This document shows positions 1 through 34,953 of a DNA stretch of 34,953 bases, piece by piece. This DNA comes from an uncultured Porphyromonadaceae bacterium (lineage in GTDB: Bacteria > Bacteroidota > Bacteroidia > Bacteroidales > Muribaculaceae), in assembly GCA_947175425.1 (NCBI GenBank), contig CAMWMR010000027.1:1-34953 (forward strand). The letters run 5' to 3'. The notes beneath the pieces are model-generated. The model was not told the DNA's origin. It searched no databases and was given only the letters and a program-made list of their open reading frames with translations. The first letter of the stretch is position 1; the number at the start of each line of letters is the position of its first letter. Made by a program: the position numbers and the translations under genes.

Positions 1-703
1 TTTTCAGAGCTTCCTTGCGGTCAACCTTTGAGTAGTCGCCTTGCATATACATTGGAGACATAATACGGTCGGTAGTTTCGAGACCTGTCGCTACAAAAGA
101 GAATCCGCCGTTGGCTTCGGCTTTAAGGATAAGTCCGGGCAGACCGTGTAACTTCCACGGACCGAATGACATTGGAATTTCCGGAGAAAACCAGGCTTTC
201 CAATGACGTCCGTGATAATCGCTTTCGGCCATTATACATTCATACCCGAGGACGGTTGCAGTGGAGTCCTCAACAATAGTCCATTGCATTTCGGAAAGCG
301 GTTCGGTATAAAATCCTTTATCCTCGCCGAATTTATTGTAATGAGTAAGGCAATCCTTCGCAAGATCGGTGAAAACATAGCTGTTGGTCGGCTTGGTAGG
401 GCCTTTTCTCATGTCAAACGAAACAGAGCCGTCGGGCTCAACGGTCATACACGCCTTTTTGATTATCTCCATGTATTGAGCCTTACCCTCGGACGTTGAC
501 TGGAGCGAATCAACCCAAAGACTGATGTCGTTGAAATACTTGGCTTCGGTAGGTGATGCCAAGAGAGACATCCTGCCTGTGTCGATTTTACCTTGTTTTG
601 TCGGGAAAGCTGAATCATAGCTGACAATAATTTCAGCCTTGTTTTGTGCCATTGCAGCAAAGGCAGCAAAGCATACGATGATTGATGTGGTTAGTCGGTT
701 CAT
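1..703 (-). CDS. GLPGLI family protein (3' end cut by window edge)
   Basis: A minus-strand reading frame stays open from an ATG at 703-701 to the window edge, giving 234 residues without a stop. The N-terminus is a Sec signal peptide (MNRLTTSIIVCFAAFAAMAQ) with likely cleavage after AMAQ. Residues 180-192 read FGPWKLHGLPGLI, which contains the motif that names the GLPGLI family, found in Bacteroidota and of unknown biochemical function. Its ATG overlaps the TGA of the upstream receptor gene (ATGA, 700-703), so the two are translationally coupled. Co-transcription with a TonB-type receptor suggests an envelope role, possibly periplasmic. The motif makes the family call secure; the function is unknown and the C-terminus lies outside the window. 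Confidence 0.9.
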   Translation of the reverse strand, partial: MNRLTTSIIVCFAAFAAMAQNKAEIIVSYDSAFPTKQGKIDTGRMSLLASPTEAKYFNDISLWVDSLQSTSEGKAQYMEIIKKACMTVEPDGSVSFDMRKGPTKPTNSYVFTDLAKDCLTHYNKFGEDKGFYTEPLSEMQWTIVEDSTATVLGYECIMAESDYHGRHWKAWFSPEIPMSFGPWKLHGLPGLILKAEANGGFSFVATGLETTDRIMSPMYMQGDYSKVDRKEALK

Positions 704-3282
704 TTTCTTAAGGATATTGTTATTAGCAGTTCGCGACCTCGCAGCCAACGTTGGCTTTCGAAGGAGGTAAGCTGATTGTATGTTGTGTAGTTGTATGTGC
801 GCTGATTCAGGATGTTGCTCAATGTGGCCGATAGTTCCAGTCGTTTATTTAGTTTGTATATTAGCTTTGTATCGAGCAGACCTACATTTTTGAATTGTCC
901 GGATGTGAGTTCGTTGCGGTAGTGTTCGCCGCTGATGTGCCATTCCCATTTGCGATGCGGCATGATGTTCAGCAGAAGCTCGTTTTCCATGTTTCCGAGC
1001 CACGAGGCGTATGTCCCGTTCATGGCAAGGCGGTTTGAGCCGAATTTGAAACGGTAATCGAAACTGAGCTTACTGAAGGGCGTACCGCTGATTTTGACAC
1101 CTGCCGACCATGATGTTCCTACTGAATTTACCGAATTATTTTCCGAAATGAGATGTGATTCATGACGACTGAACGAGCCGTTTACGTTTGCACTGCCTCG
1201 CATAAAATCGAGTGTCTTGCCAATGTTGCCGCTTGCAATGAACGTATTGCCGTCGCTTTTGGCCGAAGTATAGGAATATACCACATAGTCGCCGTAGAGC
1301 TGTTGTGCCAATGTGTAGGGATTCTGATTCCACGACTGCATTACCATAGCGTTGGCAAACAGTCCGCGGCGGGTATGCTTGTAAGACAGATTAGCCTGCA
1401 CATTCTGCGAAGTTGAATTATAGAAATCATCAACACCGCGACGGAACGAACGGTAATCCGTCATCAAATATCCGGGTTGTATAAGATTCAAATCCATAGG
1501 AGAACGCCCTACTCCGCCCTGCATACTCATTGAAAAGCGGTTGTTCGGTTTCCAGTTCATGGTGAGCGACGGGGAGAAATATCCCTCGCTGCGATTGGCA
1601 ATTGCCTTGTCGAATGTATAATGTGCAAAACTTACAGGCGCTTTGAGAGTAAAATTGACACGCTTCACCCAATACTCGAATTTAGGGCTTACATACACCG
1701 ATAAATAGTTAGTGTTGAGTACATTCGTCGTTGTTCCTGGTATTTCTTCAGGCATATCGGGCAGTTGTGTGTCGAGCGTGCGGAAATATCCTTTTACGCC
1801 ACCTTCAAGGCTGATTGTTATTCCTTTGACAGTGAAAGAGTAGGCCGCACTTTCATTGGTATAGAAGGCATGGTCCTTTATGCGCTGAGTCATTAACGCA
1901 TCATTCATTGTCACTGAAAGCGTTTGCGGCAGCGACTCCCATTCGTTTTTACTTACAATCGTGACAAGTTGATTTCCTTTAAAACGTTTTATTAATTTGA
2001 AATCATTGCCCACATAGTAGTCGGGAAGTGAGGCGTTCTGATTGTTTGGCAGTGAGCCGGTGACGCCGAGGCGCACATCATCCCAGTCGATATTGGTTTT
2101 CAGCGTGTTGTTAATGAACGCTGTCTTTTGGTTAAGCTCATAGATGAATTTGCCCGACAGGGAATGTGAGCGGTCAACACCGTTGCGGTCTTCGGTAACG
2201 ATGCGGTTGTCATCGTTGAGGAAGTAGGTCGTTATGTTTGCCGCCTGTGCAGCTATACGGTTAAACGAGTAGTCAATCTGCGCCTTGAACTCACCTCGTC
2301 CGAGTTTCCACAGGGCGTTGGTCGAGACAAGCGCCGAGCGGTTGAACAATGTGCGTTTCCGGCTTAGGTTAGGCACACCGGGGAGTGACACGCCTATATA
2401 TCGGCTCAGGTCGGTTCCACGGCGAGAAGCGAAAAAGTCGGTTGCCTGTGCCGACAGGTCTTCGCCGATGTTGTTAGTCTTGAATGTGGTTATGTTCTGG
2501 AAATTTGGCATTACTGCCATTGCAAACAGTTCACCGTCCCATATCGCACCGTCAGGTTCCCATGAATAGCCGCCTCCGGCGTCGCCGTGGAAACTCCACG
2601 TTGCCTTTGCCTTGTTTTTCAGTTTGAGGTTGATAGCCGCCTTGTCGGAGAATGATATTCCCGACAGCACCTGCATAGGCTGATGGTTCTCCATAACCTC
2701 GACCGCGCCCACATCCTCATGGCTTATGCCGTTGGTGGCGATGCCATATTTGCCGCCGAGCAGGTCGGACCCTTCGATATAGAATTTGTTGATGTCCTCG
2801 CCCTGATATTGTATCTTGCCGGAGCTTTCCACGTTGATTCCCGGCATACGTTTGAGCACATCGCCGATTGAACGATCCTGCTGTTGTGCAAAACTACCGA
2901 CATTATAGGTAATTGTATCTCCTTGCTCCCGTATGCGCTCAGCCTTGACTGTAACTTCCTTTAGAATCGTCTTTCCGGCTTCAAGCCTTACTGTCAGCGG
3001 AAAAGAAACGCTGTCGAGCGGGATGACTTGCTTTGCAAAACTCATCATGGACACCTCCAGGCGACACCCGTCTATCGACGGCAGCGATATTTCAAAGCTT
3101 CCGTCGCTTTTGGTAGTGGCGAACTTTTTGATTTTTCCGTCTGCCCCTTTCACAATTACCGAAGCTCCGGTAAGCGACTCATCTGTTGCATTATCTACCA
3201 CTTTTCCCGATATGCCAAGTTGCGCCATTGCGGCAATGGCTACAAAGAAACTCATTATTAATATAATAATTCGTGGCAGCAT
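700..3282 (-). CDS. TonB-dependent receptor-like outer membrane protein with CarboxypepD_reg domain
   Basis: An 860-residue outer-membrane protein. A signal peptide (about 1-21, ending AMAQ) is followed by a carboxypeptidase-regulatory-like beta-sandwich (about 23-105, GKVVDNATDESLTGASV), then a TonB plug (about 120-225, with RMPGINV, YIEGSDLLGGKYG and VEVMENHQPMQVLSG) and a long beta-barrel. This is the SusC-unrelated type of Bacteroidota receptor: no SusD gene adjoins it, and its partner is the GLPGLI gene, which overlaps its stop codon. The substrate cannot be predicted. The protein ends ISLRK rather than in an aromatic residue. The gene is divergent from sppA; a -7 box (TAATTTTG on the minus strand) lies at 3327-3320. 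It could alternatively be filed under the outer membrane beta-barrel families. Confidence 0.88.
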   Translation of the reverse strand: MLPRIIILIMSFFVAIAAMAQLGISGKVVDNATDESLTGASVIVKGADGKIKKFATTKSDGSFEISLPSIDGCRLEVSMMSFAKQVIPLDSVSFPLTVRLEAGKTILKEVTVKAERIREQGDTITYNVGSFAQQQDRSIGDVLKRMPGINVESSGKIQYQGEDINKFYIEGSDLLGGKYGIATNGISHEDVGAVEVMENHQPMQVLSGISFSDKAAINLKLKNKAKATWSFHGDAGGGYSWEPDGAIWDGELFAMAVMPNFQNITTFKTNNIGEDLSAQATDFFASRRGTDLSRYIGVSLPGVPNLSRKRTLFNRSALVSTNALWKLGRGEFKAQIDYSFNRIAAQAANITTYFLNDDNRIVTEDRNGVDRSHSLSGKFIYELNQKTAFINNTLKTNIDWDDVRLGVTGSLPNNQNASLPDYYVGNDFKLIKRFKGNQLVTIVSKNEWESLPQTLSVTMNDALMTQRIKDHAFYTNESAAYSFTVKGITISLEGGVKGYFRTLDTQLPDMPEEIPGTTTNVLNTNYLSVYVSPKFEYWVKRVNFTLKAPVSFAHYTFDKAIANRSEGYFSPSLTMNWKPNNRFSMSMQGGVGRSPMDLNLIQPGYLMTDYRSFRRGVDDFYNSTSQNVQANLSYKHTRRGLFANAMVMQSWNQNPYTLAQQLYGDYVVYSYTSAKSDGNTFIASGNIGKTLDFMRGSANVNGSFSRHESHLISENNSVNSVGTSWSAGVKISGTPFSKLSFDYRFKFGSNRLAMNGTYASWLGNMENELLLNIMPHRKWEWHISGEHYRNELTSGQFKNVGLLDTKLIYKLNKRLELSATLSNILNQRTYNYTTYNQLTSFESQRWLRGRELLITISLRK

Positions 3283-3319
3283 AATGTATGGAAATGATAG
3301 AAGTTCGTTAATTAGTCAA

Positions 3320-3327
3320 CAAAATTA
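3320..3327 (-). promoter_or_regulatory. putative -7 promoter element of the receptor operon
   Basis: The minus strand reads TAATTTTG, matching the Bacteroidota -7 consensus TAnnTTTG, 38 nt before the receptor ATG. I see no good -33 TTTG about 20 nt upstream, so the call rests on one box. The remaining 3328-3440 is A+T-rich spacer with nothing else recognisable. Confidence 0.4.
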
Positions 3328-3441
3328 GACTTTTGTTGCAATATATATGTTTAAATTATGCTAAATTTCCATTCGTTTAATATTAATTTTGAAAGTTACG
3401 AAAAGGGAGTGATGAAATAGCGGCATAATTTATGCAGAGAA

Positions 3442-3475
3442 TTTGCTTGTTTCTAAAAAATAATTGTTAATTTTG
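3442..3475 (+). promoter_or_regulatory. putative sppA operon promoter (-33/-7)
   Basis: TTTG at 3442-3445 and TAATTTTG at 3468-3475, separated by 22 nt, fit the Bacteroidota primary-sigma pattern. Transcription would start near 3481, giving a leader of about 85-90 nt before sppA. Confidence 0.6.
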
Positions 3476-3568
3476 CCTATTCAACGCAGAAATGCACTTC
3501 TGTTGAAAGAGCACTGCGCCGAGTCAACTATTTAAACAATTAACACTAAACAAGATAAATATCCACAC

Positions 3569-5326
3569 ATGCTAAAAAAATTCTTTATCTCAATGCTCGG
3601 CACAATGGCCGGACTGTGGATTTCAATAGCAATTCTTATATTCGGAGGCATTATAGCCCTTGGAGTGGCTTTAGGCTCCGGTGCATCTGAAACAACCGTC
3701 AAGCTTAAAAAGAATTCCATTCTTTATCTTGACCTTTCGGGAGCAATTGACGAACGTTATCAGCCTACCGACTTTTTACAGTTCATTCAAGCAAGCCAGT
3801 CCAAAGCACCCTCGTTGGAAGAAATGCTGAACTCCGTTCATCTTGCTGCAAAAGATAAAAACATAGAGGGAATATACATCCATTGCGCAGCTTCAAGCAT
3901 GGGTATCGCCTCTCGCGAAGAACTTATCGAGGCTCTTGAAAAATTCAAAAAGGCCGGCAAATGGATTTATGCTTATGCCGACGGATATACACAGGGCGAT
4001 TATCTTGTAGCCACCACAGCCGACAATCTTGTTCTGAACCCTATGGGTAACCTTGATATCCACGGAGTTGGCGGAACAACGCCGTTCTTCAAAGGACTTC
4101 TCGACAAGCTCGGAATAAAAATGCAAATTATAAAAGTGGGAACTTATAAAAGTGCCGTTGAGCCTTTTATACTTACCCAAATGAGTGAGCCGGCACGCCG
4201 ACAGATGCAGCAATACTGCGACACCTTGTGGAGCTACACCGCTCAGACAATTGCCGAAAACCGCAATATCCCGCTTGACTCGGTACGGTCTATGGCCTCG
4301 CAGCTCATTTCCACTCGCCCGGCCGAAAGCTATATTCAAAGCGGGCTGGTTGATTCGTTGTTCTATGAAAGAATGGTAAACGAAAATCTTGCCGTAATGT
4401 CAGGTCTTGATGCCGATAAAGATCCTCGTCTTATTTCTCCCTCCGACTATCTATCAGCTAAAGGAGAGAACGTAAGCGGACGACACATCGCCGTTCTCTA
4501 TGCTTTCGGTGATATTGTCGATGAAGGCAACGGAGGCATTGTAGGATCCAAAATGGTTGAGGAAATTATTGACCTTGCAAAGGATGACGATGTGGCCGGC
4601 ATGGTTCTGCGCGTGAATTCTCCCGGTGGCAGCGCCTTTGCCTCCGAACAGATATGGGAAGCTCTGCAGTTCTTTAAAAAGCAGGGCAAACCTTTATACG
4701 TTTCGATGGGTGACTATGCCGCTTCCGGCGGTTACTACATAAGCTGCGGAGCAGATCGCATTTTTGCCGACCGCACCACCATTACCGGTTCCATAGGCGT
4801 ATTCGGCATGATTCCCGATGCGTCGGGACTTGTAACCGACAAGCTCGGCGTAACGTTCTCTACCGTGGAAACCAATCCCAATGCTGCTCCTATTTCAACA
4901 ATGGAGGCAATGACTCCTGTGCAATACGAGGCAATGCAGCAACACGTAGAGCTTATTTACGACCTTTTTACCGGTCGTGTTGCGGCAGGCCGCGGGATGT
5001 CGGTTGAAGACGTCAAGAAAATTGCCGAAGGCCGCGTATGGGTAGGCTCCAACGCGCTCGAACTCGGGCTGGTAGATTCATTAGGTTCTCTGGAAACAAC
5101 AGTGGCTGCCCTCGCCGACGAGCTGGACATGAGCGCATCGGATGTAATTTCTTACCCCCGCTACGAAGAAAAACTGTGGGAGAAAATTCTGCGCGAGAAC
5201 AACGCTTTCGACGAACTTAAAACCGCCGGCTACGACTTGGAGACACTCCGTTACGTCCAACTGGTGAACAAACTTCGCAATGCCGCTACCGTGCAGGCAC
5301 GCATGGAAGAAATTACAATACAGTAA
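3569..5326 (+). CDS. sppA: signal peptide peptidase SppA, 67K type
   Basis: A 585-residue membrane-bound serine protease (family S49) that degrades cleaved signal peptides. One N-terminal membrane anchor (about 13-36) is followed by two tandem S49 domains, as in the long E. coli type, and the length is normal. The catalytic dyad is visible: the general-base lysine K194 in GTYKSAVEPF of the first domain, and the nucleophile S386 in DYAASGGYY of the second, with the GSIGVFG segment after it. It opens an apparent four-gene operon with lpxK (31-nt gap), the phosphorylase and thiL, and has its own promoter in the divergent region. Confidence 0.96.
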   Translation: MLKKFFISMLGTMAGLWISIAILIFGGIIALGVALGSGASETTVKLKKNSILYLDLSGAIDERYQPTDFLQFIQASQSKAPSLEEMLNSVHLAAKDKNIEGIYIHCAASSMGIASREELIEALEKFKKAGKWIYAYADGYTQGDYLVATTADNLVLNPMGNLDIHGVGGTTPFFKGLLDKLGIKMQIIKVGTYKSAVEPFILTQMSEPARRQMQQYCDTLWSYTAQTIAENRNIPLDSVRSMASQLISTRPAESYIQSGLVDSLFYERMVNENLAVMSGLDADKDPRLISPSDYLSAKGENVSGRHIAVLYAFGDIVDEGNGGIVGSKMVEEIIDLAKDDDVAGMVLRVNSPGGSAFASEQIWEALQFFKKQGKPLYVSMGDYAASGGYYISCGADRIFADRTTITGSIGVFGMIPDASGLVTDKLGVTFSTVETNPNAAPISTMEAMTPVQYEAMQQHVELIYDLFTGRVAAGRGMSVEDVKKIAEGRVWVGSNALELGLVDSLGSLETTVAALADELDMSASDVISYPRYEEKLWEKILRENNAFDELKTAGYDLETLRYVQLVNKLRNAATVQARMEEITIQ

Positions 5327-5357
5327 GCAATATTAAACCTCGCAAGCACCGCCTGCA

Positions 5358-6458
5358 ATGAAATCGAAAGGACTCGTTTCCAAGCTCCTGTTCCTCCCCT
5401 GCTCCAAAATTTACGGGGCAGCCACCTACATGCGCAACAAAATGTTCGATTGGAAGGTACTGAAGGAAGTGGAATTTGAAGTTCCCATAATTTCTGTGGG
5501 CAACCTTGCAGTTGGCGGGACCGGGAAAACTCCGCTTGTGGAATATATTGTAGAGGCATTCCGACGCACAAACAAAATTGCGGTTCTAAGCCGCGGATAC
5601 AAACGAAACACCCGCGGTTTTATAATTGCCGGCCGCAATTCCACACCACGAACCATAGGTGATGAATCATACCAGATTTACCAAAAGTTCAACGGCGAGG
5701 TAATTGTTGCCGTATGCGAGGATCGCGTGGCAGGTATAAAGGAACTGCTGCGCATTGAACCCGGCATAGAAATGATTATACTGGACGATGCCTTCCAGCA
5801 CCGCTATGTCAAGCCGGCGCTCTCCATACTTGTTTCGGAATATAACCGTCCCATTTACAGCGATGCAATGCTGCCCTACGGACGACTGCGCGAACCCAAG
5901 CGCGGCATAAACCGTGCCGATATGGTTATTGTGGGAAAATGCCCCGAACAACTGAAACCGCTCGACTACAGAATGGTTATAAAGAAATACGACCTTTTTC
6001 CCTCACAGCATCTGTTCTTTTCCCGTTTCAGCTATCAGCCGCTCGCGCCGGTATTCCCCGATGCGCCAACGGCAGTTCCGAGCTTGTACTGGCTCACTTC
6101 GGCCGATTCAGTACTCGCAGTTGCAGGCGTTGGAAATCCCAGGCCATTCCTTAAATATATAAAGGGATTTGCCGCCAAAGTGAAAGTTGATGTTTTTCCC
6201 GACCATCATCAGTTTACACGAAAAGACATAGAACACATTCTCAACCGCTTCAAGCAGCTCAAGGGATTGCACCGGCTAATTGTAACGACCGAAAAGGATG
6301 CCGTTCGCCTTGCCGCCAATCCTTATTTCCCGCACGAACTCAAACCTCACATCTTTTATCTGCCTGTAAAAGTTGAGTTCGACTACACTCCCGGCGGCCC
6401 CTCTATTGAGGACGCTATCAACAAAGCATTGCGCGACTGGCAAGCTGCCCGTCAGTAA
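5358..6458 (+). CDS. lpxK: tetraacyldisaccharide 4'-kinase LpxK
   Basis: A 366-residue inner-membrane-associated kinase that phosphorylates the 4' position of the lipid A disaccharide (tetraacyldisaccharide-1-phosphate to lipid IVA). The Walker A loop AVGGTGKT lies at residues 51-58, preceded by PIISVGNL and followed by LSRGYKRNTRG. The conserved LDDAFQHR segment is present, and the N-terminal hydrophobic patch (SKLLFLPCSKIYGAATYMRN) is usual for the family. Length is typical. It sits between sppA and the phosphorylase, an order common in Bacteroidales. It shows that this organism makes lipid A-based LPS or LOS. Confidence 0.97.
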   Translation: MKSKGLVSKLLFLPCSKIYGAATYMRNKMFDWKVLKEVEFEVPIISVGNLAVGGTGKTPLVEYIVEAFRRTNKIAVLSRGYKRNTRGFIIAGRNSTPRTIGDESYQIYQKFNGEVIVAVCEDRVAGIKELLRIEPGIEMIILDDAFQHRYVKPALSILVSEYNRPIYSDAMLPYGRLREPKRGINRADMVIVGKCPEQLKPLDYRMVIKKYDLFPSQHLFFSRFSYQPLAPVFPDAPTAVPSLYWLTSADSVLAVAGVGNPRPFLKYIKGFAAKVKVDVFPDHHQFTRKDIEHILNRFKQLKGLHRLIVTTEKDAVRLAANPYFPHELKPHIFYLPVKVEFDYTPGGPSIEDAINKALRDWQAARQ

Positions 6459-6523
6459 TTGCAAACTTTGTGCGCACACATACGTTTTAATTTATATCAT
6501 AACCTAACACACGACATATCCAA

Positions 6524-7336
6524 ATGCTCGAAAAAATTAAACAGACCGCCGACTATCTGCGCGAACGCGCCGGCGAAATGCCCAAACTGGCCATTATTCT
6601 CGGCACAGGCCTCGGCAACCTTGTAGACCACATCGAAGACAAACTTTTTATCCCTTACAGCGAAATTCCCAACTTCCCCGTATCGACAGTTCAGGGACAC
6701 AGCGGAAACCTCATTTTCGGTACCATGGGCGGAAAACGCGTAATGGCAATGCAGGGACGTTTCCACTACTACGAAGGATACGACATGAAAACCGTTACTT
6801 TCCCCGTTCGCGTTTTCAAGGCACTCGGTGTTGAAACTCTTTTCGTTTCCAACGCTGCCGGCGGTATGAACAAGGAATTTATGGTTGGCGATGTTATGGT
6901 TATTACCGACCATATCAACCTTTTCCCCGAAAATCCCCTCCGCGGTAAAAACTACGAGGAACTCGGTCCCCGCTTCCCCGCAATGACCGAACCCTACACT
7001 AAAGAACTCATTGCCCTTGCCGATAGCATCGCAACAGAAAAAGGCCTGCGCCTTATGCACGGTGTATATGTAGGCACAACAGGTCCCACGTTCGAAACTC
7101 CTGCCGAATACGAATATTTCCGTGTTATCGGCGGTGACGCTGTAGGCATGTCAACCGTTCCCGAAGTTATTGTTGCCCGCCACATGGACATGCGCGTGTT
7201 CGGCATATCCGTAATTACCGACCTCGGCGGAAAAGACATCACCGAAGTACCCTCTCACGAAGAAGTTCAAAAGGCTGCCATCAAGGCTCAGCCCACTGTA
7301 GAAGCCATTGTAAAAGCAATGGTAGAACGCTGCTAA
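6524..7336 (+). CDS. punA: purine nucleoside phosphorylase, trimeric (PNP/MTAP) type
   Basis: A 270-residue cytosolic enzyme for phosphorolysis of purine (deoxy)nucleosides in salvage. Family signatures are clear: LGTGLGNLVDHIED near the N-terminus (phosphate loop), GRFHYYEGY, VSNAAGGMN, TGPTFETPAEYEYF with the base-binding glutamate, and GGDAVGMSTVPEV. At the position where 6-oxopurine-specific enzymes carry asparagine (N243 of human PNP) this protein has aspartate, D233 in SVITDLGG, so specificity may include 6-aminopurines. It lies 65 nt after lpxK and 73 nt before thiL, with a hairpin in the latter gap. punA is the best symbol by family; the exact subfamily name is uncertain. Confidence 0.93.
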   Translation: MLEKIKQTADYLRERAGEMPKLAIILGTGLGNLVDHIEDKLFIPYSEIPNFPVSTVQGHSGNLIFGTMGGKRVMAMQGRFHYYEGYDMKTVTFPVRVFKALGVETLFVSNAAGGMNKEFMVGDVMVITDHINLFPENPLRGKNYEELGPRFPAMTEPYTKELIALADSIATEKGLRLMHGVYVGTTGPTFETPAEYEYFRVIGGDAVGMSTVPEVIVARHMDMRVFGISVITDLGGKDITEVPSHEEVQKAAIKAQPTVEAIVKAMVERC

Positions 7337-7355
7337 GTTATTTCCGTAACATAAC

Positions 7356-7386
7356 AGGTGTTGCAGGCACACGCTCTGCAACACCT
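7356..7386 (+). terminator. hairpin between PNP and thiL, possible terminator or attenuator
   Basis: A perfect 11-bp inverted repeat, AGGTGTTGCAG (7356-7366) and CTGCAACACCT (7376-7386), with a 9-nt loop. It is followed by TATAATTATAAG rather than a pure U-run, so termination may be partial. thiL starts 23 nt after the stem. Confidence 0.5.
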
Positions 7387-7409
7387 TATAATTATAAGTA
7401 TCCACAATT

Positions 7410-8450
7410 ATGTCCGAAAAACAGACAGAAATATCGACTCTCGGCGAATTCGGCCTTATAAAACATCTTACCGAAGGCCTCGAAAAAGTCAACGACTCGA
7501 CAGTATATGCCGTTGGCGATGATGCCGCCATTCTGAAATATCCCGCCGATACAGAGGTTCTCGTAACTACCGACCTCCTGCTGGAAAACGTTCATTTCGA
7601 CCTCACCTACATGCCGCTGAAGCATTTGGGATATAAAGCTGCGATTGTCAATTTCTCGGATATATATGCCATGAACGGCACGCCAAGACAAATAACCGTT
7701 TCGCTTGGCATCTCCCGCCGCTTCACTGTGGAGCACATGGAACAACTTTACGCCGGAATAAGGCTTGCATGCATGGAGTACGGTGTAGACATTATCGGCG
7801 GCGACACAACTTCGTCGCATCAGGGACTTGTCATTTCAATTACCTGTATTGGTGACGCTCCGGCCGGAACTGCCGTAAAACGCAGCGGAGCAAAGGATAC
7901 CGACCTTATATGCGTAAGCGGCGACCTCGGCGCGGCATATATGGGACTTCAGTTGCTGGAACGCGAAAAAGTTGCATCGGCCGGACAGAAAGATTTCATT
8001 CCCGATTTTGCAGGGAAAGAGTATCTTGTGGAACGTCAGCTAAAGCCCGAAGCCCGCAGAGATATTGTTGCCGAACTGCACCAAAAAGGAATCCAACCCA
8101 CCGCCATGATGGACGTGAGCGACGGACTATCGTCGGAACTCATGCACATTTGCTCGCAAAGCAATACCGGATGCCGTGTATACGAGGATCGCATTCCCAT
8201 CGACTATCAGACAGCCGTAATGGCCGAAGAAATTAACATGAATCTGGTAACGGCGGCTCTTAACGGCGGCGAAGACTATGAACTGCTCTTTACAGTTCCT
8301 CTCACCGACCACGATAAAGTGCAGGAAATGAAAGGCGTAAAAATAATAGGCTATATCACTAAACCCGAACTCGGATGTGCCCTCGTAACACGCGACGGAG
8401 GTGAAATACCCCTTAAAGCACAAGGGTGGAATCCGCTTAAAGAAGAATAA
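7410..8450 (+). CDS. thiL: thiamine-monophosphate kinase ThiL
   Basis: A 346-residue ATP-dependent enzyme converting thiamine phosphate to thiamine diphosphate, the last step of cofactor synthesis. Motifs in order: LGEFGLIKHL at the N-terminus, VGDDAAIL, VTTDLLLENVHFD, NFSDIYAMNG and DIIGGDTTSS (metal and nucleotide-binding acidic residues), then MMDVSDGLSSEL and LNGGEDYELLFTV. Length and motif spacing are typical. It ends the sppA-lpxK-PNP-thiL string and is followed by a separate promoter for nusB. No TPP riboswitch is seen upstream, so control of thiamine synthesis does not act here. Confidence 0.95.
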   Translation: MSEKQTEISTLGEFGLIKHLTEGLEKVNDSTVYAVGDDAAILKYPADTEVLVTTDLLLENVHFDLTYMPLKHLGYKAAIVNFSDIYAMNGTPRQITVSLGISRRFTVEHMEQLYAGIRLACMEYGVDIIGGDTTSSHQGLVISITCIGDAPAGTAVKRSGAKDTDLICVSGDLGAAYMGLQLLEREKVASAGQKDFIPDFAGKEYLVERQLKPEARRDIVAELHQKGIQPTAMMDVSDGLSSELMHICSQSNTGCRVYEDRIPIDYQTAVMAEEINMNLVTAALNGGEDYELLFTVPLTDHDKVQEMKGVKIIGYITKPELGCALVTRDGGEIPLKAQGWNPLKEE

Positions 8451-8461
8451 TTTTTAAACTC

Positions 8462-8495
8462 TTTGAGCAGAATTAAAAAAATGTCCGTATCTTTG
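8462..8495 (+). promoter_or_regulatory. promoter of the nusB-yajC-ybbR-coaE operon
   Basis: TTTG at 8462-8465 and TATCTTTG at 8488-8495, 22 nt apart, an excellent match to the Bacteroidota promoter. Expected start is near 8502, leaving a leader of about 26 nt before nusB. Confidence 0.75.
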
Positions 8496-8527
8496 CACCG
8501 CTTAAACAAACGATAGAACATTAAAAT

Positions 8528-9994
8528 ATGATAAACCGTAGTTTAATAAGAATCAAAACAGTTCAGATTCTTTATTCATATCTACTCACTCGCACCGATT
8601 TCAAACTTGAAACGGCTCCTCAAGGCAATGCGGCCACACGTGATAATCTTTTTGCCTATTCGGTTTATCTGGATTTCATATTCCTTCTACTAAAGCTTTC
8701 CGGCCAGCCTCTCGGCACTGATTCGGGCATAGCAATAATGCCCGATGCGACAATTCAGAAAAACCGTGTGGGCGCGGCATTGCGCAACAATCCCGATGTT
8801 GCGGCACTCATTGCCGGACATCGCGCACAGCTTCCTGTTTTCGATTCATGCCTCAGCGATATTGCCAACGATATAATAGAAACCGAGGCTTACAAGGAAT
8901 ACAAGCGCAAACGCAAGCACACAATGGCCGATGATGTGGCATTCTGGACAAAAATCTACTCCACCATCATCCGTCGAAGCAAAAGCATTGAACGCATTCT
9001 CCGCCAAAACGACGACTTCAGCCACGTAGGCTTTGAGGCCGGTCTTAAAATGTTCTGCGGAACTCTCGATACCTTCGACGATACCCGCTCGTCGTACACC
9101 AAGGCTACCAACGACCTCGCTCAATCACTTACCCAGGCCTATAACCTGTATCACGCCCTGCTGTACCTGCCCGTTGTAATAACCGAAGCAATGCAGCTGC
9201 GCCAGGACGAGGCTAAAAACAAATATCTCCCCACACCCGAGGAGCTCAATCCCAACACACGCCTTGTTGAAAATCTATTCGTTAAAGCTATAAAAGACAA
9301 CAAGCAAATTAACGAATACATGTCGGACAACGACACCGCCAATCCCGAAAACTGGCGCGACATCGAGCTTGCCGTGGACAAAATGCTGGACACTATCCTT
9401 GCAACCGACGCTTATAAAAAGTACGCTGAAAGCAAACCCGGCGATTTTGCAACCGATGCTTCGTTCTGGAGAGAAATCCTCAAAACAGTTATTCTCCCCT
9501 CCGACGAACTGAGCGAACTCCTTGAGTCGTCTTCCGTATACTGGAACGATGACCTCAACATTATGGGAACATTCGTGCTCAAGACAATTCGCCGTTCCTA
9601 CGCCTCTGCCGACGACGAGGCAGCCGAAAATCCCCGCGAGAACGGGCAAATAGTTATCCTGCCCAAATTCATGAACAAGGACGACGAAGCCTTCGGCGGA
9701 AAGCTTTTCGAGTATGTTGTGAACAACCGCACCGAATATCGCCGTTACATCGACAGCTTCATCGATACCCGTCAGTGGGATACGGAGCGACTCGCCTTTA
9801 TGGACATCGTAATCATGCTCACTGCAATTGCCGAACTCATCCACTTCCCCAGCATTCCTGTTCCGGTTACAATGAACGAATACATTGAAATTGCAAACGA
9901 CTACAGCACGGCCCGCAGCGGACAGTTCATAAACGGCATTCTGTACTCTGTAATCAAACTCCTTAACGAAAAAGGAATAATCGACAAGAAATAA
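8528..9994 (+). CDS. nusB: transcription antitermination factor NusB, long form with internal duplication
   Basis: A 488-residue NusB-domain protein. Classical NusB is about 140 residues and binds boxA RNA with NusE (S10) to permit rRNA transcription. Here the NusB fold is split: an N-terminal helix (MINRSLIRIKTVQILYSYLL) and a C-terminal part from about 420 (FMDIVIMLTAIAEL, then PVPVTMNEYIEIANDYS and SGQFINGILYSVI) flank a long helical middle. The middle contains two related modules in register, offset by 174 residues: A121-YKEY then FW at 139-140, and A295-YKKY then FW at 313-314. Bacteroidota NusB proteins are known to be longer than the classical form; this one is long even so, to my knowledge. 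It leads the yajC-ybbR-coaE operon. Confidence 0.9.
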   Translation: MINRSLIRIKTVQILYSYLLTRTDFKLETAPQGNAATRDNLFAYSVYLDFIFLLLKLSGQPLGTDSGIAIMPDATIQKNRVGAALRNNPDVAALIAGHRAQLPVFDSCLSDIANDIIETEAYKEYKRKRKHTMADDVAFWTKIYSTIIRRSKSIERILRQNDDFSHVGFEAGLKMFCGTLDTFDDTRSSYTKATNDLAQSLTQAYNLYHALLYLPVVITEAMQLRQDEAKNKYLPTPEELNPNTRLVENLFVKAIKDNKQINEYMSDNDTANPENWRDIELAVDKMLDTILATDAYKKYAESKPGDFATDASFWREILKTVILPSDELSELLESSSVYWNDDLNIMGTFVLKTIRRSYASADDEAAENPRENGQIVILPKFMNKDDEAFGGKLFEYVVNNRTEYRRYIDSFIDTRQWDTERLAFMDIVIMLTAIAELIHFPSIPVPVTMNEYIEIANDYSTARSGQFINGILYSVIKLLNEKGIIDKK

Positions 9995-10024
9995 ATTTAT
10001 TAACAACTTTATAAGCATCCTATC

Positions 10025-10345
10025 ATGCTAAACTTCATCCTTCTCCAACAGCCTCAGGGCAGCGGCTTCAGCATTCTCATGATTGTAGCCCTTTTCGTAA
10101 TATTCTACTTCTTCATGATTCGCCCCCAGCAGAAGCGTCAGAAGGAAATTCGCAAATTCCGCGAAAGCCTTACCACCGGCAGCGAAATCGTTACAGCAGG
10201 AGGAATATACGGCACTATCCGCGACGTGAAAGAAAACTGCTTCATTGTGGAAATTGCCAACGGTGTCAAAATCCGTATTGACAAAGGCTCTGTATACCCC
10301 ACAGCAACCGACGCCAATCAAGCTAATCAGAACGAACAGAAATAA
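10025..10345 (+). CDS. yajC: preprotein translocase subunit YajC
   Basis: A 106-residue single-span inner-membrane protein of the SecDF-YajC accessory complex of the Sec translocon. One transmembrane helix (about 15-35, SILMIVALFVIFYFFMI) runs into the diagnostic RPQQKRQKE, then a small cytoplasmic domain with GSEIVTAGGIYGTI and a terminal VEIANGVKIRIDKGSV strand. It lies 30 nt after nusB and 6 nt before the ybbR-like gene. Length and motifs are typical. Confidence 0.96.
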   Translation: MLNFILLQQPQGSGFSILMIVALFVIFYFFMIRPQQKRQKEIRKFRESLTTGSEIVTAGGIYGTIRDVKENCFIVEIANGVKIRIDKGSVYPTATDANQANQNEQK

Positions 10346-10351
10346 TTCTGC

Positions 10352-11329
10352 ATGTCCCACTCAAAGGGAATTTTTGCACGCGGTATCGCCGCCCTCCGTT
10401 CGCCGCGAGGGCGCGATACGCTTATGTTCCTGCTGTTTGTAGCTATATCGGCAGTGCTGTGGTGTGTTCTGTCGCTTAATGAAGAAGAACAACGCGACCT
10501 GCGCCTCCCTTTAAAAATAACAAATGTTCCCGATTCGGTGACACTTATTTCCAAAGGTCCCGAGGCTTTGAATGTAAGCCTTAGAGCAAAGGGAACGCAA
10601 ATAATGAAAATGACGATGGGCAGCGCACCCACAGTAAACATCGACTACCGCGCCTACCGCTCGGCAGGAGCGTTAAAACTCAGTAACGCCGACCTCAAGG
10701 CTCTTGCCCGCAATGCCGCCGGAGGGGCGCAGGTAAGTGTCGTATACCCCGACACTCTGCTCATCCCCTACACTACGCATCCTGGATTCCTCATGCCGGT
10801 AAAAATCGACAGCAAAGTAAGCGCCGGCATTCAGTCGGCCATTGTCGGCGAACCTAAATTATCGGTTGATACTGTTAGTGTTTTTCTGCCCAACAGCCGG
10901 GCTCTTCCCGACAATTTTAACAGCGTAAGCACCGAACCTATAAGGCTGCAGGGGCTGTCGCAGACAACAACGCGCCGGGTAAAACTCATCGGCCCTCCCG
11001 GCTCCAGAGTAATTCCCGACAGTGTTGACGTGACAATTGACGTTGAGCCGATGATTTTCAAGACACGAAAAGTGGCTATTGAACCGATAAACGTTCCGGC
11101 GCACACCAAGCTGATTACTTTCCCTGCTCAGATAGATGTTTCGTTCATGGTGCCGATGAGTGCCTACACTCGCGGCGACACTCGTTTCCGTGTTGTTGCC
11201 GACTATCGCACAATCACCGCCCCCTCGACATCCAAAATGATTAAGCTGAGCCTGCTGGACGTACCTTCGCGCCTGCAAAACGTACATCTCTCGGCCGACA
11301 GTGCCGAGTACATTATTGAACGACTTTGA
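10352..11329 (+). CDS. YbbR-like domain protein (CdaR-like)
   Basis: A 325-residue protein with an N-terminal cytoplasmic stub, one transmembrane segment (about 24-42, LMFLLFVAISAVLWCVLSL) and an extracytoplasmic region of repeated YbbR-like beta modules (for example LPLKITNVPDSVTLISKGP and later PINVPAHTKLITFPAQIDV). In Firmicutes the YbbR protein CdaR modulates the diadenylate cyclase CdaA, but no such cyclase gene is in this window, so that role is not shown here. The order yajC-ybbR-coaE recurs in Bacteroidales. Its TGA overlaps the TTG start of coaE (TTGA, 11326-11329). Confidence 0.85.
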   Translation: MSHSKGIFARGIAALRSPRGRDTLMFLLFVAISAVLWCVLSLNEEEQRDLRLPLKITNVPDSVTLISKGPEALNVSLRAKGTQIMKMTMGSAPTVNIDYRAYRSAGALKLSNADLKALARNAAGGAQVSVVYPDTLLIPYTTHPGFLMPVKIDSKVSAGIQSAIVGEPKLSVDTVSVFLPNSRALPDNFNSVSTEPIRLQGLSQTTTRRVKLIGPPGSRVIPDSVDVTIDVEPMIFKTRKVAIEPINVPAHTKLITFPAQIDVSFMVPMSAYTRGDTRFRVVADYRTITAPSTSKMIKLSLLDVPSRLQNVHLSADSAEYIIERL

Positions 11330-11907
11330 GCACTGTCATTGCAATAACCGGAGGAATAGGAGCCGGAAAATCCGTTGTTTCACGAATTTTGCGGACAATG
11401 GGATATAAGGTTTTCGACTGCGACAGCGAGGCCAAACGTTTAATGGACTCGGATCCCGAAATAAAAAAGCGCCTCGTCAACGAAATCGCTCCCGATACAG
11501 TTGTCGACGGCAAAATAAATCGACCCGTTCTTGCGGGACACGTATTCAATTCGCCCGAGAAACTTGCCATTCTTAACAATATAAGCCACACGGCGGTTAA
11601 GAACGCACTTAACGAATGGATAAAAGTAAACAGCTCTCAGGAATTGCTTTTTGTAGAAACAGCTTTGCTCTATGCAAGCGGACTCAACAGAATTGTTGAT
11701 TCCGAATGGCGCGTGGAAGCTCCGGTTGACTTGCGTGTGGAGCGCGTAATGCTCCGCAACCACACAAGCGCACAAAAAGTAATGGAGCGTATAAACGCTC
11801 AGGCCGGCGAAACTATTGGCACGGAACCCTATCCGGCTCTGTCCCGTATAACAAACGACAACAGAATACCGCTTTTGCCGCAGATACACGCATTGCTGAC
11901 GCATTAA
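11326..11907 (+). CDS. coaE: dephospho-CoA kinase CoaE (TTG start)
   Basis: A 193-residue cytosolic P-loop kinase for the last step of coenzyme A synthesis, 3'-phosphorylation of dephospho-CoA. The P-loop GGIGAGKS is at residues 9-16, followed by the substrate segment GYKVFDCDSEAKRLM and the lid region after ETALLYASGL. The only start giving the full N-terminal strand (STVIAITGG) is TTG at 11326, embedded in the upstream stop as TTGA, so re-initiation by the same ribosomes is likely. Length is normal. The last gene of the operon; a strong hairpin terminator begins at its stop codon. Confidence 0.93.
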   Translation: MSTVIAITGGIGAGKSVVSRILRTMGYKVFDCDSEAKRLMDSDPEIKKRLVNEIAPDTVVDGKINRPVLAGHVFNSPEKLAILNNISHTAVKNALNEWIKVNSSQELLFVETALLYASGLNRIVDSEWRVEAPVDLRVERVMLRNHTSAQKVMERINAQAGETIGTEPYPALSRITNDNRIPLLPQIHALLTH

Positions 11908-11937
11908 AAAAGCTGCCGTTCGGCAGCTTTTCTTTTT
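11908..11937. terminator. bidirectional intrinsic terminator after coaE
   Basis: Stem AAAAGCTGCC (11908-11917) and GGCAGCTTTT (11922-11931) with a GTTC loop. On the plus strand it is followed by a U-rich tract (TCTTTTTC); on the minus strand the same stem is followed by six Ts. It can stop rightward transcripts from coaE and leftward ones coming from 11938-12200. Confidence 0.85.
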
Positions 11938-11939
11938 CA

Positions 11940-12193
11940 ATTCAGGACAACCGGAGGAAGGCCGGAAAGCGACGGTGTGATACAGGCAGCACGGGCGAAC
12001 ATGCGTAATTTTACAAGAGTGCTTGCCTTGGGACCGCTTTTAGGGCACTCTTTCTTAGTGCCGCAAAGTCCTGTCGGAGTAAATAGAGTAGAGCTTTTCT
12101 TCATAGGCAAACTATGGGTAATTCAGTTTCAGGAGCTGTTGCTTTCAACGCCTGTGGGACAATAAAAAACACTTGGTGTGAGAGGTTCTCACA
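11940..12193. ncRNA. candidate structured noncoding RNA, strand unresolved
   Basis: A stretch of about 230-250 nt with no convincing gene but many hairpins. The best is nested: GGAC 12031-12034, GC 12036-12037 and GGCACT 12044-12049 pair with AGTGCC 12057-12062, GC 12063-12064 and GTCC 12068-12071. Others are CATAG/CTATG (12102-12116), GTTG/CAAC (12138-12149) and TGTGAGA/TCTCACA (12177-12193). AGAGTGC (12016-12022) can instead pair with GCACTCT (12045-12051), so alternative folds exist. The size would suit a 6S-like or other housekeeping RNA, but I do not recognise a family. The leftward strand has the better terminator (11908-11937); I find no consensus promoter for either strand. Confidence 0.4.
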
Positions 12194-12301
12194 TTTGTAA
12201 AACGGCATAGACGGCTATTTATTGTAAACGAACGACATCAGGATTAAAAAAATTTTATTGTCTGCCGTCAGTTAAAGTTACTTAAATCAAAAACTTTCCT
12301 C

Positions 12302-12332
12302 TTGCAAAAAACTGACGCATATATTACTTTTG
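12302..12332 (+). promoter_or_regulatory. promoter of the sigma factor gene
   Basis: TTG at 12302-12304 and TACTTTTG at 12325-12332, 20 nt apart. The start would be near 12338, leaving an A+T-rich leader of about 85 nt. This is a housekeeping-type promoter, not an obvious autoregulated ECF promoter. The 12194-12300 stretch before it shows nothing further. Confidence 0.65.
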
Positions 12333-12423
12333 CATTACAATCATTATAGACAATCTATTATTTAACTTTATATTATATTTCGCCTATAGGACATATCTAC
12401 TCTAAACAAAAAAAGAATAGAAC

Positions 12424-13014
12424 ATGCGAAATTTCAACGAGCTTACCGATGAACAATTGGTAACGGCATATGCAGAAGGCAGCAACGAAGCTTTCGACAC
12501 TTTACTTCTGCGTCACAAAACCAAGCTCTTTAATTTTATACTTCAGATGGTGCGCGACACCGATGTTGCCGACGATATCTTTCAGGAGACTTTCGTAAAA
12601 GCCATCACAACCATTAAACAGGGACGATACAACGATCTCGGCCGCTTCTCGGCTTGGATAACTCGTATTGCCCGCAATCTTGTTATTGACTCGTTCCGAG
12701 CCGAAAAAAGCGAAAGCGCCGTTTCCACCGACGATGCGAACTACGACATTCTTAACCGTAAAGAACTTGCCGAAGACACCATAGAAGACGCCCTTGTGGA
12801 CATCCAGATTGAAGATGATCTCCGCAGACTCGTCGACAAACTTCCCCAGCCTCAGCACGAAGTTCTCGTAATGCGATATTACCGCGATATGTCGTTCAAA
12901 GAAATTGCCGATGTAACAGGCGTGAGCATAAACACGGCATTGGGACGAATGAGATACGCCATACTCAACCTGCGACGTATGGCTAAGGAAAGAGACCTTT
13001 CACTTTCCCGCTGA
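12424..13014 (+). CDS. ECF-family RNA polymerase sigma factor
   Basis: A 196-residue sigma70-family factor with only regions 2 and 4. Region 2 (about 8-95) includes LLLRHKTKLFNFILQMV, the core-binding DIFQETFVKAI and the promoter-melting segment FSAWITRIARNLVIDSFR. A linker of about 45 acidic residues follows. Region 4 (about 135-190) has LPQPQHEVLVMRYYRDMSFKEIADVTGVS-type helix-turn-helix residues and GRMRYAILNLRR. No anti-sigma gene (FecR-like or zinc-binding) is adjacent, which is unusual for ECF factors. The next gene, a secreted peptidase, starts 34 nt after its stop. The target promoters cannot be told from this sequence. Confidence 0.92.
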   Translation: MRNFNELTDEQLVTAYAEGSNEAFDTLLLRHKTKLFNFILQMVRDTDVADDIFQETFVKAITTIKQGRYNDLGRFSAWITRIARNLVIDSFRAEKSESAVSTDDANYDILNRKELAEDTIEDALVDIQIEDDLRRLVDKLPQPQHEVLVMRYYRDMSFKEIADVTGVSINTALGRMRYAILNLRRMAKERDLSLSR

Positions 13015-13048
13015 CTCTGATTAACACAGCCTTTAAAATTTAATTTAT

Positions 13049-15106
13049 ATGCACAAAATTGCAATGACAGCAAGCGCTATGCTCATAGCAGCTGCGGCAG
13101 GTGCTCAAACTCCCGCCCAAAACGAGGATTTCACCATCGAAATCCTGGAAAGCCTCGGTCGTGTTACCGACGCTTCTGTCTCTCCCGATGGAAAAACGGT
13201 TCTTTTCGGAATTTCCTATGATAATCTTGAAGAGAATAATTCCAACCGCGATTTATATATCGTCGATATTAAAGGCGAGAAACTTACCCGCCTCACCGAC
13301 ACTCCCAAAAGCGAAAACTCCGCCGTATGGTTTGCCAATGGTAAACGAATCGCATTCATGTATCCCGACGAAAACGGCGCTCCACAGATGTGGACAATGA
13401 ATGCCGACGGTTCGGAACGCAAACAGGCAAGTTTCCACGAAGGCGGAATTGCAGGATTCCTGCTATCTCCCGACGAAAAGAACATTGTTGTGATTGGCAA
13501 TGTAAAATATTCCCGTAATGCCGGCGACTTATATCCCGACCTGCCCAAAGCTACCGGACGCGTCATCGACGACCTTATGTACAAACATTGGGACGAATGG
13601 GTAACAGAAATACCTCATCCTTTTATCGGCACATTCAACGGAGCCACCGTTGAAAACCTTGCCGATATCATGGCCGACGAACCTTTTGAGGCTCCTATGA
13701 AACCGTTCGGAGGTGTGGAATCGTTTGCCTGGAGTCCCGACAGCGAGAACCTCGTTTACGTTTCTCGTAAAAAAACAGGTCTCGAATACGCAATTTCCAC
13801 AAATTCCGACCTGTACCTCTATAACCTCAAAACCCGTTCCACAAAAAACATTACCGAAGGAATGATGGGATACGACACCATGCCCGCTTTCTCTCCCGAC
13901 GGTAACTACATTGCCTGGCTGAGCATGGAACGCGACGGATACGAGGCCGACAAAAACCGTCTTTTTGTGATGGACTGCAAATCTTTTGAAAAGAAAGACC
14001 TCACCACTGAATGGGACTATACTATCGACCAATTTGCATGGACTCCCGACGGCAGCGCCATATTCTTTATCGCGCCCAAAGACGGTACCGCTCCCGTTTT
14101 CAAAATGGATGTGAAAACTGCCACTGTAAATCAGCTCACCGATGAATGGGCCGACTTTACCGGACTGTCGGTTATTGATAAAAACAGCCTTGTAAGCCTC
14201 CGCCACTCGCTGCTTCGCCCCAACGAACTCGTTCTCCTTTCCCTCAACGGCAAAAAAGGCACATCGGTAACTCAACTCAGCCATGTTAACGACGGCGTTT
14301 TCGCCAAGCTCGACATGCCCACAGTACAAAAGCGAATGGTTCCCACAACCGACGGCAAAGAAATGCTCACATGGGTACTCTATCCTCCCAAGTTTGATGC
14401 AGGCAAAAAATATCCTTCACTGCTCTACTGCCAGGGTGGCCCGCAGTCGCCTGTAAGCCAATTCTGGAGCTACCGCTGGAATCTCGCTCTCATGGCTGCT
14501 CACGGATACATTGTAATCGCTCCCAACCGCCGCGGACTTCCCGGCTTCGGTACCGAATGGAACGAACAGATATCCAAAGATTATCCCGGACAGAACATGC
14601 AGGACTACCTCGCAGCCGTCGATGACATGAAGAAAGAAAGCTACATCGACCCTGCCCGCATCGGTGCCACAGGCGCAAGTTACGGAGGTTTCTCAATATA
14701 TTATCTTGCCGGAAACCACAACAAACGTTTCGCCGCCCTCCTTGCTCATGCCGGCATATTCAACATCGAACAGCAGTATCTCGAAACCGAAGAAATGTGG
14801 TTTGCAAACTGGGATATGGGAGGTGCTTTCTGGGACAAGGACAACGCCGTGGCTCAGCGCACTTTTGCTAACTCGCCCCACAAATTCGTCGACCGTTGGG
14901 ATACTCCCATCATGATTTCCCACGGCGAACTCGACTACCGCATTCTTGCATCACAAGGCATGGCGGCGTTCAATGCAGCAAAACTTCGCGGAATACCTGC
15001 CGAAATGGTTATTTTCCCCGACGAAAACCATTGGATTCTGAAACCGCAAAACGCAGTTCTTTGGCAACGCCTTTTCTTCCGCTGGTTCGACAAATGGCTT
15101 AAATAA
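13049..15106 (+). CDS. secreted S9 family peptidase (acylaminoacyl/dipeptidyl-peptidase type)
   Basis: A 685-residue periplasmic or secreted serine peptidase. A signal peptide (about 1-20, ending AAGA) precedes a WD40-like beta-propeller with repeated SPDGK/SPDE/TPDG motifs (about 30-400), then an alpha/beta-hydrolase domain. The catalytic triad is visible: S544 in GASYGGFS, D629 in HGELDYRI and H661 in DENHWI. This matches the S9C oligopeptidase/DPP5-like group, which removes short peptides from oligopeptides; exact specificity cannot be read. It probably shares a transcript with the sigma gene upstream. Its TAA overlaps the ATG of the DUF6155 gene by one base. Confidence 0.93.
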   Translation: MHKIAMTASAMLIAAAAGAQTPAQNEDFTIEILESLGRVTDASVSPDGKTVLFGISYDNLEENNSNRDLYIVDIKGEKLTRLTDTPKSENSAVWFANGKRIAFMYPDENGAPQMWTMNADGSERKQASFHEGGIAGFLLSPDEKNIVVIGNVKYSRNAGDLYPDLPKATGRVIDDLMYKHWDEWVTEIPHPFIGTFNGATVENLADIMADEPFEAPMKPFGGVESFAWSPDSENLVYVSRKKTGLEYAISTNSDLYLYNLKTRSTKNITEGMMGYDTMPAFSPDGNYIAWLSMERDGYEADKNRLFVMDCKSFEKKDLTTEWDYTIDQFAWTPDGSAIFFIAPKDGTAPVFKMDVKTATVNQLTDEWADFTGLSVIDKNSLVSLRHSLLRPNELVLLSLNGKKGTSVTQLSHVNDGVFAKLDMPTVQKRMVPTTDGKEMLTWVLYPPKFDAGKKYPSLLYCQGGPQSPVSQFWSYRWNLALMAAHGYIVIAPNRRGLPGFGTEWNEQISKDYPGQNMQDYLAAVDDMKKESYIDPARIGATGASYGGFSIYYLAGNHNKRFAALLAHAGIFNIEQQYLETEEMWFANWDMGGAFWDKDNAVAQRTFANSPHKFVDRWDTPIMISHGELDYRILASQGMAAFNAAKLRGIPAEMVIFPDENHWILKPQNAVLWQRLFFRWFDKWLK

Positions 15107-15630
15107 TGTCCAAAGCCCAACTCAAAAAAGAACTTTCCACCTTCACCGGCCAACAGCTGGTGGAGGTGGTTTTAAATGTGTACTCTGCATCGAAAGAAGC
15201 CCGCGAATATTTGGAGTTCTTCCTCAATCCCGACGTTGACAAGCTGTTCGACAAAACCGTACTGGCAATTACAAAAGAACTACAGCGAAGCAAACGAAAT
15301 TATTCCAAAGCTCGAATAAGTCGCATCCGCTCGGCCATAACCGGCTTTGCAAACTACGGGATAGGTTACGAGTACGTAGGCAAGCTCATGCTTAGAACCA
15401 TTATATTGATTATCGTAGAATACAACTATGTCCATTTTACAGCAACGCTCGTAAACGGACTGAGAAAGCTTGTAAACGATTACATCAATATGGCTCAAAG
15501 CAACAATGATTTAAGCAGCGCACTCGCGAATCTTGATGAAATAGTAAACAACGAAAAACTCGGTGCCCGCACTCTTCGCGATTTTGTACGCACCTGCGTT
15601 GACGATTCTCTTAAAAACCTCAAATCATGA
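15106..15630 (+). CDS. DUF6155 family protein
   Basis: A 174-residue, largely helical, soluble protein beginning MSKAQLKKELSTFTGQQLVE, rich in lysine and leucine, without a signal peptide. The opening and the segment VYSASKEAREYLEFFLNP fit the DUF6155 family of Bacteroidota; function is unknown. It is locked between two genes by overlaps: one base with the S9 peptidase (TAATG) and four bases with gluQ (ATGA at 15627-15630). The coupling argues for co-expression but does not by itself indicate a shared pathway. Confidence 0.8.
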   Translation: MSKAQLKKELSTFTGQQLVEVVLNVYSASKEAREYLEFFLNPDVDKLFDKTVLAITKELQRSKRNYSKARISRIRSAITGFANYGIGYEYVGKLMLRTIILIIVEYNYVHFTATLVNGLRKLVNDYINMAQSNNDLSSALANLDEIVNNEKLGARTLRDFVRTCVDDSLKNLKS

Positions 15631-16553
15631 AAGGACGTTTTGCACCATCTCCTTCGGGACGCATGCATCTGGGAAATATTTATGCTGCTCTGCTTTCGTG
15701 GCTGTCGGTCCGCAAAGCCGGCGGCAAATGGGTATTGCGTATCGAAGACCTCGACCCTCAACGTTCAAAAGAACAGCACGCCCGCATGATTGAGGATGAC
15801 CTGCAATGGCTTGGCCTCGACTATGACGAGGGCGGCTACGATGCATGCAACGGGCTGTATAGGCAGAGCAACCGGCACAATCTATATCTTGAAGCGCTGA
15901 AAAAGCTCAACGAAAGCGGCCTCACCTACCCGTGCACATGTACACGTGCCGAAATAATGGCCACTCAGGCGCCGCACCAAAGCGACGGTCGCGTTGTATA
16001 CAGCGGTAAATGCCGCCCGCAGACTATGCCGTCCACATATTCTCAAATCGAACAAGCTCATGCAACCCGCCTTTATGTTCCCGATAAAGATATAGAATTC
16101 TGCGATACCGTTTTCAAACGTCAGCGGGTGAACCTTGCAAACGAGTGCGGCGATTTTATTCTTCGCCGTGCCGACGGAGCCTGGGCATATCAACTGGCAG
16201 TTGTTGTTGACGATGCGGCAATGGGAATTACCGAAGTTGCCCGAGGTTGCGACCTGCTCATATCTGCAGCCCAACAAAGCTATATCTACAGTATCCTCGG
16301 ACTGAAAACTCCGCAGTTCGCACATTTTCCTCTGTTGGTAAACGAAAGCGGCCAGCGGCTGTCCAAGCGCGACAAATCGCTGAGCATGGAACATCTGCGA
16401 ACGAAATATACTTCACAACAGCTCATCGGACATATTGCACATGCCGCACACATTATACCGCATGCCGAACCGTGTGAGCCCCGCGACCTTGTAGAACTCT
16501 TTTCTTGGGAATGTATTCCTGCAACAACATCCCTGCAAGCGCCTTTGCTATGA
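15627..16553 (+). CDS. gluQ: glutamyl-Q tRNA(Asp) synthetase
   Basis: A 308-residue truncated glutamyl-tRNA synthetase paralogue that attaches glutamate to the queuosine base at the wobble position of tRNA(Asp). The class I HIGH-like motif is RFAPSPSGRMHLGN at 4-17, followed by RIEDLDPQRS. Zinc ligands characteristic of this subgroup appear as YPCTC and, after a gap, YSGKC. The KMSKS equivalent is LSKRDKS near 250. The anticodon-binding half of GluRS is absent, as expected for GluQ; total length is normal. The call implies that the organism makes queuosine-modified tRNA. It is the last gene of the sigma-S9-DUF6155-gluQ run. Confidence 0.93.
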   Translation: MKGRFAPSPSGRMHLGNIYAALLSWLSVRKAGGKWVLRIEDLDPQRSKEQHARMIEDDLQWLGLDYDEGGYDACNGLYRQSNRHNLYLEALKKLNESGLTYPCTCTRAEIMATQAPHQSDGRVVYSGKCRPQTMPSTYSQIEQAHATRLYVPDKDIEFCDTVFKRQRVNLANECGDFILRRADGAWAYQLAVVVDDAAMGITEVARGCDLLISAAQQSYIYSILGLKTPQFAHFPLLVNESGQRLSKRDKSLSMEHLRTKYTSQQLIGHIAHAAHIIPHAEPCEPRDLVELFSWECIPATTSLQAPLL

Positions 16554-16561
16554 TACATTTT

Positions 16562-16590
16562 AGTCGGCAAACTTGCTCAGTTTGTCGATT
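16562..16590 (+). terminator. weak intrinsic terminator after gluQ
   Basis: Stem AGTCGGCAAAC (16562-16572) pairs with GTTTGTCGATT (16580-16590), including two G-T wobbles and a 7-nt loop, followed by a short U-rich stretch (TTATATT). It lies between gluQ and the promoter of the two-component genes. Confidence 0.45.
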
Positions 16591-16595
16591 TTATA

Positions 16596-16626
16596 TTGTA
16601 AAGCAACATTAATTACATTAATTTTG
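16596..16626 (+). promoter_or_regulatory. promoter of the LytS/LytTR pair
   Basis: TTG at 16596-16598 and TAATTTTG at 16619-16626, 20 nt apart. The start would be near 16632, giving a leader of only about 15 nt before the kinase ATG at 16648. Confidence 0.65.
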
Positions 16627-16647
16627 CATTGCTAAACTTTTTGTATT

Positions 16648-17757
16648 ATGACTGCTCCAAACCGACAAGAAGGAAAACGACATCGATTTGCCGATTTCTT
16701 TTCACACCTTATAATTATGCTCATCATATTCATTCTTCCCGAACTTATGATGAACATTGCCAATCCCGGCAGGTCGGCCATGAATTTCTTTCCCGGTTTT
16801 TACCTCAAAACACTGGTATATATTGCAGCCTTCTACATAAATTACTTTTTTGTAATCGACCGCACTCTTGTCACCCAGGCTCGCAACCGGCATATTATAC
16901 GGTTCGTCCTGTGGAATATACTTATAATAATAGCCGGAACAGCTTTGTGCTGGCTGGCATCGAGGATACACTGGCGCCCCCGCCATACACGTTGGGAGGA
17001 TCTTCCTTGGTGGAACTATATGTTGAAATCGGCCTCGTTCATTCTACGCGATACAATTATGATGATTCTTACCATAGCCTTGGCTGTAGCTCTCAAGCTT
17101 TCAAGCAAATGGAGGAATCTGCAACAACGGCACCGCGAAATGCTTGCGGCTCAGCGAACCACCGAGCTCGACAATCTTAAAAGCCAGGTTAACCCTCACT
17201 TCCTTTTCAACACCCTCAACACAATATACGCTCTTATTGCTGTTGACCCCGGAAAAGCACAAAACGCCATACATCGCCTCTCGGGACTGTTGCGCTACAC
17301 TCTTTATGAAAATGAACGCACAACCGAGCTGAAACGCGAGGCCGATTTCATTACAAATTACGTTGAGCTCATGCGCATGAGAATGCAAAGCCGAAAAGTC
17401 AACGTAACCGTAGAACTTAACGGACACGAAAACACTCAAGTGCCTCCGCTTTTGTTCATCCCGTTGATTGAGAATGCTTTCAAATACGGGCATTCCGCAC
17501 CTATCGACCGTTCAATCGACATAAGTATTATAGTTTCCGATTCCAGAATTGTATGCAGTACCGAGAACCGGTTTATCACCTCCGATACGTCGCTGGAGGA
17601 AACCAAGAGCTCCGGCATAGGACTTGCAAACCTTCGCCGCCGGCTCAGCCTTCTCTACGGGAACAATGCATCGCTCCGTACTACAGTAAACGGCGACTGC
17701 TACACCGCCATACTCTGCATACCATTAACAACTCCTCCCAACCAATTAAAGCAATGA
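16648..17757 (+). CDS. LytS-type sensor histidine kinase
   Basis: A 369-residue inner-membrane sensor kinase. Four transmembrane helices (about 19-36, 51-70, 86-104 and 131-150) have short loops, so no large extracellular sensor domain is present. A coiled linker (KLSSKWRNLQQRHREML) leads to the His_kinase (PF06580) domain, with phospho-acceptor H184 in QVNPHFLFNTLNTI, and a HATPase segment with PPLLFIPLIENAFKYG and GIGLANLRRRL. The ligand is unknown. Its TGA overlaps the ATG of the response regulator gene (ATGA), so the two form a cognate pair. Such pairs in Bacteroidota often control envelope or polysaccharide genes; that is not shown here. Confidence 0.94.
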   Translation: MTAPNRQEGKRHRFADFFSHLIIMLIIFILPELMMNIANPGRSAMNFFPGFYLKTLVYIAAFYINYFFVIDRTLVTQARNRHIIRFVLWNILIIIAGTALCWLASRIHWRPRHTRWEDLPWWNYMLKSASFILRDTIMMILTIALAVALKLSSKWRNLQQRHREMLAAQRTTELDNLKSQVNPHFLFNTLNTIYALIAVDPGKAQNAIHRLSGLLRYTLYENERTTELKREADFITNYVELMRMRMQSRKVNVTVELNGHENTQVPPLLFIPLIENAFKYGHSAPIDRSIDISIIVSDSRIVCSTENRFITSDTSLEETKSSGIGLANLRRRLSLLYGNNASLRTTVNGDCYTAILCIPLTTPPNQLKQ

Positions 17758-18464
17758 CCGATTCAAAAATAAAATGCCTTGTTGTAGATGACGAGCCTCT
17801 CGCAGCCGCTCTCATAAGCTCATATGTATCGCGTACGCCGTTTCTTGAGCTGGTGGCCGAAGTATACGACTCCGAGCAAGCCTTGGAAATAATCCGGGCG
17901 GACAATGTGGAGCTGGTGTTCATGGATATTAAAATGCCGCATCTGTCGGGCATGCAGCTCGCCCGACTCATTCCTCATAATACCAGGGTGGTTTTCACCA
18001 CCGCATATTCCGATCATGCAGTGGAAGGTTTTCGTGTCAATGCACTCGACTATCTGCTTAAACCCGTAAGTTACGAGGAATTTCTTCAATCGGCTGTACG
18101 CGCACAGGAAGCTCTCGCTCCGGTTAATACAAGCACATCGGCAGCCAACGGATTTCTTACAGTAAAAAGCGAGTACCGCCTCGTAAGAATGCCTTTTACC
18201 GACATCGAGTATATTGAAGGGCTCAAAGATTACGTTAAAATATTTCTTTCCAACGAAAGCAAGCCGGTGCTGTCGCTTATGAGCATGAAAGGTCTGGAAG
18301 AACTTTTGCCCGATGACAACTTTATGCGTGTGCATCGCTCATTCATTGTAAACACCGACAAAGTGCGCATAATAGAACGTACATCCATAATTATGGGTGA
18401 CAAATGTATTCCCGTATCCGAGAGTTACCGCAAGGCTTTTATGACAAAACTGGGGGTGGAATAA
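17754..18464 (+). CDS. LytTR-family response regulator
   Basis: A 236-residue response regulator. The receiver domain (about 6-120) carries the acidic pair in VVDDEP, phospho-acceptor D58 in VFMDIKMP, the conserved threonine in VFTTAYSDHA and lysine in LLKPVSYEEF. A LytTR DNA-binding domain follows (about 138-234: FLTVKSEYRLVRMPFTDIEYIEG, MRVHRSFIVNTDKV). I chose the ATG at 17754 because it overlaps the kinase stop as ATGA and gives a standard N-terminus (MTDSKIKCLVVDDEP); the frame is open upstream, but that part reads as the kinase in another frame. Its stop codon directly abuts the stop of the convergent TPR gene. Confidence 0.94.
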   Translation: MTDSKIKCLVVDDEPLAAALISSYVSRTPFLELVAEVYDSEQALEIIRADNVELVFMDIKMPHLSGMQLARLIPHNTRVVFTTAYSDHAVEGFRVNALDYLLKPVSYEEFLQSAVRAQEALAPVNTSTSAANGFLTVKSEYRLVRMPFTDIEYIEGLKDYVKIFLSNESKPVLSLMSMKGLEELLPDDNFMRVHRSFIVNTDKVRIIERTSIIMGDKCIPVSESYRKAFMTKLGVE

Positions 18465-19322
18465 CTACCTGTCGTTGCGGAAAATTCCCTCCACCAACTT
18501 TCTGTCCATACCCAATTTTATTGCTTTGGACGCATCGGCATGGGCTTCGTCAAGCCTGTAACGGGCACGGTTCAGCACCGCGCGGGCATAGTAAAGACGT
18601 GCATCTTCCGGGAATTTTTCCATACCGCGAGCCACTTCTGCACTCGCTTCGGAATACTCTCCGGTATCTACAAGACAATTAACCAGATTGGCAAAATACT
18701 CCGGACGAGGATCGGAATCGCACAGACGGCGCAGATATGGAACAGCCTCCTTGCTCTGTCCGGTAAGCGTATATAAACCTGCCAAAGCCTCGGCGGTTGC
18801 TATACCTGTGGGAGCTACGCTTTCGAGTACGTTAAAATCACTCTCGGCCTCCTCAAGACGACGGTTCTCAAGAGAAATCATTCCGCGATAATAACGAGCC
18901 TCTTCATTAAGTGAATCGGCAGCTATCACAGCCGAGAAATCGCGATATGCTTCCACGTCACGGTTATTTTTAAGAAGAACCTTGGCTCTATTGGCGAGCA
19001 CGGTACGCATTGCGGGCGCCCGGCGATGAGCTTCATCAAGTACTTCTATGGCGAGCGAATCGCGGTCGAGGAACGAATAAATCATTCCAAGATTGGAAAG
19101 CAGCATTACATTGCCGGGATTGTCGGGACTTACTGCCATTGCCTCTATAAGCCGGGCAGCCGCCTCCTCATAATTCTCGGCGGCTATAGCCTTGTCGGCT
19201 TCTCCGCACAAAAGAAAATAGGGGTCTTCTTCATCAACAGGAACCGAAGCAGCGATTGAGGCCGCGCACGATACTGCTGCCACGAAAAACGCCACTCTAC
19301 TTAGTTTCCGGAGCAAAAGCAT
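18465..19322 (-). CDS. tetratricopeptide-repeat protein, exported
   Basis: A 285-residue protein with an N-terminal signal peptide (MLLLRKLSRVAFFVAAVSCAA, possibly with a weak lipobox ending in C19) followed by about six TPR units (for example LLSNLGMIYSFLDRDSLAIEVLDEAHRRAP and AVLNRARYRLDEAHADASKAI). TPR arrays mediate protein-protein contacts; the partner is unknown. The frame also opens with a TTG 12 nt upstream, but the ATG at 19322 is preferred. The start lies inside lgt (26-bp overlap), so translation is coupled. Its TAG at 18465-18467 abuts the response regulator stop at 18464. Confidence 0.85.
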   Translation of the reverse strand: MLLLRKLSRVAFFVAAVSCAASIAASVPVDEEDPYFLLCGEADKAIAAENYEEAAARLIEAMAVSPDNPGNVMLLSNLGMIYSFLDRDSLAIEVLDEAHRRAPAMRTVLANRAKVLLKNNRDVEAYRDFSAVIAADSLNEEARYYRGMISLENRRLEEAESDFNVLESVAPTGIATAEALAGLYTLTGQSKEAVPYLRRLCDSDPRPEYFANLVNCLVDTGEYSEASAEVARGMEKFPEDARLYYARAVLNRARYRLDEAHADASKAIKLGMDRKLVEGIFRNDR

Positions 19323-20145
19323 TGGGATAAGCAATTTTTATACGCTTGTGAGTAAGTGCCCACACAACAAGAATCACACCCAGCACAACAAAAGGAATGC
19401 TGAGTAACTGACCCATATTAAGTGCCATGGAAGCTTCGAAAGGCACTTGGTCGTTTTTAATAAATTCTATGAGGAATCGCGAGCCGAAAGTGCCTATAAG
19501 AAATGTTCCGAAAAGCAGCCCGGGACGTTCGCCGCAGTTCCGTTTCCAGTACATCCACATCATAAGTCCGAAGAGAGCGAGATAACACAGCGCCTCATAT
19601 ATTTGTGTAGGATGACAGGCAAGTCCCTCGTACATTTCATGCCATTCCGAAGAACGTACAAACATAAATCCCCAGGGCAATGTTGTGGCCTCGCCGAAAA
19701 TTTCGGAATTCATGAGATTTCCTATACGGATGAGGCAGCCTACCAGAGCGATGGCTACTGTCAGACGGTCGAATGTCCACAATGGATTGCGGCGGCTTGT
19801 GAATATCGAGAACAGAATAACGGCAATTATAATGCCTATAGCGCCGCCATGGCTTGCAAGACCGCCCTCCCATGTGGCAAGTATTTTCCAGGGATGAGCG
19901 CTGTAATAGTCCCATTGATAAAAGAACACATGTCCCAATCGGGCGCCCACTATTGTAGCGACACCTACATACACGAGCAGAATGCCAAGCCATTTTTCGG
20001 GAACTCCCTCGCGCTTGAACATTTTGGCCACAATATTAAAACCAATCCAAAAACCGATGGCAAACATCAGTCCGTACCACCGAACGGTAATAAAACTGTT
20101 TATAATATCGGGATTTACATCCCATGTAATGTAACCGGGCAACAT
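19297..20145 (-). CDS. lgt: prolipoprotein diacylglyceryl transferase Lgt
   Basis: A 282-residue inner-membrane enzyme with about seven helices that transfers diacylglycerol from phosphatidylglycerol to the lipobox cysteine of prolipoproteins. Signatures seen are FYQWDYYSAHPWKILATWEGGLASHGGAIG with the conserved HGGAIG, and RIGNLMNSEIFGE, the Lgt signature with its arginine, plus the C-terminal GTFGSRFLIEF. Length is typical. This window encodes several lipoproteins that would be its substrates. It starts 3 nt after the symporter stop and overlaps the TPR gene, so the three form one leftward operon. Confidence 0.96.
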   Translation of the reverse strand: MLPGYITWDVNPDIINSFITVRWYGLMFAIGFWIGFNIVAKMFKREGVPEKWLGILLVYVGVATIVGARLGHVFFYQWDYYSAHPWKILATWEGGLASHGGAIGIIIAVILFSIFTSRRNPLWTFDRLTVAIALVGCLIRIGNLMNSEIFGEATTLPWGFMFVRSSEWHEMYEGLACHPTQIYEALCYLALFGLMMWMYWKRNCGERPGLLFGTFLIGTFGSRFLIEFIKNDQVPFEASMALNMGQLLSIPFVVLGVILVVWALTHKRIKIAYPNAFAPETK

Positions 20146-20148
20146 AGT

Positions 20149-21555
20149 TTATTTCAAGTTATCGGCATCAGAAAAATAATCTTTTGTGGCTCTGCGCACT
20201 TTAGGGCTGAGCAGCAACACGGCAAACATTGTAGGGAAAGCCATAAGAGCATAGAACAAGTCACAGGCTCCTACCGCAGCCTCCAAAGGAACAATGGCGA
20301 ATATTACAAGCGACGCAAGGAAGAACCAGGCATATAGTCGTCCGCGACGGCTGCCGAAAAGATAGGAAGCGCACGAGGTCCCGTAAAACGAGTACGAGAA
20401 CATGCTCGACATGGCAAAACACACCACAATGCACATAAGCAGCACGTCTCCGGCAGGAATAGCGCTGCCAAAAGCTTTCATGGCAACCTCAAGCCCCTTT
20501 ACGCCCTCAACATCTATATTGCCGCATAGCAGAATGGCTATAGCTGTGAGTGTACACACAAGGCCTGAATCTATACTCGGACCGAGCATGGCTATAAGCC
20601 CCTCGCGAACCGGCCTGTTATTGTTGGACGCGCCATGCATGATGGTTGCAGTGCCAATACCTGCATCATTTACAAGTGCCGCACGACGCGCTCCTATTAT
20701 GGCAATCCCGGCAAGCGCGCCGAAACCAGCCCGCCAGTTGAACGCCTCGGCAAAAATACTGCGGAATACTCCGGGTACGCCATGAATATTGGTAACGATT
20801 ATATATAGAACCATTACGAAATACAGCCCCACCATAAACGGCACAAGCACCGTGGCAACCTTTGCTATACGCTTTATTCCGCCAAGGATTACAACTCCTA
20901 CTATGGCCGCGATTGCTATACCGAACAGCAAGCGGTAAACCTTGACATTCTCAAGTCTCAGCCAGCCGCCTACATTGCTGAGGAATGCACTGGACTGAAG
21001 CCCCTCGGGTGTTGTGAACGTTGTCATAAAGGCCTCCGTAAGCTGGTTGGCGTTCATTATGCAGAGAGTCCCGAACATACCGGCTATGGCAAAGAACTTT
21101 GCCAGCGGAGTCCATTTACGGCCCAAGCCTCGTTCAATTATATGCATGGTACCGCCTTGCGGAACACCTTTGTCATCCTTTCCCTTATACATAATGGCAA
21201 GTACACCTTCATGGTACTTTGTCGCCATACCGACAAGGGCGCTCACCCACATCCAGAAAATGGCACCGGGGCCACCCATAACAAGCGCTATTGCCACGCC
21301 TGCTATATTTCCAAGTCCGATAGTAGCGGCAACCACCGATGCAAGAGCCTGCACCGATGAAATCTGGCCATTTTTAACACCTTCATTATCAGGCTTTCGA
21401 CGCAGTTCCGAAAGAGCCGCGGGTAAGCGGCGAATCGACACGGCGCCGGAGCTTATAAACAAATAAAGTCCTCCGCCAATCAGCAGAAAGAACAGAGGAT
21501 AGCCGCACAACACTTCGGCGGCATTTACTATAAATTGTCCTATTGAGTCAAACAT
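20149..21555 (-). CDS. AGCS-family sodium/alanine (or glycine) symporter
   Basis: A 468-residue secondary transporter with 10-11 membrane helices. Family marks are ASVVAATIGLGNIAGVAIAL, GPGAIFWMWVSALVGMATKYHEGVLA, and AGFGALAGIAIIGARRAALVNDAGIG with TATIMHGA shortly after. AGCS proteins import alanine or glycine with sodium. I start it at the ATG at 21555 (MFDSIGQF). The frame extends to a TTG at 21564, but that codon is part of a -7 promoter box. The ATG is 6 nt after the box, so the mRNA may be leaderless. It leads the operon with lgt and the TPR gene; a leftward terminator lies about 90 bp upstream. Confidence 0.93.
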   Translation of the reverse strand: MFDSIGQFIVNAAEVLCGYPLFFLLIGGGLYLFISSGAVSIRRLPAALSELRRKPDNEGVKNGQISSVQALASVVAATIGLGNIAGVAIALVMGGPGAIFWMWVSALVGMATKYHEGVLAIMYKGKDDKGVPQGGTMHIIERGLGRKWTPLAKFFAIAGMFGTLCIMNANQLTEAFMTTFTTPEGLQSSAFLSNVGGWLRLENVKVYRLLFGIAIAAIVGVVILGGIKRIAKVATVLVPFMVGLYFVMVLYIIVTNIHGVPGVFRSIFAEAFNWRAGFGALAGIAIIGARRAALVNDAGIGTATIMHGASNNNRPVREGLIAMLGPSIDSGLVCTLTAIAILLCGNIDVEGVKGLEVAMKAFGSAIPAGDVLLMCIVVCFAMSSMFSYSFYGTSCASYLFGSRRGRLYAWFFLASLVIFAIVPLEAAVGACDLFYALMAFPTMFAVLLLSPKVRRATKDYFSDADNLK

Positions 21556-21561
21556 AGGCTG

Positions 21562-21569
21562 CAAAGTTA
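21562..21569 (-). promoter_or_regulatory. -7 promoter element of the symporter-lgt-TPR operon
   Basis: The minus strand reads TAACTTTG, a match to TAnnTTTG, with the ATG six bases further on. The region 20-22 nt upstream lacks a clear TTTG, so the -33 box is weak or absent. Confidence 0.5.
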
Positions 21570-21646
21570 GTTATAATTCCGCTATTATCAGTTCTGACAA
21601 CCGATAATGTAACATTTTTTATCTATTTTACCCGTTACCATAAAAA

Positions 21647-21678
21647 AGATGTTCCGACGGCAAGCCGCCGGAACATCT
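21647..21678 (-). terminator. orphan leftward intrinsic terminator
   Basis: A strong stem, AGATGTTCCG (21647-21656) with CGGAACATCT (21669-21678), continued inside by CGGC/GCCG. On the minus strand it is followed by six Ts (21641-21646 region); on the plus strand there is no U-run. No annotated leftward gene lies upstream of it, so it should end a short unannotated transcript. Confidence 0.75.
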
Positions 21679-21689
21679 CCACGTTTCAA

Positions 21690-21758
21690 CTATTTATTTA
21701 TGAGACCCTTCTGTACCAGTATCACTACTCGTCCAAAAGGAGAGGGATGCTTGCGCAT
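21690..21758 (-). CDS. possible 22-residue small protein or leader peptide
   Basis: An ATG at 21758-21756 opens a frame of 22 codons (MRKHPSPFGRVVILVQKGLI then NK) that ends in TAG at 21692-21690, twelve bases before a strong leftward terminator. A purine-rich stretch (AGAAAGGAAAAGAAA) directly precedes the ATG, as is common before Bacteroidota start codons. The peptide is basic and I do not recognise it. It could be a small protein, a leader peptide acting on the symporter operon, or chance in a small RNA. No convincing promoter is visible upstream. Confidence 0.3.
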   Translation of the reverse strand: MRKHPSPFGRVVILVQKGLINK

Positions 21759-21835
21759 TTTCTTTTCCTTTCTTCTACCGTATATAACGAACAGACCGTC
21801 CTTTTGCTCGTCAGTTTCAGCTAAAAACGTATAAA

Positions 21836-21870
21836 TTTGCTATCCGATTCATAATTTTTGCGTATCTTCG
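21836..21870 (+). promoter_or_regulatory. putative promoter of the glycosidase-like gene
   Basis: TTTG at 21836-21839 and TATCTTCG at 21863-21870 (one mismatch to TAnnTTTG), 23 nt apart, 22 nt before the ATG. A second possible -7 box, TAAATTTG at 21832-21839, overlaps the first element, so the assignment is uncertain. Confidence 0.4.
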
Positions 21871-21891
21871 CAAATCATTTATCCCAACACT

Positions 21892-23367
21892 ATGAAAACA
21901 ACTAAAATGTTACTTGCAGGCCTGGCACTTTGTGCTTTTTCAAGTGCTTCGGCTTTGAATCCCAAACAGGAATTCCGAGGTGCGTGGATGCACACGGTAT
22001 ATCAGGAACAGTACCACCGTCAGAACACGGAACAGAACAAAGCGTATCTGCGAAACCAGCTCGACAGCCTCAAAGCTCTCGGTATAAACGCTGTTATCTT
22101 TCAGGTTCGCCCGCAAGCCGATGCGTTCTACAAAAGCGACCTTGAACCTTGGAGCCGCTATCTCACCGACAACGGAGCCGCTCCTGTTCCGTTCTGGGAT
22201 CCCCTGCAGTTTATGATTGAAGAAACACATGCCCGGGGAATGGAACTGCATGCCTGGCTGAATCCGTATCGCGTAACTTCGTCGGCAAAGCAGAAACTCC
22301 CTGCATCGCATATCTATCACAAACATCCCGAACGGTTTGTAACATACGACGGAAAACTTTATTTCGACCCCGCTCTGCCCGAAAACCGCGAATTCATAGG
22401 CAAAGTCGTGGAAGACATTATTGAGCGCTACGATGTGGACGGCATTCACTTCGACGATTATTTCTACCCCTATCCCGTGCAAGGCAAAGAGTTCCCCGAT
22501 GACAAATCCTATGCAAAATACGGAAAAGGTATGGATCGAGGCGACTGGCGTCGTAAAAACGTTGACATGCTTATCGAAGACCTACACAAACGAATAGCAG
22601 CCTCTTCAAAACCCTGGGTACGCTTCGGAATCAGTCCCTTTGGTATATGGCGCAACAAGAACTCCGATCCTCGCGGCAGCGAAACAAACGGATTGCAAAA
22701 TTACGATGCTCTTTTTGCCGATGTGCTCCTGTGGGAAAAAGAAGGTTGGATCGACTACCTGCTCCCGCAGCTCTACTGGCAACTTGAACATAAAGCGGCA
22801 TCTTATTCAGTGCTCGTTGACTGGTGGGCTAAGAATGCCGGACAGAACCGTCACCTCTACATCGGCCAGGATGTGGCTGTAACAATGAAAAAGCCCGACC
22901 TCGCTCCTTCGGTGGAAAAAACTCAGTTACGCACCAAAGTAAACATGACTCGCGCAACCGACCGCATTCAGGGTAACTGCTGGTGGCCGGGATATTCCCT
23001 CACAAGAAACTTTGGCGGTATTGCCGACTCGCTGGCAACTTCCATACAGAAGCTTCCTGCAATGGTACCTTCCTACGAATGGCTGTCGACCGATGTTCCC
23101 GCTGCGGTTCAAAACTTGCAAATTGATTCCGAACGCAACATCACATGGGCTGCCGAAGCAAACAAAGGCATTGCCAACGATGCAGTACGTTTCGCCGTTT
23201 ACCATTTCGAGTCGCCCGAAAAAGTCGACATTTCGGTACCCGAAGCTCTTGTCGACGTTGTTGGCAAAAACTCATTCACCGCAACAAAGCCGGGCGTTTA
23301 CGTTGTAACCGCTCTTAACCGAGTGAATAACGAATCGGAACCTTCCGTTCCCGTCATTGTAAAGTAA
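21892..23367 (+). CDS. exported GHL10-type (family 10-like) glycosyl hydrolase
   Basis: A 491-residue exported protein with a signal peptide (about 1-21, ending ASA). The body matches the GHL10/YngK-like family (PF02638, formerly DUF187): FRGAWMHTVYQEQY, LGINAVIFQVRPQADAFY, ARGMELHAWLNPYRV, DGIHFDDYFYPYP and WVRFGISPFGIWRN, a TIM-barrel pattern with conserved acidic residues. A C-terminal fibronectin-like beta domain begins near 400 (PAAVQNLQIDSERNITWAA). Relatives are thought to act on cell-wall or surface glycans, but the substrate here is unknown. One base separates it from the downstream GT2 gene, so they are co-transcribed. Confidence 0.9.
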   Translation: MKTTKMLLAGLALCAFSSASALNPKQEFRGAWMHTVYQEQYHRQNTEQNKAYLRNQLDSLKALGINAVIFQVRPQADAFYKSDLEPWSRYLTDNGAAPVPFWDPLQFMIEETHARGMELHAWLNPYRVTSSAKQKLPASHIYHKHPERFVTYDGKLYFDPALPENREFIGKVVEDIIERYDVDGIHFDDYFYPYPVQGKEFPDDKSYAKYGKGMDRGDWRRKNVDMLIEDLHKRIAASSKPWVRFGISPFGIWRNKNSDPRGSETNGLQNYDALFADVLLWEKEGWIDYLLPQLYWQLEHKAASYSVLVDWWAKNAGQNRHLYIGQDVAVTMKKPDLAPSVEKTQLRTKVNMTRATDRIQGNCWWPGYSLTRNFGGIADSLATSIQKLPAMVPSYEWLSTDVPAAVQNLQIDSERNITWAAEANKGIANDAVRFAVYHFESPEKVDISVPEALVDVVGKNSFTATKPGVYVVTALNRVNNESEPSVPVIVK

Positions 23368-23368
23368 C

Positions 23369-24307
23369 ATGACTTCAGTCTCCGTTATCATCCCCGCACA
23401 CAATGCTGCTGCTTATCTTGCGCAATGCCTGCAAAGCATTGTCTCACAAGGGGTAGACAATACGGAGATAATAATAATAAACGATGCTTCCACCGACGGC
23501 ACCGACAAAATTTGTCGCGAGTGGGAGCATCGTTATCCGTTTATAAAAACACTACAAGCCAATCATATCGGCCCGTCGGCAGCACGTAACCTCGGAATTG
23601 CGGAAGCCAAGGGTGAATATATAATATTCTGCGATGCCGACGACACTTATTATCCGGGGGCATTTCGCACATTATTCGACATCATCAACGCCGACAGTGA
23701 GTGCGACATGGTAATAGGACAGATGTCGGAAACCGAAACGACAAGGCATACTCACAACAACTTAAAAAAAACTCTGTCGGGTGCTGAAGCCCTTAGGGCA
23801 ACACTTTATCAAAAGAAATATTTCCACAACAGTCCGTGCGCAAAAATATACAGACGTCGTATTTTCAACAACATTCAGTTATTCCGGGATGGAATGAGAT
23901 TCGAGGATTTGGAAATTGTGCCCCGGCTGTATCTTAACGCCCGTCGTATAACTGTATGTTCAGAACCGGTATATTATTATCGTCCTCATGAGCAAAGCTT
24001 TATGCACACCTGGAGCGACTCGCGGTTCGATGCCATCTCAGCAACACGATTCATTCTTGAATACGTCGGCGAACATTATCCCGAAGCCCTAAAAGCGGCT
24101 CGCAGCCGCCGGTTCAGTACCAACTATTATATTTTGCGTCTTTTTAAGCTGCATAAAAACCGCGAAATCGCCGAACAATGCATTCAACAGCTGCACGACG
24201 AGGCTTTGTCTATATTATTTGATACTCATACGCGATTTAAAAACAAACTTGGAGCTGCAGCAGCCTTATTAGGGAAGTCTTTCCTGCGATACATCGGCAA
24301 ACTCTGA
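23369..24307 (+). CDS. family 2 glycosyltransferase
   Basis: A 312-residue GT-A fold glycosyltransferase. The N-terminal domain has SVSVIIPAHNAAAYLAQCLQSI, the nucleotide-sugar motif IIINDASTDGT, GPSAARNLGIAEAKGEYI and the metal-binding DADD (near 90). The C-terminal third (KIYRRRIFNNIQLFRDGMRFEDLE, then YYYRPHEQS) is typical of GT2 enzymes decorating surface polysaccharides. No membrane segments are evident, so it is probably cytosolic and peripherally associated. The sugar donor and acceptor cannot be predicted. It follows the GHL10 gene by one base; the pair may modify and trim one surface glycan (inference). Confidence 0.9.
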   Translation: MTSVSVIIPAHNAAAYLAQCLQSIVSQGVDNTEIIIINDASTDGTDKICREWEHRYPFIKTLQANHIGPSAARNLGIAEAKGEYIIFCDADDTYYPGAFRTLFDIINADSECDMVIGQMSETETTRHTHNNLKKTLSGAEALRATLYQKKYFHNSPCAKIYRRRIFNNIQLFRDGMRFEDLEIVPRLYLNARRITVCSEPVYYYRPHEQSFMHTWSDSRFDAISATRFILEYVGEHYPEALKAARSRRFSTNYYILRLFKLHKNREIAEQCIQQLHDEALSILFDTHTRFKNKLGAAAALLGKSFLRYIGKL

Positions 24308-24346
24308 CGACAAGACAAGCCACAAAAGCTAAAAGTACTTAACACG

Positions 24347-24378
24347 TTTGCCTGCGCTGTTCTATTTTACTAATTTTG
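24347..24378 (+). promoter_or_regulatory. promoter of the clostripain-lipoprotein operon
   Basis: TTTG at 24347-24350 and TAATTTTG at 24371-24378, exactly 20 nt apart, a near-perfect Bacteroidota promoter. The ATG at 24385 is six bases after the box, which puts the predicted transcription start at or next to the start codon. Confidence 0.75.
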
Positions 24379-24384
24379 CAAGAT

Positions 24385-25584
24385 ATGAACAGTTTAAGGA
24401 ATTATTTGGCATTTGCAATTTCGCTTACAATCGGCATTCTGCTATCAGCCTGCAACGATGAACCCGAAACACCAAAGGGACAGCCTAAAGAACCGGGGTC
24501 ACGCACCGTCCTTGTTTATATAGTTGCCGACAACAACCTCGGCTCGAGCAACAACGATTACCGTGACATTTCCGAAATACTTCTCGGTGCACAGAATGGC
24601 GCCGTTCCGGCCGACGCCCGTCTTGTTCTGTATCATGCTCCATATGCTAAGAATCCGGTAATGGTTGAAATCGGCAAGAACTTTGTGGATACAATTAAAA
24701 CATATTCATCCGATATTCTTTCCATTCAAAGCGAGAGAATGCTAGAAGTTCTCGACGACCTTGTCAAGCTCCGTCCTTCCTCCCAGTACGGTCTCATTCT
24801 TTGGAGTCATGCCACCGGATGGCTGCAGGATGGCATGGAAGACTCGGCCGACACACCTTCCACTCTTTCGTTCGGCTACCAAATGGCAAGAACCATGAAT
24901 ATTTCAACATTGGCAAACACCCTCGCCAGCGGGCCGAAGTTAAACTTCTTGTATTTCGACTGCTGCTACATGGGCTCTGTTGAGACATTGTACCAGTTAC
25001 GTGACATAGCGCCCGTAATGGCCGGAAGCCCTACCGAACTGCGTGCGGAAGGTATGCCCTACCATATTACACTCCCCTACTTTTTCACTCCCGGAACGGC
25101 CGACATAGAAGGGGCTGCCCGCGAAACATTCAACTTCTACAATGAATTATCGGGCATGGAACGCACCTGCACAATGTTTGTGGCAAATACCGCCGGGCTT
25201 GAACGCCTCGCACGTGCTACTGCCGAAATCTACGCCGCCACACCCGAGGCTTACCCGCAGGACTACGCTCCCCAGCGCTTTTCCAATGTTCCTGTAAGTT
25301 CCTGCTACTATTTCGATTTCGCACACTATGTGCAGGCTCTGTGCTTTGACAGCGACGGTAATGAACTATTCCCAAATGCCTCCGATGCATATAACGAATT
25401 TTCATCCGCTCTTGACGGCACAATAATCTATTCCGCCGCTACTCCCAAGCTTTGGGACTCGGTCTCTCTCACGCATTGCTGCGGACTTTCAACATATATC
25501 CTCATGTACCCCGGAGCCGAACAAAAAAAGAACTATTATACGCTCCAATGGTACACCGATGTAGCTTCTCTTCTTAACCTCTAA
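24385..25584 (+). CDS. clostripain-related (C11) cysteine peptidase lipoprotein
   Basis: A 399-residue lipoprotein peptidase. The signal peptide ends in a lipobox, LSAC (residues 20-23), followed by NDEPE, an acidic stretch resembling the surface-export signal of Bacteroidota lipoproteins. The C11 dyad is visible: H142 in LILWSHATGW and C194 in YFDCCYMGSVE (the usual motif is D-A-C; here D-C-C). C11 enzymes cleave after arginine or lysine and often self-activate. I use the ATG at 24385; an in-frame TTG at 24376 belongs to the -7 box. It heads an operon with mscS, a prolyl oligopeptidase and a lipoprotein gene. Confidence 0.9.
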   Translation: MNSLRNYLAFAISLTIGILLSACNDEPETPKGQPKEPGSRTVLVYIVADNNLGSSNNDYRDISEILLGAQNGAVPADARLVLYHAPYAKNPVMVEIGKNFVDTIKTYSSDILSIQSERMLEVLDDLVKLRPSSQYGLILWSHATGWLQDGMEDSADTPSTLSFGYQMARTMNISTLANTLASGPKLNFLYFDCCYMGSVETLYQLRDIAPVMAGSPTELRAEGMPYHITLPYFFTPGTADIEGAARETFNFYNELSGMERTCTMFVANTAGLERLARATAEIYAATPEAYPQDYAPQRFSNVPVSSCYYFDFAHYVQALCFDSDGNELFPNASDAYNEFSSALDGTIIYSAATPKLWDSVSLTHCCGLSTYILMYPGAEQKKNYYTLQWYTDVASLLNL

Positions 25585-25599
25585 TAAGTACACATAGAA

Positions 25600-26703
25600 A
25601 TGTTTTTACAAATTCCCGACATCACCCCGGCGCTTACCGACTCGATACCATCGGTAAGAGAGGAAGTTTCCATGCTTTCGAGTCTGCCTGTCGACGATCT
25701 TATTCAACGTTTGGTAAATTCGGTGGTATCTTTTGCCATAAACCTTGGCATAGCCATTCTGGTTTTCTACCTCGGCAAATTCATCATCGGTAAAATCTAC
25801 CGCTTCATCAGCAACATATTCGTTCACCGCAACCTCGACCGTTCTCTTGCAACCTTTGTTCTGAGCATGGTACGAATAGTGCTGTACTTTATACTGATAG
25901 TAACCGTCATCGGCATTCTCGGAGTTGAGACATCCTCGTTCATCGCAATATTTGCATCTGCCGGCGTTGCAATTGGTATGGCATTGAGCGGCACATTGCA
26001 GAATTTTGCCGGCGGTGTGCTTATTCTTCTTCTCAAGCCCTACAAAATAGGCGATTACATCGAGGCACAAGGATATGCCGGAACTGTTCGCGAAATACAG
26101 ATATTCCACACAATTATCAGTACCGGCGACAACAAAATAATAATAATCCCCAACGGCGGACTGTCGACCGGCTCAATAAACAACTGGTCAAAAGAAGAAT
26201 ACCGCCGCATAGAATGGACTGTCGGTATAAGCTACGGCGACAGCGTGGAAGCTGCCCGTGAGGCATTGATGAAAATATTTGCCTCCGACAACCGCATTGT
26301 AACCAAATTTATTGACGACCACCGCGCTGCTCTCGCCCTCAAAGCAGAAAACGATAAAATTGAAGCGGGCGAGATTCCAACAGAAACTCCCGAAGCTCCC
26401 GCACGGCGCGGTCTTTTCGGATTTCTTCAGCGACGCCGCGAAAAAGCTCTCGAAAAGGCCAACGCTCCTCTTCCCACTCCTTCGCAGATTCTCAATTCCA
26501 AACCTGCCGATTGCTCGCCTGCCGTTCGCGTTGCCGAACTGGCCGACAGCAGCGTGAATCTAAAAGTCACCGTTTGGGCACGCACAAGCGATTACTGGGA
26601 TGTTTTCTTCTCAATCAACGAACGAATATATAACGAACTTCCGGCCGCAGGAATCAATTTCCCGTTCCCGCAAATGGACGTACACATAAATCACAATTCT
26701 TAA
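25600..26703 (+). CDS. MscS-family small-conductance mechanosensitive channel
   Basis: A 367-residue inner-membrane channel that opens under membrane tension to release solutes. Three helices are seen (about 42-65, 86-110, 115-150). The pore helix and hinge appear as SAGVAIGMALSGTLQNFAGGVLILLLKPYKIGDYIE, very close to E. coli MscS TM3. The beta domain follows (AGTVREIQIFHTII, IPNGGLSTGSINNWS). The C-terminal alpha/beta domain is interrupted by about 70 charged, proline-containing residues (about 237-306) before it resumes at VRVAELADSSVNL and ARTSDYWDVFFSINE. It starts 16 nt after the peptidase and ends 4 nt before the next gene. Confidence 0.94.
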   Translation: MFLQIPDITPALTDSIPSVREEVSMLSSLPVDDLIQRLVNSVVSFAINLGIAILVFYLGKFIIGKIYRFISNIFVHRNLDRSLATFVLSMVRIVLYFILIVTVIGILGVETSSFIAIFASAGVAIGMALSGTLQNFAGGVLILLLKPYKIGDYIEAQGYAGTVREIQIFHTIISTGDNKIIIIPNGGLSTGSINNWSKEEYRRIEWTVGISYGDSVEAAREALMKIFASDNRIVTKFIDDHRAALALKAENDKIEAGEIPTETPEAPARRGLFGFLQRRREKALEKANAPLPTPSQILNSKPADCSPAVRVAELADSSVNLKVTVWARTSDYWDVFFSINERIYNELPAAGINFPFPQMDVHINHNS

Positions 26704-26706
26704 ATT

Positions 26707-28845
26707 ATGCGCAATCTATCTCTTTTTGCAATGGCAGCTCTTCTTGCTTCATGCGGAAATCAATCTCAAAAAATTGAGTATCCGCAGGCGCCCGCCGACA
26801 GCACGGTTTACGAAGCTTTCGGTATGCGCGTGAACGATACCTATCGACCTCTCGAAAACGATACCGCTTCCGAAACTCTCGAATGGGTTAAAGCCGAAAA
26901 CAAAATCACACGAGTATATCTCGACAATATTCCTTTTCGCGAAAAAATACACGCCCGTCTCAATCAGCTGAACCGTTACAACCGTCAGGGAATGCCCTCG
27001 AAAGAAAACGACGGCAAATTTTATTTCTCGGCCAACGACGGTTCTAAAAACCAGAATGTTATATACCGCATGGACTCTATCGGAGCAGAGCCGGTTGTGT
27101 TCCTCGACCCCAACACACTGAGCGACGACGGCACGGTAGCCCTGACAGGACTGTTCCAAAGCAACGACGGTAAATACACCGCCTACACAATCTCGCGTGC
27201 CGGAAGCGATTGGACCGAGATTTTTGTAATGGATACCGAAACCGGCGAACTGTTGCCCGACCATATAAAATGGGCAAAATTCACCGATGCCCAATGGCTC
27301 GGCGACGGCTTTTTCTACAGCGCATACGATGCTCCCGAAGCCGGCAAGGAGTTCTCCAACGCCAACCTCGGACATAAAGTTATGTTCCATAAACTCGACA
27401 CACCTCAAACAGACGACACTGTGGCATTCACCGATCCCGACGCTCCGCTGCATTTTCACCGTGCAGTTGTCGCTCACGACGGCAGCGCTATGGCTGTTAT
27501 TGTCGGTGGCGAAGGTTCAGGTGATGCAATTCTTGTAAAAGACCTGCGCAAAAAGGGTGCTGAATGGATTACACTGGAACCGTCGCAGGATTATACGAAT
27601 GAAATTGTCGCTATAGTCGACGGCAAAATATATCTGTTCACAGCAGTCGACGCTCCCAACAACCGATTTGTATGCATCGACATAAACAAACCCGAGAAAA
27701 AGGACTGGAAGGAACTTATCCCCGAAGATCCGCAAGGCGGCGTTCTTAAATCAGTACAATTTGCAGGAAAAGACAATTTCATTGCCGTTTTCGACCGCGA
27801 TGCATCCAACCACGCATACCTTTACGCCACCGACGGCACTCCTGTCCGTGAAATAGAATTCCCCACCTACGGAACAGCGTCATTCAGCAGCTCGCGCAGC
27901 AACGATGATGTTTTCTACTCGTTCGCATCGTTCCTCTACCCCGCTTCGGTTTATTCCTACGACATACATTCGGGCGAAAGCAAGCTCTACAGCTCTACCG
28001 AAATAGAGGGCTTCAATCCCGAGGACTACATCACCGAACAAGTATTTTACACTTCGGCCGACGGAACACGCGTGCCTATGTTCACCGTACGGCACAAAGA
28101 TACAAAACCCGACGGAACCAATCCTGTTTACCTCTACGGTTACGGAGGTTTCAACATTACCCTTAATCCCACATTTAATGCCAACCGTCTGCTTTGGCTG
28201 GAAAACGGAGGCATATATGCTCAGGCAAATCTTCGCGGCGGTTCCGAATATGGCGAAAACTGGCACAAAGCCGGAACTAAAACACAAAAAATGAATGTGT
28301 TCAACGACTTTATTGCCGCTGCCGAGTACATGATTGAAAAGGGCTGGACAAAACCCGAGCTGCTCACTATTGAAGGCGGCAGCAACGGCGGTCTCCTCGT
28401 CGGCGCTACAGTAAATCTTCGCCCCGACCTGTTTAAAGTTGCAATTCCTCGTGTTGGTGTAATGGACATGATGCGCTACCACCTGTTTACCATTGGCTGG
28501 AACTGGGCTGCCGACTATGGCACTGCCGATGATTCGGAAGAAATGGCACGTTATCTCCTGTCCTACTCGCCCCTGCATAACATAAGCAACGACGGCACTC
28601 CCTATCCTGCCATTCTTGTAACTACCGCCGACCACGACGACCGCGTTGTTCCGGCTCACAGTTTCAAATATGCCGCCGCACTTCAGGCAGCCAATACCGG
28701 CGATGCTCCCAAACTTATCCGTATTGACAGCAATGCCGGACACGGAGCAGGAAAACCGGTTTCTAAAGTTGTTGACGAATACGCCGACATATACACATTC
28801 ATATTCAAGAATCTTGGCATAACTCCTCAAACTGCCGGTAAATGA
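26707..28845 (+). CDS. prolyl oligopeptidase family (S9A) lipoprotein
   Basis: A 712-residue serine peptidase that cleaves short peptides after proline. Unlike cytosolic enzymes it begins with a lipoprotein signal (MRNLSLFAMAALLASC, lipobox cysteine C16). The N-terminal segment (YPQAPADSTVYEAFG, VNDTYRPLEN) and a seven-bladed propeller precede the hydrolase domain, which carries the triad S559 in EGGSNGGLL, aspartate in DHDDRVVP (D644/D645) and H679 in NAGHGAGKP. GYGGFNI and RGGSEYGENWHKAG are also family motifs. Its TGA overlaps the ATG of the next lipoprotein gene (ATGA). It may take part in peptide scavenging with the C11 and S9 peptidases here (inference). Confidence 0.95.
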   Translation: MRNLSLFAMAALLASCGNQSQKIEYPQAPADSTVYEAFGMRVNDTYRPLENDTASETLEWVKAENKITRVYLDNIPFREKIHARLNQLNRYNRQGMPSKENDGKFYFSANDGSKNQNVIYRMDSIGAEPVVFLDPNTLSDDGTVALTGLFQSNDGKYTAYTISRAGSDWTEIFVMDTETGELLPDHIKWAKFTDAQWLGDGFFYSAYDAPEAGKEFSNANLGHKVMFHKLDTPQTDDTVAFTDPDAPLHFHRAVVAHDGSAMAVIVGGEGSGDAILVKDLRKKGAEWITLEPSQDYTNEIVAIVDGKIYLFTAVDAPNNRFVCIDINKPEKKDWKELIPEDPQGGVLKSVQFAGKDNFIAVFDRDASNHAYLYATDGTPVREIEFPTYGTASFSSSRSNDDVFYSFASFLYPASVYSYDIHSGESKLYSSTEIEGFNPEDYITEQVFYTSADGTRVPMFTVRHKDTKPDGTNPVYLYGYGGFNITLNPTFNANRLLWLENGGIYAQANLRGGSEYGENWHKAGTKTQKMNVFNDFIAAAEYMIEKGWTKPELLTIEGGSNGGLLVGATVNLRPDLFKVAIPRVGVMDMMRYHLFTIGWNWAADYGTADDSEEMARYLLSYSPLHNISNDGTPYPAILVTTADHDDRVVPAHSFKYAAALQAANTGDAPKLIRIDSNAGHGAGKPVSKVVDEYADIYTFIFKNLGITPQTAGK

Positions 28846-29801
28846 TTATTACCAAAATACTTCCCGCAGCATTTGCAGTCCTCATTTCCATGGGGGCTGC
28901 AAGCTGTTTTTCCGAAGTGGAAAGTACAAAAAAAATAAATGCCGACGAAGTCCGGAAAAGCCGGGCAACGGAAACTCCGGAGCAGAAGTACCTTTCCGAC
29001 ATCCGACCGGTACCTCCTGCCATGTGGGAAAAGGGACGGCGTTTCAGGGTTGCCGACAAACGTATTGACCGTATTTTCCCTACTTCCTCGATTAACACCG
29101 AAGAATTGGAAGGAACCGATATTATTTTCGCAGGATTTTCCCGTACCGGAAGTCTCACAGGCAACAACGGTGTTGAAGTGAATTTTACCACCGGCAGCGG
29201 ACAGCTCCTATCCTATACTCTCCCCGCGATGAACTTCGACCGCCTTGATACTTTAAAATCTCTCGACATCCCGTTCACCGTTGATATTGAAACGGTGGAA
29301 AGAATCGACCGAGAAATGAAAGGCAAACACTTCTATATTAAAACGCCTCTTTGGTATACAACCGAAGACAGGACACCGCTAAAAGGTTTGCGGCATATAA
29401 ATGTATTGATTGACAGCGTTATCCCCGGCGACGACAATTTCCCCGCCGCAGTATGTTTCACCGTCACCGACCCCGACGCCGAGAGTATTTCCAATGTCAA
29501 AAACGGGATGGTGCTTATGAGTATAGGGAAAAGCCTTGCCGCTTCCCGCAATTTCGACAAACTTTTTAATTTTTCCAATCCACGCCGCCAATATCCGGAA
29601 ATAAAAGACGATACATGGAAACTTATAATTTCTTCCAAAGTGCGCGAAGGAATGTCGGTTGAAGAATGTCGTCTCGCACTCGGCACTCCGCCCCAGGTGC
29701 TTCGAACACCTACCTACGGAGGCATGCGCGAGCAATGGAGTTACTCCGACGGCGTTTTCCTTATTTTTGACGACGGTTTTCTAAGTCGCTACCGACTCTG
29801 A
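28842..29801 (+). CDS. lipoprotein with BamE/SmpA-like C-terminal domain
   Basis: A 319-residue probable lipoprotein: the signal peptide ends GAASC, then FSEVESTKK. The middle region is beta-rich and unrecognised. The last 55 residues (REGMSVEECRLALGTPPQVLR, then GGMREQWSYSDGVFLIFDDGFLSRY) resemble the SmpA/OmlA (BamE-like) fold: an opening G-M-S turn, LG-P, W-Y, and an F-DDG-L ending. In BamE that fold helps outer-membrane protein assembly, but in other families it is only a binding module, so the role here is open. It overlaps the prolyl oligopeptidase stop (ATGA) and ends 2 nt before the metallo-hydrolase gene. Confidence 0.7.
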   Translation: MIITKILPAAFAVLISMGAASCFSEVESTKKINADEVRKSRATETPEQKYLSDIRPVPPAMWEKGRRFRVADKRIDRIFPTSSINTEELEGTDIIFAGFSRTGSLTGNNGVEVNFTTGSGQLLSYTLPAMNFDRLDTLKSLDIPFTVDIETVERIDREMKGKHFYIKTPLWYTTEDRTPLKGLRHINVLIDSVIPGDDNFPAAVCFTVTDPDAESISNVKNGMVLMSIGKSLAASRNFDKLFNFSNPRRQYPEIKDDTWKLIISSKVREGMSVEECRLALGTPPQVLRTPTYGGMREQWSYSDGVFLIFDDGFLSRYRL

Positions 29802-29803
29802 AC

Positions 29804-30598
29804 ATGGAACTTACTTTTCTCGGAACAGGCACATCAACAGGTGTGCCCCAAATGCGATGCAATTGCAGAACTTGCACATCGGAAGACCCGCGAGACAAAC
29901 GTCTCCGCACATCCGCACTTCTCAAAACAGAACCGGGTGCACCGGCCATACTCATTGACTGCGGCCCCGATTTCCGACAACAGATGCTTGCAAACGGATG
30001 CCCCGACCTCGCTGCCGTTCTGCTTACACACACCCACTACGACCACGTTGGAGGTATCGATGATTTAAGGCCGTATGTTGCCGATGCTCCCGATCATCGT
30101 TTTCCCGTATACTGTCGCGAAGATGTTGCCCGCGACCTGCGTAACCGTATTCCCTACTGCTTCACAGAGAATCCCTATCCGGGTGTTCCGGCTTTCAACA
30201 TTCACATTATCGAAGCTTTCAAACCGTTCAAAATTCATCTCGGCGAAAATTTTGCCGACGTTGAATTTCTGCCGCTGCCGGTTATGCATGCCAAATTGCC
30301 TATATTCGGTTTCCGCACCGGTAATTTCGCCTATATAACTGACTGCAAAACACTGCCTGACGAAACAATCGACGCGCTTAAAGGCCTTGATACTCTTGTT
30401 ATAAATGCACTTCGTATCAACAAACACATGTCGCACATAAACCTTAAGGAGGCTTTGGATGTTATTAAAGCAACAGCTCCCCGAAAAGCGTTCCTCACCC
30501 ACATGAGTCACGATATGGGACCACATGAAGAGGTATCGAAAATGCTGCCGGAGAACACTGTTTTTGCTTTCGACGGCCTAACCGTCACTATAACCTGA
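29804..30598 (+). CDS. PhnP-like metallo-beta-lactamase-fold hydrolase
   Basis: A 264-residue cytosolic MBL-fold enzyme. The N-terminus LGTGTSTGVPQ is followed by a CxCxxC set (C19, C21, C24) like the structural zinc site of PhnP. The metal motif THTHYDHVGG gives H76, H78, D80 and H81; further ligands lie in PVMHAKLPIFGFR, ITDCKTLP and LTHMSHDMGPHEEV. PhnP opens cyclic ribose phosphates in phosphonate breakdown, but no other phn genes are here, so a general phosphodiesterase role is equally likely. It is the last gene of the clostripain-mscS-peptidase operon. Confidence 0.88.
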   Translation: MELTFLGTGTSTGVPQMRCNCRTCTSEDPRDKRLRTSALLKTEPGAPAILIDCGPDFRQQMLANGCPDLAAVLLTHTHYDHVGGIDDLRPYVADAPDHRFPVYCREDVARDLRNRIPYCFTENPYPGVPAFNIHIIEAFKPFKIHLGENFADVEFLPLPVMHAKLPIFGFRTGNFAYITDCKTLPDETIDALKGLDTLVINALRINKHMSHINLKEALDVIKATAPRKAFLTHMSHDMGPHEEVSKMLPENTVFAFDGLTVTIT

Positions 30599-30661
30599 TA
30601 ACGCACCTCACTCATAACCACAATTTCCGGTGCTGCGTAATTTCTTCCAATTCTTCTAATC

Positions 30662-31618
30662 ATGTTACGCTCTCAAAAAATTCAAGTAAGCACGGCAACC
30701 CGCTCACGCACCGATGTATTAAAATTCAAGCCGTTGACCATACAGGCCATTCCCCAAATCAAAGCCCTGCTTGAAATGGCTCACACCCGCTCATGCGATT
30801 ACACCATCGGCGGCCTGTATATGTGGACGGGATTATACCAATACGAATACTGCATATATGCCGGCACGCTGTTCATTAAAGGACTAAACGAAGACGGCAG
30901 CGGATCTACGGCTTTTGCAGTTCCTGTCGGCGCCCTTTCTCTTGACTCGAGCTTCGGGGTGCTTAAAAAATACGCTGCAGAACAAAATATTCCGCTTATA
31001 TTCTCCGCCGTGCCCGAAGAGTATTTAAATGCACTATCTTGTTTGGGAACTTGTACGGTGACAGAACTTACCGACCTTGCCGACTACATCTACGACAGCC
31101 AAGCCCTTGCAACTCTCACGGGCAAGCACTACAACAAAAAACGCAACCACGTCAACCGATTTGTGAGCGACAATCCCGATTACACTCTTGAAGAAATCAA
31201 ACCGGATAACATCTCCGAATTAACCGGTTTTCTACGCACTCTTGGCATCGAATCCGACAAAGTCGACCCTGAAATGGCCGAATTCGAATGGAAACAATGT
31301 GAACGCGTTCTAAATCGGTACACCGATTATCCATATATCGGCGCTTTGTTGCGCGACAATTCGGGAACTGTTGTTGCTTTTACAATAGGAGAATTGTCGG
31401 GCGATACTCTGGTGTTGCACATCGAAAAGGCCGAGCACCTCATCCCCGGCTCCGGCGAAAGCATCAACCGTTTCTTCGCCGAATACATAACACAACGTTA
31501 TCCTCAAATCAAATTCATAAACCGAGAGGACTGTGCCGGTGACCCCGGCTTGCGCTTCGCCAAAGAATCGTACCACCCGATACAGCTTCTAAAAAAATAT
31601 AACGTACAATTCAAGTAG
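30662..31618 (+). CDS. DUF2156 (phosphatidylglycerol lysyltransferase-like) protein
   Basis: A 318-residue protein with the double-GNAT arrangement of the DUF2156 family. The family usually begins near a KFKPLT segment, which here is residues 21-26, so the 18 or so residues from MLRSQKIQVS may be an extension or an early start. Diagnostic parts are MAHTRSCDYTIGGLYMWTGLY, LTGKHYNKKRNHVNRF (family-conserved basic segment), and the late VLHIEKAEHLIPGSGESINRFFAEY and INREDCAGDPGLRFAKESYHP. The C-terminal domain of MprF belongs here, but no membrane helices are present, so lipid lysinylation cannot be claimed. It stands alone, 63 nt after the metallo-hydrolase gene. Confidence 0.85.
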   Translation: MLRSQKIQVSTATRSRTDVLKFKPLTIQAIPQIKALLEMAHTRSCDYTIGGLYMWTGLYQYEYCIYAGTLFIKGLNEDGSGSTAFAVPVGALSLDSSFGVLKKYAAEQNIPLIFSAVPEEYLNALSCLGTCTVTELTDLADYIYDSQALATLTGKHYNKKRNHVNRFVSDNPDYTLEEIKPDNISELTGFLRTLGIESDKVDPEMAEFEWKQCERVLNRYTDYPYIGALLRDNSGTVVAFTIGELSGDTLVLHIEKAEHLIPGSGESINRFFAEYITQRYPQIKFINREDCAGDPGLRFAKESYHPIQLLKKYNVQFK

Positions 31619-31620
31619 GC

Positions 31621-31667
31621 GCGGTTCAAGACAACCGCATCAGAATTTGCCGCAGGTTCAACCTGCG
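31621..31667 (+). repeat. tandem hairpins in the trailer of the DUF2156 gene
   Basis: Two inverted repeats lie just after the DUF2156 stop: GCGGTT/AACCGC (31621-31638, 6-nt loop) and CGCAGG/CCTGCG (31651-31667, 5-nt loop, nearly palindromic). Both share a GGTT...AACC core. No U-run follows either, so rho-independent termination is doubtful; transcript protection or a boundary element is possible. Confidence 0.4.
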
Positions 31668-31693
31668 AACACCAATCCTTACGCAAGCACAAC

Positions 31694-31882
31694 TATACCC
31701 CCAAGCATCACGCTGTATTTAGATGCAAGGTGGATAATTACTCGGCAGCTTACATCAAGCTGCGCATCATCTACGACAGAAGCAGCTATGTCTATGTATC
31801 GCCCGAAGATGAGGAATCATTCGTTGGCACACTGCAATCCATCAATCCCAATATCGAATATAGCAGCGAACGAGGCTTGTAA
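31694..31882 (+). pseudogene. relic of a bPH_4-like gene with an internal in-frame deletion
   Basis: This 63-codon stretch reads YTPKHHAVFRCKVD, jumps directly to YSAAYIKLRIIYDRSSYVYV, and ends in INPNIEYSSERGL-stop. It matches the two ends of the intact gene at 34260-34763 but lacks about 85-90 central residues, including both membrane helices. The join falls at a GGAT present at both deletion ends in the intact gene. There is no in-frame ATG upstream, so it is probably not translated. Its 3' part belongs to the long direct repeat that also carries the promoter of the next gene. Confidence 0.8.
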
Positions 31883-32027
31883 CCGTAAGCAATATGGGCA
31901 AAATGCGATGAATAAATAGAATAATCACCGTTCAAGGCTGATTTTCAAGCCCGTTTGGGACATTTGTCACATCCAATATCGTTTTTTCTTCATAAATTTG
32001 CGATATTACAGACAATAGACTCTCATG
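31754..32027 (+). repeat. direct repeat, copy 1 (gene tail, trailer, promoter, next ATG)
   Basis: 274 bp aligns without gaps to 34629-34902, with about 25 mismatches by my count (about 91% identity). Only six mismatches fall in the first 126 bp, the coding tail of the bPH_4 gene; most lie in the spacer. The repeat ends exactly at the start codon of the downstream gene in both copies. Confidence 0.9.
31993..32000 (+). promoter_or_regulatory. -7 promoter element in repeat copy 1
   Basis: TAAATTTG fits TAnnTTTG and is preserved in both repeat copies. A TTTG at 31963-31966 is also preserved in both, but the 26-nt spacing is long for a -33 box. The start would be near 32006, about 18 nt before the ATG at 32025. 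Confidence 0.55.
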
Positions 32028-32426
32028 GAACTGCTAAGGGCCTTATTCTACCAATATTATTGGTGGCAGATGCGACAGGAACAGGATGGATTCTTCGTTC
32101 CTCTGTTGGCTGTGTTCAGTGTCCTGTGTCCGATTTTTGGGATAATCGGTTTTGTAATGATTTCGGCTGATGTTACAGATATTATTGATTTGAAGAAATA
32201 TGATGTGAAAATAATAATTTCAGCTATGTTCATTCTCGGACTCGCCGCTTTATGGTGGTTGCTTTTACGAAAGGAACGATATAGAGCGATAATCTGCGAA
32301 CATGAAGTCTATAATATTTCTGTGTATCGACGACTCGCGGTGATTTATCCAATTCTATCTGCAACACTTTTCTTTATTGGACTGTATATCGGTTATCTAC
32401 ATAATTCGGCAACGATAAGCCAGTGA
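32025..32426 (+). CDS. small membrane protein, unknown family
   Basis: A 133-residue protein beginning MELLRALFYQYYWWQ, with three predicted membrane helices (about 23-46, 60-81 and 107-126). The cytoplasmic loop is basic (LLLRKERYRAIICEHEVY). I do not recognise a family. It starts at the exact end of the direct repeat, just after a preserved promoter, and is followed 10 nt later by the DUF4304 gene. Start choice is supported by the matching ATG position in repeat copy 2. It has the lower GC and codon use of this right-hand cluster. Confidence 0.75.
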   Translation: MELLRALFYQYYWWQMRQEQDGFFVPLLAVFSVLCPIFGIIGFVMISADVTDIIDLKKYDVKIIISAMFILGLAALWWLLLRKERYRAIICEHEVYNISVYRRLAVIYPILSATLFFIGLYIGYLHNSATISQ

Positions 32427-32436
32427 TTATTAGCGT

Positions 32437-33150
32437 ATGGATAATCACATCAATAAATTTCAGCGACAAGGATTCATAATCCTGATGATATGCTCGGCTA
32501 TAATGCTTGGCATAGGGATTTATATGTTTGTGGCTGATTTCTATTCTACAAGCATCGTAACGAGTTGGCGCTTCAATCCTACCGAGCAAACTATATCATG
32601 GCAAACTCCTGTATTCGGAGCAATCGTCATGCTCATATTGGGTATTCTAATCAAAATAGACAGGCCCAAATTACCAAAAATGAACACACAAGGCAAACGC
32701 ACTTTCGTACTTGAAAAGATAACGGATTATCTGAAAGATAATGATTTCAAGAAACGAGGCAATCATTTCTACAAAAGCAACGGCGAGATAGGTTATTGTG
32801 TGAACATTCAGAATGACAAATGGAATGATGCCAATCAAATCCGCTTCACCTTGAATGTCGGTATATTTACCGAGGCTTTTTGGCTTGAATGTGAGGATTT
32901 CAAGAATACCGGGATTATCCCTACTTTCCCGAAAGAATATGAGTGTGCTATACGAGAGAGAATCGGCGGCTTGCTCCAGGTCAAAGAGGATAAATGGTAC
33001 TGCATTACCTCCAGTACGGATGTTATGAAACTATGGAACGAAATAGAGCGCGATCTAACCGAATATATACTGCCGTTCTTTACCCGTTACAATACCGAAT
33101 CTGATGTCATACCCAATCAATTTATCTACCGAAAAGGAGGCAAGCAATGA
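32437..33150 (+). CDS. membrane-anchored DUF4304 protein
   Basis: A 237-residue protein. The N-terminal 80 residues hold two membrane helices (about 12-34 and 56-72) with WRFNPTEQTISWQTP between them. The remainder is a DUF4304-like domain (about 88-230): ITDYLKDNDFKKRGNHFYK, YCVNIQNDKWNDANQIRFTLNVGI, IRERIGGLLQVKEDKWYCI. DUF4304 proteins are usually soluble, of unknown biochemistry, and appear in bacterial genomes near toxin-immunity-type clusters; a membrane-anchored form is less familiar to me. Its TGA overlaps the ATG of the next gene (ATGA, 33147-33150). Function is unknown; an immunity-like role is only a suggestion. Confidence 0.75.
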   Translation: MDNHINKFQRQGFIILMICSAIMLGIGIYMFVADFYSTSIVTSWRFNPTEQTISWQTPVFGAIVMLILGILIKIDRPKLPKMNTQGKRTFVLEKITDYLKDNDFKKRGNHFYKSNGEIGYCVNIQNDKWNDANQIRFTLNVGIFTEAFWLECEDFKNTGIIPTFPKEYECAIRERIGGLLQVKEDKWYCITSSTDVMKLWNEIERDLTEYILPFFTRYNTESDVIPNQFIYRKGGKQ

Positions 33151-33863
33151 AAATGTTAGGCAGAATAATAGCATATTCAATTGCTGTCGGCTTCGTTCTC
33201 GTTGTCGGATTGATTATTGTTGCCACTTATCTGATGGGATATAATGTGGCGGAAAGAAGAGAGCGAGAGCTTGAGAACAGAGATAAAATAATCGAGCGGA
33301 CAGACTCTTTCCGTGCGGCAAATGGACATTTGCCCGAATCGATGTCGGAAGTGGGCTTCAGGCAGACAGGCGGTGGAGGATATTATTACAAAGGAATTAT
33401 ATTTGACTATATCAAGTTAAACGACAAAGAATACGTTGTAGAATATACCTCTGAGGATGGTGTTCTCACGCAGTATCATGATCACTGCTGGACTGAAGAA
33501 CCCGATATTTGCCTGATAGAAATGCCTGTAAACGCAGACACGATAGCTGCAATAAGCAGAATTTCAAAATTTGAACAGGATTACAATGTCCCTCCATTGA
33601 TAGACAGCATATCCTTTAATCAGTCTCGAATATGTCCGATTGGCGATTATACCGGACAGCCTGATTCTACCGCATATATTCGTTATCTATACAAAGATGG
33701 CAGTGTTCGATGCGAGGGCTGGGTTGCATACTTTGATGAGCCGGAAGATGATTTCAGCAACCCATTCGGCGAATGGAAATACTATGATCAGGAAGGCAAC
33801 TGCTATCGAAAATTCTGGAATTACAAACAAAACGACAGATTGATATATGAAACTGACCGATAA
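33147..33863 (+). CDS. membrane-anchored protein with pilin-like and YwqK/MORN-like parts
   Basis: A 238-residue protein. One membrane helix (about 8-32) is followed by a region RERELENRDKIIERTDSFRAANGHLPESMSEVGF, then YYYKGIIFDYIKLNDKEYVVEY, reminiscent of the helix-plus-sheet of pilin-like proteins. The C-terminus (TAYIRYLYKDGSVRCEGWVAYF, then FGEWKYYDQEGNC) resembles the short repeats of YwqK/MORN-type proteins, sometimes annotated as antitoxins. Both comparisons are tentative. The bulk would face the periplasm. It overlaps the DUF4304 gene by 4 bp and the next gene by 17 bp, so this is one operon. Confidence 0.7.
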   Translation: MKMLGRIIAYSIAVGFVLVVGLIIVATYLMGYNVAERRERELENRDKIIERTDSFRAANGHLPESMSEVGFRQTGGGGYYYKGIIFDYIKLNDKEYVVEYTSEDGVLTQYHDHCWTEEPDICLIEMPVNADTIAAISRISKFEQDYNVPPLIDSISFNQSRICPIGDYTGQPDSTAYIRYLYKDGSVRCEGWVAYFDEPEDDFSNPFGEWKYYDQEGNCYRKFWNYKQNDRLIYETDR

Positions 33864-34218
33864 ACGATTCTGGATAGCATGGGCTACGGTAGAGCTATTG
33901 TTGTTATCCTCTTGTATTTATATGGCAGTCCATAGTAAATTTATAGGTATAATATGTGTTTTCGGAGCAAGCCAACCGTTAATGATAGCTTTGACTCTAT
34001 ACAAAAAGAAACATCAAAATGGAGCTTTGGCAAATTTAATAATTGTCGGTTTGTATTCCATTTATTCTGTATATATAAGTATATCAGGACAAGATGCCAA
34101 TGGTTGGGGTTGGACATTTGGCATGATTATTCTTCCAATAATACAGCTAATCCTGTTGTTACTTTATTGGGGTCTTGAAAGACTTGCAAGAATCGCTCAA
34201 CGAAGAAATCAATCATAA
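33847..34218 (+). CDS. small four-helix membrane protein, unknown family
   Basis: A 123-residue hydrophobic protein with about four membrane helices (about 9-27, 32-50, 61-79 and 87-110) and a basic C-terminus (RLARIAQRRNQS). No family is recognised. It begins inside the preceding gene (17-bp overlap) and its TAA shares a base with an ATG of the following frame (TAATG at 34216-34220), so translation is coupled on both sides. The sequence is markedly A+T-rich compared with the core genes to the left. Confidence 0.7.
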   Translation: MKLTDKRFWIAWATVELLLLSSCIYMAVHSKFIGIICVFGASQPLMIALTLYKKKHQNGALANLIIVGLYSIYSVYISISGQDANGWGWTFGMIILPIIQLILLLLYWGLERLARIAQRRNQS

Positions 34219-34259
34219 TGCTATTGAGTTGTAACCTCCAATATCAAAATAACGTAACA

Positions 34260-34763
34260 ATGGATAATTCAATCGTTCCTCCGCCATATACCCCCAAGCA
34301 CCACGCTGTGTTTCGATGCAAGGTGGATAAACAACAATATATAATTCCGCTTGTAATCTGGTGTATCCTTGACATCATAATTCTTATTGTTACTCCTAAT
34401 ATTCTATTGGGTATCTTCATTGTATCATTATCAATTGTACCAATTGGAGTCGCCCTACTTTGGATTAAGTATTTTTGGGGTAAAATTACTTATATTATAG
34501 AGGGTCAAGAATTACGCATTATTACTCCTTTGAAATCTATATCAATCAAAATCAATAACATAAAGAAAATAAAACGAGTAATTGAGTATTTAATATCTCA
34601 CAAGGGAAGGGATTTTTCAGCCTCTCATATCAAGCTGCGCATCATCTACGACAGAAGCAGCTATGTCTATGTATCGCCTGAAGATGAGGAATCATTCGTT
34701 AACACGCTGCAAGCCATCAATCCCAATATCGAATATAGCAGCGAACGAGGCTTGAAATCATAA
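34260..34763 (+). CDS. bPH_4-like (bacterial PH domain) membrane protein
   Basis: A 167-residue protein: an N-terminal YTPKHHAVFRCKVD segment, two membrane helices (about 28-46 and 50-71), then a bacterial PH-like domain with YIIEGQELRIITPLKSISIKI and the characteristic ending IIYDRSSYVYVSPEDEESFV then INPNIEYSS, as in PF06713-type (bPH_4) proteins. An in-frame ATG at 34218 overlapping the upstream stop would add 14 residues (MLLSCNLQYQNNVT). I prefer 34260 because MDNSIVPPP fits better, but translational coupling makes 34218 possible. It is the intact version of the relic at 31694-31882. Confidence 0.8.
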   Translation: MDNSIVPPPYTPKHHAVFRCKVDKQQYIIPLVIWCILDIIILIVTPNILLGIFIVSLSIVPIGVALLWIKYFWGKITYIIEGQELRIITPLKSISIKINNIKKIKRVIEYLISHKGRDFSASHIKLRIIYDRSSYVYVSPEDEESFVNTLQAINPNIEYSSERGLKS

Positions 34764-34902
34764 GCAATATGGGCGAAATGCGATGAATAAATAGAATAAT
34801 CATCGTTAATATCTGATTTTCACGCACATTTGGGACATTTGTCACATCCATTGTTGATTATTCTTTGTAAATTTGCGATATTACAGATAATAGACTCTCA
34901 TG
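34629..34902 (+). repeat. direct repeat, copy 2 (gene tail, trailer, promoter, next ATG)
   Basis: The partner of 31754-32027, of identical length. It carries the last 44 codons of the intact bPH_4 gene plus stop, the trailer beginning TAAGCAATATGGGC, the -7 box and the start codon of the next gene. Confidence 0.9.
34864..34875 (+). promoter_or_regulatory. -7 promoter element in repeat copy 2
   Basis: TAAATTTG at 34868-34875, directly preceded by TTTG (34864-34867). It is equivalent in position to the box at 31993-32000 and would drive the partial gene at 34900. Confidence 0.5.
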
Positions 34903-34953
34903 AAATTAGATATAAAGAATTATCCGTTAATACTGAAATTCGTCTGCGTCTTG
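34900..34953 (+). CDS. start of the next cassette gene (cut by window edge)
   Basis: The ATG closing repeat copy 2 opens a frame of 18 codons to the window edge (MKLDIKNYPLILKFVCVL). It occupies the place held by the 32025 gene after copy 1 but has a different sequence, so the repeat is followed by different genes. The last residues are hydrophobic and may begin a membrane helix. Too short to classify. Confidence 0.6.
   Translation, partial: MKLDIKNYPLILKFVCVL

Follow-up and report, generated by a model that had tools for sequence, protein, structure and literature searches.

Is the end of this DNA a plain operon that encodes small membrane proteins, or part of a gene array whose members are exchanged between genomes? 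The window (the whole stretch of 34,953 nucleotides that was analysed) stops with its contig at position 34953, and its last part carries five small genes, P1 to P5, between two similar sequences. An earlier note, made from the letters of the DNA, had described these genes as an immunity-like array that swaps members at shared joints and had proposed that it grows by duplication. We examined the window genes, the joints between them and their relatives in other genomes; the features are collected in Table 1.

Table 1. Genes, joints and repeat copies at the end of the window.
Feature	Coordinates	Strand	Basis or remark
bPH_4 relic: 44 bp of the 5' part joined to the last ~145 bp, with ~270 bp of the core and the start codon missing	31694..31882	+	alignment with P5, L041 and L037
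Left repeat copy, trailer with promoter region; the box GGGACATTTGTC spans 31957-31968; TAAATTTG, which we take to be a Bacteroidales -7-like promoter motif, at 31993-32000	31883..32024	+	
P1, 133 aa, three hydrophobic segments	32025..32426	+	ORF; relatives
P2, DUF4304 protein with membrane anchor, 237 aa	32437..33150	+	PF14137, E 1.1e-21
End tag: P2 tail KGGKQ-stop, Shine-Dalgarno-like AGGAGG at 33135-33140, ATGA overlap with P3	33133..33150	+	
P3, single N-terminal helix and sheet domain, 238 aa	33147..33863	+	
Start-codon tag, 27 bp: start of P4 (ATG), with TGA at +2..4 stopping frame 2 and TAA at +15..17 stopping frame 3	33847..33873	+	one mismatch to 27-base consensus
P4, four-segment protein MKLTDKRFW..., 123 aa, begins with the start-codon tag	33847..34218	+	member of 15-protein cluster
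P5, bPH_4 protein, two hydrophobic segments	34260..34763	+	PF06713, E 8e-8
Right repeat copy, trailer with promoter region; GGGACATTTGTC spans 34832-34843 and TAAATTTG spans 34868-34875	34764..34899	+	
Start of next ORF, MKLDIKNYPLILKFVCVL, truncated at contig end	34900..34953	+	

Results

The window genes and their flanking repeat

The genes for the three-segment, DUF4304, four-segment and bPH_4 proteins are present as the earlier note had them, but its YwqK-like assignment of P3 found no match: no YwqK/MORN-type family was hit at E ≤1 in Pfam or NCBIfam, and the nearest Pfam family was Agenet, with an E-value of 0.21. P3 possibly has a pilin-like fold. Overlaps of 4 to 17 bp had been given for the whole cassette; they hold for P2/P3 (4 bp) and P3/P4 (17 bp), while P1 and P2 are separated by a 10-bp gap and P4 and P5 overlap by 1 bp only if P5 begins at ATG 34218, where its ORF opens, the start that agrees with relatives being 34260. 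Homology searches, which the note had proposed for all five proteins, gave no named immunity domain in Pfam, PADLOC or NCBIfam. The literature consulted does not name DUF4304 or bPH_4 as immunity families. Relatives of the DUF4304 protein were found in 15 loci and, distantly, in four plasmid records; none were found in phages, and solved structures gave no meaningful E-value (best 0.099). Beside the window array we recognised neither a toxin gene nor a T6SS gene, and in the last 6 kb of the window we recognised no recombinase.

The direct repeat around the five genes, reported as 274 bp of about 91% identity, is real but is not one contiguous unit. Self-comparison of the window gives an ungapped match of 271 nt between 31754-32024 and 34629-34899 (25 mismatches, 90.8%) and a second matched piece of 44 nt between 31694-31737 and 34287-34330 (93%). 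The two pieces lie 281 bp apart in the right copy; the left copy lacks both that inner stretch and a start codon and is therefore a bPH_4 relic (stop codon at 31880-31882). As originally described, the matched region holds a bPH_4 3' end, its trailer, a promoter region and the next ATG, after which the ORFs are unlike (MELLRALF at 32025, MKLDIKNY at 34900); the MKLDIKNY peptide was absent from the other loci searched for it. A search of the source genome at E ≤0.001 found no repeat copies beyond these two. In the alignment the left-copy junction sequence AATTACTCGGC is near the bPH_4 alleles of L041 and L037 and unlike the right-hand gene. The two bPH_4 pieces thus represent different alleles, the left being a relic whose junction is of a type known from other strains; growth by a recent local duplication is unlikely, and on this ground we rejected the idea that the repeat arose from tandem duplication in the recent past.

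The promoter precedes P1 in all 10 loci with a full-length P1 (relatives 59-95%), and elsewhere a region similar to the left-copy trailer and promoter is found ahead of different genes. Among the 15 P2 loci, L037 and L041 are the only two in which the promoter follows a P5-like bPH_4 gene. The joint of bPH_4 tail and promoter that the earlier note had put at the centre thus recurs but is minor; the main joint, and the commonest found, is the start-codon tag at 33847, which that note had missed.

A start-codon tag joins unrelated genes

The tag occurs once in the window, where P3 terminates at its frame-3 TAA. At up to 3 mismatches it was found in 31 of 225 Muribaculaceae genomes, in 11 of 26 genera; the reversed pattern gave 0. 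In the rest of the order the tag is rare (2/387 genomes), and the exact 29-base tag was present in 0 stretches of viral contigs. The 83 unique tag contexts contain 32 upstream clusters, with 7 sites lacking a called upstream gene, and 24 downstream protein clusters; the latter include mutual relatives and form 16 unrelated groups once the tag is removed and similarities at E ≤1e-3 are merged.

Identity between sites is confined to the tag. Over 2761 pairs that differ on both sides under the stricter rule, it is 0.85 over +1..+27 and 0.28-0.29 outside. Neighbours switch at this point: 60 site pairs are common upstream (≥80%) but not downstream, and 60 show the opposite. The window site at 33847 does both, matching L041 upstream (0.93) but not downstream (0.50), and L117 downstream (0.88) but not upstream (0.51). 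Within the tag, mismatches climb or drop along its length, as predicted by exchange inside it (41 and 40 closer pairs). Tag sites and genomes are related, so that nominal improbabilities overstate the independence of such counts.

General homologous recombination through the 27-bp repeat may be the route of exchange. The same array could instead be rearranged by a site-specific recombinase that uses the tag in an integron-like manner; the sharp borders at the ATG and +30 would suit such an enzyme, and tyrosine recombinases stand at the head of array-carrying mobile elements. We rate this as the less likely route: the mismatch gradients suggest exchange spread along the tag with no single fixed point, and inspection by eye of 19 kb of L082 and of L107 and L111, two stretches with a single tag, revealed no recognisable recombinase.

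The reading frames around the tag follow a rule. Upstream ORFs of at least 60 codons reach it in frames 1, 2 and 3 at 0, 18 and 29 of 74 sites, respectively (≤3 mismatches), a count made on a site list that had not been filtered against long in-frame ORFs. At ≤7 mismatches a long in-frame upstream ORF was seen at one of 96 sites, and that site has only 19 codons downstream. Because the tag brings a start codon together with stops in both other frames, a swap would keep both reading frames intact. A second start tag, MKKWQKI, was found in 7 clusters; an in-frame upstream ORF of at least 60 codons occurs at 2 of its 21 sites, and we therefore claim the frame rule for the main tag only. Tails similar to that of P2 close 34 genes from 10 clusters; this shared end tag (KGGKR-stop) includes a ribosome-binding site.

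Could the tag instead be retained because its peptide, MKLTDKRFW, serves the protein as a membrane anchor or a signal at the N terminus, with genes inheriting it and shuffling being secondary? Its residues are conserved, and in many tag proteins hydrophobic segments follow directly. We judge this improbable as the whole explanation: the tag also begins DUF2750 and pentapeptide proteins that have no hydrophobic segments, and the third codon positions are 79-100% conserved except at codon 10 (70 non-redundant sites). Moreover, identity between unrelated genes stops at the ATG and at about +30, a pattern that descent from a single gene cannot yield. The tag may be both a functional peptide and a shuffling joint at once.

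Arrays in related genomes carry named immunity families

In Muribaculaceae and in one Phocaeicola, relatives of the window genes belong to arrays of variable content whose genes share one orientation and mostly overlap. The 46 arrays hold 374 genes in 126 clusters, with the proteins clustered under strict coverage after removal of duplicate contigs (L085, L089, L106, L108 and L113); L086 was retained despite its overlap with L041, and some genes are counted twice in the cluster sizes, whereas the site contexts are unique. Of 328 adjacent pairs, 204 overlap (median spacing -4); runs were defined as same-strand with gaps ≤160, which makes co-orientation partly a matter of construction. A hydrophobic segment is present in 76% of array genes versus 32% of 413 other ORFs, the control being ORFs of 100 or more aa and the array genes having no length limit. 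Median GC of array genes is 39.3%, and 67% lie below 41%. Some arrays are carried on mobilisable elements, such as the L031-type elements, in which a Phage_int_SAM_5 integrase lies ahead of the array. In L105 a tag cassette lies within a region that resembles a prophage by eye.

Domain searches covered a first set of clusters and a further 65, hand-picked from 91 so as to exclude the first set and apparent flanking genes. Although most array clusters scanned gave no Pfam hit and many carry domains not necessarily connected with immunity (TPR, DKNYY, CarboxypepD_reg; STM3941 family in 3/65), the arrays contain the named families Imm40, Imm32, DUF2750 (Imm16) and CdiI_3; the L080 array carries both CdiI_3 and DUF2750. 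In the 225 family genomes, 13 of 15 hits to Imm40, CdiI_3 and DUF2750 fall within tag arrays, including both CdiI_3 hits. Genome-wide, the ORF itself opens with the tag (≤7 mismatches) for 8/9 Imm40 and 3/4 DUF2750 hits; under a strict count (tag at the gene's own start, ≤3 mismatches) the figures are 7/9 and 0/4, since the DUF2750 tags are identical to the consensus, or differ from it at one base, within the first 18 bases only. The tag (≤3 mismatches) is present in 7 of 10 genomes with these immunity hits versus 31/225 (p 4e-5, relatedness ignored). The fourth, untagged DUF2750 gene overlaps the 3' end of a gene whose protein ends in Ntox8, the listed partner toxin of DUF2750/Imm16 (Zhang et al. 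2012, PMC3482391). Its product shares 38-39% identity with two of the tagged DUF2750 proteins. By eye, no toxin was recognised among ORFs of at least 560 aa, and the scanned clusters gave no toxin domain save a YhcG-type nuclease in L032.

That nuclease, the prophage-like setting in L105, the variable content and the carriage on mobile elements would also fit an island that defends against phages, as opposed to one that confers immunity to bacterial toxins. We think this improbable: PADLOC models matched none of the five window proteins (0/5 at E ≤1) and only two of 65 array clusters, weakly (E 0.002 and 0.008), whereas the named matches are families of immunity to bacterial toxins.

Array content differs between species, and gene order within the arrays is fluid. 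P1 is followed by P2 in 12/12 cases and this order is stable, but the gene after P2 or P3 varies between genomes and the homologues of P3, P4 and P5 have other neighbours elsewhere; among array clusters, examples have 9 different successors in 12 cases and 11 predecessors in 15 cases, while the integrase-RhuM pair of the mobile elements is constant (11/11). An ordinary operon with one local duplication at its end, which the five co-oriented, closely spaced genes, their direct repeat and the P1-P2 constancy might suggest, is thus very improbable given these changing neighbours and the different alleles in the two repeat copies; the same five genes in fixed order across genomes were not what we found. 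The earlier proposal of an immunity-like array that swaps members at shared joints is supported by the varying neighbours and the named immunity families.

Discussion

We conclude, with a probability of about 0.73, that the end of the window is a module of a heterogeneous orphan-immunity array of Muribaculaceae, of the polyimmunity or AID-like kind, that is reassorted at start-codon joints. By this account P1 to P5 would themselves be immunity proteins. A transcription unit would begin at a promoter-bearing joint, followed by small co-oriented genes, mostly for membrane proteins, with overlaps of a few bases and probably with coupled translation. Genes would enter or be swapped by recombination at short shared joints (the 27-bp start tag, the MKKWQKI tag, the KGGKR-stop end tag and the promoter region), the main tag supplying a start codon to the incoming gene and ending the upstream gene in either other frame. 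Arrays on mobilisable elements would travel with them, and the likely benefit would be protection from the toxins of rival gut bacteria.

The closest known systems share parts of this organisation. Polyimmunity loci, as described by Zhang et al. (2012, PMC3482391), are likewise variable, co-oriented and tightly packed sets of structurally unrelated immunity families, sometimes adjoin recombinases, and have Imm16/DUF2750, Imm32 and Imm40 in common with these arrays. Absence of toxin genes from within the locus is a further mark of the class. Several unrelated immunity proteins in tandem are found in the arrays, while the window module offers only DUF4304 and bPH_4. The arrays differ in consisting mostly of membrane proteins, in giving no SUKH hit in the clusters scanned, and in a start-codon tag shared by unrelated genes, a joint that section 39 of that paper does not describe.

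AID and rAID systems resemble the arrays in several ways: they too occur in Bacteroidales, are mobile and low in GC, and consist of co-oriented genes 100-300 codons long, and an orphan immunity protein here is 38-39% identical to a cognate-looking one. A mark of rAID is a tyrosine recombinase homologous to BF9343_RS08045 upstream of the genes; in the arrays the comparable position is taken by the Phage_int_SAM_5 integrase of the L031-type elements. The rAID feature of at least two co-oriented genes below 41% GC is present in the window (P1 39, P2 40, P4 35, P5 36%; P3 has 42%). Conserved intergenic motifs are also characteristic of rAID, whereas the conserved joints found here lie within coding starts and ends. 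The arrays further differ in that the majority of their genes overlap and in that few genomes of the order beyond this family have the tag.

Integron gene cassettes are promoterless genes exchanged at a short repeated sequence, and the arrays likewise swap promoterless genes at such a repeat; here, however, the joint falls within coding sequence, at the start codon, and an integron integrase was not identified. The V. cholerae T6SS immunity arrays (PMC5361080) also hold immunity genes in arrays but are reported to arise by sequential displacement of T6SS effector genes, whereas no effector was recognised in the arrays described here.

More tentatively, the tag could be a dedicated, frame-safe adaptor for joining genes, and exchange through it an evolved way for gut Bacteroidales to build immunity repertoires and membrane-anchored immunity chimeras. 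If that is true, the adaptor would admit any immunity gene into an overlapping, translation-coupled array and leave its neighbours undamaged. The joint can be read at the level of single bases, its switches can be mapped pair by pair, and exchange is open to a simple reporter test. It suggests a route by which overlapping, probably co-translated genes may be swapped without damage to their frames, and the tag is a DNA handle with which candidate immunity genes can be sought in dozens of membrane protein families that lack annotation.

The repeat at the window end

P1 to P5, five small genes near the window end, all lie in one orientation and have a GC content of 35-42%, versus 47-49% in the three preceding genes. 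Among them Pfam backed only DUF4304 (P2) and bPH_4 (P5), confirming two assignments of an earlier note; the YwqK-like identity proposed there for P3 was not found in the Pfam scan. PADLOC gave zero model matches for the five proteins, none of them reached a cut-off in NCBIfam, and no named immunity domain was found in them.

Coordinates of features in the window and in loci fetched from other genomes (L numbers)
Sequence	Feature	Position	Strand	Remark
Window	P1	32025-32426	+
Window	P2	32437-33150	+	DUF4304, Pfam
Window	P3	33147-33863	+
Window	P4	33847-34218	+
Window	P5	34260-34763	+	intact bPH_4 gene, right copy
Window	P5 with trailer	34260-34899
Window	Tag	33847-33873	+	one mismatch; P3 end, P4 start
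Window	Repeat, left and right	31754-32024, 34629-34899
Window	Short match, left and right	31694-31737, 34287-34330
L120	Pentapeptide-Imm40 chimera	1450-2328
L126	Pentapeptide-Imm40 chimera	1474-2343
L091	Apparent in-frame chimera	5292-6260
L090	Apparent in-frame chimera	4941-5924
L032	YhcG/DUF1016 nuclease gene	8859-9962
L032	MARGKQTCKILKEIRRQIAEANGIEF protein	5121-6053
L033	MARGKQTCKILKEIRRQIAEANGIEF protein	5193-7030
L116	MARGKQTCKILKEIRRQIAEANGIEF protein	10940-12678
L105	Inverted cassette	8218-9490		G018:C5
L147	Ntox8 protein and DUF2750	2975-6701		G554:C3
L152	Run with unanchored DUF4304	75-9897
L153	Run with unanchored DUF4304	129-3854

The earlier note had also described a direct repeat, ending in a shared ATG with different sequence beyond it, and expansion by local duplication. 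The repeat was borne out: alignment of the window gave 90.8% identity over 271 gap-free nt, and the short segments matched at 93%. Each copy holds the 3' part of a bPH_4 gene together with the trailer behind it, then a promoter region marked by a GGGACATTTGTC box and TAAATTTG, and finally the ATG of the following gene, after which the copies diverge. A recent local duplication was not supported. The left bPH_4 copy has lost its start and approximately 270 bp of core; at its junction it resembles the L041 and L037 alleles of bPH_4 more than the right-hand gene, so it is a relic of a different allele and unlikely to be a fresh duplicate. A search of the source genome revealed no further repeat copies, and the window ends where contig C27 ends. 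The ends of P5 are 91-95% alike to those of L037 and L041 and the whole gene with trailer approximately 75%, so the core has apparently diversified between conserved arms.

A start-codon tag shared by unrelated genes

Many unrelated genes in these arrays (runs of small co-oriented genes) open with the same 27 bp of DNA, the tag ATGAAACTGACCGATAAACGATTTTGG (MKLTDKRFW), here numbered from the A of its ATG. A 20-base form of it is unique in the source genome at up to 3 mismatches. At the same tolerance the tag was present in 31 of 225 family genomes (11 of 26 genera), often several times per contig at a spacing of 0.4-4 kb; its reversed pattern matched 0 times in these genomes. Across the order, 5 of 393 genomes carried the tag, including 2 from outside the family. 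The fetched loci, which are a sample only, yielded 83 unique tag contexts with 32 upstream and 24 downstream clusters, the latter partly related and forming 16 groups once every similarity at E ≤ 1e-3 outside the tag was merged.

For 2761 pairs belonging to different groups and to different upstream clusters, identity was 0.85 over +1 to +27, versus 0.28 upstream and 0.29 downstream. Sixty pairs were at least 80% alike over the upstream 240 nt and under 55% downstream, and 60 further pairs showed the reverse (shuffled background 0.39, sd 0.16). The window shares the upstream gene with L041 (0.93; downstream 0.50) and the downstream side with L117 (0.88; upstream 0.51). Through successive thirds of the tag, the mismatch rate climbed in 41 same-upstream pairs (0.08, 0.08, 0.16) and dropped in 40 same-downstream pairs (0.10, 0.08, 0.03), with position 12 variable in both sets. 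These gradients are as predicted if exchange took place within the tag.

The tag holds one stop in each non-tag frame, TGA at +2 to +4 and TAA at +15 to +17. The upstream gene overlapped it by 4 bp in 23 of the 83 contexts, by 17 bp in 27 and by 1, 10 or 14 in 14; a gap separated them in 18, and 1 had no gene. Incoming upstream ORFs of 60+ codons, counted without any ORF filter, fell in frames 1/2/3 as 0/18/29 among the 74 sites with no more than 3 mismatches and as 1/27/36 among the 96 with no more than 7; because tag sites are related, no formal probability is given. T15, the first base of TAA and a silent third codon position, was T in 70/70 non-redundant sites.

Other sequences also serve as joints. 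A second start tag, MKKWQKI, opens 7 clusters, although 2/21 of its sites break the frame rule with an in-frame upstream ORF, and an end tag, KGGKR* with AGGAGG, was found in 10. Genes found behind the promoter region are P1, a YhcG/DUF1016 nuclease gene, DUF4304, a radical-SAM gene and the window's MKLDIKNY ORF. Control windows inside genes gave no cross-cluster group above 2 among the ten largest. The nuclease gene of L032 lies inside an array, between the array promoter and DUF4304. Proteins of L032, L033 and L116 have the N-terminal stretch MARGKQTCKILKEIRRQIAEANGIEF in common and differ in the remainder; the L032 member adjoins a radical-SAM gene, and the array promoter box also occurs at radical-SAM genes of relatives.

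Array composition and setting

Arrays were called as at least 3 genes on the same strand with gaps up to 160, GC under 47.5% and a tag, a rule that may take in flanking genes and did so in the window (from 30662). The 46 arrays contained 374 genes in 126 clusters, with a maximum of 22 genes; neighbours overlapped in 204/328 pairs (median -4). Clusters had many different neighbours, with examples of 9 successors among 12 cases and of 11 predecessors among 15. Two tag-borne chimeras, assigned by Pfam (L120) and by similarity plus an Imm40 match (L126), join pentapeptide repeats to Imm40 and adjoin further Imm40 proteins that also carry the tag but have membrane helices in place of the repeats, indicating that modules are swapped inside genes too. 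The apparent in-frame chimeras of L091 and L090 have two makeups: P1 with another array family, and a MKLIYR membrane protein with a P3-type protein.

Relatives of P2 (63-95%) occurred in 15 loci, from Muribaculaceae isolates, Duncaniella muris, Barnesiella sp. WM24, Phocaeicola sartorii and MAGs. Within the window's genus, P2 is confined to 2 of 49 genomes, the source genome included, which suggests that it was acquired. The P1-P2 pair is stable across loci and is followed by window-type P3, a 39% variant or other genes; the same five genes in fixed order, which the earlier note had set against its own proposal, were thus not seen. A tyrosine integrase and a RhuM/Fic gene, adjoining in 11/11 cases, stand ahead of the array in L031, L038, L040, L088 and L092; in the last four, DUF6043- and DUF3987-family genes come next, with mobilisation-type genes behind. 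No element genes were recognised in the stretch read of other arrays such as L082. L039 (JAAUYT010000009.1) carries a Bacteroidales-type array under the title Clostridia bacterium, on a contig that may be mis-binned. In L105, a low-GC cassette with both start tags is inverted within a high-GC region that by eye is prophage-like (tape-measure-like protein).

Evidence for a proposed orphan-immunity role

We place the probability that the window ends in part of an orphan-immunity array whose genes are reassorted at these joints at roughly 0.73, lowered slightly by the merging of 24 clusters into 16 groups and by the strict DUF2750 count given below. Pfam identified Imm40 (E 9e-14) following the tag and helices, as well as DUF2750 (E 2e-15) and pentapeptides and, weakly, CarboxypepD_reg/WG. 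Across 65 more array-cluster representatives it assigned Imm32 to 2 and CdiI_3, Imm40, DKNYY and TPR to 1 each; NCBIfam placed 3 of these 65 in the STM3941 family, and PADLOC matched 2, weakly. In an immunity-family search of 225 family genomes made blind to the tag, 8/9 Imm40 and 3/4 DUF2750 matches lay in ORFs opening with it (up to 7 mismatches), and 2/2 CdiI_3 matches within tag arrays. The strict count (up to 3) was 7/9 and 0/4; the DUF2750 starts keep the first 18 tag bases with at most one change and diverge thereafter. Genomes with matches to these immunity families carried the tag in 7/10 cases, versus 31/225 overall (p 4e-5, relatedness ignored).

DUF2750 is Imm16, for which Ntox8 is the toxin listed in Zhang 2012 (PMC3482391). 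In L147, an untagged DUF2750 gene overlaps the end of a protein that is Rhs-like by eye and in which Pfam found a terminal Ntox8 and, weakly, DUF6443. The two are likely a cognate pair for the tagged orphan DUF2750 proteins; the untagged protein is 38-39% identical to two of these, as would be expected between a cognate immunity protein and its orphan relatives.

DUF4304 gave 12 matches in 10 genomes. L152 and L153 are untagged low-GC gene runs with intergenic gaps: L152 bears SUKH, Imm51 and unanchored DUF4304, and the similar-looking, sparsely typed L153 holds unanchored DUF4304. L150 has anchored DUF4304 with neither P1 nor tag. These settings support, but do not prove, an immunity role for P2.

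The arrays work like heterogeneous polyimmunity loci and belong there by most features tested; they also resemble rAID in gene orientation, low GC content and mobility, and may belong to it. As far as searches of open-licence texts went, one feature is new: a coding-start joint, a short sequence, common to unrelated genes, where one neighbour is replaced by another while both frames stay intact. A hydrophobic segment occurs in 76% of array genes versus 32% of 413 other ORFs (100+ aa), and this membrane bias suggests that the target toxins may act at the membrane or in the periplasm.
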